From a virus, in the IMG/VR virus record IMGVR_UViG_3300023094_000004, positions 1-43,372 of that record: a DNA stretch of 43,372 bases; one strand, 5' to 3'. A model generated the notes under the pieces. It was not told the origin of the DNA, ran no database searches, and worked only from the letters and a program-made list of their open reading frames with translations. The position numbers were made by a program, and so were the translations under genes. This document shows, piece by piece, positions 1-43,372 of the stretch (the stretch's first letter is position 1; every line of letters begins with the position of its first letter).

Positions 1-978
1 CTGCTCAACCTCTGCAACCCCGTGCTGTTCAACACGAAGTCGAGCTTCCAGACCAACTTCCTCGCGCAGAACGCGATGAGTGGGAAGTGGGACTTCCGTT
101 CGGAGACCGCGCTGAACATGCTGAAGCCGCTCATCGCTGGCATCTTCATCGCCCGCACGCTGGCCGACACTGACGTAGTGCTGCCCAAGCAGACCGTCAA
201 CATTATCCCTATCGAGATGGACAAGGAGAGCTACAAGAAGCAGTACAAAGCCATCCGACAGCTCACCGAGCAAGCTCAGCTCCAGCTCGACTCAGGACAG
301 CAGCTCACGATCATGCACCTCATCGCGCTCATCACGCGCAAGCGGCAGGCGAACGTGTGGCCCGGTGGCATCGTTGTCGTCGACAAGGACGAAGACAGCC
401 CGACGTTCGGAGAGACCATCTTCGACGGCTCTGAGATCGACGAGTCGATCAAGATGGACACGCTCATGAACAACCTGAAGGGGATGCACGAGCAGGGTCA
501 CCGGCAGATCGTCTTCAGCCAGTTCTCGACAGGGCTACGCGAGTTCGAGAAGCGCGTCACCGCCGAGGGCATCCGAGCTGTCGTGCTCGACGGCAACACC
601 CCCAACGACCTCCGCTCCGCTATCAAGCTCAACTTCAACCGGGCGAACCACGAAGAAGCGAAGTGGGATGTCGTGCTCATCAACTACAAGACGGGCGGCA
701 CGGGGCTGAACCTCAACGAGGCGACCGTCACGCACATCCTCGACGAGGAATGGAACCCCGGCAAGCGGGACCAGGCATATGGGCGCACGAACCGTATCGG
801 GCAGACCGAAGAGAACCACGTCTTCGTCTACCGGCTACGCGCCAGTGTTGACACATGGATGTCAAACACGATCAAGCGAAAGGACGGTATCGTGGAAGCG
901 TTCAAGAGCACGATGATGGGTGACCGAGAGATGGCAATGGACCTCCGACAGGCTATGGCTGATGGGAGCGTGATGTGA
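1..978 (+). CDS. SNF2-family DNA helicase/ATPase, C-terminal part (gene wraps from window end)
   Basis: This is the second half of one gene whose first half is at 42220-43245; the reading frame is continuous through the 127-bp terminal overlap. Joined, it encodes about 667 aa. This part carries the second RecA-like domain: a segment with IVFSQF near base 510, motif V with TGGTGLNL near base 693, and motif VI QAYGRTNRIGQ near base 772 with the arginine finger. SNF2-type ATPases translocate on double-stranded DNA; small phage versions usually lie in replication/recombination operons, as here. The stop overlaps the next start (TGATG). A perfect TTGACA-N6-TGTCAA site sits in the coding sequence at 848-865. 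The family call is firm; the exact substrate is unknown. Confidence 0.93.
   Translation: MLNLCNPVLFNTKSSFQTNFLAQNAMSGKWDFRSETALNMLKPLIAGIFIARTLADTDVVLPKQTVNIIPIEMDKESYKKQYKAIRQLTEQAQLQLDSGQQLTIMHLIALITRKRQANVWPGGIVVVDKDEDSPTFGETIFDGSEIDESIKMDTLMNNLKGMHEQGHRQIVFSQFSTGLREFEKRVTAEGIRAVVLDGNTPNDLRSAIKLNFNRANHEEAKWDVVLINYKTGGTGLNLNEATVTHILDEEWNPGKRDQAYGRTNRIGQTEENHVFVYRLRASVDTWMSNTIKRKDGIVEAFKSTMMGDREMAMDLRQAMADGSVM
848..865. promoter_or_regulatory. TTGACA-N6-TGTCAA palindrome, perfect
   Basis: TTGACA-catgga-TGTCAA inside the SNF2 helicase gene, read in frame as xD-T-W-M-S. Member of the genome-wide operator-like family described in the findings. Confidence 0.8.
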
Positions 979-1103
979 TGCGCCTATTGCCAGAGGGTAT
1001 CGACCTCAATCAGTACAGCACGACCACAAGACCGACCTCACCGAAGGTGCTGTTCATGCCTACTGCAACGCCGTTCTCTGGCAGTACGAGGGAAGATGAC
1101 TGA
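978..1103 (+). CDS. Small hypothetical protein, 41 aa
   Basis: The ATG overlaps the helicase stop by one base (TGATG), and the stop overlaps the start of the next gene, so it fills a gap in a tightly packed operon. The product is polar, rich in Thr, Ser and Pro, and ends in acidic residues (REDD). No domain is recognised. Being translationally coupled on both sides is the main support; the small size keeps confidence moderate. Confidence 0.5.
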   Translation: MRLLPEGIDLNQYSTTTRPTSPKVLFMPTATPFSGSTREDD

Positions 1104-1743
1104 CGTGCTGATGGTTGAGAAGTGCTGGGCCTGCATCGTAGGGCTGCACGACGAGTGCTATGCCCCCGAGCTGGTGACGGAGCCTGTGGTCGACGAGATC
1201 ACCGCTGAACACCTTCGATGCTGCTGTGCCAAGAGCAAAGATGCGGACGCGGCAGCGTTCGTGAACGACCCTGGCCGACCTGTTCTTGACCCCTCTGACA
1301 TCGGTGATGTCAAGAGCACTGGGCGCAAGCGTGCTGCCATGCTGTACCCGATCTTCGATGGTCAGCTCTGTGAGTGGTCCGGTCTCGCGTTCGCTGGTGG
1401 GGGTGTCGTGCCCATTGTCGGATGCGACGGCAACACCATCTCCCCGACCAAGGAGGGGCCGCACGCTGGTCACCGACACCACGGCCCCGACAAGAACACG
1501 ATCAACAATGGGCCGCTCAACGTCCATCGCATCTGCACGAGCTGTCACACCTATTGGCACGCACAAAACAACCGCTACTACGAGGGCGAGCGCCCTGCTG
1601 CTGACCAGCCCTGGATGCCTGTCGCTCCCGAGGGAATGCAGGTGTTCAAGCACGACCCCGATACCCTCGCGACCCCTGAAGAGATCGAGGAAGCTCACTC
1701 GGGTAGAAAAAATATGCGGGCAGATGTTGACACGGACGACTAG
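1096..1743 (+). CDS. HNH-endonuclease-like zinc-binding protein
   Basis: The ATG at 1096 follows a GAGGGAAG ribosome-binding site and lies inside the end of the 41-aa gene. The 215-aa product has an N-terminal cysteine cluster (CWAC near residue 10, CCC near residue 42) and a C-terminal block with HRHHGPD, then NGPLNVHRIC, then CHTYWH (about residues 125-155). The His-Asn-His order and spacing look like a ββα-metal HNH nuclease, though the first motif is not textbook. Phage HNH proteins can be homing nucleases or packaging/recombination accessories; the position inside the recombination operon fits the latter. A degenerate palindrome with 7-bp spacing (1295-1313) lies inside. Function is inferred from motif only. 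Confidence 0.6.
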   Translation: MTDVLMVEKCWACIVGLHDECYAPELVTEPVVDEITAEHLRCCCAKSKDADAAAFVNDPGRPVLDPSDIGDVKSTGRKRAAMLYPIFDGQLCEWSGLAFAGGGVVPIVGCDGNTISPTKEGPHAGHRHHGPDKNTINNGPLNVHRICTSCHTYWHAQNNRYYEGERPAADQPWMPVAPEGMQVFKHDPDTLATPEEIEEAHSGRKNMRADVDTDD

Positions 1744-1747
1744 CATC

Positions 1748-1765
1748 CTGGTAAACTAACTTTCA
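1748..1765 (+). promoter_or_regulatory. Promoter motif CTGGTAAACTAACTTTCA
   Basis: TAAACT (1752-1757) fits the actinobacterial -10 consensus TANNNT. A TTGACA half-site at 1727-1732 lies 19 bases upstream and could be the -35. The same 18-mer occurs at 40557, with close variants at 3463 and 39158 and inverted cores at 35973 and 36014, always just upstream of a gene. It likely starts the 1791-3474 transcript. Confidence 0.65.
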
Positions 1766-1790
1766 ATCCCGTTCAGGGTCTCAAATCAAA

Positions 1791-2084
1791 ATGAAGTGGA
1801 CACATGCAATGAAAAAGCTCGATCTATCTCCCGAGGACATTCCCGGCGTCACGGCTTTGGCCGAATGGCTGAAGCAGGAAGTAGTGCCCAGAGGACCACA
1901 CTCTGCCGTAATCGGCAGCTTCATCATCAGCGAGATCGACGATGCCGTGACCGGCATTTTCGATGCCAGCACCGACCATCAGAACGAGCTGGAGCGCCGC
2001 AAGAAGGTCGACGCTGAGGCTGCCGAGATGACCGAGGCTCTGGCCTGGGACAACGAGTATTGGAAGACCCATGAGCGCGACTGA
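1791..2084 (+). CDS. Hypothetical protein, up to 97 aa
   Basis: First gene after the promoter motif at 1748-1765. Two starts are possible: ATG 1791 and ATG 1809 (six codons later). Neither has a clear ribosome-binding site, and ATG 1791 would give a leader of about 26 bases. The product is acidic and helical, with no recognised domain. Its end overlaps the start of the next gene by 14 bases, and it precedes the Cas4-like nuclease, so a role in the recombination block is possible but not shown. Confidence 0.7.
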   Translation: MKWTHAMKKLDLSPEDIPGVTALAEWLKQEVVPRGPHSAVIGSFIISEIDDAVTGIFDASTDHQNELERRKKVDAEAAEMTEALAWDNEYWKTHERD

Positions 2085-2382
2085 CCCCGAAGAAACCGAA
2101 CGGGAAGTGTTCGCCCTGGCGGACGAGTTGGATGCCGCACTATCGAGCACCTACGTCCCGCGTGACGAATTGGTGCAAGCAGCCAAGACGTTGATCGCTG
2201 CCCGTCGCCTGTCCGAGAAGCTGACGCCAGAAGAGCAGTCCATTGTCAACGCTTGGGTGAACCCTGGCTCTTTTCCCCTTCTCCACTACCGGGAGATGCA
2301 GCTACTCGGCAAGAACTGGCCGACGCTCGCCCGAGCTATCGACCGCCTAGTATGGAAGGCACAGACCATTGCCCACAGTTAG
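2071..2382 (+). CDS. Hypothetical protein, 103 aa
   Basis: Starts inside the preceding gene and ends inside the next, the packed layout of real phage genes. The product is mostly helical (repeated Glu/Ala/Leu segments) with no membrane segment and no recognised domain. It directly precedes the Cas4-like nuclease and may be its partner, which is inference only. Confidence 0.75.
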   Translation: MSATDPEETEREVFALADELDAALSSTYVPRDELVQAAKTLIAARRLSEKLTPEEQSIVNAWVNPGSFPLLHYREMQLLGKNWPTLARAIDRLVWKAQTIAHS

Positions 2383-3280
2383 CTACTCCGAGTCGAGCAC
2401 CTACCTGCTCTGCAAGCGCAAGCACTTCTACGGCTACACGAAGTCGCTGGAGCGCATCACCACGAGCAAGTCTCTGGCGCTCGGGTCAGCAGGCCACCGG
2501 ATTCTCGATGCCTTCTACACCGAGATTCTGAACGGCTCTGTCGACGACCGGGCTAAGCAGCTCGCACATTTTGACGCTGCGTTGTCAAAGGCACACGAGA
2601 TGTACGACTTGATCGTTGCCGAGGGCTTCGAGGATGGCGAGAAGCAGCGCCCGCTGGCCGAGATCGTGTTCAAGTGGTACTTCCCGAACGAACCTCTGGT
2701 CAAGCAGGGCTGGCTCATCCTGGCCGCTGAGAAGGAGTTCGTCATCGAGTACGCCGATGGCAAGAGCTTCCCGTTCATCATCGACCTGATCGCCAACGAC
2801 CCGCAAGGGAAGACTGTCGTGATCGACCACAAGTTCGTCTACGACTTCTACGGCCACGACAGTGCAGCTCTCCAGCCCCAGATTCCGCTCTACATGGCGG
2901 GCCTCCGAGGGCTGGGATTCAAGGTCGCCTACGGTGCGTACAACATGCTCCGCAACCGGAAGATCAAAGACCCGAGCTTGGAGCAGTCCATCGAGTTTCT
3001 GCCCCTGAAGCCGAACGGCACGAGGGTGCAGCGCACCTTCGTCGAGCAGATGGACGTGGCCGACGAGATCATGTCCATCAAGGCGCTCGACCCCGAGCTT
3101 CAGGACTTGCGCGCTCACCGAGTGGCGAACAAGATGGTGTGCCAGTCGTGCTCATTCAAGGACTTGTGCATCACTGATCTGTCGGGCGGCAACGTGGCTC
3201 TGATGGAAAAAACCGAGTACAAGATCAGAGAGCGCCGAAACTTCGTCGCTGAGACTGTTGCATCCGATGAAGTCGCGTAA
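2369..3280 (+). CDS. Cas4/RecB-like PD-(D/E)XK exonuclease with Fe-S cysteines
   Basis: The 303-aa product has the nuclease core D139, then D153-x-K155 (IDHK) of the PD-(D/E)XK fold, followed by a QPQIPLY-type helix. It also has four cysteines in the Cas4/AddB iron-sulfur arrangement: C15 near the N-terminus and C258, C261, C267 near the end. Phage members are single-strand exonucleases that generate recombination ends. It precedes a Sak4-type ATPase and an SSB-like gene, the usual actinophage recombination trio. The TTG start (2369) is preceded by GGAAGG. A TTGACG-N6-TGTCAA site lies inside at 2571. Its stop overlaps the next ATG (TAATG). Confidence 0.88.
   Translation: MPTVSYSESSTYLLCKRKHFYGYTKSLERITTSKSLALGSAGHRILDAFYTEILNGSVDDRAKQLAHFDAALSKAHEMYDLIVAEGFEDGEKQRPLAEIVFKWYFPNEPLVKQGWLILAAEKEFVIEYADGKSFPFIIDLIANDPQGKTVVIDHKFVYDFYGHDSAALQPQIPLYMAGLRGLGFKVAYGAYNMLRNRKIKDPSLEQSIEFLPLKPNGTRVQRTFVEQMDVADEIMSIKALDPELQDLRAHRVANKMVCQSCSFKDLCITDLSGGNVALMEKTEYKIRERRNFVAETVASDEVA
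2571..2588. promoter_or_regulatory. TTGACA-N6-TGTCAA palindrome, one mismatch
   Basis: TTGACG-ctgcgt-TGTCAA inside the Cas4-like gene, read in frame as F-D-A-A-L-S-K. Confidence 0.65.
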
Positions 3281-3474
3281 TGCCCGAGTACAACGAGTAC
3301 GGCTTTTACACGCTGAGCGAGTCAGTGCCTTACGAAGGCACCTTCGCCATAGAGGTGTTCGAGTGCTACTCGTGCGGCTCCGTCGTCAAAGACAAAGAGG
3401 CTCACGATAAGTTTCACGAAGCTCTTGCGAAGCTGTTCGAGAGTGTGCAAGACTCTAACCCTCTGGTAAACTAA
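3280..3474 (+). CDS. Small Cys2His2 zinc-finger-like protein, 64 aa
   Basis: The ATG overlaps the nuclease stop. Residues about 29-47 read CYSCGS...H..FH, a CxxC followed by two histidines, which could bind one zinc ion. The rest is acidic. The gene ends exactly at the next promoter motif, whose bases (3463-3479) overlap its last codons. No specific family is recognised. Confidence 0.7.
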   Translation: MPEYNEYGFYTLSESVPYEGTFAIEVFECYSCGSVVKDKEAHDKFHEALAKLFESVQDSNPLVN

Positions 3475-3479
3475 CTTCA
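3463..3479 (+). promoter_or_regulatory. Promoter motif CTGGTAAACTAACTTCA
   Basis: Copy of the GGTAAACTAAC element, with one T fewer in the tail, placed 30 bases before the Sak4 ATG and overlapping the end of the 64-aa gene. TAAACT at 3467-3472 is the presumed -10. There is no TTGACA at -35. Confidence 0.6.
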
Positions 3480-3508
3480 CTTCATTCACCTAGAATCAAA
3501 GGAACCTC

Positions 3509-4420
3509 ATGGCTACATCGACTACTGATCTCCTGTCTCGCATGGCAGACATGGAGAACGAAGAGATCGACCTCCTGCATCGCATCTGGCTCTACGGCCC
3601 TCCCGGTGGCGGCAAGACCATCCTCGCGATGATGACCGCTCAGACCATCAAGGGCGACGGTCGTATCCTCTACATCGACAGCAAGGATGGCTGGGTCTCT
3701 CTGCTCGACTGGCCGAAGCTCCAGGTGGGCGTGCAGCGCATCCAGTACAAGGAGTACGGTGACCTTCCGGCCATCGCGAGCGCCATCACCAAGGGCACCA
3801 AGGGCTTCGACGATTTCAACGTGGTCGTCATCGACGAGTCTTCGTCCATCGCTGATCAGGTGCTCGACACATTGACACGCGAGCGTCAAGGCACTCTGCC
3901 GGGTGACATCCCTCGCGAGAATCCTGACTGGACCGACTACCGCCCGATGGGTGACCTGATGCGGAAGGCAGTCGAGGCGTTCATGAACGCTGGCATCCAC
4001 GTCATCCTGATCTCCCACTCGAAGACCGAGACCGATGCCCGCAAGGTCATCAAGAGCCTCCCCGCCGAGAGCGCGAAGCTCTCTGGCTCCATCGCCAAGC
4101 TCATGCACGTCATCGGCTACGTCAGCGCTGAGGTGAAGGGCACGGTGTCGAAGCCCGAGTACGTTCGCACGGTGCAGTCTCAGCAGACCGGCCTGGTGCT
4201 GGCGAAGACCCGCATCGGCGCGCTCCGCTCGGGCGTCAAGCTCGACTTCATGGACTTCGTGCAGGCTGTCGACTCGTGGGGCGATGCAGACATGCAGGCC
4301 GAGATCGGCACGACAGATGCCGAGGCCGAGCGCGTGCTGGCCGAGCCTGACGAAATCCCCACTGACGGCCTACCGGTCGTTGATGCCGAAGACGAACCCG
4401 CGTTCGTCGAGGACAACTAG
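3509..4420 (+). CDS. Sak4-like RecA-fold ATPase (recombinase)
   Basis: The 303-aa product has Walker A GPPGGGKT (residues 30-37), Walker B VVVIDES with D109-E110, and a later ILISHSK segment, typical of the phage AAA_24/Sak4 group. Sak4 proteins are RecA-core ATPases that anneal single-stranded DNA together with a phage SSB, and an SSB-like gene follows directly. The C-terminal 60 residues are acidic, probably a flexible tail. It has its own promoter motif upstream, and AAAGGAACC provides the ribosome-binding site. An operator-like site lies inside at 3872. Confidence 0.88.
   Translation: MATSTTDLLSRMADMENEEIDLLHRIWLYGPPGGGKTILAMMTAQTIKGDGRILYIDSKDGWVSLLDWPKLQVGVQRIQYKEYGDLPAIASAITKGTKGFDDFNVVVIDESSSIADQVLDTLTRERQGTLPGDIPRENPDWTDYRPMGDLMRKAVEAFMNAGIHVILISHSKTETDARKVIKSLPAESAKLSGSIAKLMHVIGYVSAEVKGTVSKPEYVRTVQSQQTGLVLAKTRIGALRSGVKLDFMDFVQAVDSWGDADMQAEIGTTDAEAERVLAEPDEIPTDGLPVVDAEDEPAFVEDN
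3872..3889. promoter_or_regulatory. TTGACA-N6-TGTCAA palindrome, one mismatch
   Basis: TTGACA-cgcgag-CGTCAA inside the Sak4 gene. One of only two intragenic copies in the L-T-x-x-x-Q frame; the mismatch avoids a cysteine codon. Confidence 0.6.
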
Positions 4421-4479
4421 TACCCGCCTCCTGTCGGTCACAGGCTCAATAGAAATACACACGAAAGAGAAATCACATC

Positions 4480-5046
4480 ATGGCTGGATTGCTTGACGAA
4501 TTTGGAATCGACTCTGCTGACATTCCCGACGCACCAGATTGGTCTATCCCCGATGGGGAGTACCGCTTCGAGGTGGGCGACTACTACGCTCAGGACGGCT
4601 CGACCAACCACCCCGACACCTCCTACCTGATCATCAAGCTGCTGCTTGGTGAAGACGGCAAGGAGCGCAACGAGTGGTACCCGCTGCCTGCTGACGCCGC
4701 CAATCCGACTGCGAAGGAGCTTGGTTCGCTCACCCGGCTGAAGGCTCGCCTTCTGTCGCTGGGCATCGCTCCCGAGGCGGTCAACTCTGCGGGACCGGAT
4801 GAGGTTGTCGGCATCACCGGCGACCTGACTCTGATCACCCGCGTGAGCAAGGGTGGTAGCTTCCAGAACGCGACCATCACCTCCATCGACGGTGCCGACG
4901 AAACCCCTGCCGAGGCGACCCCTGCCCCGGCAGCCAAGACTGCTGCAAAGCCGCGTGCGACCCGCGCTGCTTCAGCGGCTCCGAAGGTGCCCGCATCTGC
5001 CCCCGCAGGTGCGGCTGCCACGGTGAAGGCCAACCCCTTCGCCTAA
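4480..5046 (+). CDS. SSB-like single-stranded DNA-binding protein
   Basis: 188 aa. Residues 1-140 contain short β-type stretches (YRFEVGDYYA, SYLIIKLLLG, VVGITGDLTLITRV) compatible with an OB fold. The last 50 residues are a Pro/Ala/Lys-rich linker ending in NPFA, recalling the flexible tail and hydrophobic tip of bacterial SSB. It directly follows the Sak4 ATPase, whose usual partner is an SSB. It is not a canonical SSB by eye, so the function rests on architecture and context. A strong hairpin follows the stop. Confidence 0.6.
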   Translation: MAGLLDEFGIDSADIPDAPDWSIPDGEYRFEVGDYYAQDGSTNHPDTSYLIIKLLLGEDGKERNEWYPLPADAANPTAKELGSLTRLKARLLSLGIAPEAVNSAGPDEVVGITGDLTLITRVSKGGSFQNATITSIDGADETPAEATPAPAAKTAAKPRATRAASAAPKVPASAPAGAAATVKANPFA

Positions 5047-5054
5047 GTAAGATG

Positions 5055-5088
5055 GGTGCCCTGCCTAACCCCCCGAGGGCAGGGCACC
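5055..5088 (+). terminator. 11-bp hairpin after the SSB-like gene
   Basis: GGTGCCCTGCC (5055-5065) pairs perfectly with 5078-5088 across a 12-base C-rich loop. No T-run follows, so it may be a partial terminator, a processing site, or a shield for the 3' end of the upstream message. It ends six bases before the tRNA-like element. Confidence 0.55.
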
Positions 5089-5093
5089 TGTAC

Positions 5094-5167
5094 GGGGCTG
5101 AAGACCACGGACTAGCGGCCTTAGAATCCGTGACGGGTCTCTGGAGGTTCAAGTCCTTCCAGCTCCA
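5094..5167 (+). ncRNA. tRNA-like structure (tmRNA/tRNA-Ala-type acceptor, no D arm)
   Basis: GGGGCTG (5094-5100) pairs with CAGCTCC (5160-5166), including the G3-U70 wobble that identifies alanine tRNAs and tmRNA, and A73 follows. A canonical T arm is present: GGAGG / TTCAAGT loop / CCTTC (5143-5159). The middle 42 bases give no good D arm. They form one hairpin: AGACC (5102-5106) with GGTCT (5136-5140), and ACGGA (5107-5111) with TCCGT (5127-5131), with a 4-base bulge. A class II reading with loop CTTAGAA and anticodon UAG (Leu) is possible but has a mismatched stem and a short D region. CCA is not encoded (CGCA follows). It could be a degenerate tRNA, a tRNA mimic, or an attachment-site remnant. 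Confidence 0.5.
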
Positions 5168-5189
5168 CGCAATACAGATTGGACACCTG

Positions 5190-5756
5190 ATGACAGACGC
5201 AACGACGGAAGAGCTGACCGAGTTCTTCGAGTTCATGTGGCACGACACGGAAGCCTTCGTGTACCTGCCCGTGAAGACCAACGATGGCAGCCCGCTCGGG
5301 CGCTGGACCACGTTCACCTTCTCCTGGCCCCGACAGAAGGCAGGGGTGGTGCGCCACGTCCTGAAGTGGACCAGCAACCCTGACACGGAGGTGTTCTTCG
5401 CCCCCGGCATGTTCAAGACGGCACGCCCCGCGAAGGAAGCTGTGCTGGGCGCGTGGGTGTTGTGGGTCGACTTCGATGGCAACGCTCCCGAGGACTGGGA
5501 TAAGGTCACCGCCGAGAGCCACGTCCCTCGCCCGAGCCTGGTGGTGCAGTCCAGCATCGAGGGCCACAATCACTGCTACTGGGCGCTCGACGAGTTCGTG
5601 TCTAACCGCAGCGTGCTGGAGGACCGCAACCGCTCGCTGGCCTACGTCCTGCACGCTGACACCAGCGGGTGGGATGCCGACCAGATTCTGCGTCCCATTC
5701 ACACCATCAACCGGAAGCGTGACATGCCGGTGCACGTCAAGGAGTGGTCAGAGTGA
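5190..5756 (+). CDS. Archaeo-eukaryotic-type (RepB-like) primase
   Basis: 188 aa from ATG 5190. An upstream ATG at 5052 is rejected because it would translate the hairpin and tRNA-like element. The AEP core is visible: D94-F-D96 in WVDFDG (metal ligands), SSIEGHNHCYW with H126/H128 (nucleotide-binding strand), and GWDADQILRPIHTINRK near residue 165, matching the D-x-x-R-L-hP-G-x-x-N-x-K pattern of RepB/PriS-like primases. It makes primers for the family A polymerase. The separate RecA-like helicase gene lies two genes downstream, so primase and helicase are split here. Stop and next start overlap (TGATG). Confidence 0.8.
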   Translation: MTDATTEELTEFFEFMWHDTEAFVYLPVKTNDGSPLGRWTTFTFSWPRQKAGVVRHVLKWTSNPDTEVFFAPGMFKTARPAKEAVLGAWVLWVDFDGNAPEDWDKVTAESHVPRPSLVVQSSIEGHNHCYWALDEFVSNRSVLEDRNRSLAYVLHADTSGWDADQILRPIHTINRKRDMPVHVKEWSE

Positions 5757-6127
5757 TGCGCGATGACCAGATTCTGTCGAGCTACCTGAAAAACCAGATG
5801 GCTGAAAGCGTTCGCCGGGAGTTCGCACGCTCCATTGAAATGCTGAATAAGCTCCGTGAGATGGACCGCAAGCAGCACATCATCAAGCACCCCCTAGATA
5901 CCACTGAGCAGGAAGCCTTTGTAGCGCGGTGGGAAGCACTCGTGGCTGAAGGGCTGGCAAAGGAATGGCTCATCCACTACGACGACTACGAGGCAGCTTT
6001 CGGCGCAGCACCTGTCAAGAAGGTGGAGCGTGAGGTCGTCTACGACGAAACGATGGACGAGTATCGTGAGCGCCTTCGCGAGATGAACAAGGGCGTCATC
6101 TTCCGCATCCGTGGAGCTGAGTCGTGA
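5756..6127 (+). CDS. Hypothetical helical protein between primase and helicase, 123 aa
   Basis: The ATG is coupled to the primase stop (TGATG), and its stop is coupled to the helicase GTG (GTGA). The product is highly charged and helical throughout, with many Arg/Glu and a basic C-terminus (VIFRIRGAES). There is no recognised domain. Its invariant position between primase and helicase in one coupled operon suggests a bridging or loading subunit, which is inference. Confidence 0.75.
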   Translation: MRDDQILSSYLKNQMAESVRREFARSIEMLNKLREMDRKQHIIKHPLDTTEQEAFVARWEALVAEGLAKEWLIHYDDYEAAFGAAPVKKVEREVVYDETMDEYRERLREMNKGVIFRIRGAES

Positions 6128-7389
6128 CCTACTCCCTGTCGGACTTCGACGCTGTTCCTTCTGCCAAGGAAATCGTCACCGACAAGATTGATCTCGGCAA
6201 CCTCCCGACAGTCGACGACGTGCGCCAGCTCGCACGCTGGACTGAGGATGCTGTCGAGCTGTTCAACCGGGACGGCGCGTACTTCGAGCCGAAGCCTGAC
6301 GGCACCAAAGAGGACCGTTCGGGCGCTCTCACGAGGCTCGCCATGCTCGGGGCCGAGCTGGGCTGGGATGACAACCAGATCGCGGCTGTGCTGTACGACG
6401 CTGACGACCGCTGGGGCAAGTACGTCAACCGTAGAGACCGGGATAAGCGGCTCGTCGACTTCGTGAACCGGGCTAGGGCCAAGCACGGCTACACTCAGCC
6501 ATTTGACATCGATATGTCAAAGTTCCGCAAGCCGGTCATCGAGATCGCCCCTGATGAGGCAGGCGCTCCGCTGGTCTACGGCTTCACCGACTTCATCGAG
6601 TCAGACTTCCCAATCAACTGGACCCTGGAGGGGCTGCTGGCCGAGGGAGGGCTTGGCCTGATCACCGCTCACCCTGGAGTCGGCAAGACACAGCTCGCTC
6701 TCGCGATGGGCGCGCACCTCGCACTGGGCCATGACCGTTTCCTCAAATGGAACAATGTCGGGGGCCACAAGAAGGTGCTGTTCCTGTCTCTGGAAATGAG
6801 CAAGGCACCGCTGAACCTGTTCCTCCGCGTGATCGCTCAGGGCTACGACGACGCTCGCACGCTCAACAAGAACTTCCTGGTTGCCCCGTTCGGGGTGCCC
6901 CTGCCTCTCGACACCAAAGAAGGCCAAGCCTTCCTGAACAACCTGCTCGACGAGTTCATGCCCGATGTAGTGGTGATCGACAGCTTCCAGGCTGTCATCT
7001 CGAAGGAGATGACAGACGAGCTGAGCGTGAAGGCGTTCTTCCACTACCTCCAGAGCGTTCGCGAGAAGTATCGCTGTGCAATGGTCATCATCCACCACAA
7101 CCGGAAGACCCCGAACGAGAAGGGCGCGACAAAGGCTCCCGAGCTGTCGGATGTCTACGGCTCCACGTTCATCGCTGCCGAGGTCGACTTCGTGCTCAGC
7201 TTGCGGAAGCCCGACAAGGAGAACGACAGCCTGATCACTGTCGACATGCTGAAGAACCGTCTGGGCAGGGCCATCGCCCCGTTCGACGTGTACCGCGATG
7301 AGCACCTGGGATTCTCCATCGAGTTCGAGAATCTGATGCAGAACTTCGCCAAGAAGAAGGAGGAAGAGGATGCCTCTCTCCAGCTATGA
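6124..7389 (+). CDS. RecA-fold replicative helicase / RepA-like ATPase
   Basis: 421 aa from GTG 6124. The N-terminal 150 residues form a helical domain containing an acidic DDRWGKYVNRR segment, similar to primase-associated domains. The RecA core follows, with Walker A HPGVGKT (K188), FLSLEMSK after it, Walker B VVVIDSF (D286) and the sensor-like IIHHNRK near residue 325. This is the AAA_25/RepA-DnaB type found in phage replication modules. The gene end overlaps the polymerase start by 20 bases. A perfect operator-like palindrome sits at 6503-6520. Hexameric helicase function is inferred from family and context. Confidence 0.82.
   Translation: MTYSLSDFDAVPSAKEIVTDKIDLGNLPTVDDVRQLARWTEDAVELFNRDGAYFEPKPDGTKEDRSGALTRLAMLGAELGWDDNQIAAVLYDADDRWGKYVNRRDRDKRLVDFVNRARAKHGYTQPFDIDMSKFRKPVIEIAPDEAGAPLVYGFTDFIESDFPINWTLEGLLAEGGLGLITAHPGVGKTQLALAMGAHLALGHDRFLKWNNVGGHKKVLFLSLEMSKAPLNLFLRVIAQGYDDARTLNKNFLVAPFGVPLPLDTKEGQAFLNNLLDEFMPDVVVIDSFQAVISKEMTDELSVKAFFHYLQSVREKYRCAMVIIHHNRKTPNEKGATKAPELSDVYGSTFIAAEVDFVLSLRKPDKENDSLITVDMLKNRLGRAIAPFDVYRDEHLGFSIEFENLMQNFAKKKEEEDASLQL
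6503..6520. promoter_or_regulatory. TTGACA-N6-TGTCAA palindrome, perfect
   Basis: TTGACA-tcgata-TGTCAA inside the helicase gene, read as F-D-I-D-M-S-K. Confidence 0.8.
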
Positions 7390-9187
7390 CGCTCTTGCCC
7401 TACTAACCCGTCTGCACGAGGCCCGCCAAACGGACGGCGAGCTTATCTTGGCTGTCGACACCGAAACTACTGGCCTGAAGGTCGCCAAAGGGGATCACTG
7501 CATCGGTGTGAGCATCGCTGGTATCGCTGGTGGCAAGCCGTTCAAGGAGTACCTGCCCTTCCGACACGAGACCGGGGAGAACTTCAGCGACAACATCCGA
7601 GAGATGCTGAAGTGGGTGCTCGAAGAAGATGCAACGCTGCTCATCTTCGCCAACGTCCAGTTCGACTTGCTCAGCCTGGAGACCATTGACATCTTTGCGT
7701 CAACAACTCGCTGGATAGACATATGCACTCAGGCTCACCTCATCAATGAGAATTGGCCGAAGAGCAAGAGCCTGGAGTCGCTGAGTCAGTTCTACCTGCA
7801 CGAGGCAGGCAAGATCGTCGACCCCTTCGTGGAGTCCGAAAAGGTCAGCGGCAACCACAACATCACACCCGAGCAGATGTACGACTACGCCGTGATGGAC
7901 GCTGTGAGTACCTTCCGTGTGTGGATGGAGCTGAAAGATCACCCGAATTGGGTCGAGCTGCCTGAGAGCATCTGGGAGCACAAGCAGGAGCTGGTGAACG
8001 GCCCGCTGCTCGCCATGAAGCGCCGAGGCGTGCTGATCGACGTAGAGCTGGCACAGGAGCAGATCGCCATAGGCGAGGCCGAGCTGAAGCGTGTGGCTGC
8101 CGAGCTGGGCTACCCTGCCGTCCCGAAGAAGCCGACCAAGCGCTACCCGAATCCCGACCCTGACCCGCTGCCCGTGCTTGGGCCGACAGCTCTCAACGAA
8201 ATCTTCATCGAGCGGCTGGGTCTGCCAATCATCAAGAAGAGCGAGAAGACGAACAAACCCGGCTTTGACAAAGAGGTCATGGGCGAGTACGACGAGATGC
8301 TGGAGAAGCTGAACTCTCCCGAGGCCGATCTCGTGAAGACCTACCGTGGGTGGCAGAAGGCCGTCAGCGCCGCGTACAGGCCGTATGTCGAGCTTCGAGA
8401 CCTAGATGGGCGGCTCCGGTGCTCCTACAAGCTCCACGGCACCGTCACGGGCCGTTTCTCGTGCTCTGAGCCGAACCTCCAGCAGATTCCGAAGACATCT
8501 GACAAGGTGTGGAATGGCCGGGTCAAGGAGTGCTTCATCGCTCGCGAGGGCTACACCCTCATCAACGCCGACTTCAGCCAGCTAGAGCTGCGGCTGGGCA
8601 CGGCCTACGCCGGGGAGGAATCCCTGAAGGAAGTGTTCATCGAAGGTCGCGACATCTTCACCGAGATGAGTGGCGCGCTGGGCTTCGACAGGCAGACCAC
8701 GAAGACCTTCGTGTACTCGACACAGTACGGTGCTGGTGTCGGACGCATCATGAGCGCCTTCCACGTCAGCAAGGCTCAGGCGATGGCGATGCTCCGCAAC
8801 TACAAGAACACCTACCCTGCTTTCGCTCGCTTCGCACAGCGTTGTGCGGACACGGCTGAGCGCGACATGCGTATCCGCATCTGGAGTGGCCGCTACCGCC
8901 ACTTCCAGTACAGCTCCGAGAGCTACAAGGCGATGAACAGCGTGATTCAGGGGGGCGCTGCCGACGTGGTGGAGCGCATCATGGTGCAGGTCTACAACGA
9001 GCTGGACAGCGAGGACTGTCGGATGCTTCTACAGGTCCACGACAGCATCACCTTCGAGGTCCGCACCGAGCTGGTGGAAGAGTACATGCCGAAAATCAAG
9101 GCGTGCATGGAGGACGTGAACCGGGCTGTGGGTCACGATCTCTTCGATGTCAAGTTCGCAGTCGAAGTGGAGCCGTGGGTCAAATGA
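7370..9187 (+). CDS. polA: DNA polymerase I (family A) with 3'-5' exonuclease domain
   Basis: 605 aa. The start is set by a strong AAGGAGG site inside the helicase end. Exonuclease motifs: VDTETTG (D30, E32), ANVQFDLL, and YAVMDAVSTF. Polymerase motifs: A, NADFSQLELR (D401); B, the K-T-x-x-YSTQYGAG helix near residue 450; C, QVHDS (H557, D558). All catalytic residues are present, so this is a proofreading replicative enzyme of the kind found in many actinophages and T7-like phages. There is no 5' nuclease domain. One operator-like site lies at 7686. The stop overlaps the next ATG (ATGA). Confidence 0.97.
   Translation: MPLSSYDALALLTRLHEARQTDGELILAVDTETTGLKVAKGDHCIGVSIAGIAGGKPFKEYLPFRHETGENFSDNIREMLKWVLEEDATLLIFANVQFDLLSLETIDIFASTTRWIDICTQAHLINENWPKSKSLESLSQFYLHEAGKIVDPFVESEKVSGNHNITPEQMYDYAVMDAVSTFRVWMELKDHPNWVELPESIWEHKQELVNGPLLAMKRRGVLIDVELAQEQIAIGEAELKRVAAELGYPAVPKKPTKRYPNPDPDPLPVLGPTALNEIFIERLGLPIIKKSEKTNKPGFDKEVMGEYDEMLEKLNSPEADLVKTYRGWQKAVSAAYRPYVELRDLDGRLRCSYKLHGTVTGRFSCSEPNLQQIPKTSDKVWNGRVKECFIAREGYTLINADFSQLELRLGTAYAGEESLKEVFIEGRDIFTEMSGALGFDRQTTKTFVYSTQYGAGVGRIMSAFHVSKAQAMAMLRNYKNTYPAFARFAQRCADTAERDMRIRIWSGRYRHFQYSSESYKAMNSVIQGGAADVVERIMVQVYNELDSEDCRMLLQVHDSITFEVRTELVEEYMPKIKACMEDVNRAVGHDLFDVKFAVEVEPWVK
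7686..7703. promoter_or_regulatory. TTGACA-N6-TGTCAA palindrome, one mismatch
   Basis: TTGACA-tctttg-CGTCAA inside the polymerase gene, read as I-D-I-F-A-S-T. Confidence 0.6.
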
Positions 9188-9393
9188 AGTTTCTATGGGG
9201 GCCACTAGACGGCACCGAGATGGCTCTGCCTGAAGGGGCAGAGCAGTACGTCGCTGGAATCGGGCGCATCCCGACACCACGACTGATCGGCAATCACGTC
9301 GTGCCGCCTGCTGTCGGCTGCTACGTCTACAAGCGCGAGAAGCTGCCCAATGGCACCGAGATCATGCGCTACGCCGGGGAGGTCTGGGAGTGA
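9184..9393 (+). CDS. Hypothetical protein, 69 aa
   Basis: The ATG overlaps the polymerase stop (ATGA), and its stop overlaps the next GTG. The product begins MKFLWGPLDGTEM and ends MRYAGEVWE, an organisation I associate with small conserved phage proteins of unknown function. It has no membrane segment or known motif. Confidence 0.75.
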   Translation: MKFLWGPLDGTEMALPEGAEQYVAGIGRIPTPRLIGNHVVPPAVGCYVYKREKLPNGTEIMRYAGEVWE

Positions 9394-9677
9394 GCGACAG
9401 GGGCACGAGCAACGGAAACAGCTCAGGGTCGAGCTACAGCCGTAGACGGCGCAAGGCGTGGCTGCTGGAGACCTTCGGGGATGGCTACACTGCTCCCTGC
9501 TTCTTTTGTGAGATCGAGGTCGACTGGCACACACTGACTGTGGACCGCATCATCCCTGGTGCTCGCGGAGGCACCTACTGTCGGAGCAACATCAGGCCTG
9601 CTTGCGGCCCGTGCAACTCCATCGACGGCAACCGTATCCGTGTCGAGCTACGCAACGAAAGGCTGGCATTCGCATGA
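9390..9677 (+). CDS. HNH endonuclease
   Basis: 95 aa from GTG 9390 (GTGA overlap). It has two zinc pairs, CFFC (residues about 31-34) and CGPC (about 71-74), enclosing the HNH core VDRIIPGARGG, then SNIRPACGPCN. The first His of the classic motif is replaced by Arg after Asp, as in several actinophage HNH proteins. The N-terminus is Ser/Arg-rich and probably disordered. Lying between polymerase and RuvC-like resolvase in a coupled operon argues for a role in DNA processing rather than a free-standing homing element. Confidence 0.82.
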   Translation: MSDRGTSNGNSSGSSYSRRRRKAWLLETFGDGYTAPCFFCEIEVDWHTLTVDRIIPGARGGTYCRSNIRPACGPCNSIDGNRIRVELRNERLAFA

Positions 9678-10099
9678 CGGTAGTAAGCATCGACCCTGGA
9701 GACACTTGCGGCATCGCGGTGTGGAGCAACGAAGGCGTGCTCAAAGGGAACTGGAAGCTCTCTCTGGAAGAGCTGATCGACTATCTTGACAACGAGCTGT
9801 CAATGGCCGACATTGCAGTGGTGGTCTGCGAGGACTTCACTCTTCGAGGCCAGCGAGGTCGACTGAACGCGAAGGGCAACAAGCTGAAGGCCAGCCAGGG
9901 CATCGGTGTGGCGAAGGCTTTCGCGAAGCGCATGGGAGCCAAGTTCGTAGCTCAGCAGCCTGCCATCCTGAAGATCGCCGCATTGCACACGCGCACGAAG
10001 ATCGTCACGCACTTCGCGGACGACGTGAGCGCCTACCTACACGGCTACTGGTTCTTCGAGCAGCAGGGCATCTTGCACCCGGTGGCCGACGAAGGTTAG
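9674..10099 (+). CDS. RuvC-like Holliday junction resolvase
   Basis: 141 aa from ATG 9674 (overlapping the HNH stop). It has the RNase H-fold catalytic set: D7 in SIDPGDTCGIA, E53 in VVCEDF, and D116/D117 in FADDVSAYLHGYWF near the end. Phage RuvC-like enzymes cut branched DNA before packaging. It is the last rightward gene; a bidirectional hairpin follows within 30 bases. A perfect operator-like palindrome lies inside at 9786. Confidence 0.85.
   Translation: MTVVSIDPGDTCGIAVWSNEGVLKGNWKLSLEELIDYLDNELSMADIAVVVCEDFTLRGQRGRLNAKGNKLKASQGIGVAKAFAKRMGAKFVAQQPAILKIAALHTRTKIVTHFADDVSAYLHGYWFFEQQGILHPVADEG
9786..9803. promoter_or_regulatory. TTGACA-N6-TGTCAA palindrome, perfect
   Basis: TTGACA-acgagc-TGTCAA inside the RuvC-like gene, read as L-D-N-E-L-S-M. 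Confidence 0.8.
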
Positions 10100-10128
10100 A
10101 ATGTCAAGGCATCGTGTCCACTGTGCGC

Positions 10129-10166
10129 GGAATGACCCGAGATGATTCGCTCTCTCGGGTCATTCC
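10129..10166. terminator. Bidirectional terminator where the two arms converge
   Basis: A 14-bp perfect stem, GGAATGACCCGAGA (10129-10142) with 10153-10166, closes a 10-base loop. It lies exactly between the ends of the rightward RuvC-like gene and the leftward membrane-protein gene (stop at 10167). Only a weak T-run follows on the plus strand. It is the single point where the convergent transcripts meet. Confidence 0.8.
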
Positions 10167-10502
10167 TCATTTACGGCGGGACTTCTTCTTACCGAAGCGG
10201 TAGAAGGGGTACTGGCGCTGGACTCGAATGAGCTGCACGACATCGACCCAGAAGAACAGCGTGACGCTGGTGTAGACGATGATGCGGACGTACTCGCGAC
10301 CGATGTACGAGCCGAAGAGCAGGCTAGTTCCAATCACGATGACCAGGAGTGCCTGAGAGACCTTCTTCAGCAGGGCGTTCACACCTTCGGGGGTGCGCTC
10401 GAAGGGGCTGCGGGTGGTGTACCGGAAGATGAAAATGAGCAGCGGGATGATGGCCGAGTAGATCACGACATCAGCGATCTCGTTGAGGATTTCAGTCAGC
10501 AT
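10167..10502 (-). CDS. Membrane protein, 111 aa
   Basis: Last gene of the leftward arm. Three hydrophobic segments are visible (about residues 8-26, 50-66, 74-90), and the C-terminus is strongly basic (GKKKSRRK), predicted inside the cell. It lies downstream of a holin-like gene and an M15 peptidase, so a role in lysis or superinfection exclusion is plausible. No family is recognised. Confidence 0.8.
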   Translation of the reverse strand: MLTEILNEIADVVIYSAIIPLLIFIFRYTTRSPFERTPEGVNALLKKVSQALLVIVIGTSLLFGSYIGREYVRIIVYTSVTLFFWVDVVQLIRVQRQYPFYRFGKKKSRRK

Positions 10503-10719
10503 TCGGTATCACCTTCCCATACGCAAGCATAAGGCGCTGCTGGTAGTGGTTTTGGCTGTCGTGACCCTGGAGAGAGTCGACCACCTTCAGCGCTTTCGGC
10601 ACAGACGCCTTAGCCTCTTCGAGCTTCTTCCGAGATCGCTGAATGGCCTCACGCCGGTCAGTCTGATCGCTTGGGACGGAAGGTATTAGGTCGAGCTGCT
10701 TCTTGCGGAAGAACGTCAT
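10492..10719 (-). CDS. Hypothetical basic protein, 75 aa
   Basis: Overlaps both neighbours by a few bases. Soluble and charged, with an Arg/Lys-rich central helix (REAIQRSRKKLEEAK). Small proteins of this kind sit beside lysis genes in several actinophages, but no function is known to me. Confidence 0.75.
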   Translation of the reverse strand: MTFFRKKQLDLIPSVPSDQTDRREAIQRSRKKLEEAKASVPKALKVVDSLQGHDSQNHYQQRLMLAYGKVIPNAD

Positions 10720-11048
10720 GTGCTCACCTCGTCGTTACTGCCCCCCGAAGGGGGTACAGGAAGGGCTAGGAGAATCTTATCGACCGAGTTGCCTACAGCG
10801 GTGAGTTTGTCTACAAGTGCCTGGAGAGTGTCAGCTCGCTGCTCCGACAGCTCCCACGCGGTCTTGTAGTCGTCGCCCCTCTTGATGGCCTCAGCGATGC
10901 GGAGGTTCTGCACCGCCAGCAGCGACTCGACAGTGAACTTGCTCACAATCCAGCCGCGAGCGAAGGCCGTGATAATCAGCGAGATTGAAGCCAGCGACAG
11001 GGTGATGGGAGTCAGCGGCGATGACCCAATAATGCTCAATACGTCCAA
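10716..11048 (-). CDS. Holin-like membrane protein, about 110 aa
   Basis: The most likely start is the TTG at 11048, two bases after the stop of the M15 peptidase and after a G-rich ribosome-binding site. A longer frame exists but would run through the peptidase gene. One clear membrane segment (about residues 10-32) is followed by an amphipathic helix of coiled-coil type (SEQRADTLQALVDKLTAVGNSVDKILL). Single-span proteins with a long charged tail next to a peptidoglycan hydrolase are often holins or holin regulators. Another holin candidate lies at 29595. Confidence 0.6.
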   Translation of the reverse strand: MDVLSIIGSSPLTPITLSLASISLIITAFARGWIVSKFTVESLLAVQNLRIAEAIKRGDDYKTAWELSEQRADTLQALVDKLTAVGNSVDKILLALPVPPSGGSNDEVST

Positions 11049-11050
11049 CG

Positions 11051-11824
11051 TTAGCCCCCCACATATTCCCAGTGCCACGGCTCGATCTGGGAGAAGTTGC
11101 GCCCCGCCCACGACCAGCCGAACTTGCCCGCGTTCTGCACGAGCCAGTTGAATCCAGCCGACCCCTGACCGCCGAAGCCGCCGAGGTCTGCTGCGTTGCC
11201 AGTCTCATGGACCGACGTACCCGGCCTCGCTGCCAGGTTGCCCTTGCCTGCACGGTACAGCGCGTAGAGCTGCTGCTGTCGGCTGAGCGAGCGCCAGCCT
11301 TCCGTGAGTGAGAGAGCGCCACCCGTGGCTGCGTGATAGGCAGCGTTCAGAGCGGTGAGCTGTCGGGCTGCACTGTTCGAGAGGTAGCCCGAGCCGTATC
11401 TTGACAAACGGCTGTCAATAGAAGCGATGCTGTTCTTGTTCGAGGCCGATGCCTGCCGACCTACCATGAAGCCCGAGCTGCGCGTCTGCGCGAGGTTCTG
11501 CCCGACAGCTTTCTGCTGCTGACGGAGCGCGTAGAGCTGGTTGACTCGCTTCGCTCCAGCGGCCAGATTCGACTTCGTCTGCTCCAACTGGTTGCCGACT
11601 GCCGTTTTGGGCAGCAGCAGGCCGCTCCCAGCGTCCGTCTGAGGGGCTTTGATGCCTGCACCGGCTACATTCGGTGTCTGAGTCAGTCCTCCGAGCTGCT
11701 GGGTGGCAAACTGGGCCAACTGAGTACTACTGGAGGGTGCGGCTATCTTGCTCGGAGCAGCCGCGACCGGCTTGGCGTAGCTCGCGAGTCGTGCCGAAGG
11801 AAGCACGATGGGGGTGAGTGCCAT
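11051..11824 (-). CDS. M15 D-Ala-D-Ala carboxypeptidase-type peptidase, virion-associated or lytic
   Basis: 257 aa, starting directly after the stop of the giant virion protein (TAGATG). The first 140 residues are low-complexity and helical (Ala/Ser/Gln-rich), like the ejection proteins next door. The C-terminal part is a VanY/M15B zinc peptidase: SVHETGNAAD with H206 and D213, and EPWHW with H251. The N-terminal extension and the position at the end of the virion-protein block suggest a peptidase carried in the particle that opens the wall on entry. The alternative is a second endolysin serving the adjacent holin-like gene. Confidence 0.85.
   Translation of the reverse strand: MALTPIVLPSARLASYAKPVAAAPSKIAAPSSSTQLAQFATQQLGGLTQTPNVAGAGIKAPQTDAGSGLLLPKTAVGNQLEQTKSNLAAGAKRVNQLYALRQQQKAVGQNLAQTRSSGFMVGRQASASNKNSIASIDSRLSRYGSGYLSNSAARQLTALNAAYHAATGGALSLTEGWRSLSRQQQLYALYRAGKGNLAARPGTSVHETGNAADLGGFGGQGSAGFNWLVQNAGKFGWSWAGRNFSQIEPWHWEYVGG
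11401..11418. promoter_or_regulatory. TTGACA-N6-TGTCAA palindrome, perfect
   Basis: TTGACA-aacggc-TGTCAA inside the M15 peptidase gene; on the coding strand it reads I-D-S-R-L-S-R. Confidence 0.8.
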
Positions 11825-14800
11825 CTACTTGCTCTCCTTCGCGGCTGCGTTACGCTTCTCGATCTCTGCGTAGTTGATTTGGTTCTGCTGCGACATCGGG
11901 GTGACGCCTGCACCAGAGAGGTAATTGGCGAGGGCCGTTGCCGCGCTCACGCCAGGGTCTTTGTTCCCTGCCGCGATCTGGTACTGCGGGTCCAGACCCT
12001 TCCCCTGAAGTGTACTCAAAATCGAGCCAGTGACACTGTTCCCTGTCAAACGAGATACCGGGGCCACGACAGGAAGCTGACTGTCGAAGTAGTCCGACAG
12101 ATCGTTGATGCGCGAGCCGGTGCCGACGTTGGTTCCGGTCGCCAGCTCGAAGGGTGCTCGGATGAACGGGCTGACCTGCCCGAGGATGCTCTGAAGCGGG
12201 TTCCCTGACAGGTAGGTGTCAAGGGTTCCCGAGGTAGCGAAGCCGGGGTTGATGCCGTAATACTTCCCGCCGACCTTGAACTGAGGCCCGAAAGTCTGCC
12301 CGGTGAGGTAGCTCGGGAACATCTGGTCGTCAGGGAAGGGGTCATTGAGCGAGTCGGGGTTGACGCCCATCGCCACAGCCAGGTTGTAGCTCGCCTTCGG
12401 GAGCACCTGAGCGCGTGCCGGGTGCAGCAAGAAGGTCTCCAGCACGAGGGGGATGCTCTTGCGCTGCCACGAGTAGAACGGGATGATCAGTCGAGCGATC
12501 TGGTCGAACTGAGACAGGTCAGAGCCGTCAGGGTGCCACTTCTTCACTCGCTGAGCAGCAGCCTCGTACAGCTCGTCGAGGCTCTTGTACTCCTTGGTGT
12601 TGTTGATGTTCTTCTCGACGAACTGAGCAGCGTGAGCGAGTCGCGTCCAGTGCGAGTTAGCCTCCGACAGTGCTCCAGCGGCACGGATGACCTTCGTGTT
12701 CTGCAAGGAGGTCTCAATGCGACCAGCCAGCGACTGAGACTGAAGCTCGTCCAGGTTCTCCAGGCGCTTGTAGTTCGGCAGCGCGCCACGGCCCGCCATC
12801 GCAGTGTAGAGATCAGCGGGGCTGACGCCCTCTTTGGCGAGGCCACCCTTGAACAGGGTGCGACCGGGCTTCGGGCGAGCGTGGATGCCGTTTAGAGCAG
12901 CGATAGCGTCGAACTGGTCGTAGCTGTTGTGGGTCGCGAGAGCTTCCATCGCCCACTTGTAGATCGGCTTGGTGGTGAAGCCCTCAGCGTTGCGGGTCAG
13001 GTCCATGTCCGACAGAGCGTTGCGGACGTGGTGAGCAGGGTTGATGATCGTCATGCCGGTCTTGAACATATCGAGAGCAGGCTTGTAGACGTTCCGCACG
13101 AAGCCACCGATAGGCCCACCGAGATCGAGCGTTTCACGGAGCAGGCTGTCGACGACACCGATCTGCTCAGCGACGTTCTTCTCGATGTAGATTTCCCGAG
13201 GGAAGTAGCTCGCCAGGACCGACTTGCCCGAATCGTTGACCATGCGGACGAAGCCTTCTTTGGGCACGTTCGAGAAGGCACCGTACTGCTTGGCCTTCAT
13301 GACCGCATCCATCGCGAGGACGTGGTGAGCGTTGATCTGGGCGAACGCGGAGAACATCTTGTTCATGTACTCAGTCGGGTCAGCAACCGAGTGGTTCATC
13401 CACTGAGCAGCCGCCTCGTCGATGAGCGACTTGCCGCTGGCCTTCGATGCCGCCTGAGCTGCATCCACGTCGATCAGGAACTCTCCGAGTCCCTTCTGAT
13501 CGAGCACCGCGTTCAGGTGGTAGAGGCTGTTGCCCTCTCGGAAGAATCCGTTGTCCTTCAGGCTGAAGTTCTCAGCCGAGCCAAACACCTGCTCTACCAG
13601 CGGACGAAGCTGCTCCATCGCTGCGGCCACTTCAGGGGTGCTGGAGGCAGTGCCCTTCTGGAGCGCGTACATCGCGAGGCGCTTGGTCTCAGGGTCGAAT
13701 GCCTTGTCGAACTTGGTGAGCGAGTCCTTCGACACCTGGAGCACGCCCTGGAGCATGTCAGTGACTTCGCGGTAGTCGTCGTGCAGCAGCTTGTTGCCGA
13801 ACACCCGGCTCAGCGGAGCGAAGGCAGCGAAGAAGCCCTTCGCCATGTTGCGCTGCGTGATCTCACCGATGTCGAGCGTGGGGCTGTCGGTCGCGAGCGC
13901 TGTGGCCTTCGTGATGGCCTCGTACTTCTCCTGAGCGATGGCAGCGCCCGCACGCTCCATCTCTCGGATATCCTTCGGGTCGAAGACCTTGGCAGCCGCC
14001 TCAGCGGTCTTCACAGCGGCCTTCGCCGTCGCCATGTCTCCAGCCGGGATAGACCCGCTCAGGACCGCTCCAGTCTTCAGCGTGCTCTCGTCGAGTGCGC
14101 CGATCTTCTTGGCCTCGTCCACAACACGAGTGCCAGTGTCAGCTACAGCCTGGAGCAAGTCGGAGAATCCCCCCGGCTTGGCATACATCTCTTCGAGGTA
14201 CTGAAGCTGCTCGTTGGTCATCTTCATGGTCTCCGACAGACCACGCGCCTCGTGAGCAGCAGCGTTCAGCTCTACCGTCTTCTGGAGCTGAGGCACAGCC
14301 TTGCGAATCATGGCTGCAACCGGGTCCAGCAGCTCTCCCGGCTTGTAGACCTTCGTGCCGAAGGAATACTGTCGGCTGCCCTTGGTAGTGACTTCGGGAT
14401 GCATCATGCGGTTCTCGAAGGTCTTCGTGCCGTAGGCGTTCTGCACGTTGGCGAGCAGTGCCTTGATCTCGTCATCAGTGCCTCCGTGGACAGCAGCGAA
14501 CACTGCGTCATAGAGGTTCGTTATCGGCACGCTGGTGGCCTTGTTGAAAGCCACCACATCGAGCAGGTTGGCATCCACACCGTTCAGGATGTCGAGCACC
14601 TGAGACTGGCCGAGCAGCACCTTCTCAGCGCCGTTGTTGAATCCGACACCAAGCGTCATCGGGATGCCCTGAGCGTCCAGAGCGCGCTCGGAGAGTCGCA
14701 GAGACTGTCGGACAGCAGCAGACTTCGCCCGAGCGAAGGTCGCGCCAAACAGCGCCTTCGGATTGACACCAGGAAGGGTCTCGACAGCTCTCTTCGAGTT

Positions 14801-16873
14801 GTTGAGCGTGGCGTAGAAGGCGTCGGCCTGCGTGTAGGTGTTCCACTCGTTGCCGATGTTGCCGGTGCCCTGCCCCAGCTCCTTGTCCGTGCGAGCAGCC
14901 TTCTCGTAGCTGGTCGTGTAGGGGAAGTCGACCGGGTTCTTGATCGCCACAACGTTCTTCATCGTGGTCTCAGTGAGCACCTTGTTCGACAGGTCGATGA
15001 ACTCTTGCGGCACGTCGTCCGTGTTCATGCTATCGAGCAGGGCACGGGTGTCGATCTTGCCCTTGGCCGTGGGAAGAGGCTCGCCTACTGCATCTCGGAG
15101 CTTGTTGATCTCTTCGGGGATGGAGCCGGGGTTCTCGAATCCCAGACGCTCCAGCAGCCGAGCGCTGGTGCCCTTGATCTCCTTCAGCGCAGTGACGTTG
15201 ATCGAGCCGTTCATGATGGCGCTCAGATTTGACACTGTTTTGTCAAACTGGGCAGGGTTTGTGAACTGCTGGAGGTTGTCTACGAGATCATTGCCAAGCG
15301 CTCCACGGATGAACGCCTCGTCGCCGCGAGCGTTGCTCTTGAACGCCTGAAGAGAGTTGAGCACCGTGCGAGCGCCAGGGTCAGCAGCCTGCTGAGCAGC
15401 CTCAAAAGCTGCCTGAGACTTGTCCGACTCGTTGATCATCCAATCGAGCACGCTGGAGTGGTCGTGCTGGGCGAATCCATCGGTGGCAACCTCGTTGTGG
15501 CCCTCGATCTCCTTCTGAATCCACTCAGCATTCGTCATCCGGTTGCCGGTGGCTGCATCTGCGTAGGGAGCAAGCTCGTCAGGAGCCTCCACAGCGCGGT
15601 TCCATGCATCGACATCAGCCAGGTCTTTGCTCGCGGTCTGCTCCAGCTCGCTCAGCTTGCTCGCGTCGACCACAGGGGCCGATACCGGCTTGATCTCCTT
15701 GCCGAGTGGAGAAATGAGCTTGCCCTCAGCAGCCTTCGCGAGGAAGCCCTTGGTGTAGTAGCCACGGTGGAACGCTCCGAGAGCTTCGAGAGCAGGCGCA
15801 TCGCCCTTCTGGGCGCGAGCGATGGCGATAGGCAGCGACACCACCTCGTCACCGACCTTCAGGCCACCGAGCTTCTTGGCATCGGTGATCTTCGTGTCGG
15901 GCTTGATCTCGAAGAGCTTGTCGAACTCCTTGTTCGCGCCATCCAGCCAGTCCTTGAACGCGAGGGGCTTGGCATTCGCCGGGTCAGCAGCGGCCTTGAC
16001 CAGTGGCTCACGCTCGAAGGGCTTCAGCGAAGCGAGAGCAGTCTTGATGTCGGCGTGCTTCGGGTTGCCAATGGCGAGGATGGCCTTCTTCTCGACACCA
16101 CGAACGTGTCCGACAAGCTGCTCAGCGGCAGTCGGCTCAGGAAGCGCCTCTGGAGCGTCGGGGGTGGTGTCGACGACCGGCTCAGACTTGGCAGCAGCCG
16201 AATCCACGGCATTCTCGACAGTGATCGGCACGTCGGTAGCGAGATCGTCAGCGACCTTCTCACCCTTCTTCGCGGCCTTGATCGCATCGACAGCTACCTT
16301 GCCACCCTCGCTGAGACCCTTCACGGCCTTCGCCGCGATGTTCAGCCCTTTGGCGATCTGCGCGCCGGGGATGTAGGTCGTCGGGTCGAACGCGAGATCG
16401 CCAGCGAATCCGAGTGTGCCCTTCAGAATCTCGTTGACATTGTTCTTGCGGTCGACGTAGTTCGGGTCGTGCTTCCCGACAGTATCAGTAGCGTCCTCAA
16501 TCAGGTCGCTCGTGGTGTTCTTGTTCGCCTCGTCGGTCGAGAAGAAGCCCTTCACCGCGTTGTGCTTCAGGTTGTCGTCGACGACGGCCTTGACCGCCCC
16601 GCCTACATCGCCCTTCGAGAGGTGATCAACCGCGTCAGCACCGCTGTCGATGGCTGCCTTGAACTGGTCAGTGACGGCGTATAGCGGACGCGAGAGGATG
16701 TCAGTGAGCCAGCTCACCGGGTCTTGTGGACCCTTCTTGGCACCGCCCCCGAACGGGGTCGCCTTCAGCTCCGACAGATCAGGTGCAGGAGCCTTCACCG
16801 TAGGCTTGGTGAATGCCTTGGCCTCAGCGAGGTACTGAGCAGCAGACTTGGGGGGTGTGGGCTGGGTAGCCAC
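11825..16873 (-). CDS. Giant virion protein, 1682 aa (putative ejection/internal virion protein)
   Basis: By far the largest gene. The N-terminal 450 residues are Lys/Ala/Asp-rich and probably helical, the middle is long and mostly helical, and the C-terminal part is better ordered, with INPAHHVRNALSD near residue 1290 and a hydrophobic LIIPFYSWQRKSIPLVLE stretch near residue 1480 that I associate with large phage ejection-type proteins. There is no clear enzymatic motif. T7-like phages carry one very long internal protein (gp16) that crosses the envelope. Size, location after the tail hub and order after two smaller Ala/Gln-rich proteins fit that role. Two operator-like sites lie inside (12205, 15229). 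Confidence 0.7.
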   Translation of the reverse strand: MATQPTPPKSAAQYLAEAKAFTKPTVKAPAPDLSELKATPFGGGAKKGPQDPVSWLTDILSRPLYAVTDQFKAAIDSGADAVDHLSKGDVGGAVKAVVDDNLKHNAVKGFFSTDEANKNTTSDLIEDATDTVGKHDPNYVDRKNNVNEILKGTLGFAGDLAFDPTTYIPGAQIAKGLNIAAKAVKGLSEGGKVAVDAIKAAKKGEKVADDLATDVPITVENAVDSAAAKSEPVVDTTPDAPEALPEPTAAEQLVGHVRGVEKKAILAIGNPKHADIKTALASLKPFEREPLVKAAADPANAKPLAFKDWLDGANKEFDKLFEIKPDTKITDAKKLGGLKVGDEVVSLPIAIARAQKGDAPALEALGAFHRGYYTKGFLAKAAEGKLISPLGKEIKPVSAPVVDASKLSELEQTASKDLADVDAWNRAVEAPDELAPYADAATGNRMTNAEWIQKEIEGHNEVATDGFAQHDHSSVLDWMINESDKSQAAFEAAQQAADPGARTVLNSLQAFKSNARGDEAFIRGALGNDLVDNLQQFTNPAQFDKTVSNLSAIMNGSINVTALKEIKGTSARLLERLGFENPGSIPEEINKLRDAVGEPLPTAKGKIDTRALLDSMNTDDVPQEFIDLSNKVLTETTMKNVVAIKNPVDFPYTTSYEKAARTDKELGQGTGNIGNEWNTYTQADAFYATLNNSKRAVETLPGVNPKALFGATFARAKSAAVRQSLRLSERALDAQGIPMTLGVGFNNGAEKVLLGQSQVLDILNGVDANLLDVVAFNKATSVPITNLYDAVFAAVHGGTDDEIKALLANVQNAYGTKTFENRMMHPEVTTKGSRQYSFGTKVYKPGELLDPVAAMIRKAVPQLQKTVELNAAAHEARGLSETMKMTNEQLQYLEEMYAKPGGFSDLLQAVADTGTRVVDEAKKIGALDESTLKTGAVLSGSIPAGDMATAKAAVKTAEAAAKVFDPKDIREMERAGAAIAQEKYEAITKATALATDSPTLDIGEITQRNMAKGFFAAFAPLSRVFGNKLLHDDYREVTDMLQGVLQVSKDSLTKFDKAFDPETKRLAMYALQKGTASSTPEVAAAMEQLRPLVEQVFGSAENFSLKDNGFFREGNSLYHLNAVLDQKGLGEFLIDVDAAQAASKASGKSLIDEAAAQWMNHSVADPTEYMNKMFSAFAQINAHHVLAMDAVMKAKQYGAFSNVPKEGFVRMVNDSGKSVLASYFPREIYIEKNVAEQIGVVDSLLRETLDLGGPIGGFVRNVYKPALDMFKTGMTIINPAHHVRNALSDMDLTRNAEGFTTKPIYKWAMEALATHNSYDQFDAIAALNGIHARPKPGRTLFKGGLAKEGVSPADLYTAMAGRGALPNYKRLENLDELQSQSLAGRIETSLQNTKVIRAAGALSEANSHWTRLAHAAQFVEKNINNTKEYKSLDELYEAAAQRVKKWHPDGSDLSQFDQIARLIIPFYSWQRKSIPLVLETFLLHPARAQVLPKASYNLAVAMGVNPDSLNDPFPDDQMFPSYLTGQTFGPQFKVGGKYYGINPGFATSGTLDTYLSGNPLQSILGQVSPFIRAPFELATGTNVGTGSRINDLSDYFDSQLPVVAPVSRLTGNSVTGSILSTLQGKGLDPQYQIAAGNKDPGVSAATALANYLSGAGVTPMSQQNQINYAEIEKRNAAAKESK
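12205..12222. promoter_or_regulatory. TTGACA-N6-TGTCAA palindrome, one mismatch
   Basis: CTGACA-ggtagg-TGTCAA inside the giant virion gene; coding strand L-D-T-Y-L-S-G. Confidence 0.6.
15229..15246. promoter_or_regulatory. TTGACA-N6-TGTCAA palindrome, perfect
   Basis: TTGACA-ctgttt-TGTCAA inside the giant virion gene; coding strand F-D-K-T-V-S-N. Confidence 0.8.
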
Positions 16874-16881
16874 CTAGTCTC

Positions 16882-18087
16882 CTAACCTGCGATGCTGCCT
16901 GAGAGCTGTACCGCCTTCAGCCATGCTGTGAAATCTGCCACGTTGTCGTTGCCTCCAGACTGGAGGAACACCTTGTGCAGCTTGTTCTGAGCACTCACAC
17001 TACTAGCAAGAGCGTCCTGAACGGTCTGTGCGCTTCCAGAAGCTTTCGCCTGGTTGAGCGCGATCTGGCTCGCCTTGTACTGGTTCGCGAGGTCTTTCGC
17101 CACGGAGTCCTGCTGAGCGGCAGCGATGTTGCTCGGGTTGTCGGGGTCCATGCCCTGGAGCTTCAGAGCAGCGTTGAACACGGCATCCTGGCTTCCGCTG
17201 GAAGCAGATGCCTTGGCCGACTCCAGCTCAGCGAGCTTGGCCGCGAGCTGCTGCTGAAGACCGCTCCGAGCTTCGACACCCTGAGAGCGGTTCGACTCGA
17301 CGACACCAGTGTTGTACTGCTGTGCGTTCGCGGCATGGGCCGTGTTCTGGTTCACATCAGCGGCCTTGTTGGTCGCGATGTTCGACAGGGCCACGTTCTG
17401 GTCCCGAGCGGCCTGCCCACCGTTGGCTGCGAGCACAGCGGCAGCATCCCCGATACCGAGATCGTTGAGCTGCTGCGTCTGAGCCTGTCGGGTCTGGTTG
17501 TACGCCTGAGCAGTGTCCTTCGAGGCAGCATCAGAGGCAGCAGTGATGCTTGACCCCGAAGTGTCAAAATTGGCCTTGATCACGCTGGAGTCCGAAGCGT
17601 TCTTGTCCGCGAGCTGCTGGTACATTGCCGCGAGCTTGGCGTCACCGGACTGCCCGTTGGCCTTGATCTGGTTTATGAGCGCGTCGTAGTTCGTGCCGTC
17701 GCCCCCGCCGAGACCCATAGCGCGAGCCTGAGCCATGTAGTCCGCAAGGGACTTGGCCGGGGTCTCAGGGAGCTGACCGACAAGCTGCTGGGCGAGGTCG
17801 CGAGCGGCCTGACCCCTTCCACGCTGGTCAGTGGACTGACGACGGCTGGACTCGTCCTCGTGAACGATCTTCGGAGCCTTGGTCGTCGGCACACCCGCGC
17901 TTCCGACAACATGCGGGGCAGTCCCGAACCGGCTCGGGCGCTGCTGAGGCTGCTGGCTGCGCTGAGCCACATCACCGAAGTAGCTGGAGATGCCCTTGAC
18001 GAAATCGTTGAACGCACTGTTCTTCGTGTCGACTGCGGGGGTGCCCCAGATGGTCTTCGGCTGCGGCTTCTTCGGCTTGTCAGCCAT
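16882..18087 (-). CDS. Alanine/glutamine-rich virion protein, 401 aa (putative ejection protein)
   Basis: Very rich in Ala, Gln, Asn and Ser, with long predicted helices (for example AAKLAELESAKASASSGSQ near residue 290) and no enzymatic motif. The N-terminus is Pro/Lys-rich and probably disordered. Low complexity with strong helicity is typical of proteins that pass through a portal and tail channel. It lies between a second similar protein and the 1682-aa protein, a three-protein order like P22 gp7/20/16 or T7 gp14/15/16. An operator-like site lies inside at 17550. Confidence 0.72.
   Translation of the reverse strand: MADKPKKPQPKTIWGTPAVDTKNSAFNDFVKGISSYFGDVAQRSQQPQQRPSRFGTAPHVVGSAGVPTTKAPKIVHEDESSRRQSTDQRGRGQAARDLAQQLVGQLPETPAKSLADYMAQARAMGLGGGDGTNYDALINQIKANGQSGDAKLAAMYQQLADKNASDSSVIKANFDTSGSSITAASDAASKDTAQAYNQTRQAQTQQLNDLGIGDAAAVLAANGGQAARDQNVALSNIATNKAADVNQNTAHAANAQQYNTGVVESNRSQGVEARSGLQQQLAAKLAELESAKASASSGSQDAVFNAALKLQGMDPDNPSNIAAAQQDSVAKDLANQYKASQIALNQAKASGSAQTVQDALASSVSAQNKLHKVFLQSGGNDNVADFTAWLKAVQLSGSIAG
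17550..17567. promoter_or_regulatory. TTGACA-N6-TGTCAA palindrome, one mismatch
   Basis: TTGACC-ccgaag-TGTCAA inside the 401-aa ejection-type gene; coding strand F-D-T-S-G-S-S. Confidence 0.6.
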
Positions 18088-18095
18088 GAGGACTC

Positions 18096-18821
18096 CTAGG
18101 TGAGGGAAACGCCGCTGGCGCGACGTGCGAGGGCTTCGATGCGAGCCTGCTGAATCTGGTTCTGGTTGTCGCTGGCGAAGGTGCCCTGCTGACGTGCCAG
18201 GTCATCGAGGAACGACTGCTTGGCCTTGTTGGTCGAGCCGAGCTGATCATTCAGCGAGCGGGTCAGGTCGTCGTTCTTCTGCGCGTAGGCGCTGGACTGG
18301 AGCAGGCCACGACCAGCGAAATCGTTCTGCTGATTCTGGAAGGCACGACCGGCAGCAGTCGTCGCATCCTGGAAGTTCCACGCACCCTCGTCGACATCAG
18401 CCGTGGTCGGGTCGTCCTGGAGCCAGCCGAGCTGCTTGACCGCATCGCTGTAGTCGGTGTTGTACTTCGTCTTCTGCGCCGTGGTGTCTGCCTGCTCGTC
18501 AGCGAGTGCCTTCTGGAGGGCTGCGAGCTGAAGCTGGTACTGCGAGTCGCCTCCGAGGTAGTCCTCGTCAGACATGGCAGGAGCCGCATCAGCAGCTACC
18601 CCTCCACCGACACCCCCACCAGTGCTGTAGCTCACACGACGCGACGGAGCCGGGGCGGGCGTATTCGCGACAGGGCGGGTGGCAGGCACCATAGCCGTTG
18701 CGTTCATGCGCGAGGCAAGCGAGTTGGGGCCGGGGTTGAACAGCGTGTTCGCCTTCGACTGAAGAGCCGAAGTCTTCTTCGGTGCCGGGGTTACCCGGTT
18801 AGCCGCATCACTGAAAGCCAT
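18096..18821 (-). CDS. Alanine/glutamine-rich virion protein, 241 aa (putative ejection protein)
   Basis: Disordered Pro/Ala-rich first 80 residues with a glycine run, then a helical C-terminal part containing DFAGRGLLQSSAY and DDLARQQGTFASDNQNQIQ. The segment AGRGLLQSSAY resembles a short motif found in phage proteins of this position. No enzyme signature. It starts at the stop of the 74-aa gene's frame (one-base overlap at 18821) and precedes the 401-aa protein. Confidence 0.7.
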   Translation of the reverse strand: MAFSDAANRVTPAPKKTSALQSKANTLFNPGPNSLASRMNATAMVPATRPVANTPAPAPSRRVSYSTGGGVGGGVAADAAPAMSDEDYLGGDSQYQLQLAALQKALADEQADTTAQKTKYNTDYSDAVKQLGWLQDDPTTADVDEGAWNFQDATTAAGRAFQNQQNDFAGRGLLQSSAYAQKNDDLTRSLNDQLGSTNKAKQSFLDDLARQQGTFASDNQNQIQQARIEALARRASGVSLT

Positions 18822-19045
18822 TAGATTCCTCCTTTGGCCCTGCGAAGCAGTGCCTCTTTCCGAGCCGCTGCTGCGGCATCACGTTGTGCGTAGCCGAGCT
18901 TGTCGACTACCTTTCCGGTCGTGGGCATCGGTCGGCCACCGCCGTAATGCTTGTTCCCTGCTGCCAGAGCGTTGAAACCGCCCCCGCCCTGGGCAGCAGG
19001 GTTCCCAAACTGCGCCTGCACCTTGCGACGTGGATTCCCGAGCAT
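18821..19045 (-). CDS. Small glycine-rich basic protein, 74 aa
   Basis: Gly/Ala/Arg-rich, with no membrane segment and no recognised fold. Coupled to the next gene by a one-base overlap. It lies between tail hub and ejection-protein genes, so it is probably a minor virion component. The function is unknown. Confidence 0.7.
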   Translation of the reverse strand: MLGNPRRKVQAQFGNPAAQGGGGFNALAAGNKHYGGGRPMPTTGKVVDKLGYAQRDAAAAARKEALLRRAKGGI

Positions 19046-19061
19046 GGGGACATCATAACCG

Positions 19062-20612
19062 CTAGGTGACGGTCTGGACCACTCTTTCCTTGACCTTCAC
19101 ATAGGTCATCAGAGAGAAGATGCGAACCGGGCTGGTCGTCGTGGAGCCATCCGTGGTGAATACCAGCTTGAAATTGACCTGTCGGAAGCGAAGGCTCTTG
19201 TCGAACTTGACGAACTTCCTGATCGCGCCACCGCCTGCTGTGTTGCGATCGGTCTGCACCGCGATGGTGCCGTTGAGCGGCTGGCCCCATGTGAACAGGC
19301 GAGCCTGCCCCCACGTCGAAGCTGCTCGCGCCTGTCCCCACGTCACCGAGTAGTTGTAGACGATGGGCGTCACAATGGCCGTGACTGTGGACCGGAAAAT
19401 CGCATCGACACCCCACCAGAACAGGCGCTTGTACGCCGAGCTGGTGTTGTAGTTGTAGTTCTTCGTCTGGAGGGTGCAGGTGAACGCCTCAGCATCCGTG
19501 GTGATGCCGTCTGTGATACGGAGCGTCTTCGCCACGCGGCCACCCCCCGAGGCAACGAACTGCGAACTGTGCGCGATGGCGACGGGGAAGGCAGTGCCCG
19601 CCTGCTGCGACATCACTATGCGCCCGATAGAGCCTCGAAGCGGAGATATCCACGTCGTCCAGGTGCGCGTGACGATGTTGAACACGAACATCGTGTCATA
19701 GTAGCTGAAGATCGCCCGGTTGCCGAAGACCGACACAGCGAACGGCTTGTAGATGCCCGAGCGCGAGACAGCTCGAAGCGGCACAGAGCTATTCACCTGA
19801 GAGGCCCGGTTGTTGATGAACTCGTACGCCTTGTCGTTGTACATGAAGTACAGGAAGCTCTCGAAGCTCGCGACTGCATCCTTGTCTGACAGTCCGATGT
19901 TCGGCAGGATGAGCGAAATCTGGCCTGCTGAGGGGTCGCTGGTGAACTGGAAGCTGTAGGTGCTCGACGTGCGGAAGATCAGGATGGACTGGTAGTAGAC
20001 CACGAGCTGGACGATGTTCTGGCCGTCGCCCGCTCCGATGTTGATGAAATCAGGAGCAGCTACCCAGATGCCGCCAGCAGTGCCGAGCACCTTCGAGTAG
20101 TACATCGACGTGCCGTTGGTCACAGCATCGCGTCCGACAGCTACCCAGAGCCGAAACTTGTAGGCGACGATGGCCTCGCCCTTCGGCATGTTCGGCTCAG
20201 CAACGAAGCCCGTCGCCGGGGACCATGTGCCGCCAGGGTTGGCTGAGCCGACAGGTGCCAGCAAGTATGCCAGTCCGTTGAACTGAGCCATCGCGCTCGC
20301 TGCAATGGTGCTGGTCAGCAGCGTCCAGGCGTTGCCGGTGAAATAGTAGGTCGAGCTAAGGCCGTCGCTTGCAAGCAGGTATGGCACGCCTCCAGGAGCA
20401 TAGAAGTACCCGAGCAACTGCATGTTGCCCGTGGCTCCGAGAGGGAAGCTGACGTTGAGATCGACGATAGGGGGCCGCGACACGAGGGAGCCATCGAGGT
20501 CCAGCTCCATGTTCTCGATGACGACGGCCTGGTTGTCGGCCACAGAGGTCTGATCGCTCTGCGTGTTCAGCCCGCCTACCCACGGGCCGATCTGGGTGGC
20601 ATCACCCGGCAT
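19062..20612 (-). CDS. Tail hub / packaged-DNA stabilization protein (P22 gp10-like)
   Basis: 516 aa. The N-terminus PWVGGLNTQSDQ, then ADNQAVVIENMELDLDGSLVSRPPI, is the characteristic opening of phage stabilization/hub proteins. The rest is β-rich with repeated aromatic strands, compatible with a β-propeller. It starts two bases from the end of the adaptor gene with GGAGG just upstream. In P22-like particles this protein closes the portal-adaptor channel and holds the tail spikes. Confidence 0.8.
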   Translation of the reverse strand: MPGDATQIGPWVGGLNTQSDQTSVADNQAVVIENMELDLDGSLVSRPPIVDLNVSFPLGATGNMQLLGYFYAPGGVPYLLASDGLSSTYYFTGNAWTLLTSTIAASAMAQFNGLAYLLAPVGSANPGGTWSPATGFVAEPNMPKGEAIVAYKFRLWVAVGRDAVTNGTSMYYSKVLGTAGGIWVAAPDFINIGAGDGQNIVQLVVYYQSILIFRTSSTYSFQFTSDPSAGQISLILPNIGLSDKDAVASFESFLYFMYNDKAYEFINNRASQVNSSVPLRAVSRSGIYKPFAVSVFGNRAIFSYYDTMFVFNIVTRTWTTWISPLRGSIGRIVMSQQAGTAFPVAIAHSSQFVASGGGRVAKTLRITDGITTDAEAFTCTLQTKNYNYNTSSAYKRLFWWGVDAIFRSTVTAIVTPIVYNYSVTWGQARAASTWGQARLFTWGQPLNGTIAVQTDRNTAGGGAIRKFVKFDKSLRFRQVNFKLVFTTDGSTTTSPVRIFSLMTYVKVKERVVQTVT

Positions 20613-20613
20613 G

Positions 20614-21267
20614 TCAGCCTCCGAAGTCGAGCACGGTGATGGTCGGATAGGTCATGTTCTGGGCCTCGCGCTCTTCCTCGCCCATCGCTGCGAGAGAGGC
20701 GTCGAACTGCTGGCCTTTGAGCTGGCTCATCTGGGGGTCTTCGTCCATCTCGTACGCCTTCAGGAGCACGAAGTTCACGATGTCGTTGTAGTACTTGTCC
20801 GACAGGGGGAGAAGGTCGGTGGTGGCTGTCACCTTCGTCGGCTGGCCGGTGTAGTACACCACGATGTCCGTGCCCGAGGCGTTCGGCACAGGGTAGAAGG
20901 TGAAGGTGCCAGCCCATTCATACCAGAGCATCGGAATGCCCGCCTGTGTGGTCACACCGTCGCGACCGATCACCTGCTCTTCAGCCTCTGCGAAGCTCAT
21001 GTTCGGGATGCGCTGGCCTCCGAAATGGATGGCCTCCACCTGCATGATGTTGAGCGCCGAGAAACTGTAGTCAGCCTGCCCTGCCACAGAGGGAATCGTG
21101 GCCTTCGCCTTGTTGATGCGATTGCGCTTCACGATCTCGTCACAGGCGTCGTTGACCCACATGAAGATGTCGGAGTTGGTGAGCTGGACGCCCGACTCGT
21201 CACCGAAGGAGCGCTGGACGTTCTTGATCACGTCCTGCACGGTGCGGGTGGATGGCGAGTACGCCAT
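20614..21267 (-). CDS. Head-to-tail adaptor (P22 gp4-like head completion protein)
   Basis: 217 aa. It begins with a helical segment (TVQDVIKNVQRSFGD) and has IFMWVNDACDEIVKRNRI, a FYPVPNASG strand and LPLSDKYYNDIVNFVLLKAYEMD near the end, a pattern shared by phage adaptor proteins that bind beneath the portal. AGGAGG lies seven bases before the ATG. Its place between capsid-side genes and the tail hub agrees. Confidence 0.78.
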   Translation of the reverse strand: MAYSPSTRTVQDVIKNVQRSFGDESGVQLTNSDIFMWVNDACDEIVKRNRINKAKATIPSVAGQADYSFSALNIMQVEAIHFGGQRIPNMSFAEAEEQVIGRDGVTTQAGIPMLWYEWAGTFTFYPVPNASGTDIVVYYTGQPTKVTATTDLLPLSDKYYNDIVNFVLLKAYEMDEDPQMSQLKGQQFDASLAAMGEEEREAQNMTYPTITVLDFGG

Positions 21268-21275
21268 GATGCCTC

Positions 21276-21743
21276 CTAGCGGCGGTAGGTCTGTCCGTTG
21301 TGCTTGGCAAAGTTACCGGCATGGCCCGGCCCCTCACCGAACACCCAGTCCGCGAAGTCCTCGCGAGCCTCAGCCTCTTCTTCGCGAGCCTTCAGGTCGA
21401 GAAGTTCCTTGGCGACTCGCTCGTTCTCCAGCCGCTGAAACACGTCGACCGGACGGTGCTTGCTCATATCACCGTTGAAAATCCAGCCGATTATCTCGCT
21501 GGGATTCTCCATCTCACGCTCCGACAGATAGCGAATGATGTGCTTCGGCTTGCCGGGGGAGCTGTCGAGAATAGCAAACGGCTTCGTGTCGGTTGCGTCC
21601 CGGTTGGCCGGGGGGATGAAGACCAAGCTGAAGTACGGGTTGTACTCGTTCAGCACCTCAGCTAGGCGCTGGTGAGCTGTCGAGATGAACGCTCCGGTGG
21701 CAGAATCCCAGACCGTAGCGTTTTCAGAGAGGTGCGTTTCCAT
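21276..21743 (-). CDS. Hypothetical virion-region protein, 155 aa
   Basis: The first half is β-type and includes YFSLVFIPPANRDATDTKPFAIL; the second half is a charged helix (LENERVAKELLDLKAREEEAEAREDFADWVF). Proteins with this organisation occur between capsid and adaptor genes in several actinophages, with unknown function. It is a candidate minor head protein. It lies nine bases before the adaptor gene in the same operon. Confidence 0.72.
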   Translation of the reverse strand: METHLSENATVWDSATGAFISTAHQRLAEVLNEYNPYFSLVFIPPANRDATDTKPFAILDSSPGKPKHIIRYLSEREMENPSEIIGWIFNGDMSKHRPVDVFQRLENERVAKELLDLKAREEEAEAREDFADWVFGEGPGHAGNFAKHNGQTYRR

Positions 21744-21757
21744 AGGGGCATCCTAGC

Positions 21758-21997
21758 TCAGTTGGGATTGGCCCAATAGTATGCCTGGAGATCGGCTACT
21801 GAGCCAGTCTTCCCTGTCTTGGTGGCGTAGTACAACCTTGCATTATCCGAGAGCGAAAGCTTGTTGGCTCCGTTGAACGCTCGATAAAACGCAAGCTCAC
21901 CACCAGCGGCAATAAACGCTGCATTCATGTGATCGGAGAGCGAGCCTTTTGAGAGGCCCGAAACCGTCTGAAGATACTCCAACTGACCCTTAGCCAT
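21758..21997 (-). CDS. Hypothetical virion-region protein, 79 aa
   Basis: First gene after the capsid hairpin. Soluble, with SLSDHMNAAFIAAGG and YYATKTGKTGSVADLQAYYWANPN. No domain recognised. Its translation start is exceptional: the AGGAG ribosome-binding site is the 6-base centre of a perfect TTGACA-N6-TGTCAA palindrome (21999-22016), and the ATG follows two bases after it. A protein bound there would block initiation or transcription. Confidence 0.75.
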   Translation of the reverse strand: MAKGQLEYLQTVSGLSKGSLSDHMNAAFIAAGGELAFYRAFNGANKLSLSDNARLYYATKTGKTGSVADLQAYYWANPN

Positions 21998-21998
21998 G

Positions 21999-22016
21999 TT
22001 GACACTCCTATGTCAA
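21999..22016. promoter_or_regulatory. Perfect palindrome enclosing a ribosome-binding site
   Basis: On the minus strand it reads TTGACA-taggag-TGTCAA, followed by C and ATG of the 79-aa gene. The spacer contains the Shine-Dalgarno AGGAG. One of five copies outside coding sequence. Confidence 0.8.
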
Positions 22017-22019
22017 AAG

Positions 22020-22062
22020 GAAAGAGGGCCAACCAGCCTTGTGAGCTGGCTGACCCTCTTTC
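22020..22062 (-). terminator. Hairpin after the capsid gene
   Basis: 22020-22037 pairs with 22045-22062: 9 bp including AAAGAGGG/CCCTCTTT, two interior mismatches, then CCAGC/GCTGG around a 7-base loop. On the minus strand it is followed by CCTTTT. It separates the abundant capsid message from the following virion genes and abuts the operator at 21999-22016. Confidence 0.75.
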
Positions 22063-22078
22063 GGTTGCCTTGCGAGGC

Positions 22079-23302
22079 TTACGCCTCGGTGAGGTCCGCG
22101 ATCAGACCGTGCGTGTTGCGGCGCTCGGTACCGAGTTCGTGGTACTCGACGAGTCGAGCGTAGTAGGCGTCGTAGTCGCCAGAAGCGTCACGCACCTGCT
22201 TCCACATCGAGCCGTCACGGTCGAGCCAGTGCCACTCTTCGTCACGGTAGTACGTGAGAGCGTCCTCGTTGATGAACCACTGCTTGCCCAGCGGAGCATC
22301 GGGGTCGGCCACGACGGGGATTTCGCCCCGGTCGGTGGTGAAGGCGAGGCCGGTGAAGCCACCCTTGAAGTCCTGCGTGTTCACGACCTGGCGCTGCTGC
22401 GACAGGAGGTTGAAGTACGCACGACGGAGGCCGAGCGACTGGAAGATGACGGTCGTGGTCCCACCCTGAGTACGGATGTTGTCGGCCATCGTGATCATGC
22501 GACCCTCGGAGAGGGCGCGTGCCGTACCACCGTTGGCGTCGACAGTAGCTGCCCACGTCGGCTCAGTGGCCGGGTCCACGTTGTAGAGCGCACCCGTGTT
22601 GCTGACGATGGCACCGAAGCCGGTGATCTCGCGGTTTCCCGCCACAGCAGGGCCAGAACCCTGTCGGACGAAAATCTGACCAGCGACACCAGCGAAGGCG
22701 GCACCGCTCAGGGTCACGGTGTCAGCCGTGCCACCCGTGAGAGAGACCGAAACGACGAGGCGACCAGTGACCGCCACCGTGTTCGGCAGGGTCACGATGT
22801 CGACGTTCTCACCGATCTGGAAGAGGCGAGCGTCGTCCACGTTGAACGTGTTGGCCGATGCCGTGGTCTTCATCGTCGCGATGCGGCCAGTACCGTCAGC
22901 GTAAATCTGACGGTTCATGTCCTTCACAGCGTCGTTCTTCAGACCCTCAACCTCAGTGTCGAGACCCTTCGCGAATGCCTTCGCGTCGGTGTCCGACAGA
23001 GCGATCATCTGGCCGGTGAGCTGGAGTCCACCGTAGGCGTACTTCAGGCCGACTCGTGCGGCGGCGTAGCCCTGCTGACCGGGGGTAGGCAGAACCTCGG
23101 ACTCCAGACGCGAGCCGATACCGTTGTTACGGCGAGTGTGGATGGGGAAAGTGACGTACTTTCCACCGGTCTCGGAGGTGACACCCGAGCTGGAGCGCGT
23201 GATGCGCTTCAGGGTGACGACCTCCGTGTTGAGCTGTTCACGAATGCGCCCCTGGTATACCTCTTTGAGGTACGGGGTGATCGTAGCGAGCGTTGCGGCC
23301 AT
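22079..23302 (-). CDS. Major capsid protein (HK97 fold)
   Basis: 407 aa. It begins with a helical N-arm (LATITPYLKEVYQGRIREQL), then the TFPIHTRRN strand typical of the E-loop region, and a spine-like helix (DTEVEGLKNDAVKDMNRQI). A β-rich insertion follows (about residues 145-240, DIVTLPNTVAVTG onward), comparable to the I-domain of P22-like capsids, and the P-domain segment ends with the EDALTYYRDEEWHWLDRDGSMW strand block. It lies downstream of the scaffold with AAGGAAG before the ATG. It is followed by its own hairpin, as expected for the most expressed gene. Confidence 0.9.
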   Translation of the reverse strand: MAATLATITPYLKEVYQGRIREQLNTEVVTLKRITRSSSGVTSETGGKYVTFPIHTRRNNGIGSRLESEVLPTPGQQGYAAARVGLKYAYGGLQLTGQMIALSDTDAKAFAKGLDTEVEGLKNDAVKDMNRQIYADGTGRIATMKTTASANTFNVDDARLFQIGENVDIVTLPNTVAVTGRLVVSVSLTGGTADTVTLSGAAFAGVAGQIFVRQGSGPAVAGNREITGFGAIVSNTGALYNVDPATEPTWAATVDANGGTARALSEGRMITMADNIRTQGGTTTVIFQSLGLRRAYFNLLSQQRQVVNTQDFKGGFTGLAFTTDRGEIPVVADPDAPLGKQWFINEDALTYYRDEEWHWLDRDGSMWKQVRDASGDYDAYYARLVEYHELGTERRNTHGLIADLTEA

Positions 23303-23347
23303 GATCTTCCTTTTCTGTGAGTGGTGGAAGTCCCGGCCTCTAGGTTG

Positions 23348-24217
23348 CTACCCTCGATTGGACTCGATCAGTCCAGCGATGATGTCCTGAGTCTCATCTC
23401 GCGACAGCTCCCCGAGCTTCTTCTGGGGAACAGCGTTCGGGAGACCACCGGACGTAGGCAGCAACTTCGGTGCCGAGTCCCCCGGTCGTGGTGTTGACAG
23501 GAACTGGGTACGAAGTTCAGTGAACCAACCGTCGTGAACCTCTGCGAGAGAGGGCACCTGGCCGGTCATCTGTGCTTGTGCGGCTGCTTGACGGATGATC
23601 TCTTTCACGTTCGCATCAGTCAGCTCGGGATGAGCTGCCTTCAGAGCGTTCTGCTCTTGCGTCAGATCGGAGTCGGCTTTCTGGACCGCCTTCTCGTACT
23701 CCTGCTGCTGCAAGAACTGAGCCATAGCTTCTTGCTGCTGAGCGATCTGATCGAGGCGGGGGTCAGCTTGCGGTTCCTGCTCTGCGGCGTTGTCCTTGAC
23801 CTCTTGGACGAGTTCTGCCTCGTTGGGGAGGCGTCCGTTGTCCTTCAGGTAGGAGCCGAGAGCTTCGTAGAACTGAACAGCCTGCTCTGGGTCGTTGATG
23901 CGCTGAACCAGCGCCAGTCCGGTGCCCATATCTTCGGGTGTAATACCCGCGTCGATGAACTCCTTGAACGGCGCGAGCTTCGCATTGGCTTCGGTCACCC
24001 GCTGGGAAGCGGACTGATCGTAGCTCTTCAGAATCGGCTGAATGCGATGAAAGCTGATGTCGTCAAGCTCGGATTTGATCGGTTCCCATGCCGGGTTATA
24101 CCCGGTCTCGGCTGACGGCTGAACTTCGCCTTGCGGCTCTACTTCAGTGCCTTCGGTCTCACCACCCTCTTCTCCGATGAAGCGAAGACGAAGCGGGTAA
24201 CGACCGAACTTGAACAC
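23348..24217 (-). CDS. Scaffolding protein
   Basis: About 289 aa from GTG 24217, which has GAAGGAG ten bases upstream; a longer frame to 24247 lacks a site. Highly helical and Gln/Glu-rich (ADPRLDQIAQQQEAMAQFLQQQ and similar), with a short basic N-terminus and a Pro-rich segment before the C-terminal helix LSRDETQDIIAGLIE. Such composition and the position between portal and capsid identify a scaffold, which directs capsid assembly and is then removed. Its leader carries duplicated sequence and an operator-like site. Confidence 0.82.
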   Translation of the reverse strand: MFKFGRYPLRLRFIGEEGGETEGTEVEPQGEVQPSAETGYNPAWEPIKSELDDISFHRIQPILKSYDQSASQRVTEANAKLAPFKEFIDAGITPEDMGTGLALVQRINDPEQAVQFYEALGSYLKDNGRLPNEAELVQEVKDNAAEQEPQADPRLDQIAQQQEAMAQFLQQQEYEKAVQKADSDLTQEQNALKAAHPELTDANVKEIIRQAAAQAQMTGQVPSLAEVHDGWFTELRTQFLSTPRPGDSAPKLLPTSGGLPNAVPQKKLGELSRDETQDIIAGLIESNRG

Positions 24218-24233
24218 GAGATCAAATCTCCTT

Positions 24234-24296
24234 CTGCTGTACCGCAAGCGGCCCTGGCGAGTTTTTGTGACCCTGCTGTACCTTTCGGCCCTGGCG
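24234..24296 (-). repeat. Imperfect direct repeat in the scaffold leader
   Basis: CTGCTGTACC followed by CGGCCCTGGCG occurs twice: 24234-24259 (5-base gap between the parts) and 24273-24296 (3-base gap). The copies are 37-39 bases apart in the 120-bp non-coding leader of the scaffold gene. Possible tandem promoters or a protein-binding leader. Confidence 0.6.
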
Positions 24297-24322
24297 GGGG
24301 TGATGCTTCAGATTATTGCGGG

Positions 24323-24340
24323 TTGACCAGGCGTTGTCAA
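24323..24340. promoter_or_regulatory. TTGACA-N6-TGTCAA palindrome, one mismatch, non-coding
   Basis: TTGACC-aggcgt-TGTCAA directly after the stop of the 72-aa gene and about 105 bases before the scaffold start. Confidence 0.65.
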
Positions 24341-24559
24341 TTACGCGCCGGGAAGACCAGCAACTGCGATGCCCTCTACCCGACAGATCGAGATGAGGTC
24401 GTTCTTCGTTGCGGCCATCATGAACTTAGCCGGGTACTTCGCTGCGGCACCTGAACCGCTGATTGCGGCCTTCAGCTCAGCGATGGTCGGCTTGCCACCG
24501 GCCTGCACGAGGCGAGTGGCAGCGACAGTGTTCTGATTGGACGGGTCGTAGTCGACCAT
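24341..24559 (-). CDS. Small protein after the portal, 72 aa
   Basis: The ATG overlaps the portal stop (TAATG). Ala/Gly-rich with NQNTVAATRLVQAGGKPTIAELKAA; no membrane segment. It could be a small head accessory protein. The function is unknown. Confidence 0.72.
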   Translation of the reverse strand: MVDYDPSNQNTVAATRLVQAGGKPTIAELKAAISGSGAAAKYPAKFMMAATKNDLISICRVEGIAVAGLPGA

Positions 24560-26832
24560 TACGGGCCTCCGGTAGTCTCGGGGGCCATGTCTGGTGCTGC
24601 CCCATTAGCAGCAAGGGTAGCACCAGGCTCCCCTGTCGGGTCAGATGGATTTTCTGGAGCTGCACCACCCTCTTCGACAGGAGCGCCTGTAGTCGGGTCG
24701 ACACCAGCGGCAGCCGTGCCCATCGCACTCATCTGAGACCCCATCAGAGCTTCCATATGGGCTTCGACATGTCGAGCGAACTGGTCCTTCTGCCCCGGTG
24801 TCAGGGTCTCGTACTCCTGGCCCATACGGAACTTGTCGTGCGTGTCGATATGCACATCGTGAACATCGAAATCGTCGACAGGAACAAGCAGGGGCGGGCC
24901 TGCCTGGAGAGCGGCGTACAGCTCGGGGGCGAGAGTCGCCATACCCTGCTGCTGTTCGGGCGCGAGAGCTGTTGGGTCGAATCCCGGCTGAAGCAGAGCA
25001 GCAGCCTCGGGGAACTGCTGAGCGAGACCGGCAATCCACTGGTCCTGAGCAGCCTTGATGTCCTGGTCGGTCCCGAGCTTCATCTTGATGTTCTCGCGCT
25101 GCGCCTTGCGCTCAGCCACGTTCATGATGTCGAGCACCTTCTGAACGCCGCCCACCTCCAGCAGCTTCATCGCAGTCGGCTGGTCGATCAGGCCAACCTG
25201 GAACATGTCCATGACCTTCGCCTCGTTAGCCGCCTTGCTCTGACCGATGGCCGAACCACGCTGGATGCGGATGTCGGTGCCATCCTTGATGTCGGCTCCC
25301 GCCAGCATCACGGTGTCGAATGCACCATCAGCGCCGACGTACTTGATCTTCCGCTTCAGGTCGACGAACTGGTTGAACAGCATGAGCGTGCTCGTGGCGA
25401 TCTTGCCGAAGCCGTCCTCCACGCTCTGGTACTGCGGGGTGAGGAAGTCGTTGTCCTTCTCCTGAAGAAAGCTGATGGCCGTGCCAGCAGTGACACCAGC
25501 CGGTGCCTGCCCTCGGGAGACATCGTGCTGGCCCGACAGGTCTTCCCAATCGGACTGAATGCGGTCCTGCTGCTCGACGAAATACTGCGGGAGCGGCGAG
25601 AGCTGGAGAGGTATCGGGGGCTGGTAGCCGTTCTTGTACTCGATGACCAAGCCCGCCTCGTTGGTGATGCGGCTCGCGACAATCGACCCCTTCTGCGCGA
25701 GTAGCTGCGGAACGGCAGCGACCTTTCCCGCGTAGGAGATGTTCGTCCGAAGCTCGTTGTACTCCTTCTGGAGGCCGATCAGGTCGTTGATCGGGGAGTC
25801 GGCGTAGAACGTGCTCGTGGGGATGTGCTCGAACTTGGTGATCGGGTACATGCCGGTCGCGTAGGGCAGGCCAGTGTCGATCATTGACACAATAGTGTCA
25901 TCGCAGACGATCACGACACCACCATTGGGCAGGAGATCAGTGGCTCCCGGCTTGACCCACGCCTCGTACACGAGAACGGAGTCGGCCTGCCGCCCTGTCG
26001 TCGACAGATTCAGGTAGCCCTCTTCGAGGATGGAGTTGGCGCTGGACGATGCGGGGGTCAGCGTCTTCCCGGTGAGAGCTTCACCGAAGTAGCGCTTGCA
26101 CCAGTCGACCGTCTTCGTGTAGGCGATGATGATGTGCGGCTGGTCCTCGATGTCCTGCTCGCGAAGGTCGGGCACGAAGAGATGGAAAGGCGTGATCGAG
26201 CCGAACGTGATGTCCCCGTTCACGGTCGGGTCCATCGGGTCAGTGCAGGTCTCGTCCCACCACGTCTTGACGAAGCCGTTGCCTGTCAGAATCATCCACC
26301 AGATCGCCTTCGAGTAGTGCTGACGGAGCTTCTTCGTATCCGAATAGCTCTGCCACACCTGCTCCCCCGCATAGGCAGCGCGCACATCCTGGTCCTCAGC
26401 CGTTGACGGCACACTCACTGCATCTGGAATGCTCGACAGGAACTTGCTCATCTCGGCGCGAGTGAACGACCGGACCTTGTTGATGGTCTTCCGGTAGGCA
26501 GTCGCGTTGTTGCCTCGGGGAGAGGCGAGCTTGCCTGTCACTCCCGGCACGTTGTTCGTCGTGCGGAGCGGCTTGGCGTAGTGGTTGCCGTAGAACATGC
26601 TCATGTTCTGCCACCACTGGAGCTGCTTCTGCTGGCGAGCCGACAGTGCTCGCTGGTGCTCGCCCTGGACCCAGGCGACGAGTTTCTGAGCGTCCTTACT
26701 CGCCTTGTACTGATCGAGGCTGAATGTCGAATCCAGCGACGGGGGCAGGTTCGTAGGGTTCGGGGATGCGGAAGAAGTCGGGGTCAAGCCCAGCGTCTGC
26801 AATGTCGCGGAGGAATCCCTCTTCGTTGCCAT
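24559..26832 (-). CDS. Portal protein (P22-like)
   Basis: 757 aa, the usual size of P22-type portals. Visible are a disordered N-terminus, then WWQNMSMFYGNHYAKP, the wing segment INKVRSFTRAEMSKFLSSIPD, PITKFEHIPTSTFYADSPINDLIGLQKEYNELRT (stem/clip region), PAGVTAGTAISFLQEKDN, and a long Pro/Ala/Gly-rich tail. The portal ring anchors the terminase and the adaptor. The first 137 bases of the gene also lie within the end of an overlapping membrane-protein frame (26696-27142). An operator-like site is at 25884. Confidence 0.92.
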   Translation of the reverse strand: MATKRDSSATLQTLGLTPTSSASPNPTNLPPSLDSTFSLDQYKASKDAQKLVAWVQGEHQRALSARQQKQLQWWQNMSMFYGNHYAKPLRTTNNVPGVTGKLASPRGNNATAYRKTINKVRSFTRAEMSKFLSSIPDAVSVPSTAEDQDVRAAYAGEQVWQSYSDTKKLRQHYSKAIWWMILTGNGFVKTWWDETCTDPMDPTVNGDITFGSITPFHLFVPDLREQDIEDQPHIIIAYTKTVDWCKRYFGEALTGKTLTPASSSANSILEEGYLNLSTTGRQADSVLVYEAWVKPGATDLLPNGGVVIVCDDTIVSMIDTGLPYATGMYPITKFEHIPTSTFYADSPINDLIGLQKEYNELRTNISYAGKVAAVPQLLAQKGSIVASRITNEAGLVIEYKNGYQPPIPLQLSPLPQYFVEQQDRIQSDWEDLSGQHDVSRGQAPAGVTAGTAISFLQEKDNDFLTPQYQSVEDGFGKIATSTLMLFNQFVDLKRKIKYVGADGAFDTVMLAGADIKDGTDIRIQRGSAIGQSKAANEAKVMDMFQVGLIDQPTAMKLLEVGGVQKVLDIMNVAERKAQRENIKMKLGTDQDIKAAQDQWIAGLAQQFPEAAALLQPGFDPTALAPEQQQGMATLAPELYAALQAGPPLLVPVDDFDVHDVHIDTHDKFRMGQEYETLTPGQKDQFARHVEAHMEALMGSQMSAMGTAAAGVDPTTGAPVEEGGAAPENPSDPTGEPGATLAANGAAPDMAPETTGGP
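25884..25901. promoter_or_regulatory. TTGACA-N6-TGTCAA palindrome, one mismatch
   Basis: TTGACA-caatag-TGTCAT inside the portal gene; coding strand D-D-T-I-V-S-M. Confidence 0.6.
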
Positions 26833-27142
26833 TTACCGGCCCATCCTGTTCCTCGGGTAGCTCCTGCTCTGTCAGAGCGCTTTCGGCCTCATCATAGCCG
26901 GTGTTCATCACCTGCACTGCTTGATATTCGAGCGGCCCTTTTACTGCGAGCAGGGCTATCGACTTGTCGAGCAGCAGGGCCATCTGTCGTGAAGACCTCT
27001 GGCTCAACAGCTCCGTTCGGGCCTGTGACCTCAACATCTGGAGCATCCAGCGCTGGTGACTCTTCCACAAGAACACCACCACTCCCAGCAAGAGCAGCAG
27101 CGACAGCGCCAAGACGCTCAACGAGATCAGCAAGGTGTCCAT
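26696..27142 (-). CDS. Overlapping membrane-anchored protein, 148 aa
   Basis: The ATG at 27142 has a strong AAGGAG site seven bases upstream. The product has one N-terminal membrane segment (about residues 4-26) followed by a basic SHQRWMLQMLRSQARTE segment, a helical stretch, and a C-terminal soluble part (NEEGFLRDIADAGLDPDFF). It overlaps the 176-aa gene by 251 bases and the portal gene by 137 bases, each in another frame. Both the ribosome-binding site and the credible topology argue that it is real; the extent of overlap argues caution. Anchored proteins in such overlaps can be lysis or exclusion proteins. Confidence 0.6.
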   Translation of the reverse strand: MDTLLISLSVLALSLLLLLGVVVFLWKSHQRWMLQMLRSQARTELLSQRSSRQMALLLDKSIALLAVKGPLEYQAVQVMNTGYDEAESALTEQELPEEQDGPVNGNEEGFLRDIADAGLDPDFFRIPEPYEPAPVAGFDIQPRSVQGE

Positions 27143-27422
27143 TCGGGTTCTCCTTCACAGCATCCGAGTAGCCTCGGAAATATTCGGCAGCGTGCGCCGC
27201 CACCTGAGCGTCGGTCTCGCCCTGCTCATTGAACAGGCCAGCGGCATCAGCCATCTCGCGCACCGTGTCGACAGACAGGTAGAGGCGTCCGAACTCGGAG
27301 AACTTGACCTCCAGGCCCGTGTCGATGAACGGCCCCTTCTCCGAGCGGGTAATCCAGTCGTAGCCGGGAGCTGAGATCGCAGTCTCGATGAGCTGGTAAC
27401 GGCCAGCAGGGTCATTCATCAC
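26892..27422 (-). CDS. Hypothetical protein between terminase and portal, 176 aa
   Basis: The ATG at 27422 overlaps the terminase stop region and has AAGGAG upstream. The first 95 residues look folded (PGYDWITRSEKGPFIDTG, then GRLYLSVDTVREMADAAGLF, then AAEYFRGYSDA). The remainder is acidic, Pro/Ala-rich and coincides with the 5' half of the overlapping membrane-protein gene. No family recognised. The N-terminal half is probably the conserved part, the C-terminal half free to vary with the overlap. Confidence 0.72.
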   Translation of the reverse strand: MMNDPAGRYQLIETAISAPGYDWITRSEKGPFIDTGLEVKFSEFGRLYLSVDTVREMADAAGLFNEQGETDAQVAAHAAEYFRGYSDAVKENPNGHLADLVERLGAVAAALAGSGGVLVEESPALDAPDVEVTGPNGAVEPEVFTTDGPAARQVDSPARSKRAARISSSAGDEHRL

Positions 27423-29014
27423 AAAGCTCCTTCATAGTAGTCCTCGGCGTATTCGACGGACCACTCGGGTTCTGACAGTTGGTTGTCAACATACTCCACT
27501 GAGTCGTCGGCAGCCATTCTCGCAAGCATGTCCTGGTACGAGATGGTGGTTGGCACCTTACCATCGTTGGTCAACTCATCGATAGAGGGGCCGAGATCAG
27601 GCATCAGGGTCGAGAAGTAGCGAGCGCTGTCAAATGCGTGGTCGTCCTTCTTGTGAACGACCTCCTGCTTGTTCTGACCGTAAGCCATCTTCTCTGAGCT
27701 GTACTCTGCCCAGCGGAGCTTCTTCATCTCTCGGATGAAGTTCGGGCAGTTGGACGAGATGACCCACTTCGGGCGATTCTCGCCCCAGCCGGTGCTCTTC
27801 CTGAGCTGAAAATACTGCTGCATTTTCTCGATGCCGATTTCGACAGAGCGAGGGATGCCGTCGAAATGGATGTCGATGCCGTAGCGCGAATATTCCATCG
27901 TGTAGCTCGTGCCAGTGATGCCACTGCGCTGGTTCATGGCCGGGTCACCTACGCGCACGTCGACCTCCTTGCCAGCGGCCTCGTAGAACGACCGCTCGCG
28001 GTCGAGCACGACAGCAGCGTGCTGAGGCACGGTCATCTCGCTCGCGTAGTGCTCAGCAAATGTCACGATGTCCCCTGTCGGGCTGACGGCGTGCCACAGC
28101 CATGCGGTCGGGTTGTGAAGACCTACATCGACACTCGTGTACCACTCCCAGTTCCGCAGGCTTCGGATGTCGGGAGGCTCGATCACATGAGTGTCGATGG
28201 AGAACATGGGGAAGATGAGACCGGAGCGCGCCACGAATGACCCGTTCTCGCGCATATCGCGCTCTTCGTCGTCCATCGCCTGGGTGTAGAAGTCGTCCAG
28301 CTCTTCGTCGTTGTCAATCCACGGGTTCTGAGCCTTCGACAGGGTGTAGGTCTCGATGAGGCTCTTCGGGTTGTCCTGAGCAGGCTCCCAGAGCAGATCG
28401 AAGGTCCAGCCCATGCCCTTGACGGGGGTGGCCGCGATGACCCACCAGCCCTTGTAGTCGAACAGACGCGACATGGACTCGTTGAAGATGTGGCGGGGCG
28501 GCTCTTCGTCGAAGAAGATAATGTGCCGGGGAACACCACCGTGCTTCTCCAGGTCCATTCCGTAGGTCAGGAAGTCGATGGTTGCACCGTTGGAGAAGGT
28601 CAGGATGTAGTTCTTCGCATCCCAGCTCTTCTCCCAGCTCCCGTCAATGAGCATGGAGCGCGTCATCCAGCGCTTGAACTTCGGGAGCATGATCTGTTCG
28701 ATGCCCTTGGCAACGTCGACCACGACGACGCGAAGGGAAAGTGGGCCACGGCCCCAGCTATCGGGCCGCTTCGAGAAGGGATGCGTGTCGGAGGCCCACC
28801 AGATCGCCTCCACTACGAGGGCGTCGGTCTTGCCGCCTCGGTTACCTCCTGAGATGAAGCGACCGGGCTTGGAACTCTTGTGGAATCGCATCTGCTCGGG
28901 ATAGTCGCGCTCCCCGTAGTTGAGGATATTCGGCTTTGACACACTTTTGTCAAGCTCGGTCGCCGCCAGGTCGAAGAGATCGAAGCGTGTGACGACTTCC
29001 TTCTTGGCGGGCAC
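27419..29014 (-). CDS. terL: Terminase large subunit
   Basis: 531 aa. ATPase: Walker A SGGNRGGKT (K62, T63), Walker B IIFFDEE (D169, E170), coupling motif AATP near residue 195. Nuclease (RNase H-like): D296 in SVDVG, D357 in GDPAM, and D457/D458 in KKDDHAFD. This is the complete set for a packaging motor that cuts and translocates DNA into the head. The small subunit is encoded upstream, separated by tail fibre and lysis genes. Two operator-like sites lie inside (27472, 28936). Confidence 0.95.
   Translation of the reverse strand: MPAKKEVVTRFDLFDLAATELDKSVSKPNILNYGERDYPEQMRFHKSSKPGRFISGGNRGGKTDALVVEAIWWASDTHPFSKRPDSWGRGPLSLRVVVVDVAKGIEQIMLPKFKRWMTRSMLIDGSWEKSWDAKNYILTFSNGATIDFLTYGMDLEKHGGVPRHIIFFDEEPPRHIFNESMSRLFDYKGWWVIAATPVKGMGWTFDLLWEPAQDNPKSLIETYTLSKAQNPWIDNDEELDDFYTQAMDDEERDMRENGSFVARSGLIFPMFSIDTHVIEPPDIRSLRNWEWYTSVDVGLHNPTAWLWHAVSPTGDIVTFAEHYASEMTVPQHAAVVLDRERSFYEAAGKEVDVRVGDPAMNQRSGITGTSYTMEYSRYGIDIHFDGIPRSVEIGIEKMQQYFQLRKSTGWGENRPKWVISSNCPNFIREMKKLRWAEYSSEKMAYGQNKQEVVHKKDDHAFDSARYFSTLMPDLGPSIDELTNDGKVPTTISYQDMLARMAADDSVEYVDNQLSEPEWSVEYAEDYYEGAL
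27472..27489. promoter_or_regulatory. TTGACA-N6-TGTCAA palindrome, one mismatch
   Basis: CTGACA-gttggt-TGTCAA near the 3' end of the large terminase gene; coding strand V-D-N-Q-L-S-E. Confidence 0.6.
28936..28953. promoter_or_regulatory. TTGACA-N6-TGTCAA palindrome, perfect
   Basis: TTGACA-cacttt-TGTCAA near the start of the large terminase gene; coding strand L-D-K-S-V-S-K. Confidence 0.8.
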
Positions 29015-29337
29015 TACGGGGTGCTCGAATCTGTGGCCCCGAGTCGGACGAGAATGGCATTGATGCTGAGTCGATAGGCGTCGGAGGCGCGAGAGCCTGA
29101 GATCGTCATGCCCGACAGCAGCAGGCCACTCGTGCCGCCGTCGTGGTTGTGGTCACCGGGGGCTGCTTGCGTGGGGGAAGGCCCGAGGGTGTGATGCAGC
29201 GACTCGCCTCGCGTGTCCGTGTCAGCGTTGGTGTGGAAGTCCTCGACATGCTGCGCGTCGGGCTTCGGGTTGTCGTCCAGGTTCTTCGTCTGTTCACCAG
29301 ACTTCGACCCGTACTGCTTTTTCTTCAGCTCAGCCAT
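29014..29337 (-). CDS. Hypothetical virion-type protein, 107 aa
   Basis: The stop overlaps the terminase start. A basic, disordered N-terminus is followed by HHTLGPSPTQAAPGDHNHDGG, a His/Gly-rich pattern seen in minor structural proteins of actinophages, and a short hydrophobic C-terminal part. First gene downstream of the 15-bp palindromic terminator, so it probably opens the packaging/head transcript. The function is unknown. Confidence 0.72.
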   Translation of the reverse strand: MAELKKKQYGSKSGEQTKNLDDNPKPDAQHVEDFHTNADTDTRGESLHHTLGPSPTQAAPGDHNHDGGTSGLLLSGMTISGSRASDAYRLSINAILVRLGATDSSTP

Positions 29338-29344
29338 AGACGAA

Positions 29345-29383
29345 GAATACCCCCTCCCCGGCGACAGCGGGGAGGGGGTATTC
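29345..29383. terminator. 15-bp perfect hairpin between lysis and packaging genes
   Basis: GAATACCCCCTCCCC (29345-29359) pairs without mismatch with 29369-29383 around a 9-base loop. It lies eight bases upstream of the 107-aa gene and downstream of the holin region. On the minus strand the flanks are TTCTTCG rather than a long T-run. It probably ends the lysis transcript. Confidence 0.8.
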
Positions 29384-29416
29384 GAGGCGACCCATCACAG
29401 GCGCTACCAGCTTAGC

Positions 29417-29500
29417 TCACTGGCAGCTTTCGCACATCTCGTCATCGAAGGGGTCTACCGGAACGGCGTAGCCATCCACGGTGTCTGTGTCGGGATTCAT
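29417..29500 (-). CDS. Possible microprotein, 27 aa, ends CESCQ
   Basis: Its ATG overlaps the stop of a 31-aa ORF (ATGA), and it ends before the 29345-29383 hairpin. The product is acidic and finishes with a CxxC pair at residues 23-26. No strong ribosome-binding site (GAGAG only). Support comes from coupling and from the absence of any other gene in this 250-base stretch. Confidence 0.35.
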   Translation of the reverse strand: MNPDTDTVDGYAVPVDPFDDEMCESCQ

Positions 29501-29592
29501 CTCTCACATCGCCTTCCATCACAGGGCCAGCCTGCGACCTGTCGTGGGCACACGCCGAGCGCGCACCGGATTTTCATGATGAAGCGGTGCAT
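29497..29592 (-). CDS. Possible cysteine-rich microprotein, 31 aa
   Basis: Starts three bases after the holin stop and overlaps the following 27-aa ORF by ATGA. It is basic, with four cysteines spaced C-x4-C-x8-C-x4-C (residues 10-29), which could bind zinc. Weak ribosome-binding site (AAGAAG). It could be a chance frame. Confidence 0.35.
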   Translation of the reverse strand: MHRFIMKIRCALGVCPRQVAGWPCDGRRCER

Positions 29593-29594
29593 GA

Positions 29595-29870
29595 CTACTT
29601 CTTGTTGGCCGGTGCTGCGTAGACGCCCGCAAAACCGACAACGAAGCCACCGATGAGAGCGGTGAGCGTCACCCAGATGTCGGACTCGTCGAACTTGCCG
29701 TCAGCGAAGGCCACGCCCACGCTCGTGCCGACTGCGGCCACCAGGCCGGTCACACCGCCTGCGAAAGCCTTCGAGGTCTTCGCCAGGAAGCTTGCCTTGT
29801 CAGGGGTCGTGGTCTGATCTGCCACGGGCGGGTCAGCAGGAAGGTTCAGGTCGTTCGTTACATCGCTCAT
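29595..29870 (-). CDS. Holin
   Basis: 91 aa. A polar N-terminus of about 30 residues, then two hydrophobic segments (about 35-55 and 66-84) separated by a short acidic turn (DGKFDESDI), ending in a basic tail. Size, topology and immediate coupling to the endolysin (ATGA overlap) are typical of a class II-like holin that permeabilises the membrane at the end of infection. Confidence 0.8.
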   Translation of the reverse strand: MSDVTNDLNLPADPPVADQTTTPDKASFLAKTSKAFAGGVTGLVAAVGTSVGVAFADGKFDESDIWVTLTALIGGFVVGFAGVYAAPANKK

Positions 29871-30697
29871 GCGTGTGCCTCTCCGGTAATGACGAACTTC
29901 GTCGGGGGTGTCGGCACCGCGATGGCCTTGCCGATGGCGGCAAGCTGCTCGGGAGTGAGCGTCGGTGCCTTTACTGCTGCGACAGCAGCAGCGATCTTTG
30001 TCAGCGACATCTCCACGTCGCCGCCACGAATCGAGCCGAGATCACGACGAAGCTGGTCCTGTACGACGGTGCCTGCGCCGGGGTTGATAGCGGACAGATA
30101 GGCCGTCACGATGTCGCACTCAGCGCCAAGCATCGTGTCGTTCTCGACACGATAACGCTGAAGCAGGCTGACGTGATAGGGCGTCTGGACGTGTGCCCGG
30201 TTGCCAGTGATGAGCGAGCGCACCCAGATGCCCTCATTCGGGATATTGAACAGGGTGAACATTTCTTTCGCTTCCTCTGCGCTGATAGGGGTGGCACCAG
30301 TCGATGCCGTTACAGTGGTGCCGTTGTATCCGAAGTGATTGTAGTCCTTGAACGCCAGTTTGTTGCGGATAAATCCGTAACGCTCGCCGTTCTTGATCAG
30401 CCAGTCGAGACCGCCTGCAATGTCCACCTGTGTGCCCCATCCGTGGTCGGAAGGAAGGCCGGGAGTGACACCAGGGGTGATGCCATACAGCTTCGGGCGC
30501 GCACGCATGTCAAGCTGCACGGCGCGGGAGCGGTAACCACCAGCTCCGTTGAAACTCTGCACGATAGTGAGACTCACCCCATCTCGGGCAGCAGCAGCCT
30601 TCGCTGCGTTGAACTGCCGAGCAGTGGCAGGAGTCAGCCGTATACCGGGCTGAACAGTAACAAGCTCGCTGTCCTTCAGCTCTCCGTTTGCGCTCAT
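29867..30697 (-). CDS. Endolysin, M15 zinc peptidase
   Basis: 276 aa. The M15 peptidase domain occupies residues 20-125: SFNGAGGYRSRAVQ, then LPSDHGWGTQVDI with H85 and D92, and DYNHFGY with H121 as the third zinc ligand. It should cleave D-Ala or D-Ala-containing cross-links in peptidoglycan. The remaining 150 residues are helical and may bind the wall, though no classic repeat is visible. Coupled to tail fibre (TAATG) and holin (ATGA), so the lysis pair is fused to the tail-fibre transcript. A second M15 peptidase is at 11051. Confidence 0.88.
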   Translation of the reverse strand: MSANGELKDSELVTVQPGIRLTPATARQFNAAKAAAARDGVSLTIVQSFNGAGGYRSRAVQLDMRARPKLYGITPGVTPGLPSDHGWGTQVDIAGGLDWLIKNGERYGFIRNKLAFKDYNHFGYNGTTVTASTGATPISAEEAKEMFTLFNIPNEGIWVRSLITGNRAHVQTPYHVSLLQRYRVENDTMLGAECDIVTAYLSAINPGAGTVVQDQLRRDLGSIRGGDVEMSLTKIAAAVAAVKAPTLTPEQLAAIGKAIAVPTPPTKFVITGEAHA

Positions 30698-31617
30698 TAC
30701 AGCGGCACCCCCCGCACAGTAATCCAGCCATTTACAGCCGTTGTGGGCATGGTGATGATCAAATCGGTGTAGCTAGTCGAGGTACCGTTGTAACCACCCG
30801 TCATCAGTCGATACAGCGTCGTGTCCGCGGAATCTGCCATGTAGCGGGTTCGACGAGCGAGGAATGGCCCATTCACAAGAAACTTCCCTGTGCCACCACC
30901 CGCCGCACAACGACCGACAGAGAATGTGCTCTGAGCAGCCGACTGGGTCTGCGTCAACGTACCGCCGCCTCCAGAAACAGTGAGGTAGTTGTAATTGGCT
31001 GCTGTGTCCTGCGTACCTCCAGTCCCAAAGCCACAGAGAATGAGAGCGTCACCAGCCATCGAGTCAATCTCCCACTCGATTTCATAAGACTCAAACTCAG
31101 CGTTGAAAATGCCGTTCAGGAACAACTTCGACATACCGGAAAAGCTGACTCGGCCACTCGGCTGAATGGTGGCGTTTCCGACAGCAGGGGTAGTGCCTGT
31201 GACGCTGGCTGGAGTCATGAAAACAGCATCGCTGCCGACACCCACCCACGAAGTTCCGGTGTAGCGCTGCTCGTAGCCCTTGTCGGTGCGGAATACGCGG
31301 TTGCCGAGCTGCGGCACCGGGAACAGCGCGTCACGAAGCGCATCGCTGGCCGCATTCGGCGTGCCGATAGGCACCCACCGGCTCGATGCGATGGACCAGT
31401 ACATGTAGTTGCGGGTGTCGGACTCGTAGATGGTCTGACCAGGGAAGGGGGTCGAAGGTCGCGTACCGCTGGTGAAAACACCCGTGCCAATCGCCGCGTC
31501 GATCAGCTTCATGTTGTCGTTGATGCGATCAACGTCCAGCGACTCATCGGGCAGGATGAGACCAGAAGAGCCTCCACCGGGGAGGTAGAGGCTGAGTTTC
31601 GTGGTGAGTGCGCTCAC
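30697..31617 (-). CDS. Tail fibre / receptor-binding protein
   Basis: 306 aa from GTG 31617, overlapping the small-terminase stop (GTGA); the longer open frame upstream is a shadow of that gene. The N-terminus LSLYLPGGGSSG...PDESLDVDRINDNMKLID is the standard opening of actinophage minor tail/fibre proteins. Then TIYESDTRNYMYWS resembles the short tail-associated repeats before a β-rich, Gly/Thr/Ser-rich C-terminal part likely to bind the cell surface. Confidence 0.78.
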   Translation of the reverse strand: MSALTTKLSLYLPGGGSSGLILPDESLDVDRINDNMKLIDAAIGTGVFTSGTRPSTPFPGQTIYESDTRNYMYWSIASSRWVPIGTPNAASDALRDALFPVPQLGNRVFRTDKGYEQRYTGTSWVGVGSDAVFMTPASVTGTTPAVGNATIQPSGRVSFSGMSKLFLNGIFNAEFESYEIEWEIDSMAGDALILCGFGTGGTQDTAANYNYLTVSGGGGTLTQTQSAAQSTFSVGRCAAGGGTGKFLVNGPFLARRTRYMADSADTTLYRLMTGGYNGTSTSYTDLIITMPTTAVNGWITVRGVPL

Positions 31618-32336
31618 GTCAGTGACCCTTCGATCTTGTGCGTCACGTCGTATGCTACAGCGTGCGAGCGCATATCCGACAGAATCAGGTCTCTGATATT
31701 CGGGTCTCGGACGTGCTGCATGACGGACTCCACCATCGCGAGCACGACAGCCTTCGCGTCTTCGAGCGCCATCTGGTCGGGGTTCCAACGGCCCGTCATC
31801 TTCAGGGCCAGCTCGATCATGCGCGTGTCCCCTGCGTCGGCAGCACCGATGACCTTGTTCACCAGCATCGCGTTCGCACCCGACAGGTTGCGCTCGGCCA
31901 TCTGGTTCCCGGCCTGCACGAAGAGCGGCTGGTTCATCCACGCCTGGTAGCGCGAGGCAGGCACGCCCAGCTCCTTCAGCTTCACCGAAGTCGGGCGACG
32001 ATCTCCCACGTCGTTGAGCTTCAGCAGAACCATGTTCTGTTCCATCGTCAGCCCGCTGTTCGTGTCAGGCTCGATGCCCCGGTAGCGAATCGCGTCCTTG
32101 AACTCGTCAGTCAAGAACAACGCGCTGATGGTCTTCTTCGGCGCACGGGGGTAGAGCTTCTGCACCTCATCGACAGAGGGCAGCTTGCCCGCCATCCGGT
32201 AAGCCACGTCGTAGGCCGCGACCACGTTGCGGAACACGAGATCGGTGAAGCCGCGAGGGGTCTCCACCCGGTTGATCTTGTTCCCCGTCGTGTCACGGAC
32301 GACGATGCCCGACTCGACCAGCTCGAAGTTATCCAT
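31614..32336 (-). CDS. terS: Terminase small subunit (phBC6A51-type, probable)
   Basis: 240 aa from ATG 32336 with GGAGGA upstream. Residues about 118-190 resemble the homeodomain-like small-terminase family: KLKELGVPASRYQAWMNQPLF, then NLSGANAMLVNKVIGAADAGDTRMIELALKMTGR. The small subunit recognises phage DNA and presents it to the large subunit. Finding it upstream of tail fibre and lysis genes, some 2.6 kb before terL, is unusual, but the family match and the leftward-operon position support it. Confidence 0.7.
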   Translation of the reverse strand: MDNFELVESGIVVRDTTGNKINRVETPRGFTDLVFRNVVAAYDVAYRMAGKLPSVDEVQKLYPRAPKKTISALFLTDEFKDAIRYRGIEPDTNSGLTMEQNMVLLKLNDVGDRRPTSVKLKELGVPASRYQAWMNQPLFVQAGNQMAERNLSGANAMLVNKVIGAADAGDTRMIELALKMTGRWNPDQMALEDAKAVVLAMVESVMQHVRDPNIRDLILSDMRSHAVAYDVTHKIEGSLT

Positions 32337-32418
32337 GAGTCCTCCGGTACTGGAGGTAGATCGACCACGGGATGCCGACAGCAGCACAGAGGGCCACACA
32401 GATGCAGAGGCCGATCAT
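32329..32418 (-). CDS. Possible membrane microprotein, 29 aa
   Basis: The ATG overlaps the stop of the tandem-HTH gene (ATGA), and the ORF ends eight bases inside the small-terminase gene. Residues 2-23 form a single hydrophobic segment with three cysteines, followed by a basic tail (QYRRTHG). Coupling and topology are suggestive; no independent ribosome-binding site is evident. Confidence 0.5.
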   Translation of the reverse strand: MIGLCICVALCAAVGIPWSIYLQYRRTHG

Positions 32419-32942
32419 GACTTGTTCTCGTCCCACCAGTTGACCTGAAGCGCCAGCAGCTCGGCCATGTATGGGAAGCTCACCTCGCGGAGCGCTTCTT
32501 CAATTGCCTTCGGCATGGTGCGAGTCTCGCCATCGCGGTAGCGGAGCACGGTAGCGCTCGGCACCTTCAGCAGCTTGCAGAACGCCTGCTCGCTCGACGC
32601 AATCTGTCGGATGTAGTAGTAGAACGGGCTGTGCTGCTTGTCGTGCTGTCCGCTGATCGGCACCTGAAATTTGTAGGCAATCTGCGCCCGCTCGTTGCTC
32701 TTCCACGTCTGGTACGCCTGCTGGAGTGACTGCGCGTTGTAGTCCTGTGCGAGCAGACCGCGAGCGTCAATGCCCTTCTCGGCACACTCCATGCCTAGCG
32801 CCTTGTTCAGCTCATCGCTGATCTCGACGAACTGGCCCGACTCAGCGAATGTGATGGCCGTGCGCGAGAATCCGTACTTCTCAGCGAAAGCTCTTTGACT
32901 CAAAGTTGTCAACTTTCGTAGAGCTGCGAATGGGTTCTGCAT
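32415..32942 (-). CDS. Tandem helix-turn-helix DNA-binding protein
   Basis: 175 aa. An XRE-type helix-turn-helix is visible at residues about 8-45 (LRKLTTLSQRAFAEKYGFSR, then TAITFAESGQ), and a second similar unit at about 110-148 (SEQAFCKLLKVPSATVLRYRDGE). Two such units would suit binding of a symmetric DNA site. GAGAGGA precedes the ATG. An operator-like palindrome lies 30-47 bases inside the gene (32895-32912), as expected for autoregulation. It is therefore a leading candidate for the factor that reads the genome-wide TTGACA-N6-TGTCAA sites; this is inference. It could instead be a packaging or late regulator. Confidence 0.75.
   Translation of the reverse strand: MQNPFAALRKLTTLSQRAFAEKYGFSRTAITFAESGQFVEISDELNKALGMECAEKGIDARGLLAQDYNAQSLQQAYQTWKSNERAQIAYKFQVPISGQHDKQHSPFYYYIRQIASSEQAFCKLLKVPSATVLRYRDGETRTMPKAIEEALREVSFPYMAELLALQVNWWDENKS
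32895..32912. promoter_or_regulatory. TTGACA-N6-TGTCAA palindrome, one mismatch
   Basis: TTGACT-caaagt-TGTCAA at codons 11-16 of the tandem-HTH gene; coding strand L-T-T-L-S-Q, the minority frame. Confidence 0.65.
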
Positions 32943-32965
32943 GATGTCCTCTCGTGATACTTACG

Positions 32966-33036
32966 CTCCCCACCAAGGATTCGAACCTCGGATACCTGGC
33001 TCAGAACCAGGCGTGTTGCCGCTACACCAGCGGGGA
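32966..33036 (-). tRNA. tRNA-Gln (anticodon CUG)
   Basis: A complete cloverleaf on the minus strand: acceptor TCCCCGC with GTGGGGA (one G-U), D stem GTGT/ACAC, anticodon stem CCTGG/CCAGG with loop TTCTGAG (anticodon CTG), T stem CGAGG/CCTTG with loop TTCGAAT, and discriminator G. CCA is not encoded. It reads CAG codons, which are frequent in the Gln-rich virion genes of the same arm. It is transcribed in the leftward operon and must be cut out of that transcript. Confidence 0.96.
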
Positions 33037-33090
33037 ATGTGGGGCTGTACCGATCAGTCAGCGCGAAAGATCGGGCCAGCCCCGGTACTG

Positions 33091-33453
33091 CTACTCGTCG
33101 CCGCCCGTGCTGTACGGGTCAGTGCTCGGGGCAGCAGGCTCCTTCGGCAGGTTCTTGACCTTGCCGAGAGCGCTGATGAGGTCTTTGAGCTTCCAGCCAG
33201 AGATGACCAGCGGGGCATCGCCCACATAGCCAACCGGCAGGACGTTCACCAGCGGACGCCCGAGATTGTCTCCCGTGGTGATGGTGAAGTGGTCAGTCGA
33301 AATGACCTGACCCTCGAACGCTTTCGCATCCTCCTTGCCGTCACCGGCACCCTTCGCCACGGGCTGCTTCGCTGCGGGAGCAGTGTTGCTCGCCTTCAGT
33401 TCAGCGGCCTCGCGGATGACCTTCTCTTCGTCAGTCTCAGTCTTTTCGGCCAT
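33091..33453 (-). CDS. Hypothetical protein, 120 aa
   Basis: The start at 33453 is chosen because AAGGGAGG lies seven bases upstream; a second ATG at 33471 has none. The first 45 residues are Glu/Lys/Ala-rich and disordered, and residues 50-110 look folded (FEGQVISTDHFTITTGDNLG, then LVISGWKLKDLISALGKV). Last protein before the tRNA. No family recognised. Confidence 0.75.
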   Translation of the reverse strand: MAEKTETDEEKVIREAAELKASNTAPAAKQPVAKGAGDGKEDAKAFEGQVISTDHFTITTGDNLGRPLVNVLPVGYVGDAPLVISGWKLKDLISALGKVKNLPKEPAAPSTDPYSTGGDE

Positions 33454-33484
33454 CGGTTGGCCTCCCTTCATCTCGGGGGTGATC

Positions 33485-33814
33485 TTACTCGGATGCCTTG
33501 CGTGCGTCCACGACAGCTTGCAGCGCCTCGATCACGAACTCTGCCTCGTCGTCCTGAAGCACCATCTCTTGGCGGTCATTTCGGTTCTGGTAGTAGTTCA
33601 CTCTCACCTTCGTCACCACCGCCAGCTTGATGCCCTTGTTCAGGCTTCGGACGTAGAGCGTCCGCTTATTGTCGATCTGCACCTTCGCGTCGATCTTGGT
33701 GGAGACCGTGCGGGTGATATTGACGTCTAGCTTCGGAGGCTCAGGCGCGACCACCTCCACAAGACCCTCTTCCTCCAGCTCAGCGACTGCCAGCTCGACC
33801 TCTTCCTCATCCAT
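33485..33814 (-). CDS. Hypothetical protein, 109 aa
   Basis: The start at 33814 is preceded by AAGGAAG and overlaps the end of the next-upstream gene by eight bases. An acidic N-terminal helix is followed by β-type segments (DVNITRTVSTKIDAKVQI, then AVVTKVRVNYYQNR) and a C-terminal helix. Unknown function. Confidence 0.75.
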   Translation of the reverse strand: MDEEEVELAVAELEEEGLVEVVAPEPPKLDVNITRTVSTKIDAKVQIDNKRTLYVRSLNKGIKLAVVTKVRVNYYQNRNDRQEMVLQDDEAEFVIEALQAVVDARKASE

Positions 33815-34046
33815 CCTTCTCTTCCTTCTCGTAGTGTTTTGACAGTCCACTGTCATTGATCTGGCTTACTCGCGGAGCACCGTTCTTGTTGGAGCCGATC
33901 ACCTCATAGGTGTAGATGTACCGGCTCTCGGGGTCGCGATCAAACTTCGGGTCTCGGCCCTGCTTGACTTCCTTCAGGCGAATAATGATTCTTCGCTCCT
34001 TCAGGAACGGGTCAGTTGACACAAAAGTGTCACCAACCTCAGCCAT
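33807..34046 (-). CDS. Small β-rich protein, 79 aa, flanked by two internal operators
   Basis: Begins MAEVGDTFVS and contains ERRIIIRLKEVKQGRDP and RYIYTYEVIG, suggesting a small β-barrel. Two operator-like palindromes lie within its 240 bases, at 34016 (codons 5-10) and 33839 (near the end), 177 bases apart. Coupled to the upstream 61-aa gene by TAATG. Confidence 0.75.
   Translation of the reverse strand: MAEVGDTFVSTDPFLKERRIIIRLKEVKQGRDPKFDRDPESRYIYTYEVIGSNKNGAPRVSQINDSGLSKHYEKEEKDG
33839..33856. promoter_or_regulatory. TTGACA-N6-TGTCAA palindrome, one mismatch
   Basis: TTGACA-gtccac-TGTCAT inside the 79-aa gene; coding strand N-D-S-G-L-S-K. Confidence 0.6.
34016..34033. promoter_or_regulatory. 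TTGACA-N6-TGTCAA palindrome, one mismatch
   Basis: TTGACA-caaaag-TGTCAC at codons 5-10 of the 79-aa gene; coding strand G-D-T-F-V-S-T. Confidence 0.6.
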
Positions 34047-34231
34047 TAGATCGGTCCTGCCTTCCGAATCTCCTGAATCAGCTCGTTTACAAGCTGGTGA
34101 GTCTCGATGGCGAGGTCATCCAGCGAGCCGGGGAAGTTCCCGACAGGAATAGCGATCTCGGCGCTCTTCGTGGCATAGCCGGGATGTGCAATCTCAACAA
34201 CGACCAAGCGCTCAGTCTTCGGTCCTGGCAT
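34046..34231 (-). CDS. Hypothetical protein, 61 aa
   Basis: ATG 34231 with GAGGTGG seven bases upstream, overlapping the stop of the previous gene. A β-type N-terminal half (ERLVVVEIAHPGYATK) and a C-terminal amphipathic helix (HQLVNELIQEIRKAG). No recognised family. Confidence 0.75.
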   Translation of the reverse strand: MPGPKTERLVVVEIAHPGYATKSAEIAIPVGNFPGSLDDLAIETHQLVNELIQEIRKAGPI

Positions 34232-34518
34232 TAGTTCACCACCTCGTAGGTTGCCCAGAAGATGTCGGGCTTGCAGGGGTAAAACTCGCCCTGGACGCCA
34301 CGGATGATGTAGTCGCCAGGGTTGGCAAGCATCGTGCCTTCGAGGGTGGACACCTCCAGCGCATACTCCTGGCCGTTGTCTCCGATGCGGAACGGTCGGT
34401 AGCTGATGCCGTCGTACCCGTGGCTGGCTGCCCATGCGACGATTCCGACAGCAGTGGGTTCAGTGCCGTCGAAGGGCAGTGCCTCCACCTCGACCGGCTT
34501 CTTCCTGAAAATGCCCAT
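34231..34518 (-). CDS. Conserved phage protein, 95 aa (MGIFRKKPVEVEAL type)
   Basis: ATG 34518 with GAAGGAG upstream. The opening FRKKPVEVEALPFDGT and the ending GDYIIRGVQGEFYPCKPDIFWATYE are a pattern I recognise from many unrelated phages and prophages, always annotated without function. Probably a small α/β fold. Confidence 0.82.
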   Translation of the reverse strand: MGIFRKKPVEVEALPFDGTEPTAVGIVAWAASHGYDGISYRPFRIGDNGQEYALEVSTLEGTMLANPGDYIIRGVQGEFYPCKPDIFWATYEVVN

Positions 34519-34931
34519 CAGTTGCTCTCCTTCGTGTTCTTGATCAGATCGAGCACGTCGCTCCACCCTCTCGGCAGCGAGCCGTCCATCTGGCTCCGGT
34601 GCTCTTCGATTCGGTCGATGACCCGGCGAAGTGCTGCATCCCATCCTGCTCCACGGCTGAGGGCTACGGCTTGGCGCTGCATCTGCCCCAACCCGATAGC
34701 TTGACTGACGCCTCGCTGGAGCTGCCTCAACTGGTTCTCGACATCAGCGACGATGATCTGGTTGCCTCCCCGAATAGCCGACTCGTCGCTGATGGCAGTC
34801 TCGATCTCCTGAATAGGCAGGCGAAGCCGAACAGTCGTGTAATCCATCGGCTCGTTACGGAACTGCGTCACCTCGATGCCGGGTGCCTGGAACGGGCCAT
34901 GAACGATTGCCGCAAGGTCAAGCTCACTCAT
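34518..34931 (-). CDS. Hypothetical protein, 137 aa
   Basis: Coupled on both sides (TGATG at its end, overlap with the 115-aa gene at its start). A β-type first third with MDYTTVRLRLPIQEIE, then two long charged helices. No recognised domain. Confidence 0.75.
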   Translation of the reverse strand: MSELDLAAIVHGPFQAPGIEVTQFRNEPMDYTTVRLRLPIQEIETAISDESAIRGGNQIIVADVENQLRQLQRGVSQAIGLGQMQRQAVALSRGAGWDAALRRVIDRIEEHRSQMDGSLPRGWSDVLDLIKNTKESN

Positions 34932-35271
34932 CGTCTTCCCCCTTCGCAGCGATCAGTGCATCTCGCTCTTTCACGAGTCGGCTGATCTCCCAGTCCTTTG
35001 AGCCGAGCTGTCGGGACAGTGTTGCATTCGCCTCACGTAGTTCGGTTACGCGCTTTCGGGCCTCATCGCGCTCATCTTGCAGCACCTCGATCTCGCCCTT
35101 CAAGTAGTTCAGACCAACTTTTGCCTGCCAACTACCGCCGAAGTCCTCAGCGTCCAGACCAGCAGCTACCTGTGCCGGGGTCGGCTCCAGGCTGGTCTGC
35201 TTGACAGCTTCGATGGCTGCCTCCAACTCATCCAAGGCCGCATTCAGCGTTGCCCTCAGTGGCAGACTCAT
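34924..35271 (-). CDS. Coiled-coil protein, 115 aa
   Basis: ATG 35271 with GGAAAG upstream and an ATGA overlap with the preceding stop. The C-terminal 60 residues form a charged coiled coil (YLKGEIEVLQDERDEARKR, then ATLSRQLGSKDWEIS). Unknown function. Confidence 0.75.
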   Translation of the reverse strand: MSLPLRATLNAALDELEAAIEAVKQTSLEPTPAQVAAGLDAEDFGGSWQAKVGLNYLKGEIEVLQDERDEARKRVTELREANATLSRQLGSKDWEISRLVKERDALIAAKGEDDE

Positions 35272-35960
35272 TTGCGGAGCTTTCCGATCTCGGTGACCAC
35301 CTGCGACACGCTCACGCTGCTGTCGTGGGTGAGGCCGTGGGTCTCCTGAAGGTTGACGATGGCCTGGATAGCCTCGTTCCAACCCTCGATGTATCCACGG
35401 GCCTCACGAGCATTGGTGTCGGCTTCCCGCTCACCATCCGTCAGGCCGCTGTAGATAGGGGTCCACCCCTCGCCTTCCGTCACATTGCCATCCGTCGCCT
35501 CCTGCGGAACAGTCCCTTCATCGAGAGGCTGAGGCATGTCGTCGACAGCAGTGCCACCGGCAGGGTAGGTGAAGCCCGACATAGCTGCCTTCGCCTCATC
35601 GAAGCTGCCGAACTTCTGAGCAGCATCCAGGTGGTCCTCGTGGCTGAAGTCAGTGGTGGCAGGAACGATACGGGGGCCTTTGTCGATGACGTAGGTCTGG
35701 AGCTGGTCGACAGCTTCACTGAGCGCCTTCAGTGTCTCCAATACTTCGGGGTGCAGGTCGATGAGGCCGATACGCGCATCTCGGGCCATGTCGACCTTGC
35801 CCTCCGACAGCTTGTTTCGGCGCTTGCGCTCTTTCTTAGACAGCTTCACGAAGTCGGTGAAGGTCTCTGCCGTCTTCACAATGCTCTCGGCGTCAGCGCG
35901 AATGCCTGCACGAGAGGCAGCGAGGCGCAGCATCTCTTCACGGGTGTAATCGGTGTCCAC
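35268..35960 (-). CDS. First gene of the leftward arm, hypothetical, 230 aa
   Basis: GTG 35960 with AAGGAGAA upstream, 13 bases after the nearer of two GGTAAACTAAC promoter motifs. A basic, helical N-terminal half (SKKERKRRNKLSEGK), an acidic linker, then a helical C-terminal segment (REARGYIEGWNEAIQAIVNL). As the first leftward product it may be an early/regulatory protein, but no DNA-binding motif is certain. Confidence 0.78.
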   Translation of the reverse strand: MDTDYTREEMLRLAASRAGIRADAESIVKTAETFTDFVKLSKKERKRRNKLSEGKVDMARDARIGLIDLHPEVLETLKALSEAVDQLQTYVIDKGPRIVPATTDFSHEDHLDAAQKFGSFDEAKAAMSGFTYPAGGTAVDDMPQPLDEGTVPQEATDGNVTEGEGWTPIYSGLTDGEREADTNAREARGYIEGWNEAIQAIVNLQETHGLTHDSSVSVSQVVTEIGKLRK

Positions 35961-35972
35961 GGTGTTCTCCTT

Positions 35973-35983
35973 GTTAGTTTACC
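35973..35983 (-). promoter_or_regulatory. Leftward promoter motif GGTAAACTAAC, proximal copy
   Basis: Minus-strand copy of the six-member motif, 13 bases before the GTG of the 230-aa gene, with TAAACT as presumed -10. Confidence 0.6.
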
Positions 35984-36013
35984 AAGTGGGTTGTCTCAGT
36001 ATATGGCGAAGTG

Positions 36014-36024
36014 GTTAGTTTACC
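36014..36024 (-). promoter_or_regulatory. Leftward promoter motif GGTAAACTAAC, distal copy
   Basis: Second minus-strand copy, 41 bases upstream of the first, making a tandem pair that heads the whole leftward arm. Confidence 0.6.
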
Positions 36025-36059
36025 AAGGGCTTTCTCAATTTTCTGGGATACGTGCAAGT

Positions 36060-36074
36060 TGGAATCAAATGGAC
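36060..36074 (+). repeat. Repeat TGGAATCAARTGGAC, copy 1
   Basis: TGGAATCAAATGGAC in the divergent control region; one base different from the copies at 37027 and 37445. Confidence 0.5.
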
Positions 36075-36096
36075 CAATTAGGCGAACAACATCACT

Positions 36097-36114
36097 TTGA
36101 CAAGCTTGTGTCAA
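36097..36114. promoter_or_regulatory. TTGACA-N6-TGTCAA palindrome in the divergent control region
   Basis: TTGACA-agcttg-TGTCAA, 50 bases before the first rightward gene and about 75 bases upstream of the distal leftward promoter motif. Placed to control both arms. Confidence 0.82.
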
Positions 36115-36163
36115 CGCCAAGGCATTCGGACCTAGGCCACTACGTAACACGAAAGGCACGATC

Positions 36164-36964
36164 ATGGACACGACCACCGCTAGCACTACTCGCACGCAGC
36201 TGTTCACCGCTGACGAGGGCAATGTGCTTGCCCCCCTTTCGACCCACTACCGCAATACTGCTTGGAACGGCGACCCCACGTTCCTTACTCGCCTGTCACA
36301 GGACGACTACGCGGCATCCATCGCCAAGGGCATCTACAATGAGGCCGCTATCGCGAACGACGAGCACGACGCCCACAAGCTCAACGAGTCCACTGTCGTC
36401 GGCGTCGACACTGCGGCCATCGTCGCCCGTGACAATGAGGCTGCACTGCGACAGGCAGAGTTGCTGGGAGCCACGGCAGACCAGCGCCGCAAGCTCCGCA
36501 CCATCGTCGAAGAGCGCGCTGCTGCACAGCGGGAGGTTGAGGCGCTGAAGGCAGAAGTCGAGCGGCTGAAGAACGAGCCGATCACCGGCGACGACCGCCG
36601 TGTATGGCCGTTGTTCGGTCGTGCCGCTGATGAGGCAGACACGCAGGGTTACTGCTCGGTGTATGAGCAGATCAGTAACGCGGTCGGCATCCCCACTCGT
36701 GACGAGCTGAAGGAAGAAGGCTACGCGACGATGGCCGTCGACTATGAAGCCACGTATGACGTGACCTTCACGTTCTCCGTCCGTGTCGGGCTGGGCGAGT
36801 ACCGCTCCAGCGATGAGGCCATGCGCGACGCTCCGCAGTCCCTTTCGTCCTACTCGGCACGCGACGAGGTTGCCGAATTGCTCGGCATCCGCAGCGACGA
36901 CCTGTACAACGTCGCCACCTTCGTATCCTCCAGCCTTGACGGAGTGAGTGAGGTCGATAACTAG
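36164..36964 (+). CDS. First gene of the rightward arm, hypothetical, 266 aa
   Basis: ATG 36164 with GAAAGG upstream. A Thr-rich N-terminus, then charged helical regions including a clear coiled coil near residues 115-138 (AAAQREVEALKAEVERLKNE), then an α/β C-terminal part (TYDVTFTFSVRVGLGEYRS). No recognised family. As the first early gene behind an operator and closed by a hairpin it may be a host-takeover or regulatory protein, which is inference. Confidence 0.85.
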   Translation: MDTTTASTTRTQLFTADEGNVLAPLSTHYRNTAWNGDPTFLTRLSQDDYAASIAKGIYNEAAIANDEHDAHKLNESTVVGVDTAAIVARDNEAALRQAELLGATADQRRKLRTIVEERAAAQREVEALKAEVERLKNEPITGDDRRVWPLFGRAADEADTQGYCSVYEQISNAVGIPTRDELKEEGYATMAVDYEATYDVTFTFSVRVGLGEYRSSDEAMRDAPQSLSSYSARDEVAELLGIRSDDLYNVATFVSSSLDGVSEVDN

Positions 36965-37015
36965 CTAACACACGCGGGGTCCGTTCCTCACCCGAAGGGG
37001 AGCGGGCTTCGCTAG
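36961..37015 (+). terminator. Hairpin after the first rightward gene
   Basis: CCGTTCCTC (36981-36989) pairs with 36997-37005 (9 bp, two wobbles) around a 7-base loop; CTAGC/GCTAG (36961-36965, 37011-37015) can close an outer stem. No T-run, so partial termination or message protection. Confidence 0.5.
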
Positions 37016-37025
37016 CTCTCCACCA

Positions 37026-37043
37026 ATGGAATCAAGTGGACTT
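37026..37043 (+). repeat. 18-bp direct repeat ATGGAATCAAGTGGACTT, copy 2
   Basis: Exact match to 37444-37461. Lies between a hairpin and the next operator. Confidence 0.7.
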
Positions 37044-37071
37044 TTATAGCGCACAAATCAGACCATGTAAA

Positions 37072-37089
37072 TTGACACTCAGTTGTCAA
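37072..37089. promoter_or_regulatory. TTGACA-N6-TGTCAA palindrome before the 50-aa gene
   Basis: TTGACA-ctcagt-TGTCAA in non-coding DNA 55 bases before ATG 37144. The left half could be a -35, with CAATTA (37095-37100) as a weak -10. Confidence 0.8.
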
Positions 37090-37143
37090 TGAGGCAATTA
37101 CCCAACACACATAGCTCCACCTATATGCAAAGGAAATCTCATT

Positions 37144-37296
37144 ATGGAAGCTCACCTCACACTCGAAGGTGTCCTGATCTCACTTACCAACATCGGCGTC
37201 GTGCTCGCCACGGGAGTGAGCGTGTGGCTCACCCTGAAGGAGTCGCACCGTCACGACGAAGTGATGGCCCATGACATCACCAATGGGGACCACTGA
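37144..37296 (+). CDS. Small membrane protein, 50 aa
   Basis: ATG 37144 after an AAAGGA site. One membrane segment (about residues 8-31) and a charged tail (KESHRHDEVMAHD). The stop is coupled to the next ATG (TGATG). Small early membrane proteins of phages often interfere with host envelope processes or superinfection; no specific homology is seen. Confidence 0.75.
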   Translation: MEAHLTLEGVLISLTNIGVVLATGVSVWLTLKESHRHDEVMAHDITNGDH

Positions 37297-37376
37297 TGGA
37301 GGCCGTGCCATTCATCGTCGCATTCATCATCTGGGTTAGCTACACGACCCACATCGAGGTCAAGAAAGGTCGGTGA
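37296..37376 (+). CDS. Membrane microprotein, 26 aa
   Basis: Coupled to the previous gene (TGATG) and followed after 14 bases by a strong terminator, so it is framed as the last gene of an operon. Residues 4-17 are hydrophobic, and the C-terminus is basic (KKGR). Confidence 0.6.
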   Translation: MEAVPFIVAFIIWVSYTTHIEVKKGR

Positions 37377-37390
37377 TCCAACATCTTGAA

Positions 37391-37418
37391 AACGCCCCCT
37401 CTTCGGAGGGGGTTTTTT
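37391..37418 (+). terminator. Strong rho-independent terminator
   Basis: CCCCCTC (37395-37401) and GAGGGGG (37406-37412) form a 7-bp stem with a stable TTCG tetraloop, followed by six T (37413-37418). AAAA upstream makes it able to act in both directions. It closes the first rightward operon. Confidence 0.93.
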
Positions 37419-37443
37419 CATGCCCTCGCGAAATCGAGCTGAC

Positions 37444-37461
37444 ATGGAATCAAGTGGACTT
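37444..37461 (+). repeat. 18-bp direct repeat ATGGAATCAAGTGGACTT, copy 3
   Basis: Exact match to 37026-37043; again lies shortly after a terminator hairpin. Confidence 0.7.
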
Positions 37462-37604
37462 ACTGATCATGACGCTGCCAGCCGAAACCAAAACACATAG
37501 CGAACGTGCACGTTTTGTGAACTTCCAGCTCTGCACAGCTACCAACGAAAAAAGGCCACTAGCTAGAGCTAATGACCTTCTACGAGACCGCTTGTGACCC
37601 GAGA

Positions 37605-37731
37605 GGCCCCTAGGCCGACTCGCGAGGGGAACAGGTCGAGTGATGACCTAACACCACACTTCCCTTTACCAGTATCCCCTGTACGTCTCCGAGTCGCTAA
37701 GGCTTGAGACTACAGGGGAGACTAAGCGATT
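37605..37731 (+). ncRNA. Structured non-coding element with predicted pseudoknot
   Basis: Three hairpins in a row. GGCC 37605-37608 / 37613-37616; AGGTC 37633-37637 / GACCT 37645-37649; and a long stem TCCCCTGTA 37675-37683 / 37711-37719 continued by GTCTC 37685-37689 / GAGAC 37706-37710. The 16-base loop of the long stem contains AGTCGCT (37692-37698), which can pair with AGCGATT (37725-37731), an H-type pseudoknot. No credible gene overlaps. It could be an RNA or a DNA structure at the origin. Confidence 0.45.
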
Positions 37732-37921
37732 TCAAATTGGAAAACTTTTTGGTGAACTGAACCCCTGATTTCATTGGCGACACGCCGCAGCCTTGGAAGA
37801 GTTTCAGAAAACTTCTGAACTTTTCTGGAGCTTTGTCAGTTATTTTTCTCCAATCCTCTCCAATGACTGGTATTCCGGGCCTCACTTCACCAAAACTTTT
37901 TCAGAAGTTTTCTGAAAAGGA
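37732..37921. other. AT-rich inverted-repeat region, candidate replication origin
   Basis: The lowest-GC stretch of the genome, without a credible gene. TTCAGAA-AAC-TTCTGAA (37803-37819) and TTCAGAA-GTT-TTCTGAA (37900-37916) are each palindromes and exact reverse complements of one another. TTTTGGTGAA (37748-37757) is inverted as TTCACCAAAA (37886-37895). Nested, symmetric, AT-rich repeats beside the replication arm suggest an origin or a large operator. Confidence 0.45.
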
Positions 37922-37945
37922 TTGACAAGGTTTGGAGAACTGGTA

Positions 37946-38203
37946 ATGTCTTACGTGTTGGCGGGGAATCCCCCGCCACAGGCTCTGCCACTTGGACACG
38001 ATGTGGCTCTACTCGCGAATGGACACGCAATGCCTTACACCCCTGAAGAGATCGCCAGCCAAGCCCGTGATGAATGTGCGGGTCAATGGTTCGCTTCCGA
38101 CAGCGAAGCCGTGAGCATCACCCTGACTCTGGAGCAGTTCTCCGAGCTGTCGGGACAGATCGCCTACCGCGCTGCCACCCTCGCTATCGAGGTGACCGCA
38201 TGA
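37946..38203 (+). CDS. Hypothetical protein, 85 aa
   Basis: ATG 37946 with GGAGAA upstream is preferred over the TTG at 37922. Ala-rich, with a Pro/Gly-rich N-terminus and ITLTLEQFSELSGQIAYRAATL near the end. The stop is coupled to the next ATG (ATGA). First gene after the candidate origin. Unknown function. Confidence 0.72.
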   Translation: MSYVLAGNPPPQALPLGHDVALLANGHAMPYTPEEIASQARDECAGQWFASDSEAVSITLTLEQFSELSGQIAYRAATLAIEVTA

Positions 38204-38541
38204 CCACCCGAGCAGACTGCGATCGCGCATTCGACAACCTAAAGGACGCAGCCCTAGCTGTCGGATACGACCCCGAGCGCGTGGCGCGCTGGGGCTACTC
38301 CATCGGCTCGAAGACCTACGGCAACACCTCCCGGCTGTTCCAGGTCGGAGCCGACACCATCCAGCAGGGGCTGAACCCTGCCAGCGACCGCTACCCCTAC
38401 GGCTCGGGCCACTACTCGGCAGGCAACCTGCCCGAGTTCCTGGGTTGGGGACCAACAGACACACTCGACAGCCTGCGTACCATCACGCGCACGCTGTGGG
38501 CAGTGGCATACCTGAAGCGTGAGGAACTTTCACATGGCTAA
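38200..38541 (+). CDS. Hypothetical protein, 113 aa
   Basis: ATG 38200 coupled to the previous stop. Contains Gly/Tyr/Ser-rich stretches (RWGYSIGSKTYGNTSRLFQVG, then YPYGSGHYSAGNLPEFLGWG) and no recognised motif. It looks globular and is tightly packed in the operon. Confidence 0.75.
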   Translation: MTTRADCDRAFDNLKDAALAVGYDPERVARWGYSIGSKTYGNTSRLFQVGADTIQQGLNPASDRYPYGSGHYSAGNLPEFLGWGPTDTLDSLRTITRTLWAVAYLKREELSHG

Positions 38542-38746
38542 GGCCAAGTTCGTGCGAGCATGGCCCTTGCCCAATCACAGCGGCGAGGGCGCGCCGTGGT
38601 CTGACTACTTCTTGCAGAGGTTCGCCAATCTGCACGACGACCAGCTAGCCCGTTCATGGATAGTGAACGGTGATCGTGTCGGAGCCGGTTCGGTACGGGG
38701 CACGCTCTGGGAAAGAGAGGCCGAACGTGACCAAGCGCGAGCGTAG
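38534..38746 (+). CDS. Hypothetical protein, 70 aa
   Basis: ATG 38534 with GAGGAA upstream, overlapping the preceding stop. Trp/Arg-rich (FVRAWPLPNHSGEGAPWSDYF) and basic/acidic mixed at the end. No family recognised. Confidence 0.72.
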   Translation: MAKAKFVRAWPLPNHSGEGAPWSDYFLQRFANLHDDQLARSWIVNGDRVGAGSVRGTLWEREAERDQARA

Positions 38747-38915
38747 CAAGCTAGCCGTGCTGCTCAGTGGGGCCGTGCTCGGGTGGATTATGGTGCTCGG
38801 GCTGCTGGCCTGTTTCATCGGAGCTGTCTTCGGTCTGGTCTTCGTGACTGTCGGAGGTGTGCTAATGCTCTGGGCAGGTGTCGCGCTGCTCTACCGATTC
38901 TTGGATGAGCCGTGA
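38727..38915 (+). CDS. Membrane protein, 62 aa
   Basis: GTG 38727 with AGAGAGG upstream is favoured over an earlier frame start. A basic N-terminus (VTKRERSK) precedes two membrane segments (about residues 9-30 and 33-56). Overlaps both neighbours. Confidence 0.75.
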   Translation: MTKRERSKLAVLLSGAVLGWIMVLGLLACFIGAVFGLVFVTVGGVLMLWAGVALLYRFLDEP

Positions 38916-39139
38916 CCGACACACTGGTAGGCAAGGCCGTCGAGGTCTACATGCCCCGGCGATACAACGTCCCCGCGAGCGAATGGGATGGTCGAACAGG
39001 CGAGATCGTCGAAGTGCTCGGGCCGCTGCTCAATGGTGGGCACAGCCCGAGCAGGAAGCCGCTCATCTACTACCGCATCAAGCTGATTGGCAAAGGTACG
39101 CTGATCACGCTGACCGAAAGCCAATTCAAGCTAATTTGA
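38912..39139 (+). CDS. Hypothetical protein, 75 aa
   Basis: GTG 38912 coupled to the previous stop (GTGA). β-type: VGKAVEVYMPRRYNVPASEWDGRTGEIVEVLG, then IYYRIKLIGKGTLITL, resembling a small barrel of KOW or SH3 type. Its stop codon overlaps the TTGACA of the promoter at 39136. Confidence 0.75.
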   Translation: MTDTLVGKAVEVYMPRRYNVPASEWDGRTGEIVEVLGPLLNGGHSPSRKPLIYYRIKLIGKGTLITLTESQFKLI

Positions 39140-39175
39140 CATTTGAGTGTCAAGACAGGTAAACTAACTTTCATG
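39136..39175 (+). promoter_or_regulatory. Operator-overlapped promoter with leaderless start
   Basis: TTGACA (39136-39141) as -35, an 18-base spacer, and TAAACT (39160-39165) as -10 within the GGTAAACTAACTTTCA motif. The ATG of the SprT-like gene (39173) falls at the predicted transcription start. TTGACA is also the left half of a perfect TTGACA-tttgag-TGTCAA palindrome (39136-39153), so a bound protein would cover the -35. Confidence 0.78.
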
Positions 39176-39841
39176 ACCGATACAACGAAGAACATTCAGT
39201 CCCAGGCCCGTGACTCGAAAGGTCGCGTGCTCCCCAAGGTGATCGACACCCCGATGAAGCCGATACTTGACGCGGCCAACGAAGCGTTCAAGTCCATTCG
39301 CACCCGGCACCCCGAGGTGCCTAACGCGGTCCTCGTGATCGGCTCCAGCTCGAAGAAGAACTACGGCCACTTCGCTAAGCAGAGCTGGGATGGCAAGAAG
39401 CCGCAGCACGAGATCATGCTCAGCGGCGAGTCGCTGAAGCGTGGCGCAGTCGACGTGATGGGCACCCTGCTGCACGAGTCGGCACATGCACTGGCAGAGG
39501 CTCGCGAGATCAAAGACACCTCGCGTCAGGGCCGCTACCACAACACCAAGTTCAAGGCGCTGGGCGAAGAGCTGGGTATCCAGCTTCACGAAGACAAGTC
39601 CATCGGCTGGTCGCCTACGACAGTTCCCAGCGAGACCGCCAAGCTCTACAAGGCCGAGATCGCGGCACTCGCTAAGGCGCTGAAGACGTACCGCATCCCT
39701 GTCGAAGCAGCACCGAAGCCGAAGACGACAGTTCGCATCGAATGTGGCTGCCGTGGCGTGACTGTGCCGATCACGTTCTACGACAAGGCTGGCCTGACGT
39801 GCGACGAGTGCGGCGAGCCTTTCCTCCCGAAGGAGGGCTAG
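39173..39841 (+). CDS. SprT-like zinc metalloprotease
   Basis: 222 aa from ATG 39173; a frame extending ten codons upstream runs through the promoter. It has HESAHALAEA with H101-E102-x-x-H105, preceded by a KPQHEIMLS strand, the SprT/Spartan protease layout, and a C-terminal zinc ribbon (CGCRG, CDECG, near residues 191-214). Spartan-type proteases remove proteins cross-linked to DNA; phage members are common but unstudied. It has its own operator-controlled promoter and no Shine-Dalgarno, consistent with a leaderless message. Confidence 0.82.
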   Translation: MTDTTKNIQSQARDSKGRVLPKVIDTPMKPILDAANEAFKSIRTRHPEVPNAVLVIGSSSKKNYGHFAKQSWDGKKPQHEIMLSGESLKRGAVDVMGTLLHESAHALAEAREIKDTSRQGRYHNTKFKALGEELGIQLHEDKSIGWSPTTVPSETAKLYKAEIAALAKALKTYRIPVEAAPKPKTTVRIECGCRGVTVPITFYDKAGLTCDECGEPFLPKEG

Positions 39842-40089
39842 TGCCTCTCGACAACAGCGCCAACTCAGGCTTTCGCCGGTACAGCACGCTAGGTGAGGTG
39901 TCCGCTGCTGCTGAGCACCTGCCGAAGGCGACGAAGCACAAGCTGAGTGAGGAAGAGCACGAGTTCGTGCTAGCCAAGATCAAGGCAGGTCTTACTGACA
40001 TCGAAGTGTCAAGAATGTTCTTCCGCAAGTTCGGTCAGCGCTTCACAGCGGCTGGCGTGCATCACATCAGAAAGAGAGAGACACCGTGA
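39841..40089 (+). CDS. Helix-turn-helix-like DNA-binding protein, 82 aa
   Basis: GTG 39841 overlaps the SprT stop, with AAGGAGGG upstream. Residues 37-78 form three helices (SEEEHEFVLAKIKAGLTDIEVSRMF, then RFTAAGVHHIRKRE) that resemble a resolvase- or SANT-like helix-turn-helix. An operator-like site (39995) lies within this region of the gene. Confidence 0.65.
   Translation: MPLDNSANSGFRRYSTLGEVSAAAEHLPKATKHKLSEEEHEFVLAKIKAGLTDIEVSRMFFRKFGQRFTAAGVHHIRKRETP
39995..40012. promoter_or_regulatory. TTGACA-N6-TGTCAA palindrome, one mismatch
   Basis: CTGACA-tcgaag-TGTCAA inside the 82-aa HTH gene, read as T-D-I-E-V-S-R. Confidence 0.65.
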
Positions 40090-40556
40090 GAAACGGCAAC
40101 GTCAACCGAGTAGGCGCGACACTCATCGAGAAGCCCCGCAGCATTCCCGAGATCGTCGCGTCGACAGGCATCAGCTACTCAACCGTCTATCGTGCCTTGC
40201 AAGAGCTGGGCGCGGAGCGAATCGAAGACACCTACCCGTTCGAGTGGAAATTGCCGGGGGCCGATGCCGTCAAGTCGGTCACGAGCACGCTCGCGAAGGT
40301 AGGCCCAGACCACGACGAGCGCGTAGCTGTCGGAATCAAGCATGTTGACAGTATGGTGTCAAAATGGAATGCTAAGCGAGTCGAGATCGCCAAGGAGATC
40401 GCGAGCATGTCCATCGACATGACCGACAATCCCGCAGACCTGGCACGCAGTTTCGGGGTGCTGGCAGGGACGTTCGCCAACATCTCCAAGGTGCTCGACG
40501 ATGTTTCGGGAAAACCCGACTGGTTTGAGCTGGCGGGTGGTAGTCTCGACGAATAG
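40086..40556 (+). CDS. Winged-helix DNA-binding protein, 156 aa
   Basis: GTG 40086 coupled to the previous stop. Residues 10-50 are a winged helix (LIEKPRSIPEIVASTGISYS, then TVYRALQELGAERIED) of the MarR/IclR-like shape; the rest is helical and may dimerise. A perfect operator-like palindrome (40345) lies inside. With the 82-aa protein it forms a regulator pair behind an operator-controlled promoter, so either could be a repressor of the TTGACA-N6-TGTCAA network. Confidence 0.72.
   Translation: MRNGNVNRVGATLIEKPRSIPEIVASTGISYSTVYRALQELGAERIEDTYPFEWKLPGADAVKSVTSTLAKVGPDHDERVAVGIKHVDSMVSKWNAKRVEIAKEIASMSIDMTDNPADLARSFGVLAGTFANISKVLDDVSGKPDWFELAGGSLDE
40345..40362. promoter_or_regulatory. TTGACA-N6-TGTCAA palindrome, perfect
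   Basis: TTGACA-gtatgg-TGTCAA inside the winged-helix gene, read as V-D-S-M-V-S-K. Confidence 0.8.
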
Positions 40557-40574
40557 CTGGTAAACTAACTTTCA
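40557..40574 (+). promoter_or_regulatory. Promoter motif CTGGTAAACTAACTTTCA
   Basis: Identical 18-mer to 1748-1765, with TAAACT at 40561-40566, 33 bases before ATG 40607. No TTGACA at -35. Confidence 0.65.
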
Positions 40575-40606
40575 CATCAAATCGAATTGAACTAAGGAAA
40601 ATCATC

Positions 40607-40762
40607 ATGCGAACCTGGAAAAGCAAGCCCGAGTGGTCTGACGAGAGCAAGGCTCCCGCAGCCATCCGAATCCGTAAGGGCAACCACGGAAACGGTAACC
40701 CCGACCGCCCCTCGAAGATCACCCGTCGACAGAAGCGTGCAGCAGCACGCGCCGCGAAGTAA
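40607..40762 (+). CDS. Small basic protein, 51 aa
   Basis: ATG 40607 with AAGGAA upstream, first gene after a promoter motif. Rich in Arg/Lys (RIRKGNHGNGNPDRP, then TRRQKRAAARAAK) and presumably nucleic-acid binding. No known family. Too small for a confident fold. Confidence 0.75.
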   Translation: MRTWKSKPEWSDESKAPAAIRIRKGNHGNGNPDRPSKITRRQKRAAARAAK

Positions 40763-40776
40763 GGACACTGGACACC

Positions 40777-41256
40777 ATGCCGAAGAACCCCGAAGATATC
40801 ACTGAACAGCTCACTCCCGACGACATCGCTCGGGCCTACGAGCTGGAGCAGACTATTGCCCCGCTTCAGCAGGAGCTGGACGACCTGAAGATCAGGTTCA
40901 AGAACGAGCTGCCTGTGGGCGAGTACCCGAGCAAGAACGGCTTCCTCGTAAAGCGCTGGGAGCAGATGAGCACGTTCAAGTCTGCCGAGTTCCTGGCCGA
41001 GAAGCCGGTCAGCGAGAACCCCGAGCTGTACCGCGACGACCTCAACCTGGACCTCGTGCGCGAGAAGTTTCCAGTCGACGCCAACCCCGAGCTGTATGTC
41101 AAGCTGCCTGATACTCACGTCATCAAGGAGCTGCTGAACGACGAAGAAAAGCGCGCCTACTTCCGACAGGCTCAGTACCTGAAGATCACCCCCAAGCCGA
41201 AGGGCAAGCCGAGCACCGTGCCCAACTTCGAGCAGGAAGACCCCGAGGACGCCTGA
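40777..41256 (+). CDS. Hypothetical protein, 159 aa
   Basis: A coiled-coil N-terminal segment (ELEQTIAPLQQELDDLKIRFKNELP), then a mixed region (NGFLVKRWEQMSTFKSAEFL) and an acidic end. Helical N-terminus plus KNGFLVKR-type strand resembles phage proteins found beside recombination genes, without an assigned role. One-base overlap with the next gene. Confidence 0.8.
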   Translation: MPKNPEDITEQLTPDDIARAYELEQTIAPLQQELDDLKIRFKNELPVGEYPSKNGFLVKRWEQMSTFKSAEFLAEKPVSENPELYRDDLNLDLVREKFPVDANPELYVKLPDTHVIKELLNDEEKRAYFRQAQYLKITPKPKGKPSTVPNFEQEDPEDA

Positions 41257-41882
41257 TGAAACTCGCAGACGTGGAGTTCACCACTCCCGGCAAGCCGCTG
41301 CTCTACGCCGTTGGGCCTGCCAGTCGTTACGACGAATGGAGAAAAGGCCAGGGGCTGCTGCTGAAGTGGGACAAGGATGCCCGTTACGTGGTCGTGCTGT
41401 TCCGGCGTTTCTACAAGCTTGAAGAACCTGCCGACAGCCCTGAGAAGGCGTCGAAGTACACCATTGAAATGCGGGATGAGCGGAACGAACTAGTTCGTGA
41501 GCGCAATCGCATTCACTGGAATAAGGCCAAAGAGCGCGCTGAGATCGAGGCCAAGATCGAGAAGCTCCCGAAGCTGCCGAAAGGCTGGGAGCTTACTACG
41601 TTCGGCCTCAATCAGATCGTCAAGCCGTGGGTCGAGTACCTGGATGCCAAGGCTGCTGCCGAGGTAGCGAAAGCCGCTGCCGACGAAGCCCGCAGGCTGC
41701 TGACCATTGCCGGTCAGGAGAAGATCGACGCCATCAACGCGAAGATCAAAGAGTTGTTCGGCCTGGAGCGCGAAACCCCGCCTGGATTCTCTTATAAGAG
41801 GGGCTTTGCATCGCACGGTGAGGTTCGCTTCACCTACGATGAGTTTGACACCATCGTGTCAAGGATTCGGTCAAATGGCTGA
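41256..41882 (+). CDS. Hypothetical protein, 208 aa
   Basis: A β-type N-terminal region (RYVVVLFRRFYKLEEP), then a long charged coiled coil (RDERNELVRERNRIHWNKAKERAEIEAKIEKL), an Ala-rich helix and a folded C-terminus. No recognised domain. The 3' end carries a perfect operator-like palindrome (41845-41862) that overlaps the approach to the next gene's start. Confidence 0.8.
   Translation: MKLADVEFTTPGKPLLYAVGPASRYDEWRKGQGLLLKWDKDARYVVVLFRRFYKLEEPADSPEKASKYTIEMRDERNELVRERNRIHWNKAKERAEIEAKIEKLPKLPKGWELTTFGLNQIVKPWVEYLDAKAAAEVAKAAADEARRLLTIAGQEKIDAINAKIKELFGLERETPPGFSYKRGFASHGEVRFTYDEFDTIVSRIRSNG
41845..41862. promoter_or_regulatory. TTGACA-N6-TGTCAA palindrome, perfect
   Basis: TTGACA-ccatcg-TGTCAA 13 bases before ATG 41875, inside the 208-aa gene and read as F-D-T-I-V-S-R. 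Confidence 0.8.
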
Positions 41883-42060
41883 GACAGACCTGACTCAACG
41901 CGAGTACGAAGACCGGCCATACGACGAAGACATGGCTGTTGTGGTCGTCGCGAACGAATACGACGACCAATCAGCAGACTACGAGGCCGACCCTGACGAT
42001 TTGCGTGACGCCGAAATCTTCGACGACATGCTGGCACAGCAGGAAGACGACGGCTCATGA
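41875..42060 (+). CDS. Highly acidic small protein, 61 aa (possible DNA mimic)
   Basis: ATG 41875, overlapping the previous gene. 23 of 61 residues are Asp or Glu against 3 Arg and no Lys, spread along the chain (for example NEYDDQSADYEADPDDLRD), giving a net charge near -20. Small, strongly acidic phage proteins often imitate DNA to block restriction enzymes, nucleoid proteins or polymerases. This is inference from composition only. Confidence 0.75.
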   Translation: MAETDLTQREYEDRPYDEDMAVVVVANEYDDQSADYEADPDDLRDAEIFDDMLAQQEDDGS

Positions 42061-42230
42061 CCCTATTCATCATCTCGATGGTGCTCTATGCCGTAGCCCT
42101 GGTGCTGCTCATCTCGGCAGTGGTCACAATGATTCGTGACACTGAGGCAAGCCCCGTGGCTCGCTGGGTAGCTGGCTGGGTCTTCTGGTTGGCAGGCGCT
42201 GTGCTCACGGGAATCAACATTGGCCTCTAG
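42057..42230 (+). CDS. Two-span membrane protein, 57 aa
   Basis: The ATG overlaps the previous stop (ATGA). Hydrophobic segments at about residues 3-26 and 38-57, with a charged turn (RDTEASPVARW). The 3' end overlaps the probable TTG start of the helicase gene. Confidence 0.75.
   Translation: MTLFIISMVLYAVALVLLISAVVTMIRDTEASPVARWVAGWVFWLAGAVLTGINIGL

Positions 42231-43372: not shown

Follow-up and report, generated by a model that had tools for sequence, protein, structure and literature searches.

The initial annotation of this phage DNA described a near-ideal promoter, TTGACA-N18-TAAACT, whose -35 hexamer forms half of a perfect palindrome and whose ATG at 39173 lies on the expected first transcribed base. 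This arrangement raises the question of whether the palindrome acts as an operator for that promoter, and whether such a role could also account for the other copies of the same palindrome in the window, the whole stretch of 43,372 nucleotides analysed here.

Genome context

The window represents a complete circular assembly of 43,245 bp, as the first and last 127 bases of the 43,372-base contig are identical; a gene for an SNF2-type helicase crosses the assembly join. Terminase and polymerase place the phage near Microbacterium phage Shocker, the Arthrobacter Jasminevirus phages and Cellulosimicrobium phage DS1, relatives with a similar order of core genes and with hosts in Microbacterium, Arthrobacter and Cellulosimicrobium. 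Tyrosine integrase (PF00589), serine recombinase (PF00239), ParA (PF13614) and ParB (PF02195) were not found in the complete genome, and there is therefore no evident lysogeny for which genes would have to be silenced. When PolA, the SprT-like protein and the 175-aa protein described below were used as single queries against the viral collection, no relatives were found, and the search for prophage relatives in genomes gave no close one, only a single distant match.

A palindrome over the -35 of the SprT-like operon

The locus comprises the following features.

39136 to 39153, no strand: exact palindrome TTGACA-N6-TGTCAA of the initial annotation, overlapping the -35
39158 to 39168, + strand: promoter element GGTAAACTAAC with the -10 TAAACT (39160-39165)
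39173 to 39841, + strand: SprT-like metalloprotease-family gene (Pfam, phrog_6361), predicted leaderless start, first of the operon
39844 to 40089, + strand: gene for an 81-aa protein weakly resembling a DNA-binding family, containing site 39995
40086 to 40556, + strand: gene for a 156-aa winged-HTH-like protein, containing site 40345; homologues in the related genomes G032 and G040 and in Shocker (gp57)

The described sequence is correct in all its coordinates. The arms of the palindrome, TTGACA (39136-39141) and TGTCAA (39148-39153), are perfect over 6 bp each and enclose a 6-bp centre, TTTGAG, that is not symmetric; the stop codon of the upstream open reading frame (38912-39139) falls within it. 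The -10 follows TTGACA after a spacer of 18 nt and ends 7 nt before the ATG (39173-39175), a distance that fits initiation at the start codon from an actinobacterial promoter of the sigma-70 type.

The product of the first gene matches the Pfam SprT-like family at 4.5e-05, just below the curated cut-off, and phrog_6361 at 1.3e-26. Its homologue in G032, which is 55% identical and has neither a promoter element nor a palindrome upstream, matches it from residue 1 (MTDTTQNIKSQRRDAKGKLLP in G032, MTDTTKNIQSQARDSKGRVLP in the window; shared N-terminus MTDTTxNIxSQxRDxKG). This match shows that the coding sequence includes the first 18 residues and begins at ATG 39173, in agreement with the initial annotation; an alternative GTG start at codon 19, preceded by the SD-like AAAGG, was rejected because of this conserved N-terminus. 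A transcript beginning at this ATG would be leaderless.

In a consensus scan of positions 30000-43372, the 39136 site was the best promoter-like match (10/12). The same scan returned three promoter-like sites against 3.6 expected, and the hexamers by themselves therefore prove nothing. The promoter reading gains support from the 11-mer GGTAAACTAAC, which contains the -10 and has six exact copies in the window, all at gene boundaries. The other five are:

1750 to 1760, + strand: GGTAAACTAAC, with TTGACA 19 nt upstream of TAAACT
3465 to 3475, + strand: GGTAAACTAAC
35973 to 35983, - strand: GGTAAACTAAC
36014 to 36024, - strand: GGTAAACTAAC; palindrome site 36097 begins 73 nt upstream, at an equal distance in the related genome G001
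40559 to 40569, + strand: GGTAAACTAAC

Three copies of the variant type GGTAAGCTAAC lie in the homologous control region of G001, and the recurrence supports GGTAAACTAAC as a real promoter-type element. TTGACA stands at 18-19 nt in two of the six copies and is absent from four, which look like extended -10 promoters. The 39158 copy is the only one whose expected first transcribed base coincides with a start codon; leaders precede the genes at the others, and the palindrome covers none of these five promoters.

The observation that the -35 is one half of the palindrome holds in the sequence but carries little weight, TTGACA being intrinsic to the palindrome. By our arithmetic for six promoters and 24 sites, the chance of a left half-site 16-19 nt upstream of any -10 is about 0.013, and that of any overlap between a palindrome and a promoter core about 0.2. 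Repression at 39136 is plausible from this layout: a protein bound at 39136-39153 would occlude the -35 and could thereby repress the operon of the SprT-like, 81-aa and winged-HTH genes.

A genome-wide array of the same palindrome

At up to one mismatch, the window contains 24 copies of TTGACA-N6-TGTCAA, of which 12 are exact and 12 have a single mismatch, against 0.06 in shuffled sequences. The arms keep a constant separation of 6, which gives 26 matches at up to two mismatches compared with 0-7 at every other distance. In addition to 39136, the network sites, to which no strand applies, are:

848 to 865: exact, in the helicase gene; same position in G032 and G040
2571 to 2588: one mismatch
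3872 to 3889: one mismatch
6503 to 6520: exact
7686 to 7703: one mismatch
9786 to 9803: exact; same position in G001
11401 to 11418: exact
12205 to 12222: one mismatch
15229 to 15246: exact; same position in G001 and G016
17550 to 17567: one mismatch
21999 to 22016: exact, intergenic; shared with G001 to within 1 nt
24323 to 24340: one mismatch, intergenic; shared with G001 to within 1 nt
25884 to 25901: one mismatch
27472 to 27489: one mismatch; same position in G001 and G016
28936 to 28953: exact
32895 to 32912: one mismatch, 30 nt into the 175-aa HTH gene; same position in G001
33839 to 33856: one mismatch
34016 to 34033: one mismatch
36097 to 36114: exact, in a divergent control region; same position in G001
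37072 to 37089: exact, intergenic; G001 counterpart offset by about 34 nt in the alignment
39995 to 40012: one mismatch, in the 81-aa gene
40345 to 40362: exact, in the 156-aa gene
41845 to 41862: exact

Pooling the sites of four genomes shows TGAC to be nearly invariant in both arms, with little information in the spacer and flanks. The sites are spaced more evenly than random both in the window (CV 0.55, P 0.0015) and in G001 (CV 0.44, P 0.0003). Nineteen of the 24 lie wholly within genes, both where transcription runs rightward and where it runs leftward, and the five that are not wholly coding exceed the 6% expected (P 0.013). The array is unoriented with respect to transcription, as the consensus is symmetric and the mismatched half lies downstream seven times and upstream five times.

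Such an array could in principle arise by chance, from codon usage, or from a repeated protein motif that is palindromic in DNA, and 17 of the 21 placements in listed open reading frames do share one frame, encoding the peptide hydrophobic-D-x-x-hydrophobic-S. The third frame across the palindrome would, however, carry a TGA stop, and the frame bias arises because only some frames tolerate the palindrome DNA. The count of 24 is itself far from the chance expectation, some coding sites are read in another frame, homologues lacking the site have other residues, and conserved non-coding sites contradict a protein motif; these explanations were rejected as having almost no probability.

Within the array, 39136 is an exception, and the proposal that it is typical of the network and anchors its interpretation did not hold. 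A search beside all 24 sites on both strands found a GGTAAACTAAC-type -10 only at 39136, and a weaker TANNNT at a spacing of 19 at two other palindromes (0.46 expected). With one promoter among 24 mostly genic sites, repression at 39136 cannot explain the array.

Conservation and restriction to one branch

Sites at up to two mismatches number 18 in G001 (partial, 33.5 kb); G016 (partial, 22 kb) has nine, and G032 (complete, 43.5 kb) has seven to nine, seven of them at up to one mismatch. The non-carriers (G006, G018-G021, G023, G033, G040 and Shocker) have between zero and four sites at up to two mismatches, mostly imperfect, and some of these genomes are equally close to the window in their core proteins. 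Dispersed palindromes of the same geometry but another sequence were not convincing in any non-carrier, the TCTA-N8-TAGA of Jasmine and Adat amounting to a handful of copies. Scanning DNA for exact matches to the conserved site TTGACAAGCTTNTGTCAA returned only G001 and six unrelated contigs.

Homologous site positions were mapped through protein alignments. A counterpart no more than 1 nt from the homologous position was found for 7 of 15 testable window sites in G001 and for 2 of 8 in G016, with changed centres, and the remaining testable sites have moved or been lost in these two genomes. At coding sites held in common the residues follow the DNA, as in V-D-x-x-[LM]-S in the window, G001 and G016, and site-less relatives have other residues. 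Site 848 in the helicase gene, found in G032 and, as its only site, in G040, is weaker evidence of conservation because the protein itself is conserved there. The excess of the array, the homologous positions with unconserved centres and the few sites outside the branch indicate that the sites are under selection as DNA. Core-protein trees separate the window, G001 and G016, then G032, from the rest (support 97-98), and the simplest history would be a single gain in the branch of these four genomes, with a denser array in part of it.

Sites in control regions

Three sites (36097, 37072 and 39136) lie in control regions; most others do not. Site 36097, at its constant distance from a GGTAAACTAAC-type promoter, is the only site to retain a nearly identical centre in G001. 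A repeated 14-mer, GGAATCAARTGGAC, precedes two of the three:

36061 to 36074, + strand: GGAATCAARTGGAC, 22 nt before site 36097 (36 nt start to start), with the same spacing in G001
37028 to 37041, + strand: GGAATCAARTGGAC, 30 nt before site 37072, also preceding the G001 counterpart
37446 to 37459, + strand: GGAATCAARTGGAC, without an adjoining palindrome

Copies in G001 are located at 32253, 33177 and 33242, one of them with two mismatches, and the related GGAAGCAARTGGAC is present in G032. GGAATCAARTGGAC is perhaps a second promoter class.

Candidate binding proteins

Judging by its distribution and conservation, the palindrome is probably bound genome-wide, and two proteins of the window are candidate binders: the 156-aa winged-HTH-like protein of the SprT-like operon (40086-40556) and the following.

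32415 to 32942, - strand: gene for a candidate binder of 175 aa that has two HTH-like modules; a core gene of the whole phage group

The model of the 175-aa protein (pLDDT 95) is all-helical with an HTH-type module at each end, a fold shared by the relatives of this protein in Shocker and in an Arthrobacter phage. The nearest PDB structures, at low significance, are XRE-type repressors (Stl, SinR, C proteins), and no L5-type Cluster A repressor is among the listed structural matches. Its gene holds the conserved palindrome at 32895. Co-occurrence does not support it as the binder, the core gene being present also where the palindrome is absent; its putative recognition-helix residues differ between carriers and non-carriers. 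Modelled by itself, the 156-aa protein gives an unreliable structure (pLDDT 55), and the region of its gene is missing from G001 and G016.

The winged-HTH protein could make 39136 a local operator, serving its own operon and functionally unrelated to the other copies; the operon's third gene encodes it, and two more sites lie within genes two and three. The recurrence of an identical 12 bases 24 times at a fixed spacing speaks against so local a role, as do the winged-HTH homologues of G040 and Shocker, which accompany network-less genomes, and we regard this as very unlikely.

Binding by a regulator or nucleoid protein of the host in place of a phage protein would fit the failure to find a phage gene tracking the array across relatives, although parts of the G001 and G016 genomes are missing and might encode the binder. 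The relatives' hosts vary. Sites so dense and regular along the phage genome point to a system made by the phage, and we know of no genome-wide regulator recognising TTGACA-N6-TGTCAA; a host binder thus seems an unlikely solution.

Comparison with known dispersed sites

The closest precedent is the array of Corndog (Cluster O mycobacteriophages), in which a 17-bp palindrome, TGTTCGG-N3-CCGAACA, occurs in 34 copies with its function left unexplained (PMC4351075). Both arrays have a near-invariant dyad with a variable centre, extend genome-wide with many genic copies and no clear orientation, lie mostly off promoters, and belong to phages without integrase or parAB. The window sites differ in sequence and spacer, belong to an unrelated phage group, and are fewer and evenly spaced, whereas those of Corndog are denser at one end; the window array can also be compared across diverged relatives with or without sites. 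By this analogy, the array matches the Corndog class in all but sequence and density pattern.

The stoperators of Cluster A phages (L5, Bxb1) are 13-bp asymmetric sites oriented with transcription in temperate phages, numbering 20-30 per genome, some covering an early promoter and most lying apart from promoters, and are bound by a monomeric repressor of about 180 residues with two DNA-binding domains (PMC6550527, PMC9283540). The window array resembles them in copy number (24), in having most sites elsewhere than at promoters and in the 175-aa candidate with two HTH-like modules, similar in size to the L5-type repressor. Its sites are, however, symmetric, unoriented and mostly in coding sequence, and integrase and parABS genes were not found in the window phage; the array thus lacks two defining features of Cluster A stoperators, an asymmetric oriented site and a temperate phage. 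The L5 site reportedly contains TGTCAAG.

Two further systems are less similar. The temperate phage phiC31, which has an integrase, carries conserved inverted repeats (CIRs) scattered over its genome and bound by the phage repressor; these are likewise symmetric and dispersed, but differ from the window sites in sequence, number and promoter association. The cellular matS/MatP system also uses short palindromes scattered at intervals, matS containing GTGAC...GTCAC, whereas the window belongs to a phage.

The present array is a further case of dispersed palindromes in a phage without lysogeny genes, in a group unrelated to Corndog. With relatives in which the array is full (18-24 sites), reduced (7-9) or absent, the function of such repeats becomes a comparative and experimental question, namely which sites persist, which gene came along and what binds, and 39136 offers a defined, testable combination of promoter and site.

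Role of the array

Our leading interpretation, to which we give a probability of about 0.45, is that the array consists of sites for one phage DNA-binding protein, which would act as an operator-bound repressor at 39136 and as a symmetric roadblock elsewhere. The binder would most likely be phage-encoded and act as a dimer or through two HTH modules, and at the other sites the bound protein could block elongation like a stoperator working in both directions. We infer protein binding, its phage origin and the block of transcription from the array excess, the fixed arm distance, the conservation, the neighbouring control elements, the intergenic enrichment and the HTH model of the 175-aa protein. 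Against a roadblock stand the single promoter-core site among 24, the lack of the orientation seen in true stoperators, the lysogeny genes not found, the occurrence of the 175-aa protein in palindrome-less relatives and the G032 SprT homologue without an upstream site.

Several of these points also fit genome organisation, in which the bound protein would bridge, condense or segregate DNA or mark it for replication or packaging, with the promoter overlap at 39136 being secondary. In two genomes the sites are more evenly spaced than chance would give, which fits an architectural role at least as well as a roadblock, the genic sites are unoriented and lie in both transcription directions, no lysogeny genes were found in the complete genome, and the authors of the Corndog study thought transcriptional regulation unlikely for their analogous array (PMC4351075). 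The intergenic enrichment and the positions of sites 36097, 37072 and 39136 in control regions are less readily explained in this way; in addition, no ParB-like protein was found and G032 manages with 7-9 sites. Even spacing, absence of orientation and absence of lysogeny genes leave room for both roadblocks and organisers, and roadblocks are rated slightly higher because of the control-region sites; an organising role appears somewhat unlikely. Slightly less likely is its fullest form, a genome-organising system belonging to a lytic lineage, with an even, symmetric site about every 1.8 kb that was gained in one branch of a podovirus-like group, retained even where this altered the encoded residues and bound by a protein that condenses, segregates or packages DNA.

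Other features of the genome

A tRNA-Gln gene (anticodon CTG, 32965-33036) lies directly upstream of the 175-aa HTH gene. Beside the portal gene, positions 24341-24559 encode a 72-aa protein whose counterparts in G001, G016 and G032 are 70-77% identical to it, a conservation at the level of the major capsid protein; in most non-carriers of the palindrome array it is weak or absent. Inverted repeats occupy the non-coding region 37740-37917, with fully complementary 18-nt arms at 37802-37819 and 37900-37917, and may mark an origin or a terminator.

A separate, unoriented 8-mer with the core CTGT is strongly over-represented in the window, Shocker (L024), L025, L026, L028 and other relatives. Its second half is lineage-specific, with CTGTCGGA occurring 29 times in the window, CTGTAAAG 45 times in Shocker and 28 times in G020, CTGTGGGA 23 times in Jasmine and CTGTAGGA 23 times in ctEqG8; it could be a primase or recombination signal. 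Shocker also contains 25 copies of TACCCTA; several precede an ATG by about 6 nt, and the motif resembles the -10 of promoters whose transcripts have a short leader or none.
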